NCBI RefSeq assembly: GCF_900109465.1
Contig: NZ_FOAZ01000002.1
Span: 1 to 64,000, forward strand
Length of the DNA stretch: 64,000 nucleotides
Direction: 5' to 3'
DNA from: Streptacidiphilus jiangxiensis
Lineage (GTDB): Bacteria > Actinomycetota > Actinomycetes > Streptomycetales > Streptomycetaceae
Of this stretch, positions 1 through 64,000 are shown piece after piece (position 1 is the first letter of the stretch; each line of letters begins with the position of its first letter). The position numbers were made by a program, and so were the translations under genes. The notes beneath the pieces were generated by a model. That model worked only from the letters and a program-made list of their open reading frames with translations. It had not been told where the DNA came from and did no database searches.

Positions 1-72
1 AGCTACCTCGCCGGCCTCCACTTACGCGCCTCGATGATCTGGATCAGAGAGTTCGTCGAAGCCCCTTCTTGA
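1..72 (+). CDS. C-terminal tail of an unidentified protein (partial at window start)
   Basis: Frame 1 is open from base 1 to a TGA at 70-72 and encodes the last 23 residues of a protein that starts outside the window. The tail has a helical look (LHLRASMIWIREFVEAP), as in the ends of some actinomycete transposases, but this is too short for assignment. It lies 36 bases before a methyltransferase fragment that has lost its 5' end, so an insertion sequence ending here is one explanation; I see no clear terminal repeat. It contains a TTA codon at 22-24. Confidence 0.35.
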   Translation, partial: SYLAGLHLRASMIWIREFVEAPS

Positions 73-108
73 TCACGACTCGATACGCGCCCTAGTGCAG
101 TCAACAAG

Positions 109-1095
109 GTGGTGATCGAGAACGTCCGAGGAATCCTCTCCGCCGATGCGGCCGTCCACCCGGCCGACGGCGATCTGGAGCCGTGCCCGTGGTGTGTGGG
201 AGACGCTGGAGGCGAGCCTGCTCTGCGGGCACTGGGTGCCGTACTCGGTGACCTGGCCGACCTCGGGTTCGATGCACGCTGGACGTGCGTACGCGCGTCC
301 GACGTCGGTGCTCCCCACCGCCGCGAGCGGATCTTCCTTGCCGCCTGGGCTGCCGACCCCGAAGGCCCGGGACGCGAAGGGCCCCGATGCCGGTCGGGAG
401 GACCTGGGGCATGTAGTGACGCTGCTCAAGACCCCGACCAGCAACCTCGGTTCGAACGGGGGCTCGCAGCATCCGGACAAACGGCGCTCGGGCGGACACG
501 GCCCGAACCTGCAGGACGAGGTCGAGCACCTCATACCGGCGCCGACGGGCGGGCTGCTGCCGACGCCGAGGGCCAGCGACGGCACCCACAGCGGCCCGAA
601 TCAGCGCGGCAGCAAGGGCGATCTGACCCTCGCGTCGGCGACCGCCCAGCTGCTGCCGACCCCCAGGGCCAGCGACAGCGGCACGCCGGGGCGCCGGGCC
701 GGGGAGGGCTTCCGCCCGCCGTTGTCGCAGGTGGTGCTGCCGCTGTGGAATCCCCAGGGCGAGGAGCCACCGCCGGGGACGCCATCGGCGGCAAGAGCCG
801 GTGGGGACCGTACGCCGAAGCCGTCGCCCGCTGGGAGCGAGCCACTCGGCCCGCTCCGGCGCCGACCGATGATCGCGGGCGCCTCGCCCCGGAGTTCGTC
901 GAGTGGGTCATGGGCTTGCCCGCGGGCTGGGTTACCGCCACCCCGGGCCTGTCCCGGCCCGCCCAGCTGACCGCGCTGGGCAACGGCGTCGTCCCCCAGC
1001 AGGCCGCCCACGCGCTTCGCCTGCTGCGCCCGCCGCTGCCCTGCCGGTGCACGCAACCGACCGCACCGCGATGCTGGTCTGGTCCTGGCGGGTGA
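109..1095 (+). pseudogene. DNA (cytosine-5-)-methyltransferase, 5'-truncated
   Basis: The reading starts at VIENVRG, the ENV motif (motif VI) of C5-cytosine methyltransferases, continues with DARWTCVRASDVGAPHRRERIF (motif VIII-like QRRxR region), and ends with EFVEWVMGLPAGWVT and ALGNGVVPQQA (motifs IX-X), all typical of Streptomyces/actinophage enzymes. The SAM-binding motif I and the catalytic PCQ loop should lie upstream but are missing, because bases 1-72 encode an unrelated tail. The fragment therefore cannot be an active enzyme. The target-recognition region (about 340-780) also makes family-like sequence in frame 2, where LLPTPRASD repeats appear. Either there are two compensating frameshifts or the family tolerates both readings. 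GTG 109 is only the first possible start, not a real one. Confidence 0.75.
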
Positions 1096-1137
1096 CGCTG
1101 CCCGCCCGGCGCGGCCGGGCTGGATGGCCTCCGACCC

Positions 1138-1557
1138 ATGCGTCCCGATCGATTCGAACACACCCTCCTCGTCGCTGCGCAGACGATCCCCAGCGTCACC
1201 GCGGCTGTCTTCGCCGAAGCAGGGAACGCCAAGCACCCCCGTGGGGTGAGCTTGACGTCCGGCGGGAAGACCAGCCAGTGGCAGATCGTCGCGACCTCGG
1301 CGCCCGGGGACAGGTTCGACTAGCCCGAAGCCGAGCCGGTCCTCGGGGACAAGCCGGCCCCACCCGAGCCGGCCACCGCCCAGGAAGGCACACCCGAGCA
1401 TCTGGAGGCCGCGCTCGCCGCCGCGCTCCTGGCCGCCGATCCGGGCGAGATCGCGGCCATCGACCTGTACTCGCGCCGCGCCGAGCCGCCGAAGATCGGC
1501 CACGGCCTGACCCTCTCCTTCCACGACGGGTCGAAGATCTACGTGAACCAGGTCTGA
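1138..1557 (+). pseudogene. Conserved hypothetical protein interrupted by a TAG stop
   Basis: From ATG 1138 the frame encodes 61 residues (PSVTAAVFAEAGNAKHPRG...) and hits TAG at 1321-1323. The same frame then stays open with normal actinomycete codon use to TGA 1555-1557, giving a further 77 residues ending HGLTLSFHDGSKIYVNQV. Read through, the product is about 139 residues. Its architecture matches the intact 159-residue protein at 12972-13451: a PGI/SV..A..A start, a PYGLTVTLTDGG-like strand, then YSxRxxPPxxxxGxTL. The function is unknown. A nonsense mutation, or less likely a sequencing error, explains the break. Confidence 0.6.
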
Positions 1558-1634
1558 CCCCACACCAGGGTTCCTCCACCGCGCGTGGGACAGCCACTCG
1601 CCCCGGTGAAGGGCGGGCAACGTACCACAAGATC

Positions 1635-1652
1635 TGGTAACGGCCATTACCA
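1635..1652. promoter_or_regulatory. Near-palindromic operator candidate upstream of the DUF4913 operon
   Basis: TGGTAACGGCCATTACCA is symmetric at 16 of 18 positions and lies 54 bases before the ATG at 1707. An overlapping inverted pair, TACCA-N7-TGGTA, covers 1624-1640. The position, immediately upstream of a five-to-six gene operon that includes a tandem winged-helix protein, suggests a repressor site. The binder is unknown. Confidence 0.4.
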
Positions 1653-1706
1653 AGCGGGCCGCCAGGGTCGAAGCACGAGACCGTGCAGACCCTCGGAGGC
1701 CCGCCC

Positions 1707-2375
1707 ATGCCCAGCACGCCCCCCGCCAACCGCTCCTCCCGCCACGACAGCCCCGCCACCGTCACCGCGGCCGACGTCGAGCGGATCTGGCGCGCGCTGT
1801 CGCAGATGCCGACCGCGATCTCCCAGCTCGCCACAGCCACCACCGCGCAGACCCGGATGACGGCGCAGCTCGTCGAGCACCTCGCCGCCGCCTCCCCCGC
1901 CGCCGCCGGCATGGGCGGGGCGATGGGGCTGCCCGGGCAGTCCGGCGAGCTGTCGATCCACTCCTTCGAGCCCGACGCCTACGCGGCCGAGGTCGAGGCG
2001 ATGACGGTGTGGGTCGACGAGATCGTCCTCGGCGCCTTCGGCGCCGAGGTCACCGCGACCCGCCCCTGGTGCACCCGTTGGCCCGACCACCCCGACGCCG
2101 TCGGCATGCTGCACATGCTGTGGCTGGGCTGGCAGCAGCTCACCGCCGGCGACGCCGGGCTGTTGGGGCCGGTGACATGGCTGCGCGATGTCTTCTTCCC
2201 CGTCATGGACCGCCTCCGCGCCCCCGACGGGCCGTTCGCCGCGTGCACCACCGATCCCTCCCGGCCCACCCACCGCGTGCTCGCGCCGCCGCAGGAGACC
2301 GAGCACGACTCCCTGCCCGTCGCCCCGCCCATGCCCCAGGCTCCTCGGGCTGCGCGGCTGGGCGAGACCGCGTGA
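1707..2375 (+). CDS. DUF4913 family protein
   Basis: A 222-residue protein. The ATG at 1707 is chosen because GGAGG at 1695-1699 precedes it at a normal distance; a GTG at 1683 lies in frame but has no ribosome site. Residues about 90-190 show the DUF4913 signature: a WVDEIVLG..G stretch, then RPWCTRWPDHPDAV..LHMLWLGWQ, and RLRAPDGPFAACT near the end. The N-terminus is low in complexity and polar. The family is common on actinomycete plasmids and integrative elements, and its role is not known. It begins a plus-strand operon; its TGA overlaps the GTG of the next gene. Confidence 0.75.
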   Translation: MPSTPPANRSSRHDSPATVTAADVERIWRALSQMPTAISQLATATTAQTRMTAQLVEHLAAASPAAAGMGGAMGLPGQSGELSIHSFEPDAYAAEVEAMTVWVDEIVLGAFGAEVTATRPWCTRWPDHPDAVGMLHMLWLGWQQLTAGDAGLLGPVTWLRDVFFPVMDRLRAPDGPFAACTTDPSRPTHRVLAPPQETEHDSLPVAPPMPQAPRAARLGETA

Positions 2376-2920
2376 ACGCGGGGTCAGCCGTGATGTCATC
2401 GGTGCCGCTGCAGCCGTTCCACCCGGTCCCGGACCTGCGGCCGGGGGCGCCCAGGTTCGCGTTCTCCGCGCATCCGGACGCCGTGGAGGACCTGTACGAT
2501 CTGCCCGCCGACGTCCTGGACCAGGCCGTGGAGGTGCTGCGCGGCCTGGTCTGGGGCGACTTCGCCGGCCCGATGCTCCAGCAGCACGGCGAGGTGGACC
2601 TGCGGGGCTGCCGCAAACTGCGCCTGCGTGGCGCCGACGGCGGGTGGCGGATGGTGTACACCGAGCGCCCGGCCCCCAGGAACTCCCCCTACGCCCGTGA
2701 GGTCTACCTCCTGGCTGCGGGGCCCCGCCTGGACCTTGCGGTCTACCGCGCCGCTGGGGCCCGGCTCACAGCCTTGAGGGCGGCGCCCGCCCCGGCCGGT
2801 GCCAGGGCGCGCGCCGCCCGTGCCGTCTCACCCAACCTGGCGACGCGCCACGCCCCGGTCCGGCCTGTGCCGGCCACATCAGCCACGGCTTCGCAAGTGA
2901 CCGCCGCCCCGCGCCGATGA
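2372..2920 (+). CDS. RelE/ParE-like toxin-fold protein
   Basis: A 182-residue product. The GTG at 2372 overlaps the upstream stop (GTGA); GTG 2390 or ATG 2393 are alternative starts. Residues about 25-130 resemble the RelE/HigB fold: FSAHPDAVEDLYDLPADV (helices) followed by a basic, beta-rich part, GCRKLRLRGADGGWRMVYTER and VYLLAAGPRLDLAVY. The C-terminal 50 residues are Ala/Pro/Arg-rich and probably disordered. No classic antitoxin precedes it; the following winged-helix protein could be a regulator. Similar proteins occur on Streptomyces mobile elements. Toxicity is an inference. Confidence 0.6.
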   Translation: MNAGSAVMSSVPLQPFHPVPDLRPGAPRFAFSAHPDAVEDLYDLPADVLDQAVEVLRGLVWGDFAGPMLQQHGEVDLRGCRKLRLRGADGGWRMVYTERPAPRNSPYAREVYLLAAGPRLDLAVYRAAGARLTALRAAPAPAGARARAARAVSPNLATRHAPVRPVPATSATASQVTAAPRR

Positions 2921-3696
2921 CCGCGCCCACCCGTCCTGTCCCTCGCTCTGATCGGAGTACCGCCGTGCGTGCCCTGACCATCCCGCTTCGCCTCCCGGTC
3001 TCGCCGAACCTCCCCGCGCCCGCAGACGTCATCCACGGTGCGATGTCCGTGCTGGCGCCGACGATGACCGCACGGGTCATCCAGCAGCTGCAGGCCGGGC
3101 CGGCCGATCACGCCGCGCTGCTGGCCCGCATCGCGGACGGCAACCCCAGCACCCTCAGCTACCGGCTGCGGATGATGCGGGAGGCGGGCCTGATCGAAGC
3201 CGACGCACATGACCGCCCCACCTGGCAGCTCACCGCCGCCGGGCGCGCGGCGGTTCCCGTGCTGCGTGCGGTGGATCAGTGGGCGCGGCACCGCACCAAT
3301 CCCGGGCGCGACATGACCGCGGTAGTCCGGGTTGAGAGGGCGATGAAGGTGCTCAGCAAGGTCCACACCACGCACGTCATCATCGGCCTTGCCGACGGCC
3401 CCCTCCTGGTCAAGGAGTTGCTTGTCGCGATGCCCGCGGGGATCAGGGAGAACAACCTGCGCGACCGGCTCCGGTTCCTGGCGGCTGAGGAAGTCCTCGC
3501 GCAGGACAACTCCGGCGAGCTGATCCGTTACCACCTGACCCTGGATGGGCTGCGCACCGCGAAGATCCACCATCGGGCCGCCGCTTTCGCCCAGTGGCGC
3601 GCGGAAGCTGAGGCGTCCACCCAAGCACGGTCCCGCGCCAACGTGCCCACCCTGAAGTTCTCCCACCAGGACCCACGAGGGCAGGTGGCGGCATGA
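2917..3696 (+). CDS. Transcriptional regulator with two HxlR-like winged-helix domains
   Basis: A 259-residue protein coupled to the previous gene by ATGA. Two winged-helix units can be seen: residues about 48-110 (VIQQLQAGPADHAALLARI..STLSYRLRMMREAGLIEADAH) and about 150-225 (HVIIGLADGPLLVKELL..LRDRLRFLAAEEVLAQDNS). Each has a recognition helix followed by a beta wing, as in HxlR/MarR-type proteins. Duplicated HxlR domains are known in actinomycete regulators. Its place inside the operon makes autoregulation through the 1635-1652 palindrome plausible but unproven. The ATG at 3693 overlapping its stop opens a frame of poor quality, which I do not call. Confidence 0.65.
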   Translation: MTAPTRPVPRSDRSTAVRALTIPLRLPVSPNLPAPADVIHGAMSVLAPTMTARVIQQLQAGPADHAALLARIADGNPSTLSYRLRMMREAGLIEADAHDRPTWQLTAAGRAAVPVLRAVDQWARHRTNPGRDMTAVVRVERAMKVLSKVHTTHVIIGLADGPLLVKELLVAMPAGIRENNLRDRLRFLAAEEVLAQDNSGELIRYHLTLDGLRTAKIHHRAAAFAQWRAEAEASTQARSRANVPTLKFSHQDPRGQVAA

Positions 3697-3910
3697 CTCC
3701 CGCCACCCCTTCGACTCTGCAGGGATGGTTGCGGGTAGGCCCGGCGCGACTGGCCGGACCCGGCTACCGGGCAAGATCACCGTTGCCCCGGCGCCCGATT
3801 CGCCCACGGCAGACAGGTCGGCGCCGAATACCGCTACGACATGTGGCCAGGAGCATGCCAACGTACGGGTGTCCGACGAAAGCGCAGGTCAACGAAGGGA
3901 TCCCTGCACC

Positions 3911-4255
3911 ATGGCCTCCTCCGCAGGCACGCTCGTTCCCGCCTCATCCACCACCTTTGAGCAGCCCGACCCGCTGGCCGCCGACCACGAGGCCACCGCC
4001 GTACTGGAGCTGATCGCCCGTTGCGGCTGGGCCGTGGTTGCCACCCCACTGGGCAACATCCACGCCACCAGCCCCGACGGGCGCATCTACCTGGCCTGGC
4101 TCCCCGAGGACGCCTCGGCCTGGGCCCGCCGCATCATCTGGGAGCTCCACGTCCATCCCACCGATGGGCCTGCCTGGACCCAGGAGTTCGGCCCGGACAC
4201 CCCGAGCCAGGCCGTCGCCGCATTCCTGGCAGCCCTGCTGCCGCCCACGCCCTGA
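3911..4255 (+). CDS. DUF317-like small protein
   Basis: A 114-residue protein starting at ATG 3911 (GAAGGGA upstream). The signature is a central SPDGRIYLAWLPED followed by WTQEFGPDTPSQAVAAFLAAL, as in the DUF317 family of actinomycete plasmid and ICE proteins. This protein has a single repeat unit, whereas many family members have two. The function is unknown. It stands about 215 bases after the winged-helix gene, and that gap holds only weak open frames. Confidence 0.6.
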   Translation: MASSAGTLVPASSTTFEQPDPLAADHEATAVLELIARCGWAVVATPLGNIHATSPDGRIYLAWLPEDASAWARRIIWELHVHPTDGPAWTQEFGPDTPSQAVAAFLAALLPPTP

Positions 4256-4269
4256 CAGACCGACACACC

Positions 4270-4653
4270 ATGTCGCTCCCCTGCCCCAACAACACGAACG
4301 GACCCCCCGTGAACGACACCAGCGCGTACCGCTCCGTCCGCCTCATCGACGTCGCCGGATACTGCGCGACAGCCCTCAGCCTCGGCCTCGCCCTCGCCGA
4401 GCCCTCCTTCACGACCGTCCTCGCGACGTCCGTGAGCGTCGGCGTGACCCTGGGCCACCAGCGCGGCACGCATCGGGACGCCATCCGCACCCTGGCCTTC
4501 CTGGCCAAGCACCCCGCCGCCCGCTACGAGCAGGTCCGCGACGCACTCGACCTGAGCAACTCCGACACCAGCGACGCCTTGGCCCGGCTCATCGACGCCG
4601 GACTCATCCACGAGACCCGCGCCCAGGACCGGTCGGCCTTCTCCCTGCGGTGA
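4270..4653 (+). CDS. Small membrane-associated protein with winged-helix C-terminus
   Basis: 127 residues from ATG 4270; GTG 4309 is an equally possible start and neither has a strong ribosome site. Residues about 27-60 form one or two hydrophobic segments (VAGYCATALSLGLALAEPSFTTVLATSVSVGV), followed by a predicted helix-turn-helix (FLAKHPAARYEQVRDALDLSNSDTSDALARLIDAGLIHE). This resembles a MarR-type DNA-binding half anchored to the membrane. The function is unknown; it follows the DUF317 gene by 14 bases. Confidence 0.5.
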   Translation: MSLPCPNNTNGPPVNDTSAYRSVRLIDVAGYCATALSLGLALAEPSFTTVLATSVSVGVTLGHQRGTHRDAIRTLAFLAKHPAARYEQVRDALDLSNSDTSDALARLIDAGLIHETRAQDRSAFSLR

Positions 4654-4711
4654 CCGCCGCCCCGCCCACCCAACCGGCGCTCGCAAGCTGACCGCCCCGA
4701 AAGGCTCACCC

Positions 4712-5089
4712 GTGCCTCTGGTGCCCGTTCTCGCCCCCAACCGACGCTTCGCCCTCGCCGCGGTCTGCCGCGATCCGATGCCGCCCGGATCCGGAGGCGC
4801 TCTCGTCCGCGCCGTCGCCGGAAGGCTCAACGCCGTCTGGCTTCCCCTCGACCACGAGCCCCTGCCGCCGGGGCTGATCGCTCTCACCTGGACCATTCAC
4901 GGCGGCGAGGTACGGGTGAGCGCGCGTATGGGCTTTCCCACCGGCGACGAGTTGCTCGGCACGTGGCCCTGCCTTGGCCTGGACTGGACCGACATCGTCG
5001 CCCCCACCGTCCGCGAGGCCCAGGGACTGGCTGAGGCACTCGCCGCCACCAGGGCGATGCTAGAAGCCGTCCTCGACTCCTGCCCCTGA
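4712..5089 (+). CDS. Hypothetical protein
   Basis: 125 residues from GTG 4712, with GAAAGG about 8 bases upstream. There are no recognisable motifs, no signal peptide and no membrane segment. The sequence is mostly compact (Trp, Gly and Pro spread through it) and ends in an Ala/Leu helix (VREAQGLAEALAATRAMLEAVL). It is the last gene of the plus-strand operon; the terminator begins 11 bases after its stop. Confidence 0.5.
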   Translation: MPLVPVLAPNRRFALAAVCRDPMPPGSGGALVRAVAGRLNAVWLPLDHEPLPPGLIALTWTIHGGEVRVSARMGFPTGDELLGTWPCLGLDWTDIVAPTVREAQGLAEALAATRAMLEAVLDSCP

Positions 5090-5100
5090 TCCCCCGCACA

Positions 5101-5144
5101 CGCTGTGGGCCGGGACCGACATCGGTCCCGGCCCACAGCGTTTT
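5101..5144. terminator. Strong intrinsic terminator
   Basis: A perfect 18-bp stem (5101-5118 with 5123-5140), loop ACAT, followed by TTTT at 5141-5144. It lies between the plus-strand operon ending at 5089 and the minus-strand GFA fragment ending at 5235, so it probably serves both directions. Confidence 0.9.
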
Positions 5145-5234
5145 CGCACCCCGGCGGGGCGTTCGCCGCTACCGGTCCGAGGTCTCCAGCGTGGCCTGCC
5201 GGACTGTGTCGCGTCGGCCCCCGACCGCCTGGTG

Positions 5235-5549
5235 TTACCGCGGCTGCGGCTCGGGGGCCAGCGTGATGCTCATCCATGTCGGGGCAAGGTCACGAAAGCT
5301 GTGCCCGCACGGGACGAGGTCCGCGCCGGTCCGGTCGTCCAGCCCTGCTCCGGTCAGCGAGATCGTCGGTGCGCCGTCCGCGGCCGAGGCCAGATGCGAG
5401 CCGCACTTCGGACAGAACGCCCGCTGCAGCGTCGGCCAGGTCGCGAACCAGGCCGGCTCCCCGGTCCAGGTCAGCGCGTCCCGGTCGAACGCCACCCGCC
5501 ACACGCTGGGCGCGCCAGCGACGCGCGAGCAGTGCTCACAACTGCAGCA
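5235..5549 (-). pseudogene. 3' part of a split GFA-family (Gfa/CENP-V) gene
   Basis: Reading minus from 5549, the frame gives CCSCEHCSRVAGAP then W..A..RAFCPKCGSHLAS and ends at TAA 5235-5237. CxCxxC plus FCPKCG are zinc ligands of glutathione-dependent formaldehyde-activating (GFA) fold proteins. No start codon exists before the first GTG at 5504, which would delete the CxCxxC motif, and a stop (TGA, 5571-5573) lies just upstream. The missing N-terminal part, with the first CxCG strand and ending SYLC, is found in frame at 22353 on the same strand, fused to a NUDIX domain. The gene was therefore split by the 16.8 kb element between them. The WFATWPTLQ and ISLTGAGLDD segments are typical of the family. 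Confidence 0.85.
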
Positions 5550-5562
5550 TTCCCTGTCAAGT
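5541..5562. repeat. Left end of the stress-island element
   Basis: GFA coding sequence runs to GCA (5544-5546), a second GCA follows at 5547-5549, then TTCCCTG at 5550-5556. The inverse, CAGGGAA followed by GCA, forms the right end at 22346-22355. A 7-bp terminal inverted repeat flanked by a 3-bp direct repeat is the simplest reading; the overlap could also be shifted by three bases without losing the reading frame. Confidence 0.65.
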
Positions 5563-5569
5563 CTTTCTG

Positions 5570-5954
5570 TTCACTCATTAGACGCGGTCGGCGACGGGAG
5601 CAAGCCAGTGATCGCGACGCAAGGGGTGTCGCTCGGCCGCATGGGGACCCGGGCGACAGACTCCCGGCAGTGGGACCGCCTCGTCGCCCCACAAGCCTGG
5701 CCGACGGAGGCCTCTACCTGCGCCGAGGCTTTTCCTGCCGCCGTCCACCGACCGCATTGCCGCGTCGTGCTTGCTGGCCAGGCCGTCCAATCCGCCCCCG
5801 GAGAAGCCGAACTCCTCGCCGATCCGGACCAGTCGGGGACCATGCCTGCGGCTGCTGCAGAAGCCTCCCTCCGACTGATCGCGGGGCCGGCGGGCCCGCG
5901 TAGCCGGAGGACGGGTCGTCTTCCTCCCCAGGAAGGGGCGCTTATGGTGCGCTG
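5570..5954. other. Left-end intergenic stretch of the element
   Basis: Between the left end and the MerR stop I see no convincing gene. The open frames here on both strands look like composition artefacts. The first 30 bases contain CACTCA, also found near the right end, which may be part of a recombinase binding site. Confidence 0.5.
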
Positions 5955-6302
5955 TTAGGCACCGGTGGTGGGGTCCTGCTCGCTGCTGGCATGGCGCAGT
6001 TGTTCGTTGATGCGTAGGGCTTCTTCGAGTTGGTCTTCCAGGATGACGATGCGGCAGGCGGCCTCGATGGCGGTGCCCTGGTTGACCAGGTCGCGGGCGC
6101 GCATGGCCAGGCGCAGTTGGTAGCGGGAGTAGCGGCGGTGGCCGCCGTCGGAGCGCATTGGGGTGATCAGGCGGTGTTCGCCGAGCGCTCGTAGGAATCC
6201 GGGGGTGGTGCCGGTCATCTCGGCGGCGCGGCCCATGGTGTAGGCGGGGTAGTCGTCGTCGTCGAAGGTGTTGGCGGAGTCGGGGCTGGTCGTGGGAGTC
6301 AC
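5955..6302 (-). CDS. Short MerR-family regulator
   Basis: 115 residues, GTG start at 6302 with GAGAGG upstream. Residues about 20-75 are a MerR winged helix: YTMGRAAEMTGTTPGFLRALGEHRLI, then RSDGGHRRYSRYQLRLAMRARDLV. The GGHRRYSRYQL wing is the family signature. A short coiled coil (RIVILEDQLEEALRINEQLRH) ends the protein; there is no ligand-binding domain and no metal-binding Cys. In size and layout it is close to the HspR-type heat-shock repressor branch, which fits the cargo. A perfect 14-bp palindrome just upstream (6315-6328) could be its own operator. It does not match the HAIR consensus known for HspR. Confidence 0.8.
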   Translation of the reverse strand: MTPTTSPDSANTFDDDDYPAYTMGRAAEMTGTTPGFLRALGEHRLITPMRSDGGHRRYSRYQLRLAMRARDLVNQGTAIEAACRIVILEDQLEEALRINEQLRHASSEQDPTTGA

Positions 6303-6314
6303 TGCACCTCTCTG

Positions 6315-6328
6315 GTTCTCGCGAGAAC
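6315..6328. promoter_or_regulatory. Perfect palindrome upstream of the MerR gene
   Basis: GTTCTCGCGAGAAC is fully self-complementary and lies 12 bases before the GTG start, next to the ribosome site. This is a likely repressor site for autoregulation; the binder is not proven. Confidence 0.5.
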
Positions 6329-6335
6329 GCGTCGA

Positions 6336-6366
6336 GGGGCCCCGGGACCGCTTGGCCCGGGGCCCC
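6336..6366. repeat. GC-rich hairpin
   Basis: An 11-bp perfect stem (6336-6346 with 6356-6366) and a 9-base loop, upstream of the MerR gene on the minus strand. It has no T-run. It could insulate the MerR gene from transcription entering from the right, or lie in its leader. Confidence 0.4.
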
Positions 6367-7097
6367 GAAGGGATACATCACCATCTACCGGCCTGAGCCG
6401 GTCCTGTTCTTCCGCACCGCCCGGGGGGAGGGGGCGTGCGGGGATCGCGTAAGCGTGACCGGAAACCACCGTCCTTGCCTTGGGGTCTGCGGTATCCGCC
6501 CGGGCGCGTGTTCACCGGCCGGGCGATCCTGATGGCGCCTGCGCCCTCCTTCGTCCATCTCGTGCTGACGGGGGAAATCTTGGTACTGCCGGTCCTGCCT
6601 TGCGGCTGGGCCGTTGGCCGCCGGCCGTCCGAGCGCGGTGACCACTGCTGTCGATGCTGTCCGGCACGCGCGCCCGCAGTCATGGCGCCTTTGCCGGGTT
6701 CCCTGCTCTGGTTTTCGTGACTGCGGGCACTTCTGTAACTGCAAGGCGGCGGCCCCTGAAGAACCGCGGGCCGCCCGGTCCGGCAGCCAGCCCCGTCGCC
6801 CTTCCTGCGCTTGCCTGGCTTCGGAACTCTGCTGCCGGACCGTCGTGCGAACTTCTGTCCTGCGTACCGCCAGTTCGTGTCTGGCGGGTGTGCCCGACTG
6901 CTGACTACGACAGAAACATTAACCGCCGGCAAAGCCAATGTCTACTCCAGCGAGCATAGATTTTGCATCGGCAACGAGAGAGCTAACCTCCCGCCTGGAC
7001 CCCCTGTCCCGGGATCAAGGGCCCGCGGCACGACCGCCGGGATTGACACGCAGCGTCCCTGCGAAAGGGGTGCCCCGGCGCACTAAAATCTGGCGCC
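6367..7097. other. 730-base stretch without a recognisable gene
   Basis: Open frames exist on both strands but none has a ribosome site, family resemblance or steady codon bias. The last 60 bases hold the GvpU-like promoter region, with TAAAAT at 7084-7089 only 8 bases before the ATG, which would suit a leaderless transcript. A TTGACA at 7043-7048 is too far upstream to pair with it. The stretch may be a decayed gene. Confidence 0.4.
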
Positions 7098-7478
7098 ATG
7101 TCGAAACCCGATGGGCTGCTCGCCGACATCGCCGCGATGGTGGAGTCCGAGCACAGCAACCAGATGCCACTCACCGTGGTCGTACCCGGCGCTGTCATCA
7201 CGGGCAGGCTCGCCCCGGAAAGTCTGTGGCGCGAGCGTGTCGCCGAGGTCCTCGAAGCGTCGGAACACCTCAAGCCGTTCTCCGCGCCTTTCGCCGCGGC
7301 CGAGGCGCAGCACGCCGCCGACCGGGACGAGAGCGGACGGCCGACCCACTTGCATCTGCACTTGGCGCGGATCCTGCAGGGCAGCTACGGGCTGCCCCAC
7401 ACCGGCGGCATGTATCGCATCCGCATCGAGGACATCAACAGCTGGACCGTCGGAGACCTCAGCTACTCCGATCAGTGA
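7098..7478 (+). CDS. GvpU-like gas vesicle accessory family protein
   Basis: 126 residues from ATG 7098. A conserved core (PLTVVVPGAVITGRLAPESLW, then THLHLHLARILQGSYGLPHTGGMYRIRIEDINSWTVGDLSY) matches, from memory, proteins annotated as GvpU in actinomycetes, which are predicted to assist gas-vesicle clustering. No structural gvpA or other gvp gene is in the window, so its role here is unclear; a general stress or surface function is possible. It is the only plus-strand gene on the left half of the element. No good Shine-Dalgarno is present and the -10-like TAAAAT suggests leaderless translation. A hairpin follows the stop. Confidence 0.6.
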   Translation: MSKPDGLLADIAAMVESEHSNQMPLTVVVPGAVITGRLAPESLWRERVAEVLEASEHLKPFSAPFAAAEAQHAADRDESGRPTHLHLHLARILQGSYGLPHTGGMYRIRIEDINSWTVGDLSYSDQ

Positions 7479-7483
7479 CCGCG

Positions 7484-7532
7484 CGCCAGGACCTGGGGCC
7501 GTCCGGCGGCCTCTTGGCCCCGGGGCCTGGCG
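7484..7532 (+). terminator. Hairpin after the GvpU-like gene
   Basis: A 7-bp outer stem, CGCCAGG (7484-7490) with CCTGGCG (7526-7532), and an inner GGGGCC/GGCCCC stem. It starts 5 bases after the stop. There is no T-run, as is common for actinomycete terminators. It separates the gene from the convergent minus-strand block. Confidence 0.5.
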
Positions 7533-7603
7533 GGAGCCCGCTGGAGGAACGCGCCGCTCCCAGGATCGTCACCGGCTTGGAGGAGGCCCGGCAAGCGATG
7601 GGG

Positions 7604-7771
7604 TCAGCGGGTGGGTCGCCGGGCGCCGTGGCGGACTCTGAGCCCGCCCAGGAGCAGGGCGGCGAGGAAGACGATCACACCGATGATGAGGAGGTAGAAC
7701 AGGCCCTTGGCGACCGCGCCGATGATGCCGAGCGCGACGGCCGCCAGGATGAGCAGCAGCACGAGGACCAT
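7604..7771 (-). CDS. Small hydrophobic membrane protein
   Basis: 55 residues, ATG 7771 with AAGGGAAGG upstream. Two hydrophobic segments (about residues 2-20 and 24-44) and a basic C-terminus (RVRHGARRPTR) predict a tiny two-span membrane protein. Similar short hydrophobic proteins are seen beside stress genes in Streptomyces. The function is unknown. It is the last gene of the minus block and follows the PRC-barrel gene by 26 bases, so it is probably in the same transcript. Confidence 0.7.
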   Translation of the reverse strand: MVLVLLLILAAVALGIIGAVAKGLFYLLIIGVIVFLAALLLGGLRVRHGARRPTR

Positions 7772-7797
7772 GGCTTGGGGGCCTTCCCTTGGGTTGG

Positions 7798-8160
7798 TCA
7801 GCGTCGGGCGAGGCGGCGTTCGCCGCCCGCTCCGGGCGTGTAGGGCAGTTCGTAGTGGGCGAAGACCGCGGGTTCTTCCTCGGCGGGTAGCACTGCGTCG
7901 GTGTCGATCGCCGGCGCGTCCTTCACCTGGGACTTGGGGTAGGCGACCTTCAGGTAGCTGGGCCCGACCAGGGCGCCGTCCAGCGGCACGAACACCAGAC
8001 GGTGGCGGGTGGGCAGGCCGACGGTGACGGTGCCGAAACTGGGCTCGTCGGTGGCGGTGTCCACATACACCGACTCGAGCGTGCCGATCTTCTTGCCGTC
8101 GGCGTCGACGACGTCGTGCATGCGCCACTCCCGGACATCGGCCATCGCGATCGCCACCAC
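7798..8160 (-). CDS. PRC-barrel domain protein
   Basis: 120 residues from GTG 8160 (GGAAGGGAG just upstream; ATG 8145 is a weaker alternative). The PRC barrel covers about residues 10-85: EWRMHDVVDADGKKIGTLESVYVD, DEPSFGTVTVG and RLVFVPLDGALVGPSYLKVAYPK. The acidic tail AVLPAEEEPAVFAHYELPY is typical of actinomycete PRC-barrel stress proteins. PRC barrels mediate protein or RNA contacts; the partner is unknown. It lies upstream of the small hydrophobic protein. Confidence 0.8.
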   Translation of the reverse strand: MVAIAMADVREWRMHDVVDADGKKIGTLESVYVDTATDEPSFGTVTVGLPTRHRLVFVPLDGALVGPSYLKVAYPKSQVKDAPAIDTDAVLPAEEEPAVFAHYELPYTPGAGGERRLARR

Positions 8161-8312
8161 CGGTCTCCCTTCCTTTGCCGTGCTCCTTGGTCGCCAGGGC
8201 TGCGGGTGACCGCCGGCCCGGCGATGATCATGTCGTGTGGTGGCAGTGGGGTGCCGCCACCGCGCGCGAGGGCGGGCGGCGCTCCACTCGTGCGGGTGAG
8301 GTGTGTCCGTCG

Positions 8313-8684
8313 TCATGATCCGGGGGTGGGGCCGGTGTAGAGGAGTTCCGCGGCGGTGTGCTGGGCTTTGCGCAGGTGGGTGGCGGCCTGTTCGAGGGCG
8401 GCGATCGCGTGGCCGAGTTCGGTGGCCACGGCGGCCTGGATCAGTGAGGGGATGGGCGGGTCGTCCAGGACGGCGAGATGCTCGGCGGGCATGGCGTTGA
8501 TCGCCGCGGCGGTCTGGTGGAGGGTCAGGGGAAGCTGTTCGAGCATCCCGGCGAGGGCACCGAGGGTGTGGTGGGCGTCGATGGGGTAGGGGTAGCAGCC
8601 GGGCCGGGCGGTGAGTTCGCCGAGGCTGCGGACCTGCTCGGCCGCGGAGGCCGCGGCCTGGTGCGGGCTGCGGACGCCGGTCAT
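8313..8684 (-). CDS. Hypothetical helical protein
   Basis: 123 residues. The ATG at 8684 overlaps the stop of the zinc-ribbon gene (ATGA), so translation is coupled. It is mostly alpha-helical: AAASAAEQVRSLGELT, then HTLGALAGMLEQLPLTLHQTAAAINA and LGHAIAALEQAATHLRKAQHTAAELL. I see no signal peptide or known motif. Such proteins recur in actinomycete accessory regions as unnamed partners of the preceding zinc-ribbon protein. Confidence 0.6.
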   Translation of the reverse strand: MTGVRSPHQAAASAAEQVRSLGELTARPGCYPYPIDAHHTLGALAGMLEQLPLTLHQTAAAINAMPAEHLAVLDDPPIPSLIQAAVATELGHAIAALEQAATHLRKAQHTAAELLYTGPTPGS

Positions 8685-9103
8685 GGCCGGCTCCGGTCCG
8701 GTGCAGGCCGCGCCGGGTCGGGAACCGCGTCATCGATGGCGGGCGGGCCCAGCTGGTCCGGTTGGCGGTGGGTGTGGGCGCCGAGCATCGGGGCGTGGTG
8801 GCGCTCGGCGCGGTGACCCACCGGGTCGGTGACCTGTTCGCGGGGCCGGCCGTCCGCGCCCGGTGGAGTGAGGACGGGGCGGCGGGCAAGGATGCGGCCG
8901 ACCCAGTGGCGGCCGCAGCCGGGACAGGGCTGCGCGCCGCTGGGGGTGTAGGGGGACTCGGCCGGGTGACCGTCGAGAGCGAAGTACTCCCAATCCTGGC
9001 TGGTGTCGTCGGTGTAGCGCTGGACGTCGTAGTCGCAGCTCCACTGGTGCCAGCAGTGGCCGCAGGTGAACTCCACCCGTTCCACCGCGAGTTCGGTGAT
9101 CAT
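8681..9103 (-). CDS. Zinc-ribbon protein
   Basis: 140 residues, ATG 9103 with GGGAGGTGA upstream. It has FTCGHCWHQW near the N-terminus (CxxC) and PCPGCGRHWVGR around residue 60 (CxxC), enough for one zinc ribbon split by about 40 residues. DWEYFALDGHPAESPYTPSGA lies between them. The C-terminal 60 residues are Pro/Arg/His-rich and probably disordered. I recognise it as a recurrent Streptomyces hypothetical but know no function. It is the upstream partner of the 8313-8684 gene. Confidence 0.65.
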   Translation of the reverse strand: MITELAVERVEFTCGHCWHQWSCDYDVQRYTDDTSQDWEYFALDGHPAESPYTPSGAQPCPGCGRHWVGRILARRPVLTPPGADGRPREQVTDPVGHRAERHHAPMLGAHTHRQPDQLGPPAIDDAVPDPARPAPDRSRP

Positions 9104-9150
9104 CGGTTGTTTCACCTCCCAGCCCGGGGCCGGGGCCCTGCCCCGGACGT

Positions 9151-9459
9151 TCAGTCGCCGGGCAGGGTGTGGATGCGGACCGGTCCGGCCACCACGGTGG
9201 CGCCACGCGGCCGGGCCGGCTCCCGCATGGGCCAAGATCGTGCTTGGGCCCGTTCCGGTGTCAGTTCCTGTGGTCGGATCCGATCCTGTGCCGCCGGTCT
9301 GAGCAGGCGGTAGGCGGCGACGATCTCGGCGAGGCGGGCGGGGGAGGCGGGGTCGGGATTGGCGTCCGGGTGCCAGGCCCGGTAGGCGCGGGTGATCTGC
9401 TCCGGGCCGGCTCCCGGCCCCAGTCCAAGCACCCGCAACGCCTCGGTCCGGCTGCCCAT
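9151..9459 (-). CDS. Minimal J-domain (DnaJ-like) protein
   Basis: 102 residues. The ATG at 9459 is preceded by GGGAGG; the GTG at 9474 would run through that ribosome site. Residues about 5-55 read as helices I-III of a J domain: RVLGLGPGAGPEQITRAYRAW, the HPD tripeptide (HPDANPD), then ARLAEIVAAYRLL. J domains stimulate the ATPase of Hsp70. The protein lacks the Gly/Phe region, zinc repeats and substrate-binding domains of full DnaJ, and no dnaK is in the window, so it would have to act on the host Hsp70. The C-terminus is Pro/Arg-rich. Confidence 0.75.
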   Translation of the reverse strand: MGSRTEALRVLGLGPGAGPEQITRAYRAWHPDANPDPASPARLAEIVAAYRLLRPAAQDRIRPQELTPERAQARSWPMREPARPRGATVVAGPVRIHTLPGD

Positions 9460-9470
9460 GGCCACCTCCC

Positions 9471-9785
9471 TCACACCGCCCTGACAGGTCTTCGACCCGT
9501 ATCAGCCCTGGCCGGAGGACTTCGCACCCTCCCCGACGCCGCCGAGGGCGCACGGTGCGCGCCCGACGGGGGCCACTTCGGGATATCCCAGGCGGGGCGG
9601 ACAAGCCACGGGGGCGTCCCCGCGGGGCGGTCGGTCGGCGGGATGCGGTCCGGCGGGGGCGGCACGCAGTCGTGTTCGGCCAGGTCCCGCAGGTCGGAAG
9701 CCAGAAGGTCGGGATCGGACCAGACCAGCTCCCAGAAGGCCTCGTCCACGTCCACGGCCTCGGTGGTGTACGTCTGCCAGGTCAT
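9471..9785 (-). CDS. Hypothetical protein
   Basis: 104 residues from ATG 9785. The N-terminal half is acidic and well conserved in style (TYTTEAVDVDEAFWELVWSDPDLLASDLRDLAEHDC); the C-terminal half is Pro/Arg-rich and probably disordered. It ends 11 bases before the J-domain ATG, consistent with one transcript. The function is unknown. The ribosome site is weak (GAGG), and longer in-frame starts upstream cannot be excluded. Confidence 0.55.
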   Translation of the reverse strand: MTWQTYTTEAVDVDEAFWELVWSDPDLLASDLRDLAEHDCVPPPPDRIPPTDRPAGTPPWLVRPAWDIPKWPPSGAHRAPSAASGRVRSPPARADTGRRPVRAV

Positions 9786-9932
9786 GGTGGCTGCCTCGCA
9801 GAGGAGTCGGGGTGTCGCGCGGACCGACCGGGGGGATGTGCGTGGTCCGCGCGACACCGTTTCCTATGGGGCACCAGGCCCGACGGGGGGACGGGCCTGG
9901 AGTCGTGGGATGCCCGGGTGCGGTGAGGGGTT

Positions 9933-9971
9933 GCCGTGCGGGCGCCGGGGGGATTGTTCCGCCCGCACGGC
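9933..9971 (-). terminator. Hairpin between hsp20 and the downstream genes
   Basis: An 11-bp perfect stem (9933-9943 with 9961-9971) and a 17-base loop, in the 220-base gap between the hsp20 stop and the next minus-strand gene. There is no T-run. Together with the hairpin at 9990-10019 it probably attenuates or ends hsp20 transcription. Confidence 0.45.
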
Positions 9972-9989
9972 CGTTCTCCCTTTCCCGCG

Positions 9990-10019
9990 TCCAGGCCTGA
10001 GGGCCAGGTCAGGCCTGGA
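9990..10019 (-). terminator. Hairpin overlapping the hsp20 stop codon
   Basis: TCCAGGCCTGA (9990-10000) pairs with TCAGGCCTGGA (10009-10019) around an 8-base loop; the right arm includes the TGA of hsp20. It may terminate transcription or protect the 3' end of the message. Confidence 0.45.
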
Positions 10020-10443
10020 GTTCCTTGCGGTCGCTGCCGCCGCTGATCTGGATCTTGCGGGGCTTGGCGGTCTCGGCGACCGGGATCGTGAGGGTCAGCA
10101 CGCCGGCCTCGTAGGCGGCGGAGATGTGGTCGGTGTCGAGGGTGTCGCCGAGGAACAGCTGCCGGGAGAACACTCCCAGCGGCCGCTCGGAGACCTGGAC
10201 CTCGGCGCCGTCGCCGCGCTGGGTGGGGCGGCGTTCGGCCTTGACGGTGAGCACGTTCTGCTCCACGTCCAGGTCGATCGCGTCCGGGCTGATGCCGGGA
10301 AGGTCGAACTGGACGTAGAACGTGTCGCCGTCGCGCCAGGCGTCCATCGGCATCGCGGACGGTCGCGACCAGGTTCCGGTCGTGCCGAACATCTGCTGGG
10401 TGAGCCGGTCCAGCTCGCGGAAGGGGTCAGTGCGCATCAACAT
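10009..10443 (-). CDS. Hsp20/alpha-crystallin small heat-shock protein
   Basis: 144 residues, ATG 10443 with GAGGAGG upstream. The alpha-crystallin domain covers about residues 33-130: [42 protein letters not shown] and the [12 protein letters not shown] strand. The C-terminal tail carries KIQI, an I/V-x-I/V motif that docks between dimers in small Hsp oligomers. It is an ATP-independent holdase that keeps unfolding proteins soluble for Hsp70 or Hsp90. The N-terminal arm is short ([13 protein letters not shown]), as in the Streptomyces Hsp18 class. Its promoter (10496-10524) shares motif and spacing with that of the second hsp20. Confidence 0.95.
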
Positions 10444-10495
10444 CGTCGAGCCTCCTCGTCGAATCCGGTTGCAACATCGACGCGCTCACACATCC

Positions 10496-10524
10496 GTGAT
10501 AGCACGTCGTCCAGGAAGTGACAA
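10496..10524 (-). promoter_or_regulatory. hsp20 promoter with embedded RheA-like operator
   Basis: On the minus strand, TTGTCA (-35) and TATCAC (-10) are 17 bases apart. The spacer holds TGTCACT-N5-GACGACG (10505-10523), a degenerate copy of the TGTCATC-N5-GATGACA operator described, from memory, for RheA of Streptomyces albus hsp18. Identical spacing recurs at 11451-11479. Confidence 0.75.
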
Positions 10525-10531
10525 GTTCTTC

Positions 10532-10552
10532 GTGTCGCTTGATGGACGACAC
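10532..10552. repeat. Inverted repeat upstream of the hsp20 promoter
   Basis: GTGTCG-N9-CGACAC lies 8 bases upstream of the -35 of the first hsp20. It resembles the half-sites of the adjacent operator (TGTC/GACA) and may be an auxiliary site. It also lies just before the stop of the STAS gene. Confidence 0.4.
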
Positions 10553-10563
10553 TTCAGGGATGG

Positions 10564-10932
10564 TTACGCGTGGTGGGTGAACAGGTGATGGGTGCCGGTG
10601 GCCTTGAGCAGCCGGGCCACCAGCGGCGGGGTGCCGCGCAGCACCGGCCTGGGGCGGCCGAGCTCGGCGGCGAGGTTGCGGGCGGCGACCAGCGCGGCCA
10701 CGGCCCGGCAGTCGGCGAACGTCACGCCCGACAGGTCGACCACGATCCCGGCCGGATGGCGGCGGACCGCCTGCAGCAGCCGGGCGCGCAGGTCCGGCGC
10801 GGTGGCCAGATCCACCTCGCCGTTCGCGGACACGACACCCGCCACGGCCGCTCCGCGCGGGCGCTTCGCGGCACGCCGCCCAGGCGGCGGGCCGGCCTTG
10901 TGTCGGCACGGGGCCTCGGTCAGGGTGCTCAC
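10564..10932 (-). CDS. STAS-domain protein (anti-sigma antagonist-like) lacking the phospho-Ser
   Basis: 122 residues from GTG 10932, overlapping the stop of the second hsp20 (GTGA). After a basic N-terminus, residues about 30-115 have the STAS fold: GEVDLATAPDLRARLLQAV, IVVDLSGVTFADCRAVAALVAARNLA, then RPVLRGTPPLVARLLKATG. In SpoIIAA-type antagonists the VTF strand is followed by D-S-S/T-G with the serine phosphorylated by an anti-sigma kinase; here it reads ADCRAV, so the acceptor is gone. It cannot be switched in the usual way and may be a constitutive antagonist or a stressosome-like scaffold. It is co-transcribed with hsp20. Confidence 0.8.
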   Translation of the reverse strand: MSTLTEAPCRHKAGPPPGRRAAKRPRGAAVAGVVSANGEVDLATAPDLRARLLQAVRRHPAGIVVDLSGVTFADCRAVAALVAARNLAAELGRPRPVLRGTPPLVARLLKATGTHHLFTHHA

Positions 10933-11384
10933 GCCGCGGCGGGGGCCGTGGCGTCCTGCTTGGGGCGCGGCTGCGTGCCCGCGGAGCCCTGCACGGTGAT
11001 CCTGCGGGGCTTCGCAACCTGCTTGACCGGCACGGTCAGGGTCAGGACGCCGTCGCCCAGAGCAGCCTGAAGGCGGCCCGGGTCGAGAGTGTCGGCCAGC
11101 TCGATCCGGCGGGCGAACACCCCGTGCCGGCGCTCACTCGCCTCGACGCGCGCCCCCTGGCCCAGTTGGGCGGGGCGGCGCTCGGCCCGCACCGTCACCA
11201 GCCGGCCGGTCACCTCCACATCCACGGCCTCGGCCGGGATGCCGGGCAGGTCGAGCGCGATCACGAACCGGCCGCCCTCGCGCCAGGCGTCCACGGGGAT
11301 CGGCGCCGGCCAGGACACGGAGCCCGGCCGAGTCGTCCGGACCGTCGGGTCCACCTGGCGGGTCACCGCAGTGCGCATGAACAT
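10929..11384 (-). CDS. Hsp20/alpha-crystallin small heat-shock protein (second copy)
   Basis: 151 residues, ATG 11384 with GGAGGTG upstream. The alpha-crystallin domain covers about residues 30-130: VDAWREGGRFVIALDLPGIPAEAVDVEV, VRAERRPAQ, GVFARRIELADTLD, and the DGVLTLTVPVKQ strand. The tail has an ITV motif (I-x-V), the dimer-docking signature. It differs from the first copy in its longer, Lys/Pro-rich C-terminus, so the two are paralogues rather than a recent duplication. It is the first gene of an operon with the STAS protein and is divergent from the HSP18-type regulator at 11508; both promoters share the intergenic operator. Confidence 0.95.
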   Translation of the reverse strand: MFMRTAVTRQVDPTVRTTRPGSVSWPAPIPVDAWREGGRFVIALDLPGIPAEAVDVEVTGRLVTVRAERRPAQLGQGARVEASERRHGVFARRIELADTLDPGRLQAALGDGVLTLTVPVKQVAKPRRITVQGSAGTQPRPKQDATAPAAA

Positions 11385-11450
11385 CGTCGGACACCTCCGG
11401 TCCACAGGGACTTCTCCTTGCGTCGCGCCGGTGTCGGTGCGACGGAAACC

Positions 11451-11479
11451 GTTGTAGCATGTCGTCCAGACGATGACAA
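11451..11479 (-). promoter_or_regulatory. Divergent hsp20/regulator promoter with RheA-like operator
   Basis: Minus strand: TTGTCA (-35), 17 bases, TACAAC (-10). The operator TGTCATCGTCTGGACGACA (11460-11478) differs from TGTCATC-N5-GATGACA at one position. It overlaps the promoter, as expected for a repressor, and lies 30 bases upstream of the regulator ATG on the plus strand, so the regulator could control both sides. Confidence 0.8.
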
Positions 11480-11507
11480 ACACGCTGTCAGCGAAAGAGT
11501 GACCAGC

Positions 11508-12188
11508 ATGGACGTGCACGACCACACCGGCGAGGCCGGACCGGCCTCGTTCCTGGCCGCCGCCGCCGCTTTGGGCATGATGGACGCCGCCGCCCGCACC
11601 GCCCGCCACGCACCCGCCGACACCAGCGACCAGGACGACCCCCGCCAGGCCCTCGCGGCACTGATGCTGCTGCGGCACGTGCGCGAGGAACTCGCCGGCT
11701 GGGAGACCGGCCTGATCGAAACCGCCCGCACCGCCGGCGCCACCTGGGCCGACCTCGCCGAACCCCTCGGCGTGCAGTCCCGCCAGGCCGCCGAGCGCCG
11801 CTACCTGCGCCTGCGCCCCGACCAGGCGGCGGGCACGACCGCGGGCAGCACCGGCGAGCAGCGCGTCAAGGCCGCCCGCGACCAGCGCGCCGCCGACCGC
11901 GCGGTCACCGGCTGGGCCCGCGACAACGCCGCCGACCTGCGCCGCCTCGCCGGCCAGATCGGCGCCCTGGACGACCTCACCACCAGCGCCGCACCCGCCA
12001 TAGAGCGCCTGCTGGACGCGCTCGGCGACAACGACCCCGCCCGCCTGCTCGCCCCGCTCGCCGAAGCCCGCCCCCACCTGGTCGAGGCCGGCCACCCCAA
12101 GATCGCCGACCGGCTCGACCAGCTCACCGCCCGCACCGATCAGCTGCGCGCCGACAACACCCGGCAGCGCCGCACCCCCACCCCATGA
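11508..12188 (+). CDS. HSP18-type transcriptional regulator
   Basis: 226 residues from ATG 11508. The middle has a helix-turn-helix: ETGLIETARTAGATWADLAEPLGVQSRQAAERRYLRLRP. Then comes TGEQRVKAARDQRAADRAVTGWARDNAADLRRLAGQI, a pattern I associate with proteins annotated as HSP18 transcriptional regulators in Streptomyces. The C-terminal third is helical, with heptad-like Leu/Ala spacing that could dimerise. Divergent placement 123 bases from hsp20 around a near-perfect operator supports a direct role in small-Hsp control. It is not of the ArsR-like RheA fold, so whether it binds this operator is open. It is coupled to the next gene by ATGA. Confidence 0.7.
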   Translation: MDVHDHTGEAGPASFLAAAAALGMMDAAARTARHAPADTSDQDDPRQALAALMLLRHVREELAGWETGLIETARTAGATWADLAEPLGVQSRQAAERRYLRLRPDQAAGTTAGSTGEQRVKAARDQRAADRAVTGWARDNAADLRRLAGQIGALDDLTTSAAPAIERLLDALGDNDPARLLAPLAEARPHLVEAGHPKIADRLDQLTARTDQLRADNTRQRRTPTP

Positions 12189-12544
12189 CCACCGGCGGCA
12201 TCCCGGTCAGCGTCAGCCGGGATCCGTTCACCGCCGGCAGCCTGGCCAAGCTGACCTGGTTCCTGCGCGACCGCATCCGCGACGCGATCGCCGCCGGTCA
12301 CCCCCACGCCCGGCAACTGCACGACAGCGTGGAGGACGCGGTGCGCGGAATCCTCGACTACATCGACCAGGCCGCCCACACCGCGGACCCGCTCACCCTC
12401 GCGCCCGCCCGCGTCCGGGCCCACGCCCTGTGGAGCGCGCTGCAGACCGCCGCCGACTTCTGGCACGACCACCCCCAACACCCCGACCACACAGTCACCC
12501 AGACCCCCAAGGATCCGCGCCGCGTCTACGCCGCCGCCAGCTGA
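12185..12544 (+). CDS. Hypothetical protein coupled to the HSP18-type regulator
   Basis: 119 residues, ATG 12185 overlapping the upstream stop. It is helical and rich in His and Ala: LTWFLRDRIRDAIAAGHPHARQLHDSVEDAVRGILDYIDQAAH, then VRAHALWSALQTAADFWHDHPQHPDH. There are no membrane segments. It has the look of a small cytoplasmic accessory protein; I do not recognise a family. Coupling implies equal synthesis with the regulator. Confidence 0.6.
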   Translation: MTTGGIPVSVSRDPFTAGSLAKLTWFLRDRIRDAIAAGHPHARQLHDSVEDAVRGILDYIDQAAHTADPLTLAPARVRAHALWSALQTAADFWHDHPQHPDHTVTQTPKDPRRVYAAAS

Positions 12545-12603
12545 CACCCGCCCAACCGCCGCCAGAACGCAACCCGAAACCGAATCCGTGCAGGAGGCAA
12601 CCG

Positions 12604-12921
12604 ATGCCGCTCACCCGGCCGCTGCGCGCCGCCCTCCACCCCCGCGCCCAGACCGGACCACACCCCGGACAGACGCTCACGGTGCGCGGTGAGATCGACT
12701 TCCACACCGTGGGCCAGCTCTGCCGGCAGATCGAGGACCAACTGCCGCAGGCCGGGCACCTCACCCTCGACCTGACCCGAGCCACGTTCTACGACCAGGC
12801 CGCGATCGACGCCCTGGCCGAAGTACAGACCCGCGCCACCCGAGCCGGCCACCGCCTCACCGTCACCTGCTCCCCCACTGTGCCGCGGTCGCGCACCACA
12901 CCGGCCCTGACCCCCGCATAG
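12604..12921 (+). CDS. Second STAS-like protein, also without the phospho-Ser
   Basis: 105 residues, ATG 12604 with AGGAGG at good spacing. Residues about 25-85 have the STAS pattern: TLTVRGEIDFHTVGQLCRQIEDQL, HLTLDLTRATFYDQAAIDALAEVQTRA, then GHRLTVTCSP. In the usual place of the phosphorylatable serine (D-S-x-G) it reads YDQAAI. With the STAS protein at 10564 this makes two degenerate antagonists on one element. The C-terminus is a short Pro/Thr tail. A hairpin covers the stop. Confidence 0.65.
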   Translation: MPLTRPLRAALHPRAQTGPHPGQTLTVRGEIDFHTVGQLCRQIEDQLPQAGHLTLDLTRATFYDQAAIDALAEVQTRATRAGHRLTVTCSPTVPRSRTTPALTPA

Positions 12922-12938
12922 CGGGAAACCGTTCCCGC
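12921..12938 (+). terminator. Small hairpin at the stop of the second STAS gene
   Basis: GCGGGAA (12921-12927) and TTCCCGC (12932-12938) with a 4-base loop, starting at the last base of the TAG. It is probably an attenuator before the next gene at 12972; the stem is short and no T-run follows. Confidence 0.4.
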
Positions 12939-12971
12939 CTCCGACCCCTTCGACCCCTTTCCCGATGACCT

Positions 12972-13451
12972 ATGACGCCTTCCGAACTCCAGCAGCTGCT
13001 GATCGAGCGCACCCCCGCGATCCCCGGCATCGCCGACGCCGCCAAACGCGACGACGACAGCCCCTACGGACTGACCGTCACCCTCACCGATGGCGGCCGG
13101 GTGTGGTGGAGCATCACCGGCGCCAGCGGGCCGGCACCGGCCACCGCCACCACAGCCGACAGCGGCGACATCGACGCCACTGCCGTGGAGGTGCCCGACC
13201 TGACCGGCACATCGGTCCCAGTGGCCCACGTCGAACAGGCCCTGGTCGCCACCGCCACCGGCGCGGACGACCCCTCCAGCGGCGTCGTGCGGGCCGACCG
13301 GTACAGCCTGCGCCCCAACCCGCCCGCCGTCCGCTACGGCGCCACCCTGGAATGCCGCGACGGCTGGAAGCTCTTCCTGTCCTGCTACGGCACCGCCCGC
13401 CCCGGCCGAACCAAACCCGACCAGCCATACCAGCCCCTCAGCCACGTCTGA
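12972..13451 (+). CDS. Hypothetical protein, paralogue of the pseudogene at 1138
   Basis: 159 residues from ATG 12972. Residues about 15-50 (IPGIADAAKRDDDSPYGLTVTLTDGGRVWWSITGASG) and 110-150 (YSLRPNPPAVRYGATLECRDGWKLFLSCYG) parallel the two halves of the interrupted gene at 1138-1557. The middle is longer and Thr/Ala/Asp-rich. There is no signal peptide. The function is unknown. It lies 97 bases upstream of htpG in the same direction and may share its transcript. Confidence 0.6.
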   Translation: MTPSELQQLLIERTPAIPGIADAAKRDDDSPYGLTVTLTDGGRVWWSITGASGPAPATATTADSGDIDATAVEVPDLTGTSVPVAHVEQALVATATGADDPSSGVVRADRYSLRPNPPAVRYGATLECRDGWKLFLSCYGTARPGRTKPDQPYQPLSHV

Positions 13452-13548
13452 GACCCCGTGTCCGGGCAGAGCCTCCCCGCCCGGGGCCCCTCGAACCTGA
13501 CCGACTTTTCCCCCGCACCAACTTCCACCACATCAAGGAGACGCTTCC

Positions 13549-15522
13549 GTGGCCAGCACGACCGAGACGCTCGAGTTCCAGGCGGAGACCCGCCAACTGC
13601 TACAGCTGGTGATCCACTCGATCTACTCGAACAAGGACATCTTCCTGCGCGAGCTGATCTCCAACGCCTCCGACGCCCTCGACAAGCTCCGCCTGGAATC
13701 CCTCACCAACCCCGACCTCGACGCCGACACCTCCGACCTCCACATCACCCTGGAAACCGACAGCGACGCCCGCACCCTGACCGTGCGGGACAACGGCATC
13801 GGCATGACCCGCGACGACGTCGTCGACCTGATCGGCACCATCGCCAAGTCCGGCACCGCCGGGCTCCTAGCCAAGATCAAGGAAGCCAAGGAGAACAAGG
13901 ACACGGACACCGACGCGGCCAGCCTGATCGGGCAGTTCGGCGTCGGCTTCTACTCCGCCTTCATGGTCGCCGACAAGGTCACCCTCCACACCCGCCGCGC
14001 CGGCACCGACCAGGGCACCGTGTGGGAATCCGACGGCGAGGGCACCTACACCATCGCCGACGCCACCGACCTGCCCGTCGGCACCACCGTCACCCTGCAC
14101 CTCAAGGCCGAGGACAGCGAGGACGGCCTCGGCGACTACCTGGCCGCCTGGAAGATCCGCCAGATCGTCAAGCAGTACTCCGACTTCATCCGCTGGCCCA
14201 TCCGCATGGCCACCCAGGCCACCGGCACCGGCACCGAAGATGACGCCGACAGCAGCATCGACACCGACGGCGAAACCGCAGGCACGCTGGAGACCCTGAA
14301 CTCGATGAAGGCCCTGTGGGCCCGCCCCCGCGCGGAGGTCAGCGAGACGGAGTACCACGAGTTCTACCGGCAGATCAGCCACGACTGGCAGGACCCCGCG
14401 CAGACCATCCACATGCGCGCCGAGGGCACCTTCGAGTACGAGGCGCTGCTGTTCCTCCCCGCCCACGCGCCGTTCGACCTGTTCTCCCGCGACACCAAGC
14501 GCGGCGTGCAGCTGTACGTCAAGCGGGTGTTCATCATGGACGACTGCGACGCGCTGATGCCGAACTACCTGCGCTTCGTCAAGGGCGTCGTCGACGCCCA
14601 CGACCTGTCCCTGAACGTCTCCCGCGAGATCCTCCAGCACGACCGCCAGATCACCGCCGTGCGCCGACGCCTCGTCAAGAAGGTCCTCGGCGCGATCAAA
14701 AACCTGCAGACCACCAACACCGACACCTACCTCAAGGTGTGGGAACAGTTCGGGCGGGTGATCAAGGAAGGCCTGATCGAGGACCGCGACAACACCGACG
14801 CCCTGCTGGAATTGGTCTCGGCCGCCTCCACGCACGACCCGGAGAAGACGACCACGCTGCGCGAGTACGTCTCCCGGATGAAGGACGGCCAGAACACCAT
14901 CTACTACCTGACCGGCGAGAACCGCGCCATGGTGGAGAACTCCCCGCACATGGAGGCCCTCACCGCCAAGGGCTACGAGGTCCTCATCCTCACCGACCCC
15001 GTCGACGAGGTCTGGACCGACCAGGTCCCCGCCTTCGACGGCCACCGCTTCCAGTCCATCGCCAAGGGCCAGGTCGACCTCGACGACACCGACACCGACA
15101 CCGAGGACAGCGAGGAGGCTAAGGCGAACAAGGCCCGGCAGAAGCAGGACTTTGCCGCTCTCCTCGCCTGGCTGCAGACCACCCTGGACGAGCACGTCAA
15201 GCAGGTTCGCCTGTCCACTAGGCTCACCACCTCCCCGGCTTGCCTCGTGGGCGACGCCCACGACCTGACCCCCACCCTGGAGAAGATGTACCGGGCCATG
15301 GGCCAGGACCTGCCCACCGTCAAGCGGATCCTCGAGCTCAACCCCACCCACCCCCTCATCACCGGCCTGCGCGAGGCGCACGAGACCAACAGCGACGATC
15401 CGGCGCTCGCGCAGACCGCCGAACTGATCCACGGCGCGGCCCTGCTCGCCGAAGGCGGCGACCTGCCCGACCCGGCCCGCTTCACCCGCCTCCTGGCCGA
15501 CCGCCTCACCAAGACCCTGTAA
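13549..15522 (+). CDS. htpG: Molecular chaperone HtpG (Hsp90)
   Basis: 657 residues (Escherichia coli HtpG is 624), GTG start with AAGGAGAC upstream. The N-terminal GHKL ATPase domain shows LFLRELISNASDALDKLR-type helix I (residues about 30-45), DNGIGM (ATP lid base), GTIAKSG and GQFGVGFYSAFMVADKV. The middle domain has GVQLYVKRVFI and LNVSREILQ, with the catalytic Arg conserved in the latter. A charged insert rich in Asp/Thr/Glu precedes the C-terminal dimerisation domain (ILELNPTHPLI). HtpG refolds clients with Hsp70. It is unusual for a mobile element to carry a full Hsp90; with two small Hsps and a J protein it makes a chaperone set. A hairpin follows the stop. Confidence 0.97.
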   Translation: MASTTETLEFQAETRQLLQLVIHSIYSNKDIFLRELISNASDALDKLRLESLTNPDLDADTSDLHITLETDSDARTLTVRDNGIGMTRDDVVDLIGTIAKSGTAGLLAKIKEAKENKDTDTDAASLIGQFGVGFYSAFMVADKVTLHTRRAGTDQGTVWESDGEGTYTIADATDLPVGTTVTLHLKAEDSEDGLGDYLAAWKIRQIVKQYSDFIRWPIRMATQATGTGTEDDADSSIDTDGETAGTLETLNSMKALWARPRAEVSETEYHEFYRQISHDWQDPAQTIHMRAEGTFEYEALLFLPAHAPFDLFSRDTKRGVQLYVKRVFIMDDCDALMPNYLRFVKGVVDAHDLSLNVSREILQHDRQITAVRRRLVKKVLGAIKNLQTTNTDTYLKVWEQFGRVIKEGLIEDRDNTDALLELVSAASTHDPEKTTTLREYVSRMKDGQNTIYYLTGENRAMVENSPHMEALTAKGYEVLILTDPVDEVWTDQVPAFDGHRFQSIAKGQVDLDDTDTDTEDSEEAKANKARQKQDFAALLAWLQTTLDEHVKQVRLSTRLTTSPACLVGDAHDLTPTLEKMYRAMGQDLPTVKRILELNPTHPLITGLREAHETNSDDPALAQTAELIHGAALLAEGGDLPDPARFTRLLADRLTKTL

Positions 15523-15531
15523 CCCCCGTGG

Positions 15532-15570
15532 GGTGCGGCCGACCGGCTACGCGACCGGGCCGGCCGCACC
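15532..15570 (+). terminator. Hairpin after htpG
   Basis: A 10-bp perfect stem, GGTGCGGCCG (15532-15541) with CGGCCGCACC (15561-15570), loop 19 bases, starting 10 bases after the htpG stop. There is no T-run. It probably ends or attenuates the htpG transcript. Confidence 0.6.
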
Positions 15571-15724
15571 GCATGCCCGACACCGCCACGACGCGCCCGG
15601 ACAGCGTGCGCGAAACGTCTGTGCACGCGGGTAGCCAGGCAGAACCGAACCCACCGCTGTTTTCGGCGCCCAGAACGGAACCGGCCGCTGCCGACGGCCC
15701 CGACTGACCACGGAGACCTCAAAC

Positions 15725-16372
15725 GTGTACGAGTACACCGACCGCAAGAACCGCACCCTGACTGAGCGCATCGCCGACGCCGCTGAACGCCGCCCCGCCA
15801 AGGGCGGCACCGAGCAGGACAGGGCCACCGCGACCGCCCTGCTCGCCGACATGCTCCAGGCCGCTGCGAAGCACGGCATCGACCTCGACGCCCTCGACCT
15901 GGTCACCGACCTGCCCGGCGGCTGCTACCGCGCCGTCACCAGGCACGGCGACTTGGCCGACCGCGTCAGCACCGCCGCCGAACGCCGACCCGCCCACCCG
16001 CGCACCGAGCAGGACAAGACCGCCGCGACCGCGCTGCTCGCGGACATGCTCCAGGCCGCCGCGAACCACGGCATCACCCTGGACACCTTCGACTGGGTCA
16101 CCGACCTGCCGAGCACCTGCCTGCGTGCCGTGGCCCGGCACCGCGAACTGGCCGACCGCATCAACGACGTCTCCGAACGCCGCACCACCCCCGGCACCGA
16201 AGAGGAGAAAGCCGCCGCGACGGCCCTGCTCGCCGACATGCTCCAAGCCGCCGCCCAGCACGGCATCAACCTCGACGCCTTCGACTGGGTCACCGACCTG
16301 CCCGGCGGCTGCCTCGCCGCCATCGCCTCCAAGCTCCGGGCACGCGCCACCCAGTGGGTCACCGCCAGCTGA
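15725..16372 (+). CDS. Protein made of three tandem 65-residue repeats
   Basis: 215 residues from GTG 15725. Three copies of a unit run end to end with a period of about 65 residues (195 bases). Each has ADR(I/V)..(A/V).ERR, then TE(Q/E)(D/E)K.AATALLADMLQAAA.HGI.LD.(F/L)D, and ends with (W/L)VTDLP..C..A(V/I). Each unit should be two or three helices plus a Cys near its end (one Cys per repeat). There is no signal peptide or membrane segment. I know no family for it. It is the last cargo gene before the recombinases and reads with htpG. Copies two and three are the closest to each other, which suggests stepwise duplication. Confidence 0.75.
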   Translation: MYEYTDRKNRTLTERIADAAERRPAKGGTEQDRATATALLADMLQAAAKHGIDLDALDLVTDLPGGCYRAVTRHGDLADRVSTAAERRPAHPRTEQDKTAATALLADMLQAAANHGITLDTFDWVTDLPSTCLRAVARHRELADRINDVSERRTTPGTEEEKAAATALLADMLQAAAQHGINLDAFDWVTDLPGGCLAAIASKLRARATQWVTAS

Positions 16373-16383
16373 ACACGCCAAGC

Positions 16384-16395
16384 CCCATGCATGGG
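16384..16395. repeat. Perfect 12-bp palindrome between convergent genes
   Basis: CCCATGCATGGG lies in the 118-base gap between the repeat-protein gene and the recombinase operon. A second short inverted repeat (CGCGAA-N10-TTCGCG) follows near 16432-16453. Possibly a bidirectional terminator; weak. Confidence 0.3.
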
Positions 16396-16490
16396 ATCCA
16401 CGAAGCCGGGTCCGCCCGCAACGGTGCTCCGCGAATCAGCCCAGGTTCGCGAGGATGTCCAGCGGGGCGGGCGGCTCCGGTCCAAATGGA

Positions 16491-19035
<2,545 letters not shown>

Positions 19036-19039
<4 letters not shown>

Positions 19040-20766
19040 GGCGTGAGCTCTCCCCGGAAGACGTGGTCGATGATCTCCCGGTCGCGGTCCGTCGCCCGAG
19101 ACAGCGCGGCATCCCACGCTGTCTCGTTCACCTTGGACCGCAGGTCGGTTAGCCGCTGGAGGTGCTGGTCCCAGCGCTTGCGCCACAGCTCTTCCGGCCA
19201 GGCGGAGCGCATCGCGATCAGTTGGCGGTGCAGGAGCGCGAGCCGCGGGTGGTGTCCGTGGTGAACCCTCGCGTTCTCGCAGGCCAGGCAGAGCAGGAAG
19301 TCGGCGCCGCAGCCACCGTCCGGACCGGGCCAGGGGGTGGAGCGCTCATCCGCGCAGTCCGCGGTAGCGGTCTCCTGGTGCTCGGGATCGGCGAAGGTGG
19401 CGAGCTGGCCCTTGAAGGTGTACTCGCGGGCCTGCTGGAGGGCCGCTTCGGCTCCGGCCGCGATCACCTCGACAGCTCCCTGCTGGACGTTCCGGTCGGG
19501 CAGAACGTAGACGCTCTCATGGGTTCCGCGACTGTGCTGCAGCGGCTTGCCCTCCCTAACGACGGCCGTGCGCCGGCTCCGGCGAAACGGGGAGCCGACA
19601 CCGTGCGAGGTCGCCCAACGTCGCGCGTCCGCCTTGGTCACGCCGAACGACAACGGCCATACCGGACGGGGCTGGTCAAGATCGGAGTCCGGCCGCCCCG
19701 GACTGTGCAGCCGGGCGACCATCAGAAGGTCGACACCGGGAGCGATGACGGCTCCCATCGCCCTGGCATGCTGGGTGGCCTCCAGCGCCAGCGTGATCAG
19801 TCGGCCTGGGGAGTCGGCTCCGGAGTCGGTGTGGTTCTCCGTGTCGAACCACCGTCCGCTGCCCCTGCGGCGCTTCTCGATGGTGACGGTGTAGGTCACC
19901 GTGGTCGCCTCGCCCACTGAGGCTGTCGTGACGGGGACCGGCAGCCGGTTGTAGGTCGAGTGGTTCCAGCCGAACCGGTCCGTCATCAGCACGGCCAGGG
20001 AAGTCAGCTCCCGCCTGGTCAAGAACAGGCGTCCCCAGGTGTAGACGCGCGTGGTCCCTCCCAGCAGAACGCGGCTGCTGCCGGGGATCTTGCCATGCGT
20101 GAGCCGGGGGATGTCACCCGTGGTGGCGATGTGCTGGAGGAGCTGGCTGACCTGCCACTCAACAGTGCCCTCGGTCAGCTCCCCGGCGCGAAAGCGGCCA
20201 AGGAGAGCCGTGTTCTCCCGAATTCGCAGCAGCGCTGGCCGAAAGCAGCGCTCGGCAGCCAGCATCACCGCAGCACGTTCGGACGGCTTGTAGGAGGACT
20301 TCCCTGAGATCTTGCCCTTGTTCGGCACCGGTCGGGCCAGTTCTTCCGCCGCGGGGCCGCGGGCGAGGCGCGGATCCTGGTTCAGCAGGGTCCTCATCTT
20401 GGCCATGGCCTCGCGGCCGCCGGGGGTGTCCTTGTGGTTGTTGCGCCAGAGCTTGAGGGTGGCCGCGGTCAGGTCCTCGAGGTCCTGCGCCGGCTGCCCC
20501 TGAACCTCGAGGAACCGGGCGAAGACCAGCAGCGACTGCCAGTAGGCAAGGCCGCTGGCGTGGCTGTGCCAGGCCAGTGACTGGTCTGCGTAAAGCCGGG
20601 CCAGCGAGCGGCGCATCGGCTCCGGGACGGGCATCTTGGCGAAGTCGAAGACCCGCCCGTAGCCGTCCTTGTTGATCACCGTGACCTGCAGCCCGTTCAG
20701 AGCCAGGCGCTCGGCTGCCTGGAAGTCCGCCGGCGGCAGGACCGCCTTGCGCCCTCGGCCACTCAT
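19036..20766 (-). CDS. Second large protein of the recombinase trio
   Basis: 576 residues from ATG 20766 (ATGA with the upstream gene). There is an N-terminal helical domain (LAYWQSLLVFARFLEVQGQ), a middle with SLLVLMTDR-like and beta-rich parts, and a Cys/His-containing segment (C..D, GGCGADFLLCLACENARVHHGHH) that suggests zinc binding. The classical R/H-x-x-R/H/Y boxes are hard to place: SPFRRSRRTA and HSRGTHESVY may be remnants. It is most likely a diverged recombinase or an accessory factor that acts with the two others, as in three-gene recombinase elements. Its place in the middle of the operon supports this. Confidence 0.65.
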
Positions 20767-22308
20767 GACACCTCCAGCGCAGGCAGCGCCCCGACCAGGT
20801 ACTCGATGTCCTGGATACCGGTGGTCTCGCGGGCCAGTCGCGCGAACAGGCTGTTCATGTCCCCGCCTTGCTCCTCGTCCGGCCGGTGGTCGTCGAAGGC
20901 GAGGACCGACTCCAGGTGCAGGTGCATAACCGGGGCGAGGTAGTGCTCCTTCGTCGTCTCCACGTCCCGGTGTCCGAGCAGCGTCTTCACCAGCCACCAC
21001 GGATCGCCGTAGAGCTGGGCGAAGTCGCGCCGGTCTGCGGCGGTCAGCCCGTACTTCTTGTCCATCAGCTCGTTGAGCAGGATCAGCATGTAGAGCGCCA
21101 TCGAGTGCCGCATGGAGTGCGGCGTGGCGTACGGAACCCGCCCGCGGACCTCCGCGACCCGCAGTAGCCGAGGTGCCTCCCGCTCCTGGGCAGAGAGCAG
21201 CGCCTGCTCACACCGCTGGTTCGCCTGCCGGAACACGGTGTTCCACCGGTCCGGCAGCATGGGCAGTCCCTGCTCGGTCAGCCACAACCACGCTGGCTCC
21301 GGGCCTTCCGGGCCTTCGACGAACAACCACTGCCGCTCACGCCAGTCGAGCAGGGTCAAGTCGCGCCGGCCCTCGGCGCCGTCACGGTCGACCCAATGAA
21401 CCACTGTGGTGCGGCCCGATGTGACCTTGGTGATCAGCCGCATCTGCGGCAACCTTTCGTAGCGCCCCCTGCCTCTGGGCCCGCTCGACGGCCCAGGCCC
21501 GCTCCGATTCCGCATACGCGCTGACCTGCCGCAGCGAGTCGACCGACGCGTAGAAGGTCCGGTCCCGTTTGGACCGGGACAGCGCCCGGGCCACCTGCCC
21601 GTGGCAGTAGCGCCCCGAGCGAAGCGGACGTGACGGCACTTCGAACGTGAGCAGCGCGCCGGACTCCTGCCGCCGCAACCCCGAGCTGAGCGTGAACCCG
21701 ACGAAGGAGGTGTTTCGCAACTCGGTGCGCCCGTCCCAGCCCCCCATTGGCGCCCCGTCAGGGCCAAGCCCTCGAAGGCCCACGTCCTGCCAGAGCGCCC
21801 ACGTCCGTGGGGTCAGCCAGGAGACCCGCGAGCTGCGGGCATGGGGAGCGCGGTCCGTCCGACGACGGCTGTCCACTGGCAGCGGAGCGACCCTCGCCCA
21901 CCGGTAGAGCCGCGTGAAGGCCGGAGCCTCTCGATCCCACTTCGTCCCGCTGATCCGGGCCGGATTGAGCGGTGACTCGCACCGAAACTCCCGGTAGGCC
22001 CGCAAGTCCTCGCGCGTAGCGTCTCGCCATGGGATCCCGCGTCTCCACAGCCAGGTCAGCAACAGCCGGATGTCGGTCGCGTAGTTGCGCCGCGTCTCCC
22101 GCTCGAGAGGACGGAACTCCGAGGAGAGCGCGAACTGCAGCAGCTCTCGGTCCACTGTGAAGTCGGGCCGAACGAAGACCGGATCACCCGGCCGAAGCCC
22201 CACACGATCAAGCGCACCTGGAAGGTCCTGAACCCCGAGCACGCCCTCGTCCGGCAGCGGCCCCCACCGTTCCGGATCCGGAACGAAGACCAGCAACCAC
22301 TCGTCCAC
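20763..22308 (-). pseudogene. First tyrosine recombinase of the trio, frameshifted
   Basis: Starts at GTG 22308. Frame A encodes a helical core-binding domain (RRNYATDIRLLLTWLWRRG) and box I (SSGLRRQE). After QRQG it runs into an unrelated tail ending near 21382. Frame B, from about 21465 to 20763, carries RYERLPQMRLITKV, box II (HSMRHS), LLGHRD and the nucleophile EHYLAP. Joining the frames gives a normal 514-residue integrase. The break is at a run of five C (21465-21469, five G in the coding strand); one base fewer restores the frame. Causes could be mutation, sequencing error or, less likely, programmed slippage. The active site is split, so as written this gene is dead. Confidence 0.8.
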
Positions 22309-22336
22309 CTACACCCCCGTGAACCCTTTGAACTCA

Positions 22337-22358
22337 CTCAAGCATCAGGGAAGCACAG
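22337..22358. repeat. Right end of the stress-island element
   Basis: CAGGGAA (22346-22352) followed by GCA (22353-22355) is the inverse of the left end. Just inside lies ACTCACTCAA, which shares CACTCA with the left subterminal region. The NUDIX-GFA coding sequence resumes at the GCA. Confidence 0.65.
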
Positions 22359-23027
22359 GTAACTGTCTCGGACGGGGCCAGTCACGGTGTACGCGACGGT
22401 GCCGCACTGGCACCTGCCCGTCCTGGTCCCGGGCGCGGCGGCCGGTTCGCTCGGCTGGCTGGACACGGGCAGTTGGACCAGAGCCCGCTGCACGCCTTCG
22501 CGGAGCCGGTCGTCGACCTGTGCGTCCATCGGTCGCCAGGCGGTGGCGTGCACTTCGTCGGCCTGCAGCCGGAAGTCGGTGCGCCCGGTCGTCAGCAGAA
22601 AGCAGAAGTCCAAGTGGAGGTGGTCGGGTTCGCCGCGGGTCTCGCGCCCGGGGATCGGGAACACATCGATGTGCACGGGCGCGTCCAGCAGCCACACCAG
22701 GTCCTGCGGCTTCAGGCCGACTTCTTCCTCCAGCTCCCGCAGGACGGCGCCAGTGAGCGAGGCATCCTCCTCTTCAAGGTGGCCTCCGATCGCGGGCAGC
22801 CACTTCCCGCTGGCCGCGTGGGCGATGTGCAGGACCAGGCCGTCCGGGTTCAGCACCACGGCGCTGGCCGTCGCGTGGCCGCGCCACTCGCGCCGGTCAG
22901 TCAGATCCACGCCCTGGTCCAGCAGCTGGATCAGCGGATCCACGAAGTCACGCTGCTCGGGCCTCGTGGCCAGGTAGGCGGTCACGGTCCTACGCAGATG
23001 ATCAGCGGTGATGCCCAAGGCGCACAC
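22338..23027 (-). pseudogene. NUDIX hydrolase fused to the 5' part of the split GFA domain
   Basis: 229 residues as it now reads. The NUDIX domain covers about residues 50-190 with a Nudix box near 81-103 (GGHLEEEDASLTGAVLRELEEE, the GX5EX7REUXEEXGU pattern intact), so pyrophosphohydrolase activity may persist. From about residue 204 comes the start of a GFA fold: TGRCQCGTVAYTVTGPVRDSYLC. Then four element-derived residues (FPDA) and a TGA at 22338-22340. The lost part (CxCxxC onward) is at 5235-5549. Before insertion this was probably one NUDIX-GFA fusion of about 330 residues. GTG/ATG starts upstream of 23027 are not evident. Confidence 0.8.
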
Positions 23028-23254
23028 TCCCTACTGGGTCGGTCGACCCTCAGAGACTGACAGCCGCCGCTGACAACGCGTCACCCACTCGTGTTGCCGC
23101 CAAGGCACAGCCCGGTCGGCGTCCCCATTTGGCATGTTCTTGAGTTGACGGCTGATAGCCAGACCGCGCCGCAACCTGAGAGACTTCCTCGCTGAGGGTG
23201 GACACCTGGGGCTGATCGTCCACTTCAGAGAAGATCACTTCCTGGCTCCCGGTA

Positions 23255-23575
23255 CTACATGTAGGTGCCGGAGAAGAGGCCGTCGAATCCGGTCGCCTCG
23301 ATTATGGCCTCGGCGCTGTCGAATTCCTGCTCCGGGTAGATGTACATGGCCTCGAAGCTCTCCAGGTCGAGCTCCGGGTCGATCCACTGGTGCGCGCAGC
23401 GGCATCTGATGAAGACTCCCCGGGTGCGCGGCCGGTGAATGAGCAGCCAGTCCCGCTCTGCCCCACAACTCGGGCAGGTGATCGCGAACCCGCGAGGGCG
23501 AAGTGGCGCCGAGTGCTTGATGATCCGGACCGGCTGGTCCTGCGGCATGGCCGGGTTCGGGTCTGGGTCGGTCAT
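23255..23575 (-). CDS. Small zinc-ribbon protein
   Basis: 106 residues, ATG 23575 with GAGAGG upstream. ITCPSCGAERDW (CxxC) and IRCRCAHQW (CxC..H) form a likely zinc ribbon around residues 30-62. The second half is acidic (DPELDLESFEAMYIYPEQEFDSAEAIIEATGFDG). It is a recurrent hypothetical in actinomycete mobile regions; the function is unknown. Confidence 0.6.
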   Translation of the reverse strand: MTDPDPNPAMPQDQPVRIIKHSAPLRPRGFAITCPSCGAERDWLLIHRPRTRGVFIRCRCAHQWIDPELDLESFEAMYIYPEQEFDSAEAIIEATGFDGLFSGTYM

Positions 23576-23705
23576 CTCGTGGTGCCTCTCGCCGGCGCGG
23601 TCCCTGCTCCGCGGATGCGGATAGGGAGCACACATACTGCCCCGTCTCACGTGGCAGTCAAGGGGATTCCGCGCGGAGAGAACCGCAGGCCAGCGCCATC
23701 ACCGG

Positions 23706-23749
23706 AAGCAGACCCGACGCGGGCCATTCGGTCCGCGCCGGGTCTGCTT
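23706..23749 (-). terminator. Hairpin after the MFS gene
   Basis: AAGCAGACCCG (23706-23716) pairs with CGGGTCTGCTT (23739-23749); inside it a further CGCGG/CCGCG pairing follows one mismatch. It lies 34 bases beyond the MFS stop on the minus strand. No T-run. Confidence 0.6.
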
Positions 23750-23782
23750 CAGCAACGTTGCACTGGGCTGTTCTCCGCTGTG

Positions 23783-25153
23783 TCACGCGGCCTTGCGGGT
23801 ACCGGATGCAGCAGCGCGTGCAGGTTGGGCCGCATCGGCGCTGGTGGTGCTGGGGATCGCGTCGAGGACCGCCCGGTGGCGGGCCAGGCCAGTGAAGCAG
23901 GCGGCGGCGACCACTGCCTGGAAGATCGCGGAGGCGATGACCACCAGCTGGAGGTCGTTGGGGCTGACGGCGGCGACCAGGGTGCCGGCAACCGGCAGGG
24001 GCAGGGTGGTCATCGCGATCGTCGCGGCGAGCGTGGAACTGAACCCGGCGGCGGGAATGAGGCGGGCACGGCCGGTGCGCAGGACCACGGCGAGCGCTCC
24101 TTCGGCGGCCATCATCGCGGTGACGGCGGCGGCGTAGAGCGGGAAGGTGGGAGCGGCTCCGGCCGCCAGGGCGGCGGTGGAGGCGCAGGCGGCGGCGACG
24201 GCTCCAGTGCGGAACAGGCCGTTGTGGGCGATGGTGCGTCGGGCGAGGGCGACGACGGCGAGGGATGCGAGGGCGCTGGCGGTCCAGATGCCGGTGCTGG
24301 CTTCGGCCAGGTGGTGGAAGCGCTGCTGGGTGAGGATGGGTGTGGCCACCAGGAGGACGCCGGAGACGAGGTTGCCGGAGGCCAGGCCGGTGATCAGCAG
24401 GGCCAGTGCCGGGGTTCGGGCGACGGTGCGGGTGCCCGCTGCGAGCTGGCGCGGCAGGCTCGGGGCGGGTTCGTCGGTGACCAGGCGCAGCCGGGGCCGC
24501 GGGTGGGCTTCGGCGAGGAGGAGGGCCTGGAGTGCGGTTATCGCGCAGAGTCCGGCGACGGCGGTCAGCAGGATCACCGGGGAGCACCACAGCAGCAGGC
24601 CGGCCAGGACGGGGCCGACGAGTTGGGCGACTTGGTCGATGGCGGTGGCGGTGGCCTGGACCTTGTGTCCGTCGGGTCCGGCCTTGCGGCTGGCCTCGCT
24701 GGTCAGCGACTCGGTGGCCAGCGTGCCGGCCTGGGTCAGGATGCCGCCGATCACGGCGTAGGCGAGCACCGCGGGTGCTCCCGCGCCGAGGACGAGTGCG
24801 AGGAGCGTGGCGGCGGTGGCGGCGGTGCGCAGGACGGCTGCGGTGAAGGCGCTGGTCTGCGGGGTGTAGCGGTCGATGAGCGGACCGGCACCGAGGATGG
24901 CCAGGATGCGGGGCAGCCACTCGATGCCGAACGCGGTGCCGGTCAGGGCGGCGGAGCCGGTGAGCTGGAGCACGATGAGCGGGACGGCGTAGGCGAGGAC
25001 CGCGCCCGCCAGGGCGTCGGTGGAGCGCAGCAGGTAGCAGTCGAGCAGCCACGGGCGACGAGGCTGGTCCTGTCGTTGCTCTGCGCGCGGGCGGCGGCGC
25101 TCGGTGGAGCCGGTCGCGCGGGTGGGAGGGGTGGTGCGGGCGTGTCGGGGCAC
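23783..25153 (-). CDS. MFS transporter
   Basis: 456 residues, GTG 25153 with AGGAGG upstream. About twelve hydrophobic segments can be counted, from DALAGAVLAYAVPLIVLQL to LVVIASAIFQAVVAAACF. Between segments 2 and 3 is GAGPLIDRYTPQTSAF, corresponding to the MFS loop motif A (G..xDRxG) in degenerate form. An export function is typical for this subgroup (macrolide-exporter-like), but the substrate cannot be read from sequence. The N-terminus is Arg/Thr-rich and cytoplasmic. It lies downstream of the relaxase with a 61-base gap. Confidence 0.85.
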   Translation of the reverse strand: MPRHARTTPPTRATGSTERRRPRAEQRQDQPRRPWLLDCYLLRSTDALAGAVLAYAVPLIVLQLTGSAALTGTAFGIEWLPRILAILGAGPLIDRYTPQTSAFTAAVLRTAATAATLLALVLGAGAPAVLAYAVIGGILTQAGTLATESLTSEASRKAGPDGHKVQATATAIDQVAQLVGPVLAGLLLWCSPVILLTAVAGLCAITALQALLLAEAHPRPRLRLVTDEPAPSLPRQLAAGTRTVARTPALALLITGLASGNLVSGVLLVATPILTQQRFHHLAEASTGIWTASALASLAVVALARRTIAHNGLFRTGAVAAACASTAALAAGAAPTFPLYAAAVTAMMAAEGALAVVLRTGRARLIPAAGFSSTLAATIAMTTLPLPVAGTLVAAVSPNDLQLVVIASAIFQAVVAAACFTGLARHRAVLDAIPSTTSADAAQPARAAASGTRKAA

Positions 25154-25214
25154 GGAAGGCCTCCTGTGTGAAGCGGTGCGGGAGCTGGTGGCGCAGGGGC
25201 TGGCCGAGGCTGGG

Positions 25215-26969
25215 TCAGCGCTGGCGGCCAGGGCCGTCCGGGGTCTGGGGGCGGTCGCCGTGGCGCCCGGTGCGCTCGGGTCGCTGCGTGTCGGCGGCCG
25301 GGGCCGGTAGGTCGACGAGGTTGCGGATACGCCAGACCAGGACGGCGGTGACGTCTTGGGCGGTGTCCAGTTCGCGCCATGCGGTGGCTTGGCGCAGGAG
25401 TTCGCCGGGGTCATGGCCTTGTTGTTCGGCCTGGTGGAGGGTGTAGGCGAGGGCGTCGAACGTCGCCCGGTCCGCCTCCTGTCGCGGTTGGTGTGGGTGG
25501 TAGCGCAGGAGGCTGTTGCGGTGGCGCTGGCGAACGGGTCCGGGGAGCCGTCGGCCTTCTCGCTGGAGTGCTGCGAAGTTGGGGCCGGCGGCTTGCTGGT
25601 AGGCGCGGCGCAGGTGTTGGGCACTTTCGCGGGCGGCAGCGGCCTGCTGGTGGTGGCCGCGCTGGGCGTGCCAGTTGGCAACGGCGAAGACCGCGAGGAC
25701 GAGGGCGGACAGCAGCCAGGCGCTGGCGCCTCCATCCTTGCTGCTGCGCAGCAGGTAGCCGGAGTGCCACAGGTCGTTCGCGGCGCGGCGCAGTGCCCGG
25801 TCCTGAGTGCGGACTGCGCGGACGTGGGAGCGGGAGGCGCGGTCGTAGGCGCGGGCTGCCGCGAGCAGTTCTGTGCGCTGCTGACCGGGGGTGGTGGTCT
25901 CAGCGAGCGCGTCGAGGACCTCGGTGAGGTCGCTGATCTCTCCCGCTGCCGGCTCCGGTTCCTCGGCTACGATCACGGTGACGGCGTTCTCAACGGCCGC
26001 GGCGGCCTGGCGGCGTGCGACGACCGGGCGTTCGATGACGGTGTCGGCGTCGGTCCCGCTGCCGGGGTCGCGGGACTCCTGGACCGGTGCGGGGGCGTCC
26101 TGCTCCATCTCTGATCGGAGGAAGCGGCTGCGGATCTTGGGCAGGGACAGGTCCGGGGCCAGCTTGGCGCCCGGGTACCAGATCGGTGCTCCCTCGGCGT
26201 TGGTGTCGTCCAGGACCGCCAGGCTGTACCCGCGCGGATCGCCTGAGGGGAAGTAGCTCATCTTGACGAGCACGCCCTCGCCCTCCAGGCAGGAGAAGAA
26301 CTCCTCCTCGGAGTGGGCACCGGACAGCGCGCGCCGGGCGGCCTGCTGCAGGAGCAGCCGGGAGGGCTGCTCCTGGCCCAGACGCTCGGCCTTGATGATC
26401 TCGGCGCTGGTCGGGCGCTTGGCGGCCGTGCCATCACCGGCGTTGAGGCGGCGCAGGCCGAACTCGTGCTCCATCTTGCGGCATTCGGCCTGCGCCTTGA
26501 TCGCGTCGTTGTGGTAGCGCGGCGCCCGGCCGTCCTGCCGAGCCAGGGTGGCGACGATGTGAATGTGGTCCTCGGCGTGGCGGACCGCCACCCAGCGAAC
26601 CGCCTGCTCGTCGCCCTCGCGGGCCAGGTTCGTGGCGTGCATGATCCGTCGTGCAACCGTGGCCCATTCCTCGTCGCTGAGCAGCCGGTCCCCTGGTGCG
26701 TTGCGCACCGGGCAGTGCCACACCCAGCCGTTCGCGGGGGGCTGGCTGAGCGCCTTGACGGACAGGTCGAGGTAGCGGGCCAGCGCGCTCATCCGCTCGG
26801 TGTGCCGGTCGGACAGGAACGGGAACTCGCCCGGGTCCTGGACCAGGAGCGGGTTCCAAGACGCCACGATGTGGGGGTCGGTGTGCTCCTCGCGCTTGCC
26901 GGGACCGAAGAGGTAGTACAGCAGCCCTTTCGTGTCGCGGCCCTTGTCCTCGTTGACGTCGGGCACCAT
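25215..26969 (-). CDS. Relaxase / mobilization nuclease
   Basis: 584 residues from ATG 26969. Residues 1-170 form the relaxase domain: the start KGLLYYLFGPGK.EEH is typical of actinomycete mobilization relaxases, and RHAEDHIHIV carries the H-x3-H-x-H metal triad that positions the nick. The middle (SAEIIKAERLG, then a beta-rich part) is conserved in this family. From about residue 430 there is a hydrophobic stretch (ASAWLLSALVLAVFAVANW) and an Arg/Gln-rich helical tail. It should nick oriT and lead DNA into the recipient. MobC is encoded immediately upstream. Confidence 0.85.
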   Translation of the reverse strand: MVPDVNEDKGRDTKGLLYYLFGPGKREEHTDPHIVASWNPLLVQDPGEFPFLSDRHTERMSALARYLDLSVKALSQPPANGWVWHCPVRNAPGDRLLSDEEWATVARRIMHATNLAREGDEQAVRWVAVRHAEDHIHIVATLARQDGRAPRYHNDAIKAQAECRKMEHEFGLRRLNAGDGTAAKRPTSAEIIKAERLGQEQPSRLLLQQAARRALSGAHSEEEFFSCLEGEGVLVKMSYFPSGDPRGYSLAVLDDTNAEGAPIWYPGAKLAPDLSLPKIRSRFLRSEMEQDAPAPVQESRDPGSGTDADTVIERPVVARRQAAAAVENAVTVIVAEEPEPAAGEISDLTEVLDALAETTTPGQQRTELLAAARAYDRASRSHVRAVRTQDRALRRAANDLWHSGYLLRSSKDGGASAWLLSALVLAVFAVANWHAQRGHHQQAAAARESAQHLRRAYQQAAGPNFAALQREGRRLPGPVRQRHRNSLLRYHPHQPRQEADRATFDALAYTLHQAEQQGHDPGELLRQATAWRELDTAQDVTAVLVWRIRNLVDLPAPAADTQRPERTGRHGDRPQTPDGPGRQR

Positions 26970-26972
26970 CGC

Positions 26973-27590
26973 TTACCGCCCCGCCAGCTGTTCGGCGGCA
27001 CGCTCCACCCGGACGACCGCGACAGTGACTCGCGCGAGACAGGCGCGCAGATCTTCGGCGATCACGTCACCGCCCGAGTTCAGGGTGCGCGTGATCTGGT
27101 TCAAGTTGTTGCCGACCCAGCCGAGTTGCGCTGACGCGCGCATCAGCTCGTGCACCATCCCGCGCTGGTTGACGATGCCGGCCCGCGCGGACTCCTCGTC
27201 CTGGGCCGCGGTGACAGCGGCGTTCGCCGCGAAGCCCATCGGCCGCAGCCCCGTCCAGGCGGCGGCCTGGCGGATCTGCTCGAACTCGCTCCGGCTGAGC
27301 CGGATCGAGTGCTTATGCCGCTGGACCCGGCCGTAGGGGCGCTTGCGACCCGACGGCCCGGACTCCTCGGCGCCGACGGGCGGCGAGGAGTCCGCTTCTT
27401 CGTCCTGCGCCCCCCGGTGCTGGACGTCCTCCAGCGCGCCCCCCGGTGCGCTGGAGTCAAGCGCCTTGGGGGCTCCAATCCCGGCAGCGCCGGGATTGGA
27501 GCCCCCAAGGCTATAGCTTGCTCCCGCCTCGGTGGGGGTCTGGCCTGCGGCGATGTCATCCTCGTCGCGGGTGGGCTCGTGCGTGGTCAC
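26973..27590 (-). CDS. mobC: MobC-like mobilization accessory protein
   Basis: 205 residues, GTG 27590 overlapping the stop of the upstream gene. Residues about 90-200 resemble the MobC family: HKHSIRLSRSEFEQIRQAAAWTGLRPMGFAANAAV (ribbon-helix-helix-like), then MVHELMRASAQLGWVGNNLNQITRTLNSGGDVIAEDL. MobC opens the DNA at oriT for the relaxase. The N-terminal 85 residues are low in complexity, and their DNA contains two strong hairpins (27430-27455, 27463-27511), so this part may serve as DNA signal more than as protein. The relaxase ATG is 3 bases after the stop. Confidence 0.8.
   Translation of the reverse strand: MTTHEPTRDEDDIAAGQTPTEAGASYSLGGSNPGAAGIGAPKALDSSAPGGALEDVQHRGAQDEEADSSPPVGAEESGPSGRKRPYGRVQRHKHSIRLSRSEFEQIRQAAAWTGLRPMGFAANAAVTAAQDEESARAGIVNQRGMVHELMRASAQLGWVGNNLNQITRTLNSGGDVIAEDLRACLARVTVAVVRVERAAEQLAGR
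27430..27455. repeat. Hairpin inside mobC
   Basis: TCCAGCGC (27430-27437) and GCGCTGGA (27448-27455), perfect 8-bp stem, 10-base loop, 7 bases from the longer hairpin. It may be part of a composite oriT. Confidence 0.5.
27463..27511. repeat. Perfect 23-bp hairpin inside mobC; oriT candidate
   Basis: The arms 27463-27485 and 27489-27511 are perfect reverse complements with the loop AGC. This is far stronger than coding sequence requires. Its location at the 5' end of mobC, just upstream of the relaxase gene, suits an origin of transfer, in which a hairpin sits next to the nick. A transcription terminator is less likely because it would stop the mob operon. Confidence 0.6.
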
Positions 27591-27874
27591 GCGACCACCG
27601 CCGGCGGTTCAAAGCCGTAGCCGTGGAAGAGGCTGAGCATCACAACGGCGTAGTCGAGCGCCGCGTGGGCGTCGGGGACGGCGAGCAGCGGGGAGGTGTC
27701 GCGGACGCGGATGCGCCAGCTGCCGTCGCCCTGGCGGCGCGCGGCGCGCAGGTAGCCGAAGCGGAGCAGGTGCTGCATCAAGGCGAGCGCCTCGTCGTCA
27801 GCGTTAGCTGCGGCGCCGGGAGCCTCGGTCGGCTGGGGAAGCACCACAAGGGGGATGGTCTGTGGGGTTGGCAT
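27587..27874 (-). CDS. Hypothetical protein upstream of mobC
   Basis: 95 residues from ATG 27874. The N-terminus is short and Pro/Thr-rich, then comes a compact domain: LALMQHLLRFGYLRAARRQGDGSWRIRVRDTSPLLAVPDAHAALDYAVVMLSLFHGYGF. No family is recognised. Its stop overlaps the mobC start, so it belongs to the mobilization operon. Confidence 0.55.
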   Translation of the reverse strand: MPTPQTIPLVVLPQPTEAPGAAANADDEALALMQHLLRFGYLRAARRQGDGSWRIRVRDTSPLLAVPDAHAALDYAVVMLSLFHGYGFEPPAVVA

Positions 27875-27931
27875 GGCTGGACTCCTTGGCCTGCGGTCGA
27901 GTTGGACGACTGGGGGCGGGTTCGGGGGCGG

Positions 27932-28111
27932 TCAGCCCCAGGACCCGGACATTGCGCGGAACATGCGGGCGCGCTCGGCCTGCTGCTCGGCTTCCTGGCG
28001 AGCCGAGAGCAGGTCGTTCAGGGCCGGGTCCTCGACGAACGTCCAGCGGCTACGCAGGAGAAACCAGCGGCCGGTCGGGCGAACAGCGGACTTGGCAGGG
28101 AAGCGGGACAT
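27932..28111 (-). CDS. Small basic hypothetical protein
   Basis: 59 residues from ATG 28111 with AAAGG upstream; an in-frame start at 28126 is less likely. The N-terminus is basic and aromatic (RPTGRWFLLRSRWTFVED), the C-terminus a charged helix (ARQEAEQQAERARMFRAM). No family recognised. It lies between the mobilization genes and the DUF2637 gene in the same direction. Confidence 0.5.
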   Translation of the reverse strand: MSRFPAKSAVRPTGRWFLLRSRWTFVEDPALNDLLSARQEAEQQAERARMFRAMSGSWG

Positions 28112-28209
28112 GGTGGGGCCTTTCAAGGGCGGTGAGCTGTGGAGTGGTTCGAGCGGGTGGCCTCCGCCGCCGGCGTCGGGCTCGGCGGCGGAGGGTAGAA
28201 CGGGGAGGC

Positions 28210-29328
28210 TCAGCGGCGGTGTCTGCCCGGCGGCTTGGCGGGCGGGTTCGGCGACGTGCGCAGCGCCTTCATGACGGCGGTGACCCGCTCATTGCTGATC
28301 TTGTGGCCGGAGGCGCGGATCCCGTCCGCGACTACCGCGCGGTTCAGCCGTCCGGCCTGCGCGGCGGCGTCGCGGGCAATCGGCAGCAGGGCGTCGAGGT
28401 CGGCGGCCGGATCGACCCGGGCGGTCAGCGCCGGTCGGCGCATCACCTCCGCGCGAGTCGACGGCCCCCAGGAGCCGGGCAGCGCTGCCTGACCGCGGTC
28501 AGGGCCAGGACTGACCGCCGGGCCGCCGGTCCCGCCTTGCGGTTCGGGCGTGTCTTCGACCTGCCGACCCGCCTGCGCGTGCCCGGATGGGGCCGGATCG
28601 ACCGGCCCGGTCAGCTGGTGGTCGGCCGGTGGCTTCGGTGCTGTGGCCTGGGGCTCGCGCGCCTCCTGCGGCGGGGGCCCAGCCGCTTCCTTGACCGCTG
28701 CGGGGCTGACCGGAGGTCGGTCGACCGCAGTCCAGGCGCGGACCGGCCTCCGCGTGCGTCGGCTCCGGGCCCTGCGGACGGCGCGGGTGCGGTCAGCGCT
28801 CTGACGCAGGCCGGTTGCGGATTCGGCATCCGCGGTTGTCTGGCCTGGTCCGTGCTCTTGGTCGCCTGCCTGCGTGTCGGCGTCCTGGGCGCTGTGGTGG
28901 CGGGCGATGACGATGTAGAGGTGGACCGCGCCGCCGAGTGCGAGCGGTGCGAGGGTGCTGAGGATGCCGACCGTGAGGTTGCTCAGCCGCAACCCGGTGG
29001 AGGGCCGTTGGGCGGCTTCGTTGTTGAGGGTGACTGCGTGCAGCGCGTTGGCCCATACGCTGGCGGCGGTGGCGGCCGAGAACAGGCTCCAGGCGTAGGC
29101 GCGGGCGTGGAGCGCGGCTCGCCGCAGCAGCACCACGGCGCGGACGCCGTAGGCGATGAACCCGTCGAGCAGCAGCGGGAACACGTAGGTCAGCTGGGGG
29201 CGGACGTGAATGGCGACCGCCATCTGCCGGAGTGCGTCGTAGGACAGGGCGCTACCGGCCGCGCCGAGTGCCAGGATCGCGGCCAGGTCCCAGCCGGTCA
29301 GACGGCCGCGTGTCTGCAGCTTGCTCAC
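28210..29328 (-). CDS. DUF2637 membrane protein (plasmid/ICE family)
   Basis: 372 residues from GTG 29328, overlapping the WhiB stop. Residues about 10-135 have four hydrophobic segments with the DUF2637 pattern (ILALGAAGSALSYDALRQMA, LTYVFPLLLDGFIAYGV, AASVWANALHAV, TLAPLALGGAVHLYIV). The rest is a long cytoplasmic region rich in Pro/Arg/Ala, ending in a small helical domain (DAAAQAGRLNRAVVADGIRASGHKISNERVTAVMKAL) that could bind DNA. DUF2637 proteins, such as SpdA-like factors, are linked to plasmid spread in Streptomyces mycelium. The role here is inferred. Confidence 0.8.
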   Translation of the reverse strand: MSKLQTRGRLTGWDLAAILALGAAGSALSYDALRQMAVAIHVRPQLTYVFPLLLDGFIAYGVRAVVLLRRAALHARAYAWSLFSAATAASVWANALHAVTLNNEAAQRPSTGLRLSNLTVGILSTLAPLALGGAVHLYIVIARHHSAQDADTQAGDQEHGPGQTTADAESATGLRQSADRTRAVRRARSRRTRRPVRAWTAVDRPPVSPAAVKEAAGPPPQEAREPQATAPKPPADHQLTGPVDPAPSGHAQAGRQVEDTPEPQGGTGGPAVSPGPDRGQAALPGSWGPSTRAEVMRRPALTARVDPAADLDALLPIARDAAAQAGRLNRAVVADGIRASGHKISNERVTAVMKALRTSPNPPAKPPGRHRR

Positions 29329-29855
29329 GCGGCCTCCCGGGCACGTCGACGGGGTCGGCCAGGGTTCGTGGCAGCGCGCAGTGCGATGGCCCGGCGCTCG
29401 TCGGCGATTTTCCGTCGCGCGTATGGGAGTTGAATGTCCAGGGCGCGAGCCAGTCGCTCGGCTGGGAGTCCGAGCTGGATCGTGCGCACGACCGCGAGGT
29501 CACGTTCGGCCGGTGACAGGTGGCCTCGTGCACCTGCCAGGACCCGCTCCACGCGCTCCGGGTCGCATCGCCCGAGGCCACGGGCGCGCATGGTGCTTCG
29601 TTCCTCGGGGACGGTGCAGGCCCGCACCCCGACGTCCTGACTCTTAGGCCGAGAGACGGCTTCGAGCAGGCAGGGGTCGATGACCGGGCAGTCGCGGCAA
29701 ACGGTTCGGGCGTGGCGGATCCGCTCCGGGTCCTTGACGTCGGAGAAGAACACGTCTGGGTCGTCGGCATAGGCGCACGCCGCGTCAAGGCTCCACGCGT
29801 CGACCGCGGAGGCGATCTGGTCGAGCTCAGGCGCGCTGGTGGGCTTCACGTTCAT
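29325..29855 (-). CDS. WhiB-type iron-sulfur regulator with C-terminal HTH extension
   Basis: 176 residues from ATG 29855. Four Cys in WhiB order are present: AAC (about residue 27), then TVCRDCPVIDPC (CxxC-x5-C). These hold a [4Fe-4S] cluster in the family. The usual G[I/V]WGG turn after the cysteines is not visible; instead there is VGVRACTVPEERS. Residues about 95-176 are an added, basic helix-rich region (ERVERVLAGARGHLSPAERDLAVVRTIQLGLPAERLARALDIQLPYARRKIADERRAIALR), probably a sigma-4-like HTH. It is likely to control genes of the mobile element. It is coupled to the DUF2637 gene. Confidence 0.75.
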   Translation of the reverse strand: MNVKPTSAPELDQIASAVDAWSLDAACAYADDPDVFFSDVKDPERIRHARTVCRDCPVIDPCLLEAVSRPKSQDVGVRACTVPEERSTMRARGLGRCDPERVERVLAGARGHLSPAERDLAVVRTIQLGLPAERLARALDIQLPYARRKIADERRAIALRAATNPGRPRRRAREAA

Positions 29856-29925
29856 GGGGTCTCCGAAGTTCCGCGCGGCGACGGCCGTGCGGAGTGAGCA
29901 GGTGGAGGTGGAAGCAGGGGGCTGG

Positions 29926-30888
29926 TCAGGCCAGAGCGAGGGGCCGAGAGGCGCTCTGGGCTGCCCTCCAGGCGGCGCGCACCTTGGCGGCGCCGGCGGC
30001 GGATGCGGCTTCACCTGACCCGACCCTGACCTTGCTGCGGTCACCGAGTCCGGCACACGGGAGGCACACGCCGCTCGGGCCAAGCGGGTCGCGGCAGCTG
30101 GGGCAGTCGCCGAGGCGCGTCCCTGAGGCGGCACCCTGGTCGGAGCACGCGCCCGAGATCGGCGGCATCTTGCGGGTCAGCCTGATCCGAAGGAGCTTCA
30201 GCGGGTTGTAGACCCGGGGCGGCAGACCAGGCAGCAGGGCGTCCGCGAGGTCCCGCTCGCCGACGCGGGCCAGCCACGCGGCCACCAACGGCGCGAGTTC
30301 CAGCGCTTCGACCGCGCCTAGGCGAAGGCGCGGCTCCGAGCGGATCACCCGGTACAGGACTGCGACCGCCTCACGGGTCTGCGGATTGCTCACCTCGGCC
30401 GGTCTGGTGTCCTCGGTCGGACAGGTCGTGTCGGCCGCCCCTCGCACCTCCGAAGCGTCCTGTGGCCCCTCGCCGCTGCGCTGCGAGGGGAGGGAGGGTC
30501 CTTTCCCAACGTCCTTTACGGGGTTACCACCCGGAGAATCGCTAGCCCGACGACCGGAGCCCGGGTTCACGGTGCTCGGCGGCACCGGATCACTGGAATG
30601 AGGGGCATCATGGATATGAGTGACAGTCAGGAAGGTGCCGTCTTCCCGCCTGATTCGCTCGATCCGGTAGTAGCCGGCCTCACGCAGCTCCCGAAGAGCC
30701 CGAGCCACAGCGGTTCGGCCCTGCGGGCTAGAGTCCGCCATGGCGCGATAGTCTTCTCGCCACCCGTCGGGGCGCGAGAGCAAGTCCGCCAGCAAGCCAC
30801 GAGCGGTGAACGAGAGACGCCTGTCCTGGGCAACACGGTTGGGCAGAACGACATAGGAGCGGGTGTGCTCCCCTCGGTGGACCCGCAT
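29926..30888 (-). CDS. Winged-helix protein of integrative elements
   Basis: 320 residues from ATG 30888 (overlapping the upstream stop, TGATG). Residues about 8-100 are a winged helix: YVVLPNRVAQDRRLSFTARGLLADLLSRPDGWREDYRAMADSSPQGRTAVARALRELREAGYYRIERIRREDG. This resembles replication-initiator-type HTH proteins (RepA_N-like) found on actinomycete plasmids and ICEs. The middle is Ser/Pro-rich, and a small zinc knuckle lies near residue 275 (CPSCRDPLGPSGVCLPCAG). It probably has a role in replication or regulation of the element. Confidence 0.65.
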   Translation of the reverse strand: MRVHRGEHTRSYVVLPNRVAQDRRLSFTARGLLADLLSRPDGWREDYRAMADSSPQGRTAVARALRELREAGYYRIERIRREDGTFLTVTHIHDAPHSSDPVPPSTVNPGSGRRASDSPGGNPVKDVGKGPSLPSQRSGEGPQDASEVRGAADTTCPTEDTRPAEVSNPQTREAVAVLYRVIRSEPRLRLGAVEALELAPLVAAWLARVGERDLADALLPGLPPRVYNPLKLLRIRLTRKMPPISGACSDQGAASGTRLGDCPSCRDPLGPSGVCLPCAGLGDRSKVRVGSGEAASAAGAAKVRAAWRAAQSASRPLALA

Positions 30889-31169
30889 CAGACGACCTCC
30901 GCCGTCCCAGCGGCCGCGAAGTCAGTCTCCAGCCACGGGTGCAGTCGGCCCGTCGCAAGATCGAGGGCGAGGTCCGCATCCCAGACCGCATCGGGGTGGT
31001 CTGCGGCGATCCATGAGAGGGCGCATCCCCGACCGAGCACCTGGAGGCTGTGCAGACGCAGCCAGGCGACGCCAGGTATGTAGACGCGCAGGGTGGGGGC
31101 CAGGTGGCTGGGGACGGCGGGGCTGTCCGGGGCGGGCCGGGGCGCGGCTGTACGCCGGAGCTGGTCCAT
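30888..31169 (-). CDS. Hypothetical protein
   Basis: 93 residues, ATG 31169 with GGAG upstream; longer in-frame starts exist but are Arg-rich and unlikely. The core PTLRVYIPGVAWLRLHSLQVLGRGCALSWIAADHPDAVWDADLALDLATGRLHPWLETDF is a compact beta-rich domain that recurs in Streptomyces accessory regions. The function is unknown. It is coupled to the winged-helix gene and is the first gene of the minus-strand mobilization block. Confidence 0.55.
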   Translation of the reverse strand: MDQLRRTAAPRPAPDSPAVPSHLAPTLRVYIPGVAWLRLHSLQVLGRGCALSWIAADHPDAVWDADLALDLATGRLHPWLETDFAAAGTAEVV

Positions 31170-31708
31170 GACACACTCCACTGATAGGGGCAGTCCGGCG
31201 GTGTCTTCCAGGACGGTGAGCCGGGTCTGCTTCGGTTTTGCGAGCCGTGTCCCCAGCGGGTGCGGTCGGGCGTCCGGGAGTTCCCGCTCCTGGACGCCTT
31301 TCGCGTGCCCTGGGTCGCGTCTCGGTCGTGCACGGCGGCGGCATCGGGCCGTTGTTCGCCGTCCTTCGGTGGTGATCACCTGCGGACCGCGACCATACGA
31401 GCCAATTGGCCACTACAGCAAGCGATTGCCCGGTACCGCTGCAGGCGGCACTCGTGCGTCGGCTTCGCCCGTGGCGAGTGGCCGGGTCGGGCTGAGGCCT
31501 CGTGGGCGGCCGCCGATATGTGGACTCTAGGCAGATGCCAAAGCCGGATTCAATACGTTCTCGTGGGTGGGAGGGGTACTTGGGGTCGATATCCCGCGCA
31601 GCGGGATGACGGCCCATCACACATGCTGCCGACGCGGAATCCCTGGCACGATCCGGCATTCCGCAGGCCGGTCGAGCAGAGCAGCCCGGCGGCAGGGCCA
31701 GCGCGCGA
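31170..31708. other. 539-base intergenic region at the edge of the mobilization block
   Basis: No gene, tRNA or strong hairpin is visible. Open frames on both strands have poor codon quality. This is where the promoter of the mobilization block should lie; the right boundary of the integrative element may also be near, but I see no attachment repeat. Confidence 0.4.
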
Positions 31709-32542
31709 CTATTCGCCACGCCGCAGCAATGCTTCGATGCGCGCGGCTGCGGTAATCACCTGTCCGGTGTCGCGCATCAGGTCCGGCCTGAGACGCAGGC
31801 TCGATGTGGGCTTTGCCAGGGCGACAGCGCCGATCACGTCGCCCCAGCGAATCGGCGCGGCAATGGTGTCCCAGCCGGACCACAGTTCCTGACAGGCGTG
31901 GCCGTAGCCGTCTTCGCGCGCGGTGATGACCGCCGCCCGGAATGCCTCGGGATCGGCAATCGCCCCCGGGCCGTGGTCGTCGGGGAGCGGTTCGGCCGCG
32001 ACTTTCTTCAGCAGAGTGCGGGGCATGGAGGCCAGCAGGACCCGGCCGGCCGCGCCCACACGCAGGGGGCGGGCGGTGCCCAGGAAGCGGGTGCGGCTGA
32101 TCCGGAGCGTTTCCAGTTCCCCGTCGTGGGCCCAGAGGTCGATGCATGAGCTGCTGGCTCCGCCCAGCATGGTCAGGCTCTCGATCGTGCAGACACCGCC
32201 ACCCGTGCTGGCATGCAGTTCTTGGAGGATTGCGCGGCGGTCCAGTCCGTGACCGCGTCGGACCGTCGCCCGGACCCCGAGGGTCGCCGAGAGCGGGCCG
32301 AGCCGGTAGGTTCCGTCGCGCTCACGCTCGAACGCACCCGCGGCCGCACCTGCATGCAGGATGCGCTGAACGACGGAGGAACCCAAGCCGGTGCGATCGC
32401 CGAGCAGCGTGGGGCCGCTTCCGCCTGTTTCGTCGACAGCCAGGGCCTGCGCGACCCGGAAGACCCGCAGCGGCCCTCGCGCGGGTGCAGTCTCAGGGGC
32501 TTCGGATTGGATTCCATCGCCAACTACGGCGTACTTGTGCAT
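31709..32542 (-). CDS. IclR-family transcriptional regulator
   Basis: 277 residues from ATG 32542. A winged helix at about residues 25-85 (LRVFRVAQALAVDETGGSGPTLLGDRTGLGSSVVQRILHAGAAAGAF) and an IclR effector domain at about 95-270 (HGLDRRAILQELHASTGGGVCTIESL, then PLRVGAAGRVLLASMPRTLL and SGWDTIAAPIRWGDVIGAVALAKPTSSL). The effector is a small molecule, unknown here. The start overlaps the stop of a 50-residue ORF (TGATG), so translation is coupled to it. It is divergent from the MmyB-type regulator. Confidence 0.85.
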   Translation of the reverse strand: MHKYAVVGDGIQSEAPETAPARGPLRVFRVAQALAVDETGGSGPTLLGDRTGLGSSVVQRILHAGAAAGAFERERDGTYRLGPLSATLGVRATVRRGHGLDRRAILQELHASTGGGVCTIESLTMLGGASSSCIDLWAHDGELETLRISRTRFLGTARPLRVGAAGRVLLASMPRTLLKKVAAEPLPDDHGPGAIADPEAFRAAVITAREDGYGHACQELWSGWDTIAAPIRWGDVIGAVALAKPTSSLRLRPDLMRDTGQVITAAARIEALLRRGE

Positions 32543-32694
32543 CACAACTCCTTGGTCGGTACGGCGGACCCGACCCGCGGAATCAGGCTTCGCGGGGAGC
32601 CGGGTCCTTGATAAGTGCCGGAGGCCAAGTTGTTGAGGCGCTCCCCGGCTGCGGGACCATCATCGGGCAGCACCGTGGGAATCCGAGTTCCCAT
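32542..32694 (-). CDS. 50-residue ORF coupled to the IclR gene
   Basis: ATG 32694 preceded by GGAAGGAAGGG, one of the strongest ribosome sites in the region. The product (MGTRIPTVLPDDGPAAGERLNNLASG..., ending PTKEL) has no Cys, signal peptide or membrane segment. Its stop forms TGATG with the IclR start. It could be a leader peptide that sets IclR translation or a small functional protein; I recognise no family. Confidence 0.5.
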   Translation of the reverse strand: MGTRIPTVLPDDGPAAGERLNNLASGTYQGPGSPRSLIPRVGSAVPTKEL

Positions 32695-32858
32695 AGGCCG
32701 CCCTTCCTTCCATTCGGTCCAGATACGAAGTGACCTAAGCCACTGGGGGCGGCGGGCTTGCCGGATCAGCATTGATCTGGGGGAAGTGACTGGGTCATCG
32801 ATTCGGCGACGGGGAGTAGCCGCCCAGGTTCATTCCGTAATCCGAAAGTGGATTCTCC
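32695..32858. promoter_or_regulatory. Divergent promoter region
   Basis: 164 bases between the 50-residue ORF (minus) and the MmyB-type gene (plus) must hold both promoters. I cannot place -10/-35 boxes with confidence. Confidence 0.4.
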
Positions 32859-34157
32859 ATGCATTCCGACAGCCAAGGGCGCGTCGCGTCGTCCACCCCG
32901 AGCCTGCGCGTCGCGGCGGCTATCGCCGCCGAGGAGACCATGGCGCGGGCGGGCCTGCTCAAGCGCGCGCGTGCCGAAGCGGGCATCAAGCGGGGCCGCC
33001 CAGTGACCCAGGAAGAGGCCGCCGAGGTGCTCGGGTGGTGCCGCAAAACGTACGCGAAGTTCGAGAGAGGCGCGCACCGCGAGCTCACCCTCGACAAGGT
33101 CGAGGCGCTCGCGGACCTATTGATGGTCGACGAGGTGGACCGTAATGCACTGTTCCTCTACACCTTGGGCTACATTCCGGGAGGCCCACGTTCTGAGCTT
33201 CCTTCCGGTGACACCCATCGGGATCTCCAGCTGCTGTTGGACGATCTGAACCCGAAGCCGTGCTATATGACTGACGGCGCGTGGAACATCATCGGCTACA
33301 ACGCCGCGATGGCCCAGTGGTTCCCATGGGTGGAACGGCCTGGGGCGAACCTGATCACCTGGGCCCTGTTGGACCCGGAGGCCCAGGATCAGATGGTGAA
33401 CTGGGAGCACCACGCCCGCATTTACGTCGGCCTGGTCCGCGCCGCCCTCACGGAGTGCCCCGACGACCCCGAGGTCTGCGCCCTGTGGGAGCACATGATG
33501 GCCAACCCGAAGATCCACGACATGTGGCATGCCGAGGACCGGGTCGTCGACTACCGCGACGGCGACCACTGGCGACTACACATCAAGCGCTTCGACCACG
33601 AGGATCTGGATGTCGAGGTGACCGTGCTGCTGCCTGCCAAGATGCAGCACATCCGCGTGGTGGTCATCCGCTGGCTCGCGGAGGAGACCGCGGATCTTCC
33701 CGACGAGCTCGCCCACGACCACCGGGACACTCCCCTCCACCTGGTGCAGCCAGCAAGCTCCGACCTAGTGACCACCAACAGCCTGGGCGAGATCCAGGCC
33801 TTCGCCCTGGCCCACCAGTGCCATTCGCTGCCGAACCTCTCCGCCCAGGTCGGGCCGCGCGCAGACCTGCGGCTCGACTGCGGCCAGGGTCGCGAGGACG
33901 GGCGGCCCGTCGTGATGTGGTCGACCCGGCAGAGCAACGGCAGCTACAAGGTCCAGCCGGTCGACCTGCGGATCGCACTGCGCCGGCTGTGCCCAGCCGA
34001 CCCGAACAGCCCCGCCGCCGCCGAATACCTCACCATCCTCGCGGCACTGCTGCCGGACGACCGAGAGCAGGCCGTCGAGCGTCTGGGCGAGCTCGTCGAA
34101 GAGACCCAGGCCCGGTCAGCGATGTACGAGCGCATGCTCGCCTCTCTCGCCTCCTGA
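32859..34157 (+). CDS. XRE-type regulator with MmyB-like ligand-binding domain
   Basis: 432 residues from ATG 32859. Helix-turn-helix near residues 30-95: AGLLKRARAEAGIKRGRPVTQEEAAEVLGWCRKTYAKFERG, then LTLDKVEALADLLMVDEVDRNALF. The MmyB-type LBD follows at about 120-290 (MTDGAWNIIGYNAAMAQWFPWV, NLITWALLDPEAQDQMVNWEHHA). The C-terminal 130 residues are an extra domain (VQPASSDLVTTNSLGEIQAFALAHQ...). MmyB domains bind fatty-acyl-like ligands in some members; here the ligand is unknown. It stands before a gene with an internal duplication and an SDR reductase, which it may control. Confidence 0.8.
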   Translation: MHSDSQGRVASSTPSLRVAAAIAAEETMARAGLLKRARAEAGIKRGRPVTQEEAAEVLGWCRKTYAKFERGAHRELTLDKVEALADLLMVDEVDRNALFLYTLGYIPGGPRSELPSGDTHRDLQLLLDDLNPKPCYMTDGAWNIIGYNAAMAQWFPWVERPGANLITWALLDPEAQDQMVNWEHHARIYVGLVRAALTECPDDPEVCALWEHMMANPKIHDMWHAEDRVVDYRDGDHWRLHIKRFDHEDLDVEVTVLLPAKMQHIRVVVIRWLAEETADLPDELAHDHRDTPLHLVQPASSDLVTTNSLGEIQAFALAHQCHSLPNLSAQVGPRADLRLDCGQGREDGRPVVMWSTRQSNGSYKVQPVDLRIALRRLCPADPNSPAAAEYLTILAALLPDDREQAVERLGELVEETQARSAMYERMLASLAS

Positions 34158-34184
34158 AGCGCCTCATCATCGACGGAGAATCCC

Positions 34185-35093
34185 ATGATCAGCCCTACCG
34201 CTTTCCCTGCTCCCCTGCCAAGCTGCGGCAACCCCGCGGAGACCGCCAAGGACCTGGCCGGTGGCGATACCAGCGTGCCGCTACCCGCCCTGTCCCGCCT
34301 GGCGGGCCGAGGGCACATCCTCCACCTGGACGCCGGTGAAACCGCTGACACCACAGCCACGGTGGTTTGGGTGGCCCCGGCCCCCGACGGAACCTCCCAA
34401 CTGCACATTGTCGAGCCCGCACAGGCCCTGGACGCCCTGCTGCCGGAAGTCCGCGATGACGCCGAACTGGCCGAATGCCGCTCCATCCTGCGAGCGCAGC
34501 TCAGCCGCACGCCGGATGCCGCCGCAACCGAGCTCGGACGTCTCATCCACCGCGCCACCCGCGAACTGGCGCTCTACCAGAACCTCGACCTCGGCCCAGG
34601 CGCCCGGGAAATCACCGATGCCCACGTCCGTTTCGGCACGTCCAAGGCCAGCACCGCCAACGCTTGGAACTCACCCAAGCGCCCGTACATCCTGCTCGAC
34701 ACCGAGGACGAGGTCGAGCATCTGGCTCCCGAGCACTGCATTCCCCTTCCTGCCCTCGCCCGCGCTCAGGGACCCGGCCACCGGATCTACCTCGATGAAG
34801 GCGTGCCCGGCACGTATGGCCCCACCCTCCTGTGGGGATGTGAGCGGCCTGCGGGCGGCTGGTACGTAGAACTGATCGTTATGAGCGACATCGACCAGGT
34901 CCTCGACAACCTGCGCCCAGCCGACACCGCTGGCCCCGCGGCGCAAGAGTTCCACCTCCTGCTCGAAACCCGCCGCACCGCAGTACGCGCAGACGCCACC
35001 ACCGCCCTCCAGCACCTGGCCGACCAGGCATCCATCAGTGCATCGCTATACGAAGCGCTGCGCAAAGAGCTCAGCAACCCCAAAGCTGCCTGA
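34185..35093 (+). CDS. Hypothetical protein with two homologous halves
   Basis: 302 residues from ATG 34185 (GGAGA upstream). The N-half (about 30-135) and the C-half (about 185-300) align: VPLPALSRLAGRGHILHLDAGE with IPLPALARAQGPGHRIYLDEGV, VVWVAPAPDG with LLWGCERPAGG, LDALLPEVRDDAELAE with LDNLRPADTAGPAAQE, and helices ending in LALYQNL and SASLYEAL. This points to duplication of a domain of about 110 residues. No catalytic motif, signal or membrane segment is seen. It is 27 bases after the MmyB-type gene and 18 before the SDR gene, so probably one operon. Confidence 0.6.
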   Translation: MISPTAFPAPLPSCGNPAETAKDLAGGDTSVPLPALSRLAGRGHILHLDAGETADTTATVVWVAPAPDGTSQLHIVEPAQALDALLPEVRDDAELAECRSILRAQLSRTPDAAATELGRLIHRATRELALYQNLDLGPGAREITDAHVRFGTSKASTANAWNSPKRPYILLDTEDEVEHLAPEHCIPLPALARAQGPGHRIYLDEGVPGTYGPTLLWGCERPAGGWYVELIVMSDIDQVLDNLRPADTAGPAAQEFHLLLETRRTAVRADATTALQHLADQASISASLYEALRKELSNPKAA

Positions 35094-35111
35094 CCCCGAA
35101 AGGAACATCCT

Positions 35112-35816
35112 GTGTCCCGCTCTGTGCTGGTCACCGGCGGCAACCGTGGCATCGGCCTCGCCACCGCCCGCGCCTTCGCTACCGCCGGTGACCGCGTGGC
35201 CGTCACGTACCGCAGCGAACCGCCGCCCGACGCCAACCTGCTGGCACTCCCTTGCGACGTCACCAGCGCCGAGCAGGTCAATGCCGCATTCGACACAGCC
35301 GAACAAGCCCACGGCAAAGTCGAGGTCCTGGTGGCCTGCGCCGGCACTCACGCCGACGAGCTCAGCGTGCGCATGAGCGACCACGACTTCGACCGGGTCC
35401 TGGACACCAACCTCACGGGTTCGTTCCGCGTCGCTCGCCGGGCCGGGCGCAGCATGCTCCGCGCCCGTCGCGGCCGAATGATCTTCTTCTCATCAGTACT
35501 GTCCAACGGATCCGCCGGGCAGGCCAACTACGCTGCATCCAAGGCCGCAGTCATCGCGATGGCCCGGTCCATCGCCGCCGAGATGGGCTCGCGCGGCATC
35601 ACGGCCAATGTGATCTCCCCCGGGTTGGTCACCACCGAGATGACCAAGCAGCTCAGCGACGCCCGCCGCGAACAACTGCTCTCACGCATCCCGCTCGGAC
35701 GCGCGGCAACCCCCGATGAAATCGCCAACCTGGTGCTGTTCCTTGCAAGTGACGCCGCCGCCGTCCTCAACGGCATCGTCCTCACCGCGGACGGCGGTCT
35801 CAGCACCGTCCTCTGA
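35112..35816 (+). CDS. SDR-family oxidoreductase (FabG-like)
   Basis: 234 residues from GTG 35112 (AAAGGAA upstream). Rossmann signature VTGGNRGIGLAT (TGxxxGIG, NAD(P) binding), CDVTSAEQV, VACAGTHADEL, the catalytic Ser in FFSSVLSNG, YAASKAAV (YxxxK) and the C-terminal DEIANLVLFLASDAAAVLNGIVLTADGG of 3-oxoacyl-ACP reductases. It should reduce a 3-keto substrate with NADPH; fatty acid or polyketide type cannot be told. Last gene of the plus-strand set. Its last 135 bases overlap the 3' end of the gene on the opposite strand. Confidence 0.9.
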   Translation: MSRSVLVTGGNRGIGLATARAFATAGDRVAVTYRSEPPPDANLLALPCDVTSAEQVNAAFDTAEQAHGKVEVLVACAGTHADELSVRMSDHDFDRVLDTNLTGSFRVARRAGRSMLRARRGRMIFFSSVLSNGSAGQANYAASKAAVIAMARSIAAEMGSRGITANVISPGLVTTEMTKQLSDARREQLLSRIPLGRAATPDEIANLVLFLASDAAAVLNGIVLTADGGLSTVL

Positions 35817-36932
35817 GGTCCCGGAGGGCGTCGACCCGCCGAGCAGCTCTCGCAGGCCTTCGATGCCGGCATGCACGGCTGTGTCCAGCGCCAGGCCATG
35901 GGCTGGCTTGAGGCTCCCTGCGCCCAGGCCTGACACATCCAGGACCTCCTGAAGCGTACTCAGCTGCTCACCGCTCAAGGTGGAGCGCACCCCCCGGTGG
36001 CCGAGGATTTCCCTGGCGGCGTAGGCGTCCGTTGTCCCAATCTCGGCTATCGCCGTGCAGAGCTGAGCGGCGTGGTGGTCCTGGGTGCCGTCGAGGAGAT
36101 CCAGGGCGGTCAACCCGGCCCGGGCCTGGAAGACCGCCACACCGGCGTCTGCTGTTGAGATCAGGGAGATCACGTTCCGCACCGCAGCGGGAAGACCCAA
36201 CCGGACGCGCGCGTCGGCGGGCCGGCAGTAGTACCGGAGGAGGCCGGCGACTGCGACTTCCCACTCCTCTGTCGTTGTGGTGCTGTCGATCAGGGCGCAA
36301 GCTTGGTCGGGCCGACCCTGCTCCATCAGCGACATGATCTTGATCTGCCGGCCATCGAGCAGTCGGTCTCCGATGCCGCGGTGGGCTGCCATCGCTTCGG
36401 CAGCTTCGGTCCAGCGGCCGAGGCTGGCCAGGGCACGAGCACCGTCGATCAGTACCGAGATCCACAGCTCTTTGCAGATCCTCGCGTGGTCCTCGGGATC
36501 GTTGGTGAGTGTGGACAGGTCGACGACGTGGCCGCAGATGTCGACCGTGCTGCGGCGCAGGGCAGCAGCGTGGAGCCGGTGGAGCACGTCGTAGGCGGCT
36601 TCGCCGTCGCCTTCACGGGTCAGCAGGCGCGCGATGTTGACCAGCGGCATCAGCGCGTACACCGCGATCTCGCCGGAGAGCATGCCGGCTTCGGCGAACA
36701 CCTGGTGCTGCTCCCAGCAGAGCTGCGCGGCGAGGTCCGGCATGCCGGTGTCGGAGGCGATGAGGGCGGCGAAGTTCAGGACCCCGCAGGCGCGGGCCAC
36801 CTGATCCTGGTGGCTCGCGCCCGCAGGCGGAACAGTCAGCGCGCTGAGTTCGTCGAAGCGCCGCTGTAGGGGTAAGCCCGGCGCCTTGGAGCGGCGTACC
36901 AACGGGATGCGGCTGGCTATCTCCGGAAGCAT
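35682..36932 (-). CDS. Helical (TPR-like) protein next to the lanthipeptide cluster
   Basis: 416 residues from ATG 36932. It is all-alpha in appearance, with repeated helix pairs (ACGVLNFAALIASDTGMPDLAAQLCWEQHQVFAEAG, LVNIARLLTREGDGEAAYDVLHRLH, ARALASLGRWTEAAEAMAAH), as in the C-terminal repeat domains of XRE-TPR regulators; no DNA-binding domain is present, so it may be a truncated regulator or a stand-alone scaffold. It begins 4 bases after the stop of the dehydratase/methyltransferase fusion and so reads as the last gene of the lanthipeptide operon. Its 3' end overlaps the SDR gene by 135 bases on the other strand. Confidence 0.6.
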   Translation of the reverse strand: MLPEIASRIPLVRRSKAPGLPLQRRFDELSALTVPPAGASHQDQVARACGVLNFAALIASDTGMPDLAAQLCWEQHQVFAEAGMLSGEIAVYALMPLVNIARLLTREGDGEAAYDVLHRLHAAALRRSTVDICGHVVDLSTLTNDPEDHARICKELWISVLIDGARALASLGRWTEAAEAMAAHRGIGDRLLDGRQIKIMSLMEQGRPDQACALIDSTTTTEEWEVAVAGLLRYYCRPADARVRLGLPAAVRNVISLISTADAGVAVFQARAGLTALDLLDGTQDHHAAQLCTAIAEIGTTDAYAAREILGHRGVRSTLSGEQLSTLQEVLDVSGLGAGSLKPAHGLALDTAVHAGIEGLRELLGGSTPSGTSEDGAETAVRGEDDAVEDGGGVTCKEQHQVGDFIGGCRASERDA

Positions 36933-36936
36933 CGAC

Positions 36937-38988
36937 TCACCCCTTTCGCGGCCAGTCGACGACCAGGCGGCTGTACGACTTGTCGACGACGAAGCGCGGG
37001 TCGGCGGCGGTCAGCCGGTGGCGCATGTCGCCGACTGCCATGCGGAAGCCCGGCCTCGGGCCGTCGTTGCCCCAGCCCTCGTCCCAGGCCCGGACCTCCA
37101 TGACCACCCGTTCGGTGAGGTCGGCGGCACGTGAGCCGTGACCGACGATGCCGAGCTCCCAGAACTTGCCCTGCTGGTTCTCACCCTCGCGGATGGTCAT
37201 GTAGGCGAGGCTGTCGCCGTCGAGTGCGGCCATCGAGCCCCAGCCGAAGTGCGGGGTGAAGCCTGCTCGCGAACCCGGCAGCCGGGAAAGGCCGTTGGGG
37301 AGCACACACGCCAGGTACAGGTACAGCCACTCGAACGGTGCGCCCTTGTAGAACTTCACGCCCGTGTACTGCTTGACCGACGGCTGGTCCAGCACGGTGC
37401 GCATGGCCTCACGGTCGACCTGCTGCTCGCTGAAGGTCTCCAGGCGGACGTCGCCGTCACCGTCGTGCTGAACGCGGGTGTAGACGTCGTCGCAGATGCC
37501 CTTGCGTAGCGGCACGAAGGTGCTCATCTCGTCGCTGCTTGTCTTCCAGGTCTGGCCGTCGCGTTCGAAGGCGAAGCTTCGGGAGATGCTGCCCCGGATG
37601 CGCATCGGGAGGACGAGACGGCCGCCAGGGGCGATCTGGTCGAGGATCTTCACGGGGATGTCGCCGGTGCCGACGGTGAACTGGATGCGGTCGTACGGCG
37701 CATGCTCAGGCAGTCCGACCGCGGCGTCTCCCAGGACAGCGGTGGCGTTGTCGACGCCGGTCTGCGCGAGGTTCTTCGCGGCCCCGTCGACGAGGTCCTG
37801 GTCGACGTCCAGTGTCCAGACCTGACCGCCGGGCGAGACGAGGCGGCTGAGCAACGCGGCGTTGTAGCCGGTGGCCGCGCCGGCTTCGAGGACCTTGTGT
37901 CCGGGCTGCGCCTCCAACTGCTCCAGCTGGGCGGCCACGACGGACGGAGCGGAGATGCACGAGATCATCTCCCCGTCCTCGTCGTACTTCGTCGGGACAG
38001 CGTCCTCGGTGTACGCGGTCTGGACATCGACGCCGGGCAGGTAGCGCTCGCGCTCGGTCACGCGGAAGGCGGCGATGACCTCGGGGCTGTGCAGACGGCC
38101 GTTGTCGATCAGGCGGTCCACGAGCGCGTTGCGCAGCTCGGAGGGTTCAGCGGTGGTGCTCAAGGTGCTCTCCATTCGTGCGAGGTTACGGGTCCGGTTT
38201 CCAGACCAGGCGGTAGACACGAGGGCGTCGGATTCCGTGTCGCCGAAGACAACTTCGCCCCCCAGCCACGCCGTTGCCGCCTGGTCCTCCGGGGTGACCC
38301 CGGCCCGGTTGAAGGCGAAGACGGCGTGGTGGGCGAGGACAGCGCGGAGCCCGCGTATCAGGTCACCGGCCGAGTTGAGCCGTCGTAGCTGGCGGCCGGC
38401 GTGCTCGAAGGCCGCGACGCGCTCGCCCCAGCCAAGTTCGGCCCCCTGGCGTTGGGCGGCGTCGGCGTACATCAGCCTGCGCATCGCGGCGACGGCCTTC
38501 TCGCGGACCGCGCCGGTGGGCGGGGCGACCGGCGGGCGCAGGGCGGCGAGCCGGACCCAGACGTCTCCGGTCTCGAAGGGGTCCAGGCCTGCGGCCCGAT
38601 ACATCGTCGACAGGAGCAGGACGCAGCGCTCCCTGCCGCCGGGGATGCCGAGCTCGGCGAGCCCTGGGCCGCTGTCCGCGCAGAACAGCTCGTGAGCGAG
38701 GTCCATGGCCAGGTGTCCGCCGAAGGCTGTGGTCTCCGGCTCGTACACACCAGGGTTCCAGCTCTCGATGGTCTCGCGGGCGACGAGGGTGTCGAGGACG
38801 TCTGCCACGGATCGGTGGGTGCGCAGGCGCAGCCCGCCGTCCTTGCGCAGGAAGTGATAGCGCACGCCAGTGAGTAAGGCAGCCAGCTCGGCGGCGGCAT
38901 GCTTGGTGACCTTCTTGTCGTGGAACGCGATGTTGACGTGCCACCAGTCTCTGTCCGGGCCGGTGAGCGGCAGGTGTTCGTCGTCCAT
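36937..38988 (-). CDS. Lanthipeptide LanB C-terminal (elimination) domain fused to PCMT-type methyltransferase (FxLD system)
   Basis: 683 residues from ATG 38988. Residues about 1-270: SpaB_C / thiopeptide-type elimination domain (DWWHVNIAFHDKKVTKHAAAELAALL at the start, SWNPGVYEPETTAFGG, then ELFCADS). In split LanB systems this domain removes glutamate from glutamylated Ser/Thr. Residues about 310-530: protein-isoaspartate O-methyltransferase-like domain (QTAYTEDAVPTKYD, SAPSVVAAQLEQLEAQPGHKVLEAGAATGYNAALLSRLV (SAM motif), LPEHAPYDRIQFTVG). The last 150 residues are FxLD-system specific. By analogy with LanS_A enzymes it may methylate an Asp of the core and yield isoAsp or aspartimide; the core has GDN. 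It acts in the cytoplasm on the LanA precursor. Confidence 0.85.
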   Translation of the reverse strand: MDDEHLPLTGPDRDWWHVNIAFHDKKVTKHAAAELAALLTGVRYHFLRKDGGLRLRTHRSVADVLDTLVARETIESWNPGVYEPETTAFGGHLAMDLAHELFCADSGPGLAELGIPGGRERCVLLLSTMYRAAGLDPFETGDVWVRLAALRPPVAPPTGAVREKAVAAMRRLMYADAAQRQGAELGWGERVAAFEHAGRQLRRLNSAGDLIRGLRAVLAHHAVFAFNRAGVTPEDQAATAWLGGEVVFGDTESDALVSTAWSGNRTRNLARMESTLSTTAEPSELRNALVDRLIDNGRLHSPEVIAAFRVTERERYLPGVDVQTAYTEDAVPTKYDEDGEMISCISAPSVVAAQLEQLEAQPGHKVLEAGAATGYNAALLSRLVSPGGQVWTLDVDQDLVDGAAKNLAQTGVDNATAVLGDAAVGLPEHAPYDRIQFTVGTGDIPVKILDQIAPGGRLVLPMRIRGSISRSFAFERDGQTWKTSSDEMSTFVPLRKGICDDVYTRVQHDGDGDVRLETFSEQQVDREAMRTVLDQPSVKQYTGVKFYKGAPFEWLYLYLACVLPNGLSRLPGSRAGFTPHFGWGSMAALDGDSLAYMTIREGENQQGKFWELGIVGHGSRAADLTERVVMEVRAWDEGWGNDGPRPGFRMAVGDMRHRLTAADPRFVVDKSYSRLVVDWPRKG

Positions 38989-39017
38989 GGGTCGGGCTCT
39001 CCTTGCTGCGGGTTGGG

Positions 39018-40085
39018 TCAGTTGATGAGGAGTGCGCGGGTCCAGCCGGTGGTGTCGTGGCCGTCGAGGGTCAGCTGCGCCCCGGCCCGGCCTTCCAGGA
39101 ATCCGGGCTTGTCGAGTTGGTCGATGGCGTGGGCCAGTCGGGACTGGATGTCGCTGATGGGCCGGGCGAACTCGTCCGGTGCGAGGCTGTCGCTGGCCAT
39201 GGAGCGGGCCACGGTGAGCAATCCGGCCCAGCCGTGACACAGCGACGCGTCCGTGACGAGGCGCAGGCGACGTGAGTCGGTCAGCACGTCGACAGCGGCG
39301 GCTTCGACCGCGGCCGCGCGGATGCTGTCCCCGAGGGCGAAGCAGGCCAGGTGCCGACTACGGAGCAGGCCCAGCTCGCCGTAGCACCACGAAGGGCGCG
39401 AAGACGGCGCTTCGGTGTCCTCGGGGCCGCTGGAGAGGTTGCCGAGGGTGATCCAGTAGCCGCCCCTGTACTGCTCCAGCCAGCCCGTCATCACCTCGAT
39501 CGCGACCATCTGCCCGGGCACCTGGTAGCCGCGGCGAGCGGCAAGAGACAGCAGGGCGAGGGGCCCGGCGACGCCATGAGCGACACCCAGGTTTGCGTGG
39601 CCTCCGGGCATCTCCTCGTCGCATGGCCCGGTGCTGGACCACCAGCCCGGCACCTCGTGTCCCGTGAAGTCGACCGGCCAGGCCAATCGGACCAGGTAGG
39701 CCAGGATCTGCGGCAGCAGTGGCGACGTCGTCTCGCGGGTGAGCAACACTGCGCCCAGACCGGTGAGTCCGCGGATCAGGTCGAACTGCGCTGGGGTGGG
39801 CAATACGCCGCTGCGGCCCTGCTCCTGCGCGGCGCCGAGGCGTGCCCGAACGACCCGGTCTGTTGCGTCGCGGACCGATCGGGTGTCCTGGCCGGCGCGG
39901 CTGAGGACGAACTCCAACCCGGGCGCACCGTGGAACAGAGACGCGTTCGCGCCGGTGCTCACCCCGCCCTCCACCACCTGGCCGACAAGGTGCGCGGCTT
40001 CGACAAGATCGCCGCGCTCGATGTGAAGCAGTGCGACACCGAGCTGGCCTTCGGCGAGCTGCTGTGGCCCGGCGCCTGTCGTCAC
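39018..40085 (-). CDS. Lanthionine synthetase C (LanC)
   Basis: 355 residues from GTG 40085, overlapping the LanB stop. It shows the alpha-toroid pattern of LanC with zinc ligands: PSWCYGELGLL (Cys) and SLCHGWAGLL (Cys-His), plus HGVAGPLALLSLAARRGY. The barrel repeats have GxxG turns (LIRGLTGLGAVLL, FHGAPGLEFVL). It adds Cys thiols to dehydroalanine/dehydrobutyrine to close (methyl)lanthionine rings. Next to LanB it completes the class I pathway. Confidence 0.92.
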   Translation of the reverse strand: MTTGAGPQQLAEGQLGVALLHIERGDLVEAAHLVGQVVEGGVSTGANASLFHGAPGLEFVLSRAGQDTRSVRDATDRVVRARLGAAQEQGRSGVLPTPAQFDLIRGLTGLGAVLLTRETTSPLLPQILAYLVRLAWPVDFTGHEVPGWWSSTGPCDEEMPGGHANLGVAHGVAGPLALLSLAARRGYQVPGQMVAIEVMTGWLEQYRGGYWITLGNLSSGPEDTEAPSSRPSWCYGELGLLRSRHLACFALGDSIRAAAVEAAAVDVLTDSRRLRLVTDASLCHGWAGLLTVARSMASDSLAPDEFARPISDIQSRLAHAIDQLDKPGFLEGRAGAQLTLDGHDTTGWTRALLIN

Positions 40086-42115
40086 GACGCGACCAGCGGG
40101 AAGACGATGCTGTGAGCCCGGCCACCCAGCCAGCCGTTCGCGTCCGGCGGCGGCGCGTCGTACAACGTCACGGCTCCGGTCCGGCTGACGGACAGTCGAC
40201 GCCGCAGCAGGTCGAGATGCATCGGCTGGTTCAGGTCGAGCGGAAGCTGCTGGTCGTCCTCGGCCACCAGGACGCGGTCGGGCAGCCGGACTCGGCTCCG
40301 CCAGGCGTACAGCTGTGTGGTCCACTCGTTGAGGCTCGCGTGCCGGCCCGGCAGGGTCGTGGACTTCAGCTGCCATCGGGCCGGGATCAGCACCGTCCGC
40401 CGGTGGCGCAGGGCCGGTGTGAAGGGCAGCGTCCAGGCGGCACCCCAGTCGAACCCGTTCACCTGCGGTGTCGCAGCCCGACTGATCTCCGCGATGAATC
40501 GGGTGAGCGGGTGGGTGTAGTTGTTCCACAGGAAGTTCAGCGCGGTTGGGGCCAGCACCTCCAGGCGGCGGCCGGTGGCAGCCTCGGCCAGGAAGAGCTG
40601 GTCCTTGTCGATGCCGACGGCCAAGTCCGCCGGGAGCAGCACCCCGGGGCCGGGGTGCCGGAACTCGCCGATGCTGACCACCCTGGGCAGCACCTGAGGT
40701 ACGCGGGTGAGCAGGTCGGCGTGCACTCGGCTTGGGTGGAAGCTCAGCTGCACCAGCTCCGCGTCCGGGGCGAGGGTCGGCAGCTCGGCATGCTCGGCTG
40801 CGAAGTCCGGGAACATGTCCCAGAACCGCCCCGTCATCGACCCCGCTGACCGCGACACGGTGGCGACGCGCAGCCGGAACTCCCCGCGGTTCATCGCCAG
40901 CACCGAGGCGGCCTGGACCTGCGCGCATAGTTCGAGATGCGGCGGCGTCAGCTCTCTGCGGCCCGCAGCGGCCTCCAGCTCCTCGATCATCGCCTCGGTC
41001 AGGGTGACGGCGTGAGTACCCTCCAGCGCGGCGGTGCCGGCCAGCCCGAGCAGCAGGCGGTCTCGGCGGGTCATCGGGCGCGGCGCCTCGCCCGACTTCC
41101 CGAAACCGTCCGGGAAGCCGAGGCCTTGGGCTTGGTCGGTCAGCAGCTCCAGTGCCACCAGCACGCCGTCGCCGTACCTGGCCGCGAACCGCTCGGCGTA
41201 GCGCCGCCAAGGCTCGATACCGGTGGGGTGTGCGACGAGACGGGTCAGGACCGTGGCGGCGGTGGCGGCCTCGGTCGCCACCGCCGCCGACAGCACCACA
41301 GTTCCGTCCAGTCGTACGTCCGTGGCAGAGGGCATGTCGGGGCTGACGGGCACGGACCGGGGAATGGCGCTCGGTGGAAACACGGTCGTGGCCGGTGCCC
41401 GCATGGCTGACCGCAGCAGACGCACGCGAAGCAGCTCCGTCAACAGTTCGTCGCGCTGGACCGCTGTGGTGGTCGGGAAGTCGGCCTCAAGCTTGGCCCC
41501 CAGATCGGCGTAATGGATCGGAGCCCTGGCGGTGTCGAGCACCAGCTGCACCGCGTGGTTCAGGGCGAGCGAGAACTCCGCATCGCCCTCGGACGGGATG
41601 AAGACCCGGCCTTCACGGACGATGGCGAGGGAGTTGACGCAGACCTCCATCGCCGCCATCCGCTCAGGGTCGGCCTCGACGGCACTGATCAACGCGTCCA
41701 GATGGAGCGGGTGGGGCCGACCAACAGCGTGGTGCAGGTCCGCGAAGCGCTGAATCTCCGCATCCTGCTGGACGTCGCAGAGCGCCACACCGGCGAACAG
41801 ACCGAACGGCGTCGAGCGTTGCGTGTACCTGAGCGCGTAAGAGGCGACGGACAGCGCCATCCGCCTCGCGCGGCGAAGGCTGACCAGCTCTCCGGCAAGG
41901 AACGCGTCCACGCGCAGCCCGAGGTCGGGGGTGGCCGCCGAAAGGGTGGTCCGGAAGACTTCGTCGAGCCAGACCGCCGACAGCCAGTCGCGCCAGCTCT
42001 CCAACGGCTCGACGGGGTCGGGCCAGGCCGGCAGGTTGGGAGGAGTGAGGTTGACCGCGGCTCGCAGCATCGCACGCGTCGACCGCTGGTACAGGCTCCT
42101 GCGCGAGCGCGTCAT
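40082..42115 (-). CDS. Lantibiotic dehydratase, glutamylation part (LanB, N-terminal)
   Basis: 677 residues from ATG 42115 (GGAG seven bases upstream). N-terminal signature: RRMALSVASYALRYTQRSTPFGLFAGVAL. This is conserved in Lant_dehydr_N. The rest (LRVATVSRSAGSMTGRFWDMFPDF, then LPRVVSIGEFRHPGPGVLLPADLAVGID, VLAPTALNFLWNNYTHPLTRF) matches the body that glutamylates Ser/Thr using glutamyl-tRNA. The elimination domain is separate, in the 36937-38988 protein, as in thiopeptide and FxLD systems. The substrate is the LanA at 42211. Confidence 0.9.
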   Translation of the reverse strand: MTRSRRSLYQRSTRAMLRAAVNLTPPNLPAWPDPVEPLESWRDWLSAVWLDEVFRTTLSAATPDLGLRVDAFLAGELVSLRRARRMALSVASYALRYTQRSTPFGLFAGVALCDVQQDAEIQRFADLHHAVGRPHPLHLDALISAVEADPERMAAMEVCVNSLAIVREGRVFIPSEGDAEFSLALNHAVQLVLDTARAPIHYADLGAKLEADFPTTTAVQRDELLTELLRVRLLRSAMRAPATTVFPPSAIPRSVPVSPDMPSATDVRLDGTVVLSAAVATEAATAATVLTRLVAHPTGIEPWRRYAERFAARYGDGVLVALELLTDQAQGLGFPDGFGKSGEAPRPMTRRDRLLLGLAGTAALEGTHAVTLTEAMIEELEAAAGRRELTPPHLELCAQVQAASVLAMNRGEFRLRVATVSRSAGSMTGRFWDMFPDFAAEHAELPTLAPDAELVQLSFHPSRVHADLLTRVPQVLPRVVSIGEFRHPGPGVLLPADLAVGIDKDQLFLAEAATGRRLEVLAPTALNFLWNNYTHPLTRFIAEISRAATPQVNGFDWGAAWTLPFTPALRHRRTVLIPARWQLKSTTLPGRHASLNEWTTQLYAWRSRVRLPDRVLVAEDDQQLPLDLNQPMHLDLLRRRLSVSRTGAVTLYDAPPPDANGWLGGRAHSIVFPLVAS

Positions 42116-42157
42116 CGTCACACTCCGGTCGTTGGCTGGGGGGCAAAGGGACCTGCG

Positions 42158-42197
42158 GCGGGTGCGGGCCGGACACTGTTGCCCGGCCCGCACCCGC
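42158..42197 (-). terminator. Hairpin between precursor and LanB genes
   Basis: A 15-bp perfect stem (42158-42172 with 42183-42197) and 10-base loop, 14 bases after the precursor stop on the minus strand, followed by CCCTTTG. A leaky terminator here would give more precursor than enzyme, which is common in RiPP operons. Confidence 0.7.
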
Positions 42198-42210
42198 TCC
42201 GCAGCAGGTA

Positions 42211-42393
42211 CTAGGAGGTGGCGCAGGCGCTCGGGCAGGAACTGCCGCAGTTGTCGCCCGTGCCGCACATCAGGACCGTCTCGGACTCCGGCGTGCCCTC
42301 GATGAAGTGGATGTCCAGCTCGAACGGGTTCGCAGCGGGGCTGGCGAGCTCGTCAGGCTTCGTGCTCGGCGGCGTGATCGTCGGTGTGCTCAT
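42211..42393 (-). CDS. FxLD family lanthipeptide precursor
   Basis: 60 residues, ATG 42393 with AAGGAGTGG upstream. The leader has the hallmark FELDIHFIEG (FxLD motif, here F-E-L-D) near residue 24. The core at the C-terminus, about residues 34-60, is TPESETVLMCGTGDNCGSS plus CPSACATS: four Cys and several Ser/Thr for rings. GDN in the core is a candidate for the Asp modification. The leader/core border is not marked by a GG or NSVQ-type site; no protease gene is nearby, so a general protease may remove it. The product is unknown. Confidence 0.92.
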   Translation of the reverse strand: MSTPTITPPSTKPDELASPAANPFELDIHFIEGTPESETVLMCGTGDNCGSSCPSACATS

Positions 42394-42437
42394 ACGAGAT
42401 CCACTCCTTGTGGAATCGGAGGATTGCTGCGGCGCGG

Positions 42438-42481
42438 CCCTCGGCGACGGCGGCTCCCAGGTCGTGGGCCGTCGCCGAGGG
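42438..42481 (-). promoter_or_regulatory. Hairpin in the leader upstream of the precursor gene
   Basis: CCCTCGGCGACGGC (42438-42451) pairs with GCCGTCGCCGAGGG (42468-42481), 14 bp, 16-base loop, 45 bases before the precursor ATG. It lies in its 5' leader or marks the end of the upstream transcript. Confidence 0.45.
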
Positions 42482-42659
42482 GGCGTGGTGGGGACGGACC
42501 CGCTCACCTCCCAAAGACGGGAAGGAGAACGATGCTCGGGTCCGTCCCTGAGGCCAACGGTCAATGGGCGGTTCCCCAACCCGGGCACAGAACCATCGCG
42601 CCCCTGCCCACTGTCCGCTGACGGTTCCTACCTCTGCCTCGCGAGCAGAGGAAGGAAGC

Positions 42660-42845
42660 TCAGTCGCCGGTGTCGCGCTCGGCTCGCAGGCGAGCGACCA
42701 GCGCAACTGCGGCTTCGGGGCTCAGGCCAGCCATGGCCAGGCCGGTGAGTCCGACCGGTGACCCGTCGGGGTGTCGAACCGACCGGCGCGGGATGACGCG
42801 GGTGCGGGTCTCTTCCGTTCGTCGAGGCAGGTCGGTGGCGGTCAT
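42660..42845 (-). CDS. Small hypothetical protein
   Basis: 61 residues from ATG 42845, with AGGAG close upstream. The N-terminus is basic and polar (LPRRTEETRTRVIPRRSVRHPDG), the C-terminus helical (LSPEAAVALVARLRAERDTGD). No Cys, no leader motif, so it is not a second precursor. It lies in the lanthipeptide neighbourhood in the same direction; the function is unknown. Confidence 0.45.
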   Translation of the reverse strand: MTATDLPRRTEETRTRVIPRRSVRHPDGSPVGLTGLAMAGLSPEAAVALVARLRAERDTGD

Positions 42846-43038
42846 GGCTCCTGGTCTCCGATCGACAGTTGGTGAGCGGGTCGCTGCCCGGCCCCGGCGG
42901 GGAACGCAGGGCCGGACAGCGACGCGGGGAGGCCGGGACTGCCGGTTTTCAGGCGGCAGACCCGCAGGGCCCTCGGCCCCGCCTCTGGTGTGCGGAGTGA
43001 GTCCCCGAGATCGGGGCCAAGGGAGCTTGGGTGGCTGG

Positions 43039-43284
43039 TCAGTCAGCCGGCAGAGGAGGATTTCGCAACCCGTACGCGAGGGCTCGTGCTTGCCGCGGGG
43101 TGAGCTTCAGCGCGGCGGGTACCGCCCGACCGTCACTCAGGTGCGCGTTGACGGGCACCGTCCAGTCGCGGGTCGTCCAGTCGTAGCCGAGCGCGAACTT
43201 GCTCTCGTCGCCGGCCGCCAGAGTGAGGTGCGTGATCTCCGGCTGACTGCGAACCGGAGGCGCTTGTTGCTGGTCGGTCGTCAT
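43039..43284 (-). CDS. Small hypothetical protein
   Basis: 81 residues, ATG 43284 with AGGAG at good spacing. A compact, beta-rich core: EITHLTLAAGDESKFALGYDWTTRDWTVPVNAHLSDGRAVPAALKLTPRQARALAYGLRN. No motif or family recognised. It is divergent from the XRE-type regulator; it probably shares the regulatory region 43285-43530. Confidence 0.5.
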   Translation of the reverse strand: MTTDQQQAPPVRSQPEITHLTLAAGDESKFALGYDWTTRDWTVPVNAHLSDGRAVPAALKLTPRQARALAYGLRNPPLPAD

Positions 43285-43530
43285 CGTTGGCTCCTGACAC
43301 AATCCGGTCCCGGTTGCTTCCGGCGAACGCCAGGAGCGGGCAGCTTGCGATGAGTTCGGAACGAGGCCCGGCGGGATCGCCGCGCCGCACTACCCAGAGA
43401 ACTCGTTGGAGAGGCGGTTCGGGTGAGGGGAAGCGGATTCTGCTTCGTTTAGGCAGATCGTGCATACAGGGCCGACATCGGCCGCTTACGCTCGTTGGAC
43501 CGGGCAGGATCATGCAGCGCAGGAGGCGCG

Positions 43531-44805
43531 GTGACACAGACGGATGGTCAGCGGGGTCAAGACCCCAAGCACGTCGGCGCCGTGATCCGGCAGGCTCGAC
43601 GCCTGAAGGGCCTGACTCAGACTGAGTTCGCCGCCCGCCTCGGCTACCACCAGACCAAGATCTCTCGCCTGGAACGCTTAGGCACCCAGGACATCCAGGT
43701 ACTGCGGATGGTTGCCGATCAGCTGGACATCCCTCTGCGGGCCCTCGGGCTCTCCAACATCGGCAACACGGATATCGAGACCGAGAACATGCACAGACGG
43801 AGCTTCCTCGCCGCAAGCGCCAGCGCGGTCGCGGGGCCGACCTTCGGGCGCAGAACTCGCAGCAACGCTGGTGACCTCGTCCTTGCGCTGATGCCTGGCC
43901 GGCCAACCGCACCTTCGCACATGCCGGTGATCGACGAGCTGGAGCAACGCACGCTCGACGCCCGGGGTCTGTTCGGCAGCTGTCGCTACCGTGAGTTGAA
44001 CGCCAGCTTGCCTGTCTTGATCACCGACCTGCGGTCCGCCCGTGCGGAGCAGGACGATCCGAGGGTCTCCCGACTCCTTGCCACTGCCTACCAGGTCGCC
44101 GCCAGCACGCTGTTGAAGCGCGGCGACTTGGGCAACGCCTGGCTCGCCGTCGGCCGAGCCGTTGCGGAGTCTGAGCAGAGCGGTGACCCGGCTGCCCTCG
44201 CCGCCAGCGTCCGCATCCAGGGCCACGCGCTCATTCGAGGCGGGCACGCTCCAGCCGCAGTCACCTCCATCCGGCACAGTGCAGGACAGCTGTCCGGCAG
44301 TTACGACCACCGCTCGCAGACCCTCCTCGCTGCACTTGGCCTGTTGCTGCTGCGCGGTGCAACTGCCGCGAGTCGTGCGCACGACCGCGGATCAGTCAAG
44401 GAATTCCTGACGGAGGCCACGGAGATCGCCCGCTACGTTCAAGTCGACCGTCCCGACTCCTGGGCCAACTTCAGTAGCACCAACCTCGCGCTGCACACGG
44501 TCAGCACCCATGTGGCGCTCGGCGATGCGGGGGCCGCCTTGGACGCTGCGACGCCACTGATGAGGCGCCGCATCCAGTCGCCGGAGCGCCGCGCCGCGCT
44601 CTGGCTGGACATCGCCCGCGCCAATTCCCAACTGGGTCGGCTCGACGAGGCACACCGAGCGCTGCGCATCGCCCAGCAGGCCGCCCCAGAGGATGTGGGA
44701 CGCCCCGCAGTTCTCGAGCTCATCGCCGACCTCACCACGCGCGACCGCTCGGGTAAGGTGCCAGGACTTAGGCGTATGTGCGACGAACTGGGAGTTTTGG
44801 TGTGA
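43531..44805 (+). CDS. XRE-type regulator with helical repeat domain; carries a TTA codon
   Basis: 424 residues from GTG 43531 (AGGAGG four bases upstream). HTH at about residues 13-72: VGAVIRQARRLKGLTQTEFAARLGYHQTKISRLERLGTQD. The rest is an all-helical, TPR-like sensor region (YQVAASTLLKRGDLGNAWLAVGRAVAESEQSGD, LWLDIARANSQLGRLDEAHRALRIAQQ), the architecture of actinomycete regulators of secondary metabolism. A TTA Leu codon at 43678-43680 (codon 50) makes translation dependent on the bldA tRNA in Streptomyces. It is coupled to the flavoprotein gene (GTGA) and may control the lanthipeptide operon. Confidence 0.8.
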   Translation: MTQTDGQRGQDPKHVGAVIRQARRLKGLTQTEFAARLGYHQTKISRLERLGTQDIQVLRMVADQLDIPLRALGLSNIGNTDIETENMHRRSFLAASASAVAGPTFGRRTRSNAGDLVLALMPGRPTAPSHMPVIDELEQRTLDARGLFGSCRYRELNASLPVLITDLRSARAEQDDPRVSRLLATAYQVAASTLLKRGDLGNAWLAVGRAVAESEQSGDPAALAASVRIQGHALIRGGHAPAAVTSIRHSAGQLSGSYDHRSQTLLAALGLLLLRGATAASRAHDRGSVKEFLTEATEIARYVQVDRPDSWANFSSTNLALHTVSTHVALGDAGAALDAATPLMRRRIQSPERRAALWLDIARANSQLGRLDEAHRALRIAQQAAPEDVGRPAVLELIADLTTRDRSGKVPGLRRMCDELGVLV

Positions 44806-45335
44806 CGACCGGGAAACCGTTCCTCTACATCGTGGTCTGCGCTGCCGGCGTCGCCGACGACGTAGACCAGCTGATCCGCTACGCACACCGCGAAGGCTGG
44901 GAGACCGGCCTCATCGCCACCCCCAACGCCCTGCCACTCATCGATCAGCCGGCGCTGGAGGAGCTGACCGGATATCCCATCCGCTCTGCTTGGCGAACAC
45001 CCGGACAAGCACGTCCGCTGCCGCCGGCCGACGCGATCGCTGTCGCACCGGCCACGCTCAACACGATCACCAAGTGGGCAGCAGGGCACGCCGATACCCT
45101 CGCCCTCGGCATCCTCACCGAGGCATTCGGGCTCGGTATCCCGACGGCCGTGCTCCCGTACATCAACAAGGCGCAAGCCGCCCACCCGGCGTATGAGCGG
45201 AGCCGCCGAGACCTCGAACTGATGAACGTCCGGTTCGGCAGCTACGAACCCCACCCGCCAAAGGCCGGCGGAGGACGGGACCGCTTCGACTGGCCCGAAG
45301 CGGTCGACCTTCTTCGAATCGAGCGAACCCGCTAG
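44802..45335 (+). CDS. HFCD-family flavoprotein
   Basis: 177 residues from GTG 44802. It starts KPFLYIVVCAAGVADDVDQLIRYAHREGW, has IDQPALEELTGYPIRSAWR, then ADAIAVAPATLNTITKWAAGHADTLALGILTEAFGLGIPTAVLPYINKA, matching the FMN-binding fold of Dfp, EpiD and related proteins (PAT/N motif, PAxxNTI). EpiD-like members oxidatively decarboxylate a C-terminal Cys of some lanthipeptides; but this precursor ends CATS, not in Cys, so a role in it is unlikely. The pairing of an XRE-TPR regulator with this flavoprotein is common in Streptomyces. Confidence 0.75.
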   Translation: MTTGKPFLYIVVCAAGVADDVDQLIRYAHREGWETGLIATPNALPLIDQPALEELTGYPIRSAWRTPGQARPLPPADAIAVAPATLNTITKWAAGHADTLALGILTEAFGLGIPTAVLPYINKAQAAHPAYERSRRDLELMNVRFGSYEPHPPKAGGGRDRFDWPEAVDLLRIERTR

Positions 45336-45447
45336 CCTCGGCACAATCAGAACGTCGTGCCGATTCATTGCACAGCCGTCACCGCGTTCCGCGGCACACT
45401 ACGCCCTCGATGCGACTGGTCTCCTGCCGCGTGACGGCGACCTGGGT

Positions 45448-45997
45448 TTACAGCACGTCGGCGAGCACACAGGTGTCGACAGCTACGAGGACCAGGCCGC
45501 CGAGGAGCTCTCCGCGTTCCCCGGTCTTCGTGCCGAGGCGGTTGCCGAGTTCCAGGCCGAGCAGGGACAGGGCGACGCTGACGAGGCCGATCACCACGGC
45601 GGCGAGGGCAAGGCTGAGGTGGTAGGCGCCGAGTGCGAAGCCGACGGCGAGGTTGTCGATGCTCAGCGCGATCCCGGTGACCAGGAGCTGCCCGGTCGCA
45701 TCGCTGCCGGGCTTGCTGCCGCGTCCTCGCCCCCGCTGCTGCGGAAAGCGCCGACGAGGCTGTAGGCGCCGGGGCGATCAGCAGCCCGCCGCCGATCCAG
45801 TGCGCTGCGCCGCCGAGTGTGCGGGCGAGGCTGTGACCGAGAAGAAGGCCGAGGAGGGGCATGCCGGCCTCGAACAAGCCGAAGACCAGACCGACGCGGA
45901 GCCGCGTGCGGGCATCGACCCCGGACACGCCGATTCCGATGGCGGCGGCGAAGCTCGACAAGCCGAGGGACAAGGCGACCAGCAGCAGCACAAACAC
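45448..45997 (-). pseudogene. mntP: Manganese efflux pump MntP, two frameshifts
   Basis: From GTG 45997 the reading gives VFVLLLVALSLGLSSFAAAIGIGV and GLVFGLFEAGMPLLGLLLGHSLA, typical MntP spans 1-3 (though FAAAIG replaces the usual D-N-F-A-V motif). After GGGLLIAP the family sequence moves to a second frame (GAYSLVGAFRSSGGE) near 45768, then to a third (TGQLLVTGIALSIDNLAVGFALG) near 45705, ending at TAA 45448-45450. Joined, the protein is about 183 residues with six spans. The conserved SIDNLAVGF is in the last frame. Two separate indels make simple assembly error less likely but do not exclude it. It is divergent from the metal sensor at 46036. Confidence 0.75.
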
Positions 45998-46026
45998 CCG
46001 ACAACCCCTATCGATATCCGCGCTAA

Positions 46027-46044
46027 CATCGCCATATGGCGATG
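46027..46044. promoter_or_regulatory. Perfect 18-bp palindrome over the regulator start
   Basis: CATCGCCATATGGCGATG is perfectly self-complementary and covers the ATG at 46036. It lies in the 38-base gap between the divergent mntP remnant and the ArsR-type gene, so it can regulate both. Confidence 0.6.
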
Positions 46045-46401
46045 ACAGTTCCCCGGGCCGCATCCGACAGGAGCAGCCTTCAACCCGCGGCTTCCCTGTT
46101 CCGCTCCCTCGGCGATCCGGCCCGGCTGGCGATCATCCGCAGGCTCGCGGTCGGCGAAGCCCGGGTGGTCGACCTGGTCGACGAGCTCGGCCTGGCCCAG
46201 TCCACCGTCTCCAAGCACCTGGCCTGCCTACGCGATTGCGGCCTCGTGGACTCCCGCCCGGTCGGCCGAGCGTCGCTGTTCACGCTCACCCAGCCCTCGC
46301 TGGCCGAGGTGCTGGCAGCAGCCGAGGCAGTACTGGAGGCCACCGGTCAGGCCGTCGCGCTCTGCCCCACCTACGGCACCCCGGACGGAGGAATCTCGTG
46401 A
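46036..46401 (+). CDS. ArsR/SmtB metal sensor, CmtR-like
   Basis: 121 residues, ATG 46036 or ATG 46042. Winged helix: LFRSLGDPARLAIIRRLAVGEARVVDLVDELGLAQSTVSKHLACLRDCGLVDSR. The recognition helix has C-x3-C in HLACLRDCGL, like the Cd(II)/Pb(II)-binding Cys pair of Mycobacterium CmtR, and a third Cys in the C-terminal tail (VALCPTYG), again like CmtR. So it probably senses cadmium or lead, and represses itself and the transporter coupled to it (GTGA). The metal is an inference from the Cys pattern. Confidence 0.85.
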   Translation: MAMTVPRAASDRSSLQPAASLFRSLGDPARLAIIRRLAVGEARVVDLVDELGLAQSTVSKHLACLRDCGLVDSRPVGRASLFTLTQPSLAEVLAAAEAVLEATGQAVALCPTYGTPDGGIS

Positions 46402-47111
46402 CCACCTCCGACCCCACGACAGAGGAGACCGCCGGGGCGGAGGCCAGCGGCGACTGCCGCTGCGAGCCGGGCTGCACGGACGCCTGCTGCCGCCCATCGG
46501 TCGTCAAGGACGCCGCCTGGCACGCGGCCGCGCGCAGGGCGAAGCAACTGTCCTGGCTCAGCCTGGGCTACATGGCGGCCGAAGGCGCCGTCGCCATCAC
46601 CGCAGCCGTATTGGCATCCTCCGTCGCGCTGCTCGGCTTCGGCCTGGACTCCGTCATCGAGGGCTTGGCGTCGGTCGTCGTGGTGTGGCGCTTCAGCGGC
46701 GCACGGACCCTGTCCGAGACAGCCGAGACCCGCGCCCAGAAGGCCGTCGCAATCACGTTCTTCCTGCTCGCCCCCTACATCGCCTACGACGCCGTCTCCA
46801 CCCTCGTGGCGCGCGAGAAGCCCTCCACCAGCTGGCCCGGCATAGCCCTGTCCGTGGTTTCACTGATCGTCATGCCGTTGCTCGGCCGCGCCAAGCGCCG
46901 CCTCGGCGCCTCCCTGGGCTCCGCAGCCACCGCGGGCGAAGGTTCGCAGAATCTGCTCTGCGCCTGTCTCGCAGCCGCCGTCCTGATCGGCCTGCTCGCC
47001 AACACCCTCCTCGGCCTGTGGTGGCTCGACCCCGCCATCGGGCTCCTCGTCGCCTGCCTCGCCGTCCGCGAGGGCCGCGCATCCTGGCGCGGCGAGGAAT
47101 GCGCCTGCTGA
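46398..47111 (+). CDS. CDF-type cation efflux transporter
   Basis: 237 residues from GTG 46398, overlapping the stop of the regulator. A Cys-rich N-terminus (CRCEPGCTDACC, about residues 18-30) may bind metal. Then five or six membrane segments: LGYMAAEGAVAITAAVLASSVALLGFGLDSVIEGLASVVVVWRF has the CDF span-1/2 G.D pattern (GFGLDSVIE; the usual H/D-D pair is partly conserved), with LLANTLLGLWWLDPAIGLLVACLAVREG near the end. It has no long cytoplasmic C-terminal domain, so it belongs to the short CDF-like class. Exports divalent ions such as Cd or Zn. Confidence 0.8.
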   Translation: MTTSDPTTEETAGAEASGDCRCEPGCTDACCRPSVVKDAAWHAAARRAKQLSWLSLGYMAAEGAVAITAAVLASSVALLGFGLDSVIEGLASVVVVWRFSGARTLSETAETRAQKAVAITFFLLAPYIAYDAVSTLVAREKPSTSWPGIALSVVSLIVMPLLGRAKRRLGASLGSAATAGEGSQNLLCACLAAAVLIGLLANTLLGLWWLDPAIGLLVACLAVREGRASWRGEECAC

Positions 47112-47139
47112 CGGAGAAGGAGGACGCACGGTCATGGGG

Positions 47140-47745
47140 TCATGAGCCGGGCAGGTGGTAGTCGTTGAGGTACCACAGGGCGGCGCTGTACCAGAGCGCG
47201 CCGACGCACACCAGCAGGAGCCCGCCGACGACGGGCAACGCCCAGCCGGGCAGCCTGCGGCTGTGGACCAGCAGGACTTTGGCGGCGAAGGCCCCGTAGA
47301 ACAGGCAGCCCGCGACGGCGTGAACGGCCACCCTCGGGCTGGACAACTGGACGCCGTAGGCCAGTACGCAGTGCACGGCGACCGGGATCGTGGCGGCGAA
47401 AAGCAGCAGGCCGAGCAGGCGATGGAGCAGGGGCACGGCCCGCGGAACCCCGCGGACGGCTGGCAACCGCCTGTACATCCACAGGGCCAGGGCCAGCTGC
47501 AGCAGCGCCAGGCCGAGAATGCCCGTGGCCAGCTGCGCCTTGAGCGCGACCGCGTCCACGCCGGCGTTGCCGAACAGGCTTCGGTTGTAGTCGGGCGTGT
47601 GATTGCGGCCGAAGGCGAACAGCGCGCCAAAGACGACCAGAGCCAGTACGCCGGCCGTCGCCAGTCGGGTGACGGCCCGGCCGCCTGCGGCGCGTGAGCC
47701 GGATGATGGCGGCTCGGACCGCGGGGCCGGGTCGTGGTCCGCCAC
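47140..47745 (-). CDS. DUF6529 membrane protein
   Basis: 201 residues from ATG 47745. Five hydrophobic segments: GVLALVVFGALFAFG, QLATGILGLALLQLALALWMY, HRLLGLLLFAATIPVAVHCVLAYG, HAVAGCLFYGAFAAKVLLV and LPVVGGLLLVCVGALWYSAALWYL. Histidines in spans 3 and 4 (HRLLG, HCVLAYG, HAVAG) are placed like haem ligands of cytochrome b561-type proteins. I assign DUF6529 from memory. It is next to a lipoprotein of the secreted-repeat class, a pairing that suggests extracytoplasmic redox work. Confidence 0.7.
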   Translation of the reverse strand: MADHDPAPRSEPPSSGSRAAGGRAVTRLATAGVLALVVFGALFAFGRNHTPDYNRSLFGNAGVDAVALKAQLATGILGLALLQLALALWMYRRLPAVRGVPRAVPLLHRLLGLLLFAATIPVAVHCVLAYGVQLSSPRVAVHAVAGCLFYGAFAAKVLLVHSRRLPGWALPVVGGLLLVCVGALWYSAALWYLNDYHLPGS

Positions 47746-47793
47746 GTCGTGCCTCCTTCGCGGGTGGGTCGCACCGGCGTGCGGTGCTCCGGG

Positions 47794-48321
47794 TCAGCTG
47801 TTGTCGATCTTGTTCCCGTTGGGCGCCACGACGTACCAGCCGGCGCCGAACGCCTTGGAGCCTTCGCCCTTCGTGTCCCCGGGCTTCTGGTCGCCGGAGA
47901 ACCGGTAGAGCGGGTGCCCGTGGTAGGTCAGCTGCGTGCTGTGGTCGGTGCGCATCGTCGTGCCGAGCAGGCCGGCGGTGACGCCGCTACTCGCATGCGG
48001 TGTGCCGGTCACCGTGGCCGGGGGCCAGGCCGAGGCGCAGGGGCCGTTGCAGGTGGAGGTCGTGGAGGTGTCCTGCTCGAACAGGTAGAGGGTGCGCCCC
48101 TGCCCGTCTACCAGGATCTTGCCGAGCGGGGTCTGCTGCACGGCGACGCTCGCGGCCGCCGAGCCTCCGGAGCCGCCCGGCGAGGCGGGAGCCGACGAGG
48201 CGGGCGGCGCCGAGGACGCCGGGCTGGACGATCCCCCGTTGGAGTGAGTCGAGCTGCTGCAGGCGGTCGCGGTGAGCCCGACGGCGGCCAGGATCACGAC
48301 CGCCGAGGCGGCGAGCTTCAT
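47794..48321 (-). CDS. Secreted lipoprotein with Y-x4-D-type repeats (COG4315)
   Basis: 175 residues, ATG 48321 with GGAAGGGA upstream. Lipoprotein signal: KLAASAVVILAAVGLTATAC, Cys at residue 21, although the -3 position is Ala, not Leu. A Ser/Ala/Pro linker follows (about 22-58). Then two units: LGKILVDGQGRTLYLFEQDTS..CNGPCASAWPP and GTTMRTDHSTQLTYHGHPLYRFSGDQKPGDTKGEG, as in the secreted-repeat lipoproteins. Two Cys in CNGPCA may form a disulfide. Its role is unknown, possibly redox with the membrane protein downstream. Confidence 0.8.
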   Translation of the reverse strand: MKLAASAVVILAAVGLTATACSSSTHSNGGSSSPASSAPPASSAPASPGGSGGSAAASVAVQQTPLGKILVDGQGRTLYLFEQDTSTTSTCNGPCASAWPPATVTGTPHASSGVTAGLLGTTMRTDHSTQLTYHGHPLYRFSGDQKPGDTKGEGSKAFGAGWYVVAPNGNKIDNS

Positions 48322-48521
48322 GGCGATTGTTCCCTTCCGGATGAGCCGCCACACGAGGTGGCCTGAGGGTGCGGGCCCGCACCGAGAGCTACGCCCCGAC
48401 TGGCCGAACGGTTCACCTCGGACGCACACGTGTGCACGCCGGGCTCGCTGACACGGCCATCACGGCGGCCGCACACACGGCCGGGGCGTCGCAGGACTTA
48501 CGGCGTCGTCGGCGAGCTCGC

Positions 48522-49060
48522 TCAGGAGACGCCTTGGACGGCAGCGTCGGCGGCGGTAGGGGTCGGGCCTGCGTGGAGACCTTCGATGGCGAGCTGGATG
48601 TCGCGGCCGCCGATAGTGCGGAGGTAGCTCAGGATGTGGGCGGGTCCGGCTCTGTTGCCGGAGCTAGTGATCAGGGTTCGCCGCGCCGCCTTGATGGCCT
48701 CGGCGATGCGCGGATGGCGGCAAGGTTCTCGGGCGTGTTCAGCGCGGTGATGTTTCGGGCGTCCCGCCGCCGGGTCTGGGCTGCGGGGTCGGCGACCGCA
48801 GCACTGGATAGGAAGGGTCCAGCGGTGACGGATGCGAGGAAGGGGGCACGGGCTGCCTCGCGCAGCTGCGGCCAGCGATCGAAACCGAGCTGCTTGAGGT
48901 GGGGGCTACGGTGGAGACCTTGACGCCGGCACGATCGGCGATCTCGCTGGCTGAGGAGTAGCTGACGGATTGCGGCGCCCGGGCCAGGAGGTGGGCCTCC
49001 CGTTCGGCCTGCGGCCCCAGCGCCCCGTTCGGCGCGGTCAGCAAGCCAGCCTCGATGGCG
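48522..49060 (-). pseudogene. MurR/RpiR-family regulator, multiply frameshifted
   Basis: The family sequence can be pieced together from three frames. LLARAPQSVSYSSASEIADRAGVKVSTV (HTH) is followed, after a shift near 48905, by LKQLGFDRWPQLREAARA. After a shift near 48713 comes IAEAIKAARRTLITSSGNRAGPAHILSYLRTIGGRDIQLAIEGLHAGPTPTAADAAVQGVS (start of the SIS sugar-phosphate domain), then a TGA at 48522-48524. The rest of the SIS domain is missing or too decayed to read. Non-functional. Confidence 0.7.
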
Positions 49061-49193
49061 CCACCATCCCCACTCGGCGACCGCCGTCCCCACGGGGGAG
49101 CGCGACCGCGGGGGAGCGAAACATTCTGATTCTGATCATGCAGGTCGTGGGGAATTGCACGACCGAGGGCACCTGTTCCTGCACCGGAATTGC

Positions 49194-49433
49194 TCACGCC
49201 CGGAACTCGGACCTGTCTGGTCCACTGCACAGATCCGCCTCGAGCGCTGCCCGCAGCTCCATCAGGTCCTCGAACTCGGCCAGCGCGCTGAATCGGCACA
49301 GCAGTTCCTGGGTCGTCCGTGCGTCACCGCACCGGACTGCCTGCACTAGGTGGGCGATCACCTGGGAGGTCCCGCCCCGGAGCGGATTTCGGCGGTCTGT
49401 CGTCGATCGGGCTGTGATGTGTCGGGCGCCCAT
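49194..49433 (-). CDS. Small hypothetical protein
   Basis: 79 residues from ATG 49433. The helical core SQVIAHLVQAVRCGDARTTQELLCRFSALAEFEDLMELRAALEADL is a pattern seen in short Streptomyces proteins of unknown role. No membrane segment or signal. Isolated between decayed sequence on both sides. Confidence 0.5.
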   Translation of the reverse strand: MGARHITARSTTDRRNPLRGGTSQVIAHLVQAVRCGDARTTQELLCRFSALAEFEDLMELRAALEADLCSGPDRSEFRA

Positions 49434-49956
49434 TCAGATCTCCTCAGCCGTCTCCTGGGGGACGCGGCCGGGGGCTGGGGCTGCTGGAACACTGCCGACG
49501 AAGCGGCGCTGTCGATCGGCCAGGCCGAGCATGCGCCCACGAACACGGCTTCGCACGCTCACACCGACCAGGGAGCAGGTATTCCACGGCAGACTGTACG
49601 GCTGATTCGGTCGTCCCGATACTCCCGAGGCCGTGCTCAGATTGGCTCTGCCGCGCGAAGCAGGGGCAGAGCCTCGTGGGGCGGGCAGGCGACGTGGGGA
49701 ACGCGCCGCTGCGCACGAACATGCCAGAACACGCCCGGGGGCGGCGCCGCAGGACCCGGCGAGGCGCCAGCGCCCTGACACCGCCTCAGCGCGCTGGAGC
49801 ATTCACAGCTCGTCGTGCCGGGCTGCCGTCCCCCTGACGCAGGGCCAACCCGGGCTTGACGCCAGGAAGGCCTTCGCAACCTACGCACCGTTTCCGCGCA
49901 CCGCAATGGGGCAGGCGCGTTGGGAACAGCGCTTGGGCGACCACCACACCGAAAGG
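49434..49956. other. 523 bases without a supported gene
   Basis: Several overlapping open frames on both strands have no ribosome site or recognisable family. Adjacent pseudogenes suggest decayed DNA. The final part should contain the promoter of the DUF6458 gene. Confidence 0.4.
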
Positions 49957-50196
49957 ATGGGTGAGCTTGTGGGTATTGGAGGTTGCATCCTCGTCTTCGC
50001 CGGCGGAGCTGTGCTCACTTTCGGCGTCGACTGGCGCCTCAAGGGCGTCGACGTACCGGTCGTCGGCGTAATCCTGATGATCGCCGGCCTGATCGGGCTC
50101 CTGGCTTACTGCGCCGTCTACCGACGCCGTCGTCTTCTCGGCCGCCTGTCGGACACCGAAATCGTCGAAGAGCGGCGCTACCACCAGGATTACTGA
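49957..50196 (+). CDS. DUF6458-like small membrane protein
   Basis: 79 residues from ATG 49957; GTG 49969 has a better spaced upstream purine tract (GAAAGG) and may be the true start. Two spans: VGIGGCILVFAGGAVLTFGV and VVGVILMIAGLIGLLAYCAVY, then RRRRLLGRLSDTEIVEERRYHQDY. The W/LKGVDVPVVGVILMIAG pattern is typical of DUF6458 proteins. Function unknown. It stands 43 bases before another plus-strand gene. Confidence 0.7.
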   Translation: MGELVGIGGCILVFAGGAVLTFGVDWRLKGVDVPVVGVILMIAGLIGLLAYCAVYRRRRLLGRLSDTEIVEERRYHQDY

Positions 50197-50239
50197 CGTC
50201 TCGACAAGACCAGGCCTGCGGCACGAAAGGGGTAGAGCC

Positions 50240-50587
50240 ATGAGCAGCGAGAACGCTGGCCGGGATCGGCTGAGAACCGCCAAGCACGCCGCCGACGTCG
50301 TCCGCTCGGAGGCCGCCAGGGTCAAGAACGCCGTGCGGGACAACGCCAAAGAGGCCACCATGTGGAGCAAGGAGGCAACCGAGCAGGCACGCGAGGCGGC
50401 GGAGCTCGCGAGCGGCCGAACCTCCCACCAAGTGAGCGGCGCCTCAGGTTCGTTGATCGCCCGGGCCAGGCGTGCTGCGGGCGGCGACCGCTCGTGGCGG
50501 GCGTCGACGGTCGTGACGCTTGCCGCTGCCTGGGCTGTGGGGATGCTGGTGTGGCGTGTGGCCCGGAGCCCGGGCGCCGCCTCCTGA
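50240..50587 (+). CDS. Hypothetical tail-anchored helical protein
   Basis: 115 residues, ATG 50240 with GAAAGGGG upstream. A charged Ala-rich helix (residues about 10-60: AKHAADVVRSEAARVKNAVRDNAKEATMWSKEATEQAREAAELA) of apolipoprotein/LEA-like appearance, then one membrane span near the end (STVVTLAAAWAVGMLVWRV). LEA-like helices are associated with envelope or desiccation stress. Probably co-transcribed with the DUF6458 gene. Confidence 0.6.
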   Translation: MSSENAGRDRLRTAKHAADVVRSEAARVKNAVRDNAKEATMWSKEATEQAREAAELASGRTSHQVSGASGSLIARARRAAGGDRSWRASTVVTLAAAWAVGMLVWRVARSPGAAS

Positions 50588-50704
50588 GGATTCCACCCTG
50601 AACGAACGGTCGGAGTGCCGATTCCGGCCTCGGCCCCGTGGTGTCGACACGACACCGGACTCGCAGGACCGTTCTGGCAGAACCACGCACCGGGTCGCCG
50701 GCAC

Positions 50705-51856
50705 TCAGCACGCCGTGGTTGCGTTTGCAAGATCGGTAACGACGCCGAACAGGTCCCCGTGGTGATCGAAGGAGGCGCGTTGCCGGTCCGCGCCGTTGCC
50801 GTGGCGGCGGACCCGGTCCACCAGCTCCGCCGCGAGAGCATCGTCCCCCGCAGCTCGCAGACCGGGCCCGGCGCGTTCCACCAGGGTGGCAAGGCACAAA
50901 GCGAGTGGACGCCTATCGCCGGTGACCGGGTCGGGGACGCGGCCACGCAGACCGAACCGGCCGGCCTGCTCATGGGCCTCGAGCAGCGCCGTGTCGCCCA
51001 CGTGCTCCCGCAGGGGTACGCCCGCGCGGGCCTCAGCGAGCAGGACGGTGCCGAGCCCCCGGAGCAGGACCGCGAGCAGGAGGTCGAGGTCCAGGTCGGC
51101 GTTGACGTCACACAATCGGACCTCGAGGGTCGGCCAGCGTTCGGAGGGCCGGGCGTACCAGTAGATCATCGCCCGGTCCCGGATCTCGCCCGCCGCCACC
51201 ATCCGCCCCGCCAAAGCCTCGTAGCCGAGGGTGTCCAGGACGGGCGCCGGGCCGACGGTGGGCCACTGGGCGTAGCGCGCAGCCCGCCAGCTGGCCCAGC
51301 CGTGCTCGCGCCCGGCGGCGAACGGCGAGTTGGCACACAGCGCCTGCAGGACGGGAAGCCAGGGCCGCAACCCGGCGCTGAGGGCGAGTGCCTCGCCGCG
51401 GTCGAGGGTGCCCAGATGCACGTGGCAGCCGGACAGCTCGCTCTCGGTGGCCTGGACGAAGGAACCGAGCCGATGGGCAATGTCCCGATAGCGGTGGGTG
51501 TCCGTCAGGCGGGGCCGCTCAGTCGTCATCACCGAGCAGCCGGAGCCGACCAGCGCGGCGCCCAGGCGCGACGCGGCGTCTGCACAGGTGCTCCGCGCCT
51601 CGGCCAGGTCTGCACGCACAGCAGTCGCACGGAGCGCGGGCGCGCTGCGGATCTCCAACTGGGCGGCGTAGAACTCCTCGCCGACCCGCTCCCCCAGCCC
51701 TGTCCCCGCCTCCGCGACCACCTGTGCCGCGCACGGCACAGTCAGGCCCGTGTTCCGGTCCACGAGCACGAACTCCTCCTCGACGCCGATCGTGAGGACC
51801 TCGTCGATCACCATCGGGGTCCCGGCGGAACGGCGCGATGAGCGCGGCCGGGTCAC
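50705..51856 (-). CDS. Carboxylate-amine ligase, GCS2/YbdK family
   Basis: 383 residues from GTG 51856 (GTGA with the upstream stop); ATG 51814 is the other possible start. It opens with LTIGVEEEFVLVDR, the GCS2 signature, and has SGCHVHLGTLDRGEALALSAGLRPWLPVLQALCANSPFAAGREHGWASWRAARYAQWPT, plus TLEVRLCDVNADLDLDLLLAVLLRGL. These are the ATP/substrate residues of YbdK-type ligases, which make weak gamma-glutamylcysteine or an unknown amide. Linked to the CYTH/CHAD gene by coupling. Confidence 0.88.
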   Translation of the reverse strand: MTRPRSSRRSAGTPMVIDEVLTIGVEEEFVLVDRNTGLTVPCAAQVVAEAGTGLGERVGEEFYAAQLEIRSAPALRATAVRADLAEARSTCADAASRLGAALVGSGCSVMTTERPRLTDTHRYRDIAHRLGSFVQATESELSGCHVHLGTLDRGEALALSAGLRPWLPVLQALCANSPFAAGREHGWASWRAARYAQWPTVGPAPVLDTLGYEALAGRMVAAGEIRDRAMIYWYARPSERWPTLEVRLCDVNADLDLDLLLAVLLRGLGTVLLAEARAGVPLREHVGDTALLEAHEQAGRFGLRGRVPDPVTGDRRPLALCLATLVERAGPGLRAAGDDALAAELVDRVRRHGNGADRQRASFDHHGDLFGVVTDLANATTAC

Positions 51857-53358
51857 AGGCCTGCGGCGCGGCGGGCGGCGTCGATGTCCGCCGGCGTCTC
51901 GTCGTGTTGGTGTGCACGCAGGACGCCGAACGCGAAGGCCTCGTCGGAGCGGGTGCCGTCGGTGTGGGCCAGGACGGTCAGGGCCTGTTCCGCGCTGCGG
52001 GCGTCCTGGTGCCTCCCGAGCCGTTTGTGGATCTCCCTGTGCCTGGCTTCGCTCTTGCGCGCCGCCGAGCCGAGCACGGGCTCCAGTGCCTCCGACAGGT
52101 AGCGGGTCCGTTTGGCCGCCTTCCGGGCACGGTGCAACGCTTCGTCCCGCCGCGCTCCCCCGGGAAGTTCCAGCGCCCTGCGAAGTCGCCTCCTGGTCCG
52201 ACGCACCTCGTGACGGAGGATGCGCTTCGCCCGGCCGCGGCCCGCCTGCTTCTCCCCTCGGACGGGTGGATCAGCGAGGAACTCCTCCAGGCGGTCCAGC
52301 AGCGTGAAGTAGCGGGCCGACGACAGCGCGGCCACGAGTTGGCGGTGCGCTCGGCGGCGCCGACGGCCGAGCACCTTGCGCAGCTTCCACTCGGCCCGGT
52401 GCGGGTCGCAGTCGGCGGGCACGTCGCGGGCCTGGGCGGTGAGTCTCTCGCGCAGTGCCTCCGGCTCGCGGTAGGTGCCGAGCTGGTGACCCAGCCAGCG
52501 CAGGTCCACCCCCAACTCGTCCGTCGCGCGCGGGTCGAAAAGGCGACTGCAGGCCCGCAGCAGGCTGCGCAGCCTGCGGGCGGTGACGCGCATCTGGTGG
52601 ACTGCGTCGTGCTCGTCAAGGCGGACGGCCGGGTCGAGGCCGGTGAGACGGTCCGCATGCCGCCTCATTGCCGCGACGGCGGCCTCCGTCGCGGCACCGG
52701 CGTGCGCGACGGAGACGCGCGGCACTCGCTGTGTGTCCAGACCGGCCGCGCGCAGTGCCCTGGCAAGTTTGATGCCCCGCTCGGCGGGGTCGAGGCCCTG
52801 CCCGGTCAGCTGCCGGGCTGCCGCGTCCAGGAGGTCCGTGTCGCCGCCCGTCAACTCCACCTCGGTCTCGTCCCAGGTGGTCAGCTCGGGCAGGGGCCCG
52901 AATGCACCGGGCTGCGCGGACAGGTCCAGGACGCGGGCCGCCACATGGTCGGCGGCCAGTTCCGCGAGCGGCCGTCCCTTGGCGTCCAGCCAGAGCACAC
53001 GTCGGCGATGGGTCAGCAGATGAGCCACGGGCCTCAGCCGGCCGCCGCGCGCGTAGGCGCAGGCGAGCGTCCGCAGCTGCCGCGGTACCTCCCCCTCGGC
53101 TGCTCCGCCGTCGAGCGGACAGGCGATCTCGCGGCGGCCGCCGTGCTCGTCGGCGATCTTCAGATGCCAGCCCGGGTCGTGACCTCCGGCCCTGCGGCGC
53201 AGCGTCGCACCGTGCCGCAGCAGGTCGTGTCCGGGGGTGTCGTAGTAGACCGCGTCCAGGACCTCGGTCTCGGCTGCTTGCGTCCGCGCCACGCCGGCCG
53301 TTTTGACGTCGGTCAGGTCTCCGGCCGGAATCCCGTCGAAGGTGATCTCATGTTCCAT
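51853..53358 (-). CDS. CYTH and CHAD domain protein
   Basis: 501 residues from ATG 53358; in-frame starts up to 53424 exist without good ribosome sites. CYTH (about residues 1-200): EHEITFDG in place of the typical ExExK start, then YYDTPGHDLLRHGATLRRR, WHLKIADEHGGRREIACPL and WDETEVELTGGDTDLL. These form a triphosphate tunnel. CHAD (about 230-500): EHDAVHQMRVTARRLRSLLRACSRLF, and HRARKAAKRTRYLSEALEPV, His/Arg-rich helices that bind polyphosphate. Likely role in polyphosphate binding or turnover. Confidence 0.92.
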   Translation of the reverse strand: MEHEITFDGIPAGDLTDVKTAGVARTQAAETEVLDAVYYDTPGHDLLRHGATLRRRAGGHDPGWHLKIADEHGGRREIACPLDGGAAEGEVPRQLRTLACAYARGGRLRPVAHLLTHRRRVLWLDAKGRPLAELAADHVAARVLDLSAQPGAFGPLPELTTWDETEVELTGGDTDLLDAAARQLTGQGLDPAERGIKLARALRAAGLDTQRVPRVSVAHAGAATEAAVAAMRRHADRLTGLDPAVRLDEHDAVHQMRVTARRLRSLLRACSRLFDPRATDELGVDLRWLGHQLGTYREPEALRERLTAQARDVPADCDPHRAEWKLRKVLGRRRRRAHRQLVAALSSARYFTLLDRLEEFLADPPVRGEKQAGRGRAKRILRHEVRRTRRRLRRALELPGGARRDEALHRARKAAKRTRYLSEALEPVLGSAARKSEARHREIHKRLGRHQDARSAEQALTVLAHTDGTRSDEAFAFGVLRAHQHDETPADIDAARRAAGL

Positions 53359-53605
53359 GTGTGCGTTGCTGGGCATGCAGGGCGTCTGCCCTGCACGCCG
53401 GACGTTACGCGACAGCGAGCACATGCCTCTTTCACCGCTGCCGCTGCTGCCCCCGAAGGGACGGAAGAGCTGCCCGCATGGGTTTACCCATAGGGCGAGC
53501 GGTCATACGCCTAGTGCCGCTGCTGTCCCTCAAGACGTGGCGGCCAGGCGTCCCGGGCCACCCCCCGTACCCGGGGCGCCGCCATCGACTGCTGCGGAGA
53601 GCACG

Positions 53606-53827
53606 ATGTCCCGCTACCAGCTGCGTGCAGAAGAGACCTACCCGGACGGACACAACCACACCTGCTGGCACATCGCCCGCCCCGGGGCAGTGTTCACGCT
53701 GTGCGCACACCGTCTGAATGCTTCTATGCCGGTGCGCCCCATCGCCGCCGCCGAAGGCATCCGGCCCGACGGCAGGTGCCCCGAGTGCTGGCAGCACGCG
53801 TTCGACGACCTGACTCTGCCGACGTGA
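53606..53827 (+). CDS. Small Cys/His-rich protein
   Basis: 73 residues from ATG 53606 (GGAGA upstream). Several possible zinc ligands: HNHTCWH (about 16-22), LCAHR (about 32-36), CPECWQH (58-64). One or two zinc sites are plausible. No family recognised. It lies between the CYTH/CHAD gene and a pseudogene. Confidence 0.5.
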   Translation: MSRYQLRAEETYPDGHNHTCWHIARPGAVFTLCAHRLNASMPVRPIAAAEGIRPDGRCPECWQHAFDDLTLPT

Positions 53828-53860
53828 GCCATGGTCGGGTGCCTCGTCCGTCGCTGAAGC

Positions 53861-54100
53861 TCACGCCGGGTGCCTGGCGTCGAGATCGCGGACGAGCAGG
53901 TGCATGAGCACCGGCCCGGGACGCCCGCGGCACCGTCGAGGGGATACAGCAGGAAGGCCACGTGGTCGCCACCATCGACACAGGCGCCCACCTGGCCCAC
54001 GAACCAGGCCGCAACCTGGCCGGGCAGCGGCACGCCCTCCGGCCCCGGCCGCAGGGGACCTGCGCGAACCTGTCCGACTCGACCATCAACCGTGCCCCGT
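53861..54100 (-). pseudogene. Flavin-reductase-like fragment
   Basis: The minus strand gives PLRPGPEGVPLPGQVAAWFVGQVGACVDGGDHVAFLLYPLDG, resembling the C-terminal half of flavin-reductase (FMN-binding split-barrel) proteins, then after a shift near 53912 PVLMHLLVRDLDARHPA and TGA at 53861-53863. The N-terminal FMN-binding half is not found upstream. A remnant, assigned by pattern only. Confidence 0.45.
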
Positions 54101-54223
54101 CCGTGCCCCGTCCTGCCTCTCCCCCGCGGGGTCCGACCGACGCGAGCCTTCTGGCCGACGCCTCGCACCGGCTCCGCCCCTGTCAACGTGACCGATCCAG
54201 GTGACCACGCGAAGGCACCTGCT

Positions 54224-54712
54224 TCACGTTCCCTGACCGCGCTCATGTCGCTGCTTCAGGAAGATCGGCAGCGCGACCCAGCACAGGGCGAACCAGACCA
54301 GTACCAGGCTCGCCACCAGCCAGGCCGCCCACCCCAACCCCGCGACTCGCAGCAGCAGGAGCAGCGCGCAGCCGACGGCCAACGCGAGCAGGGCCGCGCC
54401 CAGCCCGACGAGATGGCTGACGGCCGTGACCATGCGGGGTTTGACGTGGTGCCCCGCCAGGATTCGGTGGTAGGTCACGGGTGCGATCAGGGTTCCGGTT
54501 GCCACCGCACCCAGAATCACGATCACGACGTAGAGGCTTCGATCGAACCCATGAAGTCGGGCGAAGCGGTCCGTGAAGGCGACGGAGAGCAGGAATCCGA
54601 ACATGATTTGGGCGCCCGTCTGGGCGATGCGAACCTCTTGGACAAGGTCGGTCCAGCGGCGGTCCGCTGCCTCCTCCACGGTTTCGTGACGGCCTTGGCC
54701 GGAATCGGGCAT
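54224..54712 (-). CDS. DUF6328 membrane protein
   Basis: 162 residues from ATG 54712. The N-terminal RRWTDLVQEVRIAQTGAQIMFGFLLSVAFTDRF is the family start, followed by four spans including LYVVIVILGAVATGTLIAPVTYHRILAGHHVKPRMV and AAWLVASLVLVWFALCWVALP. The RIAQTGxQxLFGFLL pattern is the DUF6328 hallmark. Function unknown. Followed by short basic residues at the C-terminus (KQRHERGQGT). Confidence 0.8.
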   Translation of the reverse strand: MPDSGQGRHETVEEAADRRWTDLVQEVRIAQTGAQIMFGFLLSVAFTDRFARLHGFDRSLYVVIVILGAVATGTLIAPVTYHRILAGHHVKPRMVTAVSHLVGLGAALLALAVGCALLLLLRVAGLGWAAWLVASLVLVWFALCWVALPIFLKQRHERGQGT

Positions 54713-54733
54713 GTCAGTGGCTCCTCCCCCTCG

Positions 54734-55852
54734 TCAGGTTCCGGTCCGACGCCGCTGTTCGAGTACATCGCGACGGGGTGTCAGGCCGAGGCCTGGCGCC
54801 CCGTCGTGCCCGGGGCGGAGCAGACCGCCGGTCGGGTCCAGGCAGCCGTCGAAGAGGGCGTTCTCGATCCGCACGTGGTCGTGGAACCACTCCAGGTGGC
54901 GAAGGTTGGGGATGGCGCAAGCGGCGTGGGCGTGGATGTGCGGGGCGCAGTGCCCGGACAACTGCAAGCCGTGGGCCTCGGCCACGGCGGCCGCGCGCAG
55001 CCAGACGGTGAGTCCGCCGCACCGGGTGGCGTCAGCCTGCAGGCAGTCGACGGCGGCCGCCATGGCTTGGAAGTACGGCAGGGTGAAGCCGTACTCCCCT
55101 GCCGCGACCTCGGTGTCCACGGCGGCACAAATCCGGGCGAGGCCGGGAAGGTCGTCTGAGGAGCAGGGCTCCTCGAACCAGCGGACGTCGTACTCACCCG
55201 CGAGCCGGCGCCCGAGCCGGATGGCCTGAGTGACGCTGTATCCGCCATTGGCGTCGACATAGAGCTCGGCATCGGGGCCAATGGTCGTGCGGGCGAGTTC
55301 GATGCGCGCCAGATCTCGGTGCTCGAGGCCGCCCCAATCCTCAGCGATCTTGATCTTGACGCGCGGTATGCGGCGCCCCTCGGTCCAGGCACGCAGTTGC
55401 CCTTCCAGGCGGGCGTCGTCGTATGTGGTGAATCCGCCGCTGCCGTAGACGGGCACGCTCCGTTGGGCCCGACCCAGCAGGTCAGCAAGGGGCAGTTGCA
55501 GCAACCGCGCTTTGAGGTCCCACAGCGCGATGTCGACCGCGGAGAGGGCGAAGCCGCCGATTCCGGGGCGACCGGCGTTGCGCAGGGCCCGCGTCATGGC
55601 CTCGTTGGCACCGGGCACGTCCCAGGCGCTGCGGCCCACGACACTGTCGGCCAGCAGGTCGTGGACGACCGAGGCAGCACCCGCGGCACCGTAGGTCCAG
55701 CCGAGGCCGGAGGCCGTGCCCGAGCGGGCCTGGACCAGCACCATGGTGGTCGAGCTCCAGGTCGCGGTCCCGTCCGCCTCGGGCGCGTCGGTGGGGAAGT
55801 CGAGAACCTGGACGGTCAGTGCCTCCACCACCGGGTCGGTGGCGCTCGTCAT
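54734..55852 (-). CDS. Enolase-superfamily enzyme (mandelate racemase/muconate lactonizing type)
   Basis: 372 residues, ATG 55852 with GGAGG upstream. N-terminal capping domain, then a barrel with the catalytic set: VKIKI (KxK, residues about 165-169), YVDANGGY (metal ligand Asp), FEEPC (Glu ligand), AAGEYGF (Glu), and SGHCAPHIHAHA (His). The KxK plus His arrangement fits the MR subgroup, sugar-acid dehydratases or racemases. The substrate is not evident. It starts before DUF6328 in the same direction and is coupled (ATGA) to the DUF1360 gene upstream. Confidence 0.88.
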   Translation of the reverse strand: MTSATDPVVEALTVQVLDFPTDAPEADGTATWSSTTMVLVQARSGTASGLGWTYGAAGAASVVHDLLADSVVGRSAWDVPGANEAMTRALRNAGRPGIGGFALSAVDIALWDLKARLLQLPLADLLGRAQRSVPVYGSGGFTTYDDARLEGQLRAWTEGRRIPRVKIKIAEDWGGLEHRDLARIELARTTIGPDAELYVDANGGYSVTQAIRLGRRLAGEYDVRWFEEPCSSDDLPGLARICAAVDTEVAAGEYGFTLPYFQAMAAAVDCLQADATRCGGLTVWLRAAAVAEAHGLQLSGHCAPHIHAHAACAIPNLRHLEWFHDHVRIENALFDGCLDPTGGLLRPGHDGAPGLGLTPRRDVLEQRRRTGT

Positions 55853-56385
55853 GTTCCCTCCTCTGCGGCGTGCTGAGCCCGGACGCGCCCGAACTGGAGG
55901 AGGTCCGCAAGGGCGAGGGAGGCGAATGTGGCGGCCGCCAGCCGAGTAGCACGGGGTACGAAGACCGAGCCCGCCGTGAAGCCGGTGGTGACCCAGAGCC
56001 CGGTACAGAAGGGGCAGGTGACCAGTTCCCCCACCGCCTTTCTGGCCCCCTGCCCGCGGACCTCCTCGGCCAGTTCCGCAGGCCCACTGGTGCCCTCGAA
56101 ACGTGTGAACGGCGCCCGTAGCGGGCTGGTGACCGGATCCTTGGCGAGGAGGCGGCCGAGCTGGTGGGTGGCGAGCGCGGTGAGAGTCACATCCCAGGGC
56201 GTCGGCTCGGGCAGCGGGCGGCGTGTCCATCGGGCGACCGCGCCGATGCTGATCACGCCGGCGGCGTAGACGCCCATGGCGCCGACGTAAGCGGCAAGCG
56301 GGCGCTCGTCATCGGGGGCGTAGGCGCTGGCCTCGCGCTGGAGGCGCTGGCGGAGTCGGTCCAGTACGTCGCTGACGGGGTTCAT
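55849..56385 (-). CDS. DUF1360 family protein
   Basis: 178 residues from ATG 56385. LAAYVGAMGVYAAGVISIGAV is a membrane span; the DUF1360 hallmark is WDVTLTALATHQLGRLLAKDPVTSPLRAPFTRFEG, then GELVTCPFCTGLWVTTGF (CxxC) with a second hydrophobic part. Many members sit by sporulation or stress genes, role unknown. Its stop overlaps the enolase-family start. Confidence 0.82.
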   Translation of the reverse strand: MNPVSDVLDRLRQRLQREASAYAPDDERPLAAYVGAMGVYAAGVISIGAVARWTRRPLPEPTPWDVTLTALATHQLGRLLAKDPVTSPLRAPFTRFEGTSGPAELAEEVRGQGARKAVGELVTCPFCTGLWVTTGFTAGSVFVPRATRLAAATFASLALADLLQFGRVRAQHAAEEGT

Positions 56386-56403
56386 GGTGTCCTCCGGGAG
56401 GGC

Positions 56404-56664
56404 CTACGCCGCGGCAAAACGGCCATCCGGCCCTTGAGCCTCAGGTCCACCGGACGCGGGCTCGGGCCCACGGCCGGGGCGGCCAGGTGGTGGGGGCGGC
56501 ACCGGGTCGGGGCCGAGTGGCTCCGGGGGCGGGGGCGGCAATGGGTCCGGACCCAGCGGCTCCGGGCGGGGACCGGGATCCGGGCCCGGTCGCGGGCCGC
56601 CCGGCGGTGGGGGTGTCGGAGTCGGCGGGACCGGGTCGGGGTGGGTTGGATCCGCAGCGGACAT
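56404..56664 (-). CDS. Pro/Gly/Asp-rich small protein
   Basis: 86 residues from ATG 56664, AGGAGG somewhat far upstream. About half of the residues are Pro, with Gly, Asp and Glu: repeats of DP(D/G)P and PEPLGPDPLPPPPP. Acidic and surely disordered. It is of the same type as the 69-residue protein at 60718-60927 (same MSA start and alternating P-D). Function unknown. Confidence 0.55.
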   Translation of the reverse strand: MSAADPTHPDPVPPTPTPPPPGGPRPGPDPGPRPEPLGPDPLPPPPPEPLGPDPVPPPPPGRPGRGPEPASGGPEAQGPDGRFAAA

Positions 56665-56830
56665 GAGGTTTCAGTCCTCCTTGGTTCAGATCCGGATCAC
56701 ACGGGGCCGGGGAGGGCGCCTACCCGGGTGCTGCCGATCGAAGCGAACGCGAAGGCGCAGGGTGGCGCGGAGGCCCGAAGGTACGCACCAGGGGCGAACC
56801 GTCTTGCCCGGCGGTCTGGAGCTCACCCTG

Positions 56831-56906
56831 GATGGACGCTCTTCCGGTTCACACCGATCTTGGTGCCCGATGGACGCTCTTCCGGTTCACACCGATCTTG
56901 GTGCCC
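56831..56906. repeat. 38-bp perfect tandem duplication
   Basis: Two identical head-to-tail copies, 56831-56868 and 56869-56906, starting GATGGACGCTCTTCC. They are non-coding, between the Pro-rich gene and the stop of the HTH regulator at 56926. Probably a recent slippage or a duplicated signal. Confidence 0.85.
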
Positions 56907-56925
56907 GCGCTTCAGGCCGTGTGCC

Positions 56926-57297
56926 TCAAGCGGGGCGGTGAGCGCCGGATGCAGAGTCCGCAGCGCCGTCGGACGTGTCGGTGGGGGCGTCGCTGCCGGG
57001 AGCGTGGTCACTCAGCAGGGCGAGCAGGTCGGCCACAGACGGGCCGGCGTCGGCAGGGTGCCGCAGGGGGCGGGCGGCTGTGACCCGGTAGAGGTTGGTG
57101 CGCCCGACTCGCGTGTGCGTCAGGTAGCCGCCCTGCTCCAGGTCCGTGATGATCCGCTGCACCGCCCGCTCGGTCAACAGACAGCGTGCCGCGATGTCGC
57201 GGACCCGCATGCCAGGGTCCTTGGAAATCTGGACCAGCACGCGGGCGTGGTTGGTAAGGAACGTCCACGTCGGGTGGCGTTCGGGCGCCTGATCCAT
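56926..57297 (-). CDS. Winged-helix (MarR-like) regulator
   Basis: 123 residues from ATG 57297. NHARVLVQISKDPGMRVRDIAARCLLTERAVQRIITDLEQGGYLTHTRVGRTNLYRV is a helix-turn-helix plus wing (residues about 15-72), a compact MarR/ArsR-like fold, then an Asp/Ser/Ala-rich tail. Members are common near stress genes in Streptomyces. The inverted repeat at 57321-57335 may be its operator. Confidence 0.8.
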   Translation of the reverse strand: MDQAPERHPTWTFLTNHARVLVQISKDPGMRVRDIAARCLLTERAVQRIITDLEQGGYLTHTRVGRTNLYRVTAARPLRHPADAGPSVADLLALLSDHAPGSDAPTDTSDGAADSASGAHRPA

Positions 57298-57672
57298 ACC
57301 CGCTATCGTACGACGGCCGTTTCACGCTTTGTGAAGCTCGACAACTCGTTCGAGCTACTCGGATCGGGTTCGAGCCGACACGACCAAACGCCCGCGCTCG
57401 CGCCTCGGGCGACCTTGAACGATCGCCCAACGCCACGCTGGCAGCCGAACTGCGATGGCGCACGCTACGCCTTCCGGTCGCGGCCGGGCACCCGGTCGCC
57501 TCGGCCCCAGCCGACCGGAGCCTTCGCGCTCGTGGCTGACCGGGGAAGGGGGATCCGGTCGCATGCCCGGCCGGGGATCGGGTATGGGCCAGATCAGGAC
57601 GCCCCGAAGAGGGACGGGTCCACGCCGCCCATCGGTGACGCGGACACCACACCAGCTGAGGAGCCCTTCCCC
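57298..57672. promoter_or_regulatory. Divergent control region of the HTH and sigma genes
   Basis: 375 bases. TTCAC-N5-GTGAA at 57321-57335, just upstream of the HTH gene, is a plausible operator. GGGTAT at 57578-57583 matches the -10 of SigB/SigF-type promoters, but I find no GTTT-like -35 at the right distance. No gene. Confidence 0.45.
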
Positions 57673-58500
57673 ATGTCCCCGACGACGCTCGTCGGCACAC
57701 AGCCGGCCATGGCCCGTCTTCCCTCGCCCCACGCCGTGGACACCGAGGACGCCCGGGCCCTGTCGCAGCTGCTCTTCCAGCGCCTCACCGAGCTGGAGGA
57801 GGGCACTGCCGACTACTCCTACGTGCGGAACACCCTGATCGAGCTCAACCTCGCGCTCGTGCGCTACGCCGTCGCCCAGTTCCGGCACCGCGCCGAACCC
57901 ACCGAGGACCTGCTCCAGGTCGGCATCGTGGGCCTGATCAAGGCCATCAACCGCTTCGACCCCGCACGCAACGTCGAGTTCTCCACATTCGCCCTGCCCA
58001 CGATCACCGGCGAACTCAAACGCTTCTTCCGCGACACCAGCTGGTCCGTGCGCGTCCCCCGCCGCCTCCAGGAACTGCGACTGCGCCTGGCCAAGGCCCG
58101 CGACGAGCTCTCCCAACAGCTGGAACGCGACCCGGACGACGCCGAGCTCGCGGAGTACCTGCACGTCAGCGAGGCGGACATCGCCGAGGGGCAGGCCGTC
58201 AGCAACGCCTACACGGCCGGTACCCTCGAATCGCCCGAAGCCGACGAGGGCGAGGGGCTGCAAACACGGCGCCTGGGCTACACCGACCGCGGCATCGAAG
58301 GCATCGAGAACGTCGAAAGCCTCAAGCCCCTGATCGCCGCGCTCCCGGAGCGGGAACGCACCGTGCTGGCGCTGCGCTTCACCGGCGAGCTCACCCAGTC
58401 CGAGATCGGCGCCCGCCTCGGCATCTCCCAGATGCACGTCTCGCGAATCCTCTCCCGGACACTCACCGACCTGCGCGAAGCACTGCTCGCGGAGGAGTGA
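57673..58500 (+). CDS. RNA polymerase sigma factor, SigB/SigF/SigG family
   Basis: 275 residues from ATG 57673. Region 2: YSYVRNTLIELNLALVRYAVAQFRHRAEPTEDLLQVGIVGLIKAINRFDPARNVEFSTFALPTITGELKRFFRDTSWSVRVPRRLQEL. Region 3: AEYLHVSEADIAEGQAVSNAYTAGTLESP. Region 4: LPERERTVLALRFTGELTQSEIGARLGISQMHVSRILSRTL. The IVGLIKAI..FDP and RVPRRLQELR sequences place it in the stress/sporulation group. Directs polymerase to stress promoters; usually held by an anti-sigma kinase, none encoded next to it. Confidence 0.95.
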   Translation: MSPTTLVGTQPAMARLPSPHAVDTEDARALSQLLFQRLTELEEGTADYSYVRNTLIELNLALVRYAVAQFRHRAEPTEDLLQVGIVGLIKAINRFDPARNVEFSTFALPTITGELKRFFRDTSWSVRVPRRLQELRLRLAKARDELSQQLERDPDDAELAEYLHVSEADIAEGQAVSNAYTAGTLESPEADEGEGLQTRRLGYTDRGIEGIENVESLKPLIAALPERERTVLALRFTGELTQSEIGARLGISQMHVSRILSRTLTDLREALLAEE

Positions 58501-58546
58501 TCCCCACCCACCGGCGCGCATCACAGCTGGGAAAGGAGCGAACGGC

Positions 58547-59941
58547 GTGGCGATCGCGACAATCGACCCGCGGTCCGGAGAGACCCTGGCCACCTTCCCT
58601 CCCTACGACGACCAGCGGGTCCAGAGCTGCCTGGCCAAGGCGGCAGAAGCGTTCGACAGCTACCGGACGATCCCTCTCGATCACCGCTCGCGGCTACTAC
58701 GCGGCGCCGCGGACCTGCTCGCCGCCGACCGCGAGGCGGTTGCTCGCACCATGACGACCGAGATGGGCAAGCCGGTCGGGCAGGCCCGCGCCGAGGTGGA
58801 CAAGTGCGTCAAGGCCATGCACTGGTTCGCCGACCGGTCACCCGACCTGCTCGCCGACGACATGCCGCAGGCCGAGGACGTCGCCGACAGTGGGGCCCAC
58901 GGTGTGCGCGTGCGCTTCCGGCCCCTCGGGGTCGTTCTGGCCGTCATGCCGTGGAACTTCCCGCTGTGGCAGGTGATCCGGTGCGCCGCGCCCGCGCTCA
59001 TGGCGGGCGACACCGTCCTGCTCAAGCACGCCTCCAACGTGCCGCAGACCGCACAGCTGCTCCAAGACCTCTTCACCCGCGCCGACTACCCCGACGGCTG
59101 CTTTCAGAGCCTTCTCGTCAGCGCCGACCAGGTGGCCGGAGTGATCCGGGACGATCGAGTCGCGGCAGTCAGCCTCACCGGCAGCGAGAGCGCCGGGCGC
59201 GCGGTCGCCGCCGTGGCCGGCGAGCAGCTGAAGAAGTGCGTACTGGAGCTCGGGGGCAGCGACCCGTTCCTGGTGCTGCCCTCCGCCGACCTCGCCGCAG
59301 CAGTCGAGACGGCGGTGCGGGCCCGGGTCCAGAACAACGGCCAATCCTGCATCGCGGCCAAACGGTTCATCGTCCACATCGACGTCTTCGAGGAGTTCGA
59401 GAGCGCCTTCGTGGCCGGAATGCGTCGCCTCGACGTGGGAGACCCCTTCCTCGAAAGGACCGACATCGGCCCGCTGGCCACCGAACAGGGCCGCACCGAG
59501 GTCGAGGCTCAGGTCGACGACGCCCGCGACAAGGGCGCCCACGTCCTGTGCGGCGGTCGCCGACCGCCGGAACAGCCGAACGGCTGGTACTACGAACCCA
59601 CCGTCCTGACGGAGATCGACCCCGCGATGCGCGTGCACCACGAGGAGGTCTTCGGCCCCGTCGCCACCCTCTACCGGGTCGCCGACCTCGCGCAGGCCGT
59701 GACTGCGGCGAACGACACGCCCTACGGGCTCAGCTCCAACGCCTGGACCCGCGACCCGACCGAGCAGGGCGTACTCGCTCGCGAGCTGCAGGCGGGCGCG
59801 GTGTACTTCAACGGCACGACCGTGTCCCATCCCGCCTTCCCCTTCGGCGGGATCCGGCGCTCGGGCTACGGCCGTGAGCTCGACGGGCTCGGGCTCCGCG
59901 AGTTCACCAATCCGACGACGCTCTGGTACGGCGCCACCTGA
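58547..59941 (+). CDS. Succinic semialdehyde dehydrogenase (NAD(P)+)
   Basis: 464 residues from GTG 58547. Aldehyde dehydrogenase motifs: MPWNFPLWQVIRCAAPALMAGDTVLLKHASN (cofactor), VSLTGSESAGRAV, ELGGSDPFLVL (general base Glu), and NNGQSCIAAKRF (nucleophile Cys). The GKPVGQARAEVDKC start and EVFGPVATLYRV, PYGLSSNAWT parts match the GabD family. Converts succinic semialdehyde to succinate in the GABA route. Single gene between the sigma factor and hemerythrin. Confidence 0.92.
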   Translation: MAIATIDPRSGETLATFPPYDDQRVQSCLAKAAEAFDSYRTIPLDHRSRLLRGAADLLAADREAVARTMTTEMGKPVGQARAEVDKCVKAMHWFADRSPDLLADDMPQAEDVADSGAHGVRVRFRPLGVVLAVMPWNFPLWQVIRCAAPALMAGDTVLLKHASNVPQTAQLLQDLFTRADYPDGCFQSLLVSADQVAGVIRDDRVAAVSLTGSESAGRAVAAVAGEQLKKCVLELGGSDPFLVLPSADLAAAVETAVRARVQNNGQSCIAAKRFIVHIDVFEEFESAFVAGMRRLDVGDPFLERTDIGPLATEQGRTEVEAQVDDARDKGAHVLCGGRRPPEQPNGWYYEPTVLTEIDPAMRVHHEEVFGPVATLYRVADLAQAVTAANDTPYGLSSNAWTRDPTEQGVLARELQAGAVYFNGTTVSHPAFPFGGIRRSGYGRELDGLGLREFTNPTTLWYGAT

Positions 59942-59961
59942 CTGAGGGCCCGCAGCAGGGG

Positions 59962-60522
59962 CTACGAGCGGCCCCGGCCGGAGAGCAGGTCGCGGGCGCG
60001 GTCGACCAGGCCCAGGCCCGGGGCGAGCAGCTTGTTCATGGGCGGGGTGCCGGGCACCGAGGGATGCGGGCGGGTCGGGGACGTCGCCTTCGCGGAACGG
60101 ATCTTCTCGCCCAGTTCACTGAGGACAGCGGTGGTGGAGGCGGCGGCCAGCGCCGGGAAGAGGTGGGTCTCCTCGTCGTAGATGTGCGTGGAGACGTCAG
60201 CGATGACCCGGGAAACGAGAGCGTCGAAATCCGGGTGGTCGGCGTCCATGCCCTCCAGATGCTTGAGCAGGTCCTCGACCCGCGCGTGGTCCTCGATCTC
60301 CCGGTCGGCCATCGCGTTGCCCTCCGGGACGTGCTCACGCACCGCAGGGTAGAGGTACATCTCCTCGGCCATCGCGTGCTGGACCAGCTCGATCGTGAAC
60401 TCGTCCACGACCTCACGCCGCTGGGGGTCACCTGGCGCCAGGGTATTGATCCTGTCGAATGTGGCCTGCACCTCTCGGTGGTCGGCCTTCAGCTCGTCGA
60501 TGCCGTTTACGACCTGCACCAT
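59962..60522 (-). CDS. Hemerythrin domain protein
   Basis: 186 residues from ATG 60522. Hemerythrin core with the iron ligands: LKADHREVQATFDR (His), VQHAMAEEMYLYPAVREHV (His, Glu), IEDHARVEDLLKHL (His) and STHIYDEETHLFPAL (His, Glu). It binds a di-iron centre; oxygen/NO sensing or iron-related stress is usual. The C-terminal 50 residues are Pro/Ser-rich. Confidence 0.9.
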   Translation of the reverse strand: MVQVVNGIDELKADHREVQATFDRINTLAPGDPQRREVVDEFTIELVQHAMAEEMYLYPAVREHVPEGNAMADREIEDHARVEDLLKHLEGMDADHPDFDALVSRVIADVSTHIYDEETHLFPALAAASTTAVLSELGEKIRSAKATSPTRPHPSVPGTPPMNKLLAPGLGLVDRARDLLSGRGRS

Positions 60523-60717
60523 GGCGCGACCTCCTTTCACTACTGCGCGGGGCCGGCCCGGCTTCGGACGGCCGTGCCGCTCCCCTGCCCTGCGGCTACC
60601 CGCGGGCCGCCGAACAAACCCGGCGGCGTCGCCGACGAGGCGTGACGCCCGCTCGCGAGGGTGGGCGCAGGTCCGAACAGGCGGCATCCGCTGTCCTCGA
60701 AGCACCCGCCATGGCCG

Positions 60718-60927
60718 CTAACGGCAACAGCTTCGCCGCAACCGCAACCGCAGACGCGGGTCGGCGGAGTGCGGGGGCTCCGGATCCGGGTAGGGCAGCG
60801 GGTCTGGATCGGGTCCCGGCTGCGGCACTGGTCGGTCCGGGTCCGGCGGCAGCGGGACCGGTGGGTCGGACGGGCCCGGGAACGGGACCAGGTCAGGATC
60901 AACAGGGGCGGGGATCGTTGCAGACAC
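60718..60927 (-). CDS. Pro/Asp-rich small protein (paralogue of 56404-56664)
   Basis: 69 residues from GTG 60927 with GGAGGAA upstream. SATIPAPVDPDLVPFPGP, then PVPLPPDPDRPVPQPGP and PYPDPEPP: nearly half Pro, many Asp; disordered. The end is Arg-rich (RLRLRLRR). Similar style and start to the 86-residue protein at 56404. Function unknown. It is 24 bases after the DJ-1/PfpI stop. Confidence 0.5.
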   Translation of the reverse strand: MSATIPAPVDPDLVPFPGPSDPPVPLPPDPDRPVPQPGPDPDPLPYPDPEPPHSADPRLRLRLRRSCCR

Positions 60928-60950
60928 GGCGGGTTCCTCCTTGGCGCACG

Positions 60951-61505
60951 TCAGCTGTGGGCCACCCAAGTGACCAGTGCCTCGTCGAAGGCGGCGAGGT
61001 CGTCGGGTTTGCGGCTGGTGATGAGCACGTTGCCGCCGTTCTCGCAGACGACGAGCTCCCGATCGACCCAGTTCGCGCCGGCGTTGGTCAGGTCGGTGCG
61101 CAGGCTCGGCCACGAGGTCACGGTGCGGCCGCGTACGGCATCGGCTTCGATCAGCGTCCACGGGCCGTGGCATATCGCGGCGACGGGCTTGCCCGTGTCG
61201 AAGAAGGCCCGGACGAAGCGCACCGCGTGCTGGTCGGTTCGCAGCAGGTCGGGATTGGCCACCCCGCCCGGCAGGACCAGTGCGTCGTAGTCGTCGACGT
61301 TCTCCTCCCCCACCGCCGCGTCGACCGGGAACTGGTCCGCACGGTCGAGGTGCCGGAACGCCTGGACCCGCCCGGCCCTGGTGGAGAGCAGGCGAGGTGT
61401 GCCGCCCGCCTCCTGGACCGCTGCCCACGGACGGGTCAGCTCGACCTGCTCTGCACCCTCCAGGGCCACCAGGAAGGCCAGCTTTCGGCCTTGCAGTGTG
61501 ATCAT
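60951..61505 (-). CDS. DJ-1/PfpI family protein
   Basis: 184 residues from ATG 61505 (GGGAGTGAG upstream); ATG 61523 would add six residues. It has KLAFLVALEGAEQVELTRPWAAVQEAGG, then YDALVLPGGVANPDLLRTD, and the nucleophile elbow AAICHGPW (Cys-His), and AGANWVDRELVVCENGG. Matches PfpI/YhbO-type proteins, which repair glycated proteins or act as stress-related hydrolases. With hemerythrin and the sigma factor it forms a stress neighbourhood. Confidence 0.93.
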   Translation of the reverse strand: MITLQGRKLAFLVALEGAEQVELTRPWAAVQEAGGTPRLLSTRAGRVQAFRHLDRADQFPVDAAVGEENVDDYDALVLPGGVANPDLLRTDQHAVRFVRAFFDTGKPVAAICHGPWTLIEADAVRGRTVTSWPSLRTDLTNAGANWVDRELVVCENGGNVLITSRKPDDLAAFDEALVTWVAHS

Positions 61506-61523
61506 CTGCTCACTCCCGTCCAT

Positions 61524-62000
61524 TGCGTCTCGGGCCTGCCCGAGGCTGCTCGCTCTCGGCGACTACCCCGGTCACCAGGCCGTACACCCGACCGCTTGGC
61601 GGGTGCGTGGCGCCGGTCCACCACGGCCTGGGCGCCGAGAACGCGCAGCTCCGGTAGGTCTGGTTCAACCGACCCGTCGGACTGCGTGGACCCGACGGCC
61701 AGTTGTCGACGAGGAGAAGTAGACCGCGGTGTTGTTCGACCACCTCGGGGCATCCGACATGACCGCGATCGCAACCCATCCGCGGCGCGGTCGGCTCCGA
61801 ATCACCTGCAGAGGCTCGATTGGATGCGCCCCGGACCTCGGCGCTCGGCTTCTTCTTCACGTCCCTGACTCCGGCAGGCGGCGCGCGCTACCCACCACCG
61901 CTGTTCCGGATCCGCCGGAACCGACACGCGGTGCCCTCGTGCAGCGCTTCCCGAGGAGTCTACGAATTCCGAGCACCACCCTGCAGTTCAGGAGAGCGCA
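61524..62000. other. 477-base intergenic region
   Basis: Between the divergent DJ-1 and CHRD genes. I see no gene or strong hairpin; a GGAG-like ribosome site precedes ATG 62001. It presumably holds the promoters of both. Confidence 0.4.
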
Positions 62001-62813
62001 ATGACGCACACGAAGAAGACGACGGCCAGGGTCCTGGCGATGGCGGCCCCGATGGCGCTGCTCGCCCTGCCGCTGACCGCGTTCAGCGCCTCGGCCGCGA
62101 CCTCGGCCGCGAGCGCGCAGTCGAGCGGCGGCACCACCTACATGGCGACGCTGAACCCGCTCAACCACGCCAGCGGCTCGGGCATGCTGATGCTCCAGCT
62201 CAACGGCTCGCAGGCCGTCATCACCGAGAACGTCAACGGCCTGGCCACGACGTTCATGAACGCGCCGTACCCGCACGTGCAGCACATCCACATCAACGGG
62301 ATGGGCACGTGCCCGACCACCGCCGCGGACACCAACGGCGACGGCGTCATCAGCACCACGGAGGGCGGCCCGGCCTACGGGGCGATCGGCACCACGCTGA
62401 GCGTGAGCGGCGACACCAGCCCGGCGGCCGGCACCGACGTCAAGACCGCGCCGTCCGGCGGGACCTACCAGTACTCCCGGACCATCACCCTCGACTCGGC
62501 GACCGTGGCCTCGATCAAGGCCGGCAAGGCCGTCATCGTGGTCCACGGACTGGACCCGACCACGCTGAGCGCCAAGGCCCAGTCCGAGAAGAGCGACCTG
62601 GTGCCCTCGCTGCCGCTGGCAGCGACCTCCCCCGCGCTGTGCGGGCCGCTGGCCGTCTCCCAGATGGCCATGGTTCCCGGCGGTGGAGTGAACACCGGTG
62701 GCGGCGGGACCTCCGGCGTCCACGACATCGGGCTGTACGCGGCCGGTGCGGGCCTGGCAGCCGCCGCGGGCGGTGCCCTGGTCCTGCGTCGACGGATCAC
62801 CGTCGAGAAGTAG
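62001..62813 (+). CDS. Secreted CHRD-domain surface protein
   Basis: 270 residues from ATG 62001. Signal peptide (ARVLAMAAPMALLALPLTAFSASAA). The CHRD fold covers about 45-200: TYMATLNPLNHASGSGMLMLQLNGSQAVITENVNGL, HVQHIHINGMGTCPT, and DTNGDGVISTTEGG, which is like an EF-hand calcium loop. The C-terminus has a Gly-rich linker, a membrane span (LYAAGAGLAAAAGGALVL) and RRRITVEK. There is no LPxTG sorting site, so it is membrane anchored. It stands 6 bases before a class F sortase. Confidence 0.82.
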   Translation: MTHTKKTTARVLAMAAPMALLALPLTAFSASAATSAASAQSSGGTTYMATLNPLNHASGSGMLMLQLNGSQAVITENVNGLATTFMNAPYPHVQHIHINGMGTCPTTAADTNGDGVISTTEGGPAYGAIGTTLSVSGDTSPAAGTDVKTAPSGGTYQYSRTITLDSATVASIKAGKAVIVVHGLDPTTLSAKAQSEKSDLVPSLPLAATSPALCGPLAVSQMAMVPGGGVNTGGGGTSGVHDIGLYAAGAGLAAAAGGALVLRRRITVEK

Positions 62814-62819
62814 ACGCTC

Positions 62820-63536
62820 ATGTCCTGGCTGACACGACAGTCGGGTCGTGGCCGCCGGCGCCTGCTGGCGTCGGCGGCCACCGGCCTGCTGCTCGCAGCG
62901 GGAGGGACACTGGCCCTGGGGGTCTCCGAACAACAGCACGCGCCCAGGCCACCCGCCTCGGCCGCACTCCCGAGCAGCAACCCGGCCATTCCGCACCCGG
63001 CCGCCACGCCCGCCGGCGCACCGGGCACCAGCGGCGCCCCGTCCGCTGTTCCGCCCGCACCGGCCGCCCGTGCGGTGACGCCGACCGCGATCAGCATCCC
63101 GGCGATCGGTGTGCAGCACGCGCTGCTGAGCCTGGGTCAGAACTCCGACGGCACCTTGCAGGTACCGCCCCTCTCCGACGTCTCCGCCCCCGGCTGGGAC
63201 CACAACTCGCCGGTCCCCGGCCAGGTGGGACCGGCGGTCGTGGTGGGCCACATCGACGGCACCACCGGAGCGGAGGGCGTCTTCTACTCCCTGGGTGCGC
63301 TGCGTCCGGGTGACACCGTGTCCATCACCCGCAGCGACGGCACCGTGGCGGTGTTCCGGATCGACGGCGTGAACGTCTACGCCAAGGACGCCTTCCCCAC
63401 CCTGACGGTCTACGGCAACACCACCAACCCCCAGCTCCGCCTGATCACCTGCGGCGGGCGGTTCGACCACGCCACCCAGCACTACCTGGACAACACCGTC
63501 GCCTACGCCACGCTCACCGGCATCCACCGGGGCTGA
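62820..63536 (+). CDS. Class F sortase
   Basis: 238 residues from ATG 62820. Signal-anchor (LLASAATGLLLAAGGTLALGV), Pro/Ala-rich stalk, and sortase domain: TAISIPAIGVQHALLSLGQNSDGTLQVPP, then AVVVGHIDGTTGAEGVFYSLGAL (catalytic His), RLITCGGRFDHATQHYLDNTV (catalytic Cys and Arg region). Class F enzymes are typical of actinomycetes. Substrates are usually LPxTG-like; the neighbour lacks such a motif, so the substrate is unknown. Confidence 0.92.
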   Translation: MSWLTRQSGRGRRRLLASAATGLLLAAGGTLALGVSEQQHAPRPPASAALPSSNPAIPHPAATPAGAPGTSGAPSAVPPAPAARAVTPTAISIPAIGVQHALLSLGQNSDGTLQVPPLSDVSAPGWDHNSPVPGQVGPAVVVGHIDGTTGAEGVFYSLGALRPGDTVSITRSDGTVAVFRIDGVNVYAKDAFPTLTVYGNTTNPQLRLITCGGRFDHATQHYLDNTVAYATLTGIHRG

Positions 63537-63562
63537 CCGCGCCGACACACGAGGAGGAGACG

Positions 63563-64000
63563 ATGAACACCCGAGAACGGACCGTCAGCGCGGCGCCGGC
63601 GAACGGCCAGCGACGCGGCGGCCGCCGCTTCCTGCTCGCCACCACCGCGGCAGTCGGCGCCCTGGCAGCAGGATGCGCCGGCACGGGACACCTCTCCGCA
63701 GGCCCCGCCCGCGCACCGGCATCCCTGAGTGCCTCCGCGGCACCAGGGATGCGGATGCCCGCCTCGGAGCAGACGGCCGGACCGTCGGCGTCCGCGCTGA
63801 TGGTGTGCTCGCCCGAGATCCGCAAGGACGTCACCAGCATCCTCGCCCCGCTGAAGGTGCCCACCACGACCACCAGCTGGACCGATCACCTCTACACCTG
63901 CACGTACCAGCTGCCGACCGGCCGGCTGGTGCTCTCGGTGAAGGAATCACCCGACCCCGCGAGCGCGACCGCCTACTTCGACACGCTGCGCACCCACCTC
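63563..64000 (+). CDS. Secreted lipoprotein, cut by window end
   Basis: ATG 63563 with GAGGAGGAGA upstream; 146 residues visible. Twin-arginine-like start (GQRRGGRRFLLATTAAVGALAAGC) with the lipobox Cys near residue 37. Ala/Ser-rich linker, then CSPEIRKDVTSILAPLKVPTTTTSWTDHLYTCTYQLPTGRLVLSVKE, a domain that I do not name. It follows the sortase by 26 bases and may belong to the same surface operon. Confidence 0.8.
   Translation, partial: MNTRERTVSAAPANGQRRGGRRFLLATTAAVGALAAGCAGTGHLSAGPARAPASLSASAAPGMRMPASEQTAGPSASALMVCSPEIRKDVTSILAPLKVPTTTTSWTDHLYTCTYQLPTGRLVLSVKESPDPASATAYFDTLRTHL

Follow-up and report, generated by a model that had tools for sequence, protein, structure and literature searches.

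Strand-biased circularizing integrative elements (SE) carry the genes intA, tfp, intB and srap, which encode, in this order, a recombinase, a protein without a clear catalytic set, a large recombinase and a small protein. The RHRY motif characterizes the first and third proteins, while the second combines a recombinase fold with the absence of this motif. Circularization of SE is strand-biased and leaves no empty site. All of their core genes are needed, their median size is 15.7 kb, and they are reported from Gammaproteobacteria only (PMC10214605). They have inverted ends, a six-base spacer and few target sites, with repeats of 13–19 bp given for known SE. GInt contain the four-gene operon ginABCD, consisting of three recombinase-type genes and one small gene, with cargo after the operon; they insert in genes with six-nucleotide staggered joints, all core genes are needed, and the protein without the full motif is the third one, GinC (PMC5385486). 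Tn554 and Tn554-related elements of Actinobacteria are site-specific, have a six-base footprint, and encode a shorter and a large tyrosine recombinase together with a small TnpC-type protein (PMC10214605, PMC3414803). Tn554 itself has three genes, tnpA, tnpB and tnpC (PMC10214605), and two-recombinase Tn554-related sets are described in Actinobacteria (PMC3414803). RIT elements (recombinase in trio) have three overlapping recombinase-type genes, and the archetype, about 3.5 kb long, encodes proteins of 315–410 aa that all possess a catalytic Tyr (PMC3414803, PMC10214605).

The locus analyzed here lies in the window, a stretch of 64,000 nucleotides from the 93-contig draft genome of Streptacidiphilus jiangxiensis, and the recombinase operon forms the left part of a 16.8-kb integrative element (Table 1). 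Its genes, which overlap by ATGA, resemble those of SE in order and size; the proteins have 516 (intact relative), 576, 714 and 135 aa, compared with 545, 614, 671 and 161 aa in the SE of pAQU1, which was identified by its place beside the GMA gene. The ends are also alike, with a target that is split between them, and target sites are few. Joined ends would give CAGGGAA-N6-TTCCCTG, that is, imperfect inverted repeats with a 6-bp spacer, and the size of the element is near the SE median. On the other hand, its repeat, with seven perfect bases and 14 of 24 matching overall, is shorter than those given for known SE, and its host is an actinobacterium. Comparison by hhalign with the four proteins of this one SE, using single sequences, gave probabilities of 1.1, 0.4, 0.1 and 12.7% for genes 1–4, respectively, the small proteins being the closest, and at most 0.4% for the cross pairs. 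Since the similarity to the pAQU1 proteins was not significant, the element was not filed as a member of SE. It is an SE-like actinobacterial variant, and its analogy with SE and GInt is a functional one only.

The element shares with GInt the composition of the operon, the position of the cargo, the insertion in a gene and the six-nucleotide joints. It is set apart from GInt, as described, by gene order, because the protein without a clear motif is encoded by gene 2, whereas gene 3 keeps R365, H527 and Y540. It resembles Tn554 in its site specificity, its six-base footprint and its pair of recombinases with a small protein, but it has four genes, and the description of Tn554 includes no counterpart of gene 2. 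From the RIT archetype, with which it shares three overlapping recombinase-type genes, it differs in the sizes of the three proteins, the fourth gene and the length of 16.8 kb. A search of the open-licence literature found no published description of this actinobacterial four-gene class.

Table 1. Positions of the element, its genes and its flanks in the window
Feature	Coordinates	Strand	Remark
Whole integrative element, 16,803 bp	5550..22352	-	Left end 22352, right end 5550
Left end TTCCCTGATGCTTGAGTGAGTTCA	22329..22352	-	
Right end ...GAACAGAAAGACTTGACAGGGAA	5550..5573	-	Inverted repeat with left end at 14/24 positions, perfect over the first 7
Target gene, 5′ part (NUDIX and start of GFA-type domain)	22353..23027	-	Last six bases CTGTGC, 22353-22358
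Target gene, 3′ part	5235..5549	-	Begins with TGCTGC at 5544-5549
Gene 1, N-terminal ORF with box I, 308 aa	21382..22308	-	Out of register over its final 27-28 residues
Gene 1, C-terminal half (HxxR, H, Tyr)	20763..21476	-	+1 frame
Five-G run, frame change	21465..21469	-	
Gene 2, 576 aa, without clear catalytic set	19036..20766	-	
Gene 3, large protein (714 aa) resembling tyrosine recombinases	16895..19039	-	
Gene 4, 135-aa small protein	16491..16898	-	
Cargo, Hsp90	13549..15522	+	
Cargo, ORF with Hsp20 domain	10929..12095	-	True start probably later
Cargo, STAS domain	10564..10932	-	
Cargo, Hsp20	10009..10443	-	
Cargo, weak J-domain ORF	9151..9474	-	Below Pfam cut-off
Cargo, MerR-type regulator	5955..6302	-	

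Recombinase operon and element ends

The reading frames of genes 2–4 are uninterrupted, and all three share an ATGA overlap with the preceding gene, in agreement with the sequence-only reading. Among 23 relatives of gene 1, R212, R400, H446 and Y456 were invariant and H397 was conserved in at least 90%. Among 22 relatives of gene 3, R365, R502, R505, H527 and Y540 were invariant, with R at the position where H is expected. The predicted model of gene 2 had a mean pLDDT of 70, and its top Foldseek matches were tyrosine recombinases (best E 0.078, none at 0.001). For gene 1, the intact version from relative L003 gave a poor model, with a mean pLDDT of 49, which was set aside. Profile searches gave faint matches: one sub-threshold Pfam match for the N half of gene 1, weak Phage_integrase matches for gene 3 in 7 of 22 relatives, and two weak integrase matches in PHROGs for intact gene 1. 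NCBIfam yielded no match at 0.001, and in the PDB profile search the best E value for gene 1 was 0.51 (XerD) and gene 3 had no match.

The termini of the element are TTCCCTG and CAGGGAA. The end sequence TTCCCTGATG was found exactly, a few dozen bases 5′ of gene 1, in 42 of the 47 named relatives defined below; of the exceptions, L016 begins within the gene, the sequence deviates in L039, and L018, L047 and L048 are either without it or themselves incomplete. The gene side of TTCCCTGATG is shared and the flanks beyond it vary, and blastn matches of close relatives to the window end at 22355–22361. Plasmid copies from S. cellulosae and S. sp. F2 have a piece of the GFA gene after the cargo, which located the right end, ...CTTGACAGGGAA; its position at 5550–5561 of the window sets the length of the element at 16,803 bp. 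In-silico removal of the element rejoined the flanks in frame into a 327-aa NUDIX-GFA protein, and the stop codon of the truncated 5′ part of the target comes from the element end. The name GFA comes from the annotation of genes in L058 and L059 and from the motif, and Pfam recognized only NUDIX in the 5′ part. All nine displayed relatives had a left flank with a GFA-type start ending in PH(L/T)C.

Both ends were found in 6 of the 14 sequences examined, delimiting elements of 16,803, 17,942, 12,770, 8,554, 7,508 and 8,936 bp. L061 showed the right end only, and the other seven showed the left end only within the examined stretch. The six bases adjoining the two ends were the same in two of the six (L058 and L100) and different in four (the window, L059, L097 and L103).

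The heat-shock cargo (5955–15522) lies between gene 4 and the right end. Other Streptomyces plasmids have similar htpG-Hsp20 neighbourhoods, the 15 matches listed reaching no more than 37% coverage of an 8-kb query, and a search of distant sequences using the cargo returned no plasmid with 80% coverage. In four of six plasmid records, the other two being L061 and L062, arsenic, thioredoxin or cation-transport genes are located downstream of gene 4. Outside the element, beyond the NUDIX gene, the window has a MobC-type mobilisation gene (26973–27590) and an adjoining 584-aa ORF (25215–26969) that looks relaxase-like and had no Pfam match.

Frame break in gene 1

The sequence-only reading had placed the catalytic boxes of gene 1 in different frames, and this was confirmed in the given sequence. 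Box I (GLRRQE) lies in the N-terminal ORF, HSMRH, LLGH and EHYLAP lie in the +1 frame, and the switch between them occurs at the five-G run. Both halves aligned well with the eight nearest relatives listed (L002–L009), with identities of 85–88% for the N half and 79–82% for the C half, although the N half of L005 is in two pieces; the break is thus more than a chance pattern of ORFs. The N frame remains open for 27 codons beyond the run, and its stop lies about 615 nt upstream of the start codon of gene 2. Gene 1 occurs once in the draft genome (a single match, 100%), its C half had one match at E ≤ 0.001, and no further close copy of gene 1 was found in a search of 14 genomes of the genus.

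A pattern scan of species genomes returned 57 stretches. In 47 of them a relative of the C-terminal half of gene 1 is encoded (the named relatives), and 45 of these reach the site of the break. The longest G run at the site was two in 6, three in 34 and four in 5 of these 45, and none had five Gs, so that the survey of relatives proposed in the sequence-only reading revealed a run that is not conserved. Over the 20 codons preceding the site, 44 of the 45 were in frame. The exception, L005 from S. katrae, has a break of its own a few codons upstream, in another G-rich stretch (L005:2289–2389). The alignment with homologues showed the in-frame sequence in nearly all relatives, but not in every one of them. 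In the family set of 394 genomes, 86 had some DNA match, the window's own included and mostly short; 29 loci were kept, and all 26 that reach the site were in frame. Some of these are copies from the same strains as the named relatives, and hence the two sets are not independent. The second-best DNA match to the window in this family search was 83% identical. Among the relatives compared, the frame break is private to the window copy.

No stop was found in either half of gene 1 outside the shifted tail. In the comparison of the window with L003, the N half had a dN/dS of 0.10 and the C half one of 0.22, against 0.10 and 0.20, respectively, in the intact pair L003–L015. Both halves appear to be under purifying selection, and because they are still constrained like the intact pair, the break is either recent or an error of the draft.

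An intactness test was passed by gene 1 in 37 of the 47 named relatives and failed in 10. Frame breaks are present in L005, L013, L014 and L032, two in-frame stops in L012, an N-terminal part without a match in L018, termination at or near the catalytic Tyr in L045 and L046, and fragments in L047 and L048. Breaks or partial deletions also affect genes 2 and 3 in several relatives. Decay is thus frequent and is not limited to one place.

We consider it probable that a private and recent change in the length of the G run broke gene 1 of the 16.8-kb element, leaving gene 1 probably inactive and the element immobile. Such a change would put the catalytic half out of frame, and the product would keep box I and lose HxxR, H and Tyr, so that it would probably be inactive. 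If all four core genes are needed, as in SE and GInt, the element would neither excise nor integrate by its own enzymes; no second gene 1 of the same kind that could help it was found in the draft assembly. Since ribosomes would stop about 615 nt before gene 2, the lost ATGA coupling may lower genes 2–4. The mutation is mildly favoured by the nine G or C runs of at least five bases in genes 1–3, including one of six Gs in gene 1, since among the nine only the run at 21465–21469 coincides with a break, and the ten relatives that fail the intactness test show that decay is common. The strong conservation of both halves is, however, also expected from an error of sequencing or assembly, in a short run of Gs and a draft of high GC content, in which case gene 1 would be intact and the element may be active. 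The 93 contigs of the draft, the absence of stops outside the shifted tail, the purifying selection throughout and the 44 in-frame relatives all agree with an error, whereas the intact frame at the other long runs and the broken copies of gene 1 in other relatives speak against it; we regard an error as rather unlikely.

A position of the break in a homopolymer, in a gene that is otherwise unbroken, would also fit a slippage site, in transcription or as a +1 shift in translation, that yields a little full-length recombinase, and the separate break of L005 in another G-rich stretch points the same way. Five Gs would in general make a poor slippage site. The runs of two to four Gs in all 45 relatives and the in-frame sequence of 44 of them argue against slippage, as do the 27 open codons of the N frame past the run, which leave no stop at the site. 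A conserved switch was thus rejected: neither a slippery site nor a frame offset is conserved in the homologues compared, and the proposal of the sequence-only reading that the run sets the recombinase level was not supported. Because nearly all relatives are unbroken at the site, ordinary decay or an error of the draft is indicated instead, and slippage in the window copy is very improbable. Gene 1 might also be made as two polypeptides, the C-terminal one starting from an ATG (21515) that lies in the C frame, 15 codons ahead of the break. This ATG is present and both halves are conserved, but the 18 bases preceding it show only a weak GGCAGG stretch, and the C half would be without box I. 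No relative, named or from the family genomes, is split at the site, on which ground the reading was rejected; we see hardly any chance that it applies. The private change in run length accordingly remains the preferred account, and the break itself is of little weight, the window copy being probably stuck.

A second element in recombinase genes

A second element was observed in many different tyrosine recombinase genes, including gene 1, inserted immediately behind the codon that follows the catalytic Tyr (Tyr+1). In L062 (S. mirabilis plasmid pI), L045, L121 (identical with the copies L069 and L098) and L131 (identical with the copy L091), it interrupts gene 1, or a distant homologue, at a single codon immediately following HYL or IYL, and the inserted sequence reads AACCCTC[A/G]GGAATTGCATC... 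In L062, the insert extends over about 12532–17254, the right edge being approximate, and gene 1 resumes afterwards. Its recombinase of 373 aa matched XerC and related models, with scores under their cut-offs; the insert further carries genes for a helix-turn-helix protein of 113 aa and an integrase of 807 aa, both so named in the annotation, and a HAD-type gene. By its gene sizes, the second element may be Tn554-like.

With up to two mismatches, the left end of the second element was found at 28 places in 22 of the 394 genomes, and not in the window's genome. For the analysis of flanks, L118 (N-masked) and L130 (contig end) were dropped and L045 and L062 were added, giving 28 distinct readable flanks. 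A tyrosine-recombinase active site directly precedes the insertion in 19 of these as judged by eye, and in 13 as judged by a simple regular expression; the flanks of L104, L106, L107, L109, L110, L111, L122, L124 and L129 are unlike recombinase genes. Phage_integrase of Pfam matched 13 of the 20 flanks tested at E ≤ 0.01, two of them below the curated cut-off, and all of these matches end at position 165–166 of the 172 in the profile. The seven flanks without a match were L114 and L119 (both gene 3-like), L131 (gene 1 homologue), and L110, L111, L124 and L129 (unlike recombinases). T at −6 and A at −5 each occurred in 26 of the 28 flanks, and the recognized DNA may therefore be simpler than the active site. 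After the insertion the Tyr is still encoded and is followed in frame by a tail from the element, NPRELHQTGE or a similar sequence.

Two left ends lie 1.2 kb apart in L121 (1501 and 2700; G209:C2:63941 and 65140), where the inner one seems to lie behind the catalytic Tyr in the recombinase gene of the outer copy. In L046 (4782–4819) and L081 (2809–2846), gene 1 passes directly into 38 bases that share 97% identity with the right end that the second element has in L062. This right end resembles the target where GHSD is coded. Narrow literature searches found nothing on such targeting of active sites.

We tentatively consider it possible that these elements constitute an unrecognized actinobacterial class in which gene 1 is lost both by private mutations and by a hyperparasite that docks after the Tyr codon, plus one codon, in gene 1 and many other tyrosine recombinase genes and exchanges their C-terminal tail for its own of the NPRELHQTGE type. 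This reading covers a four-gene SE-like class, possibly moving by copy-out/copy-in, and a hyperparasite of recombinase-borne mobile DNA, its own kind included.

A parallel four-gene system in actinobacteria would provide a second model of four proteins carrying out one site-specific integration, with defined ends, a defined target and intact relatives on plasmids as its assets. The landing of a second element on the active-site codon, if true, would give mobile elements an uncommon means of competing or of hitch-hiking.
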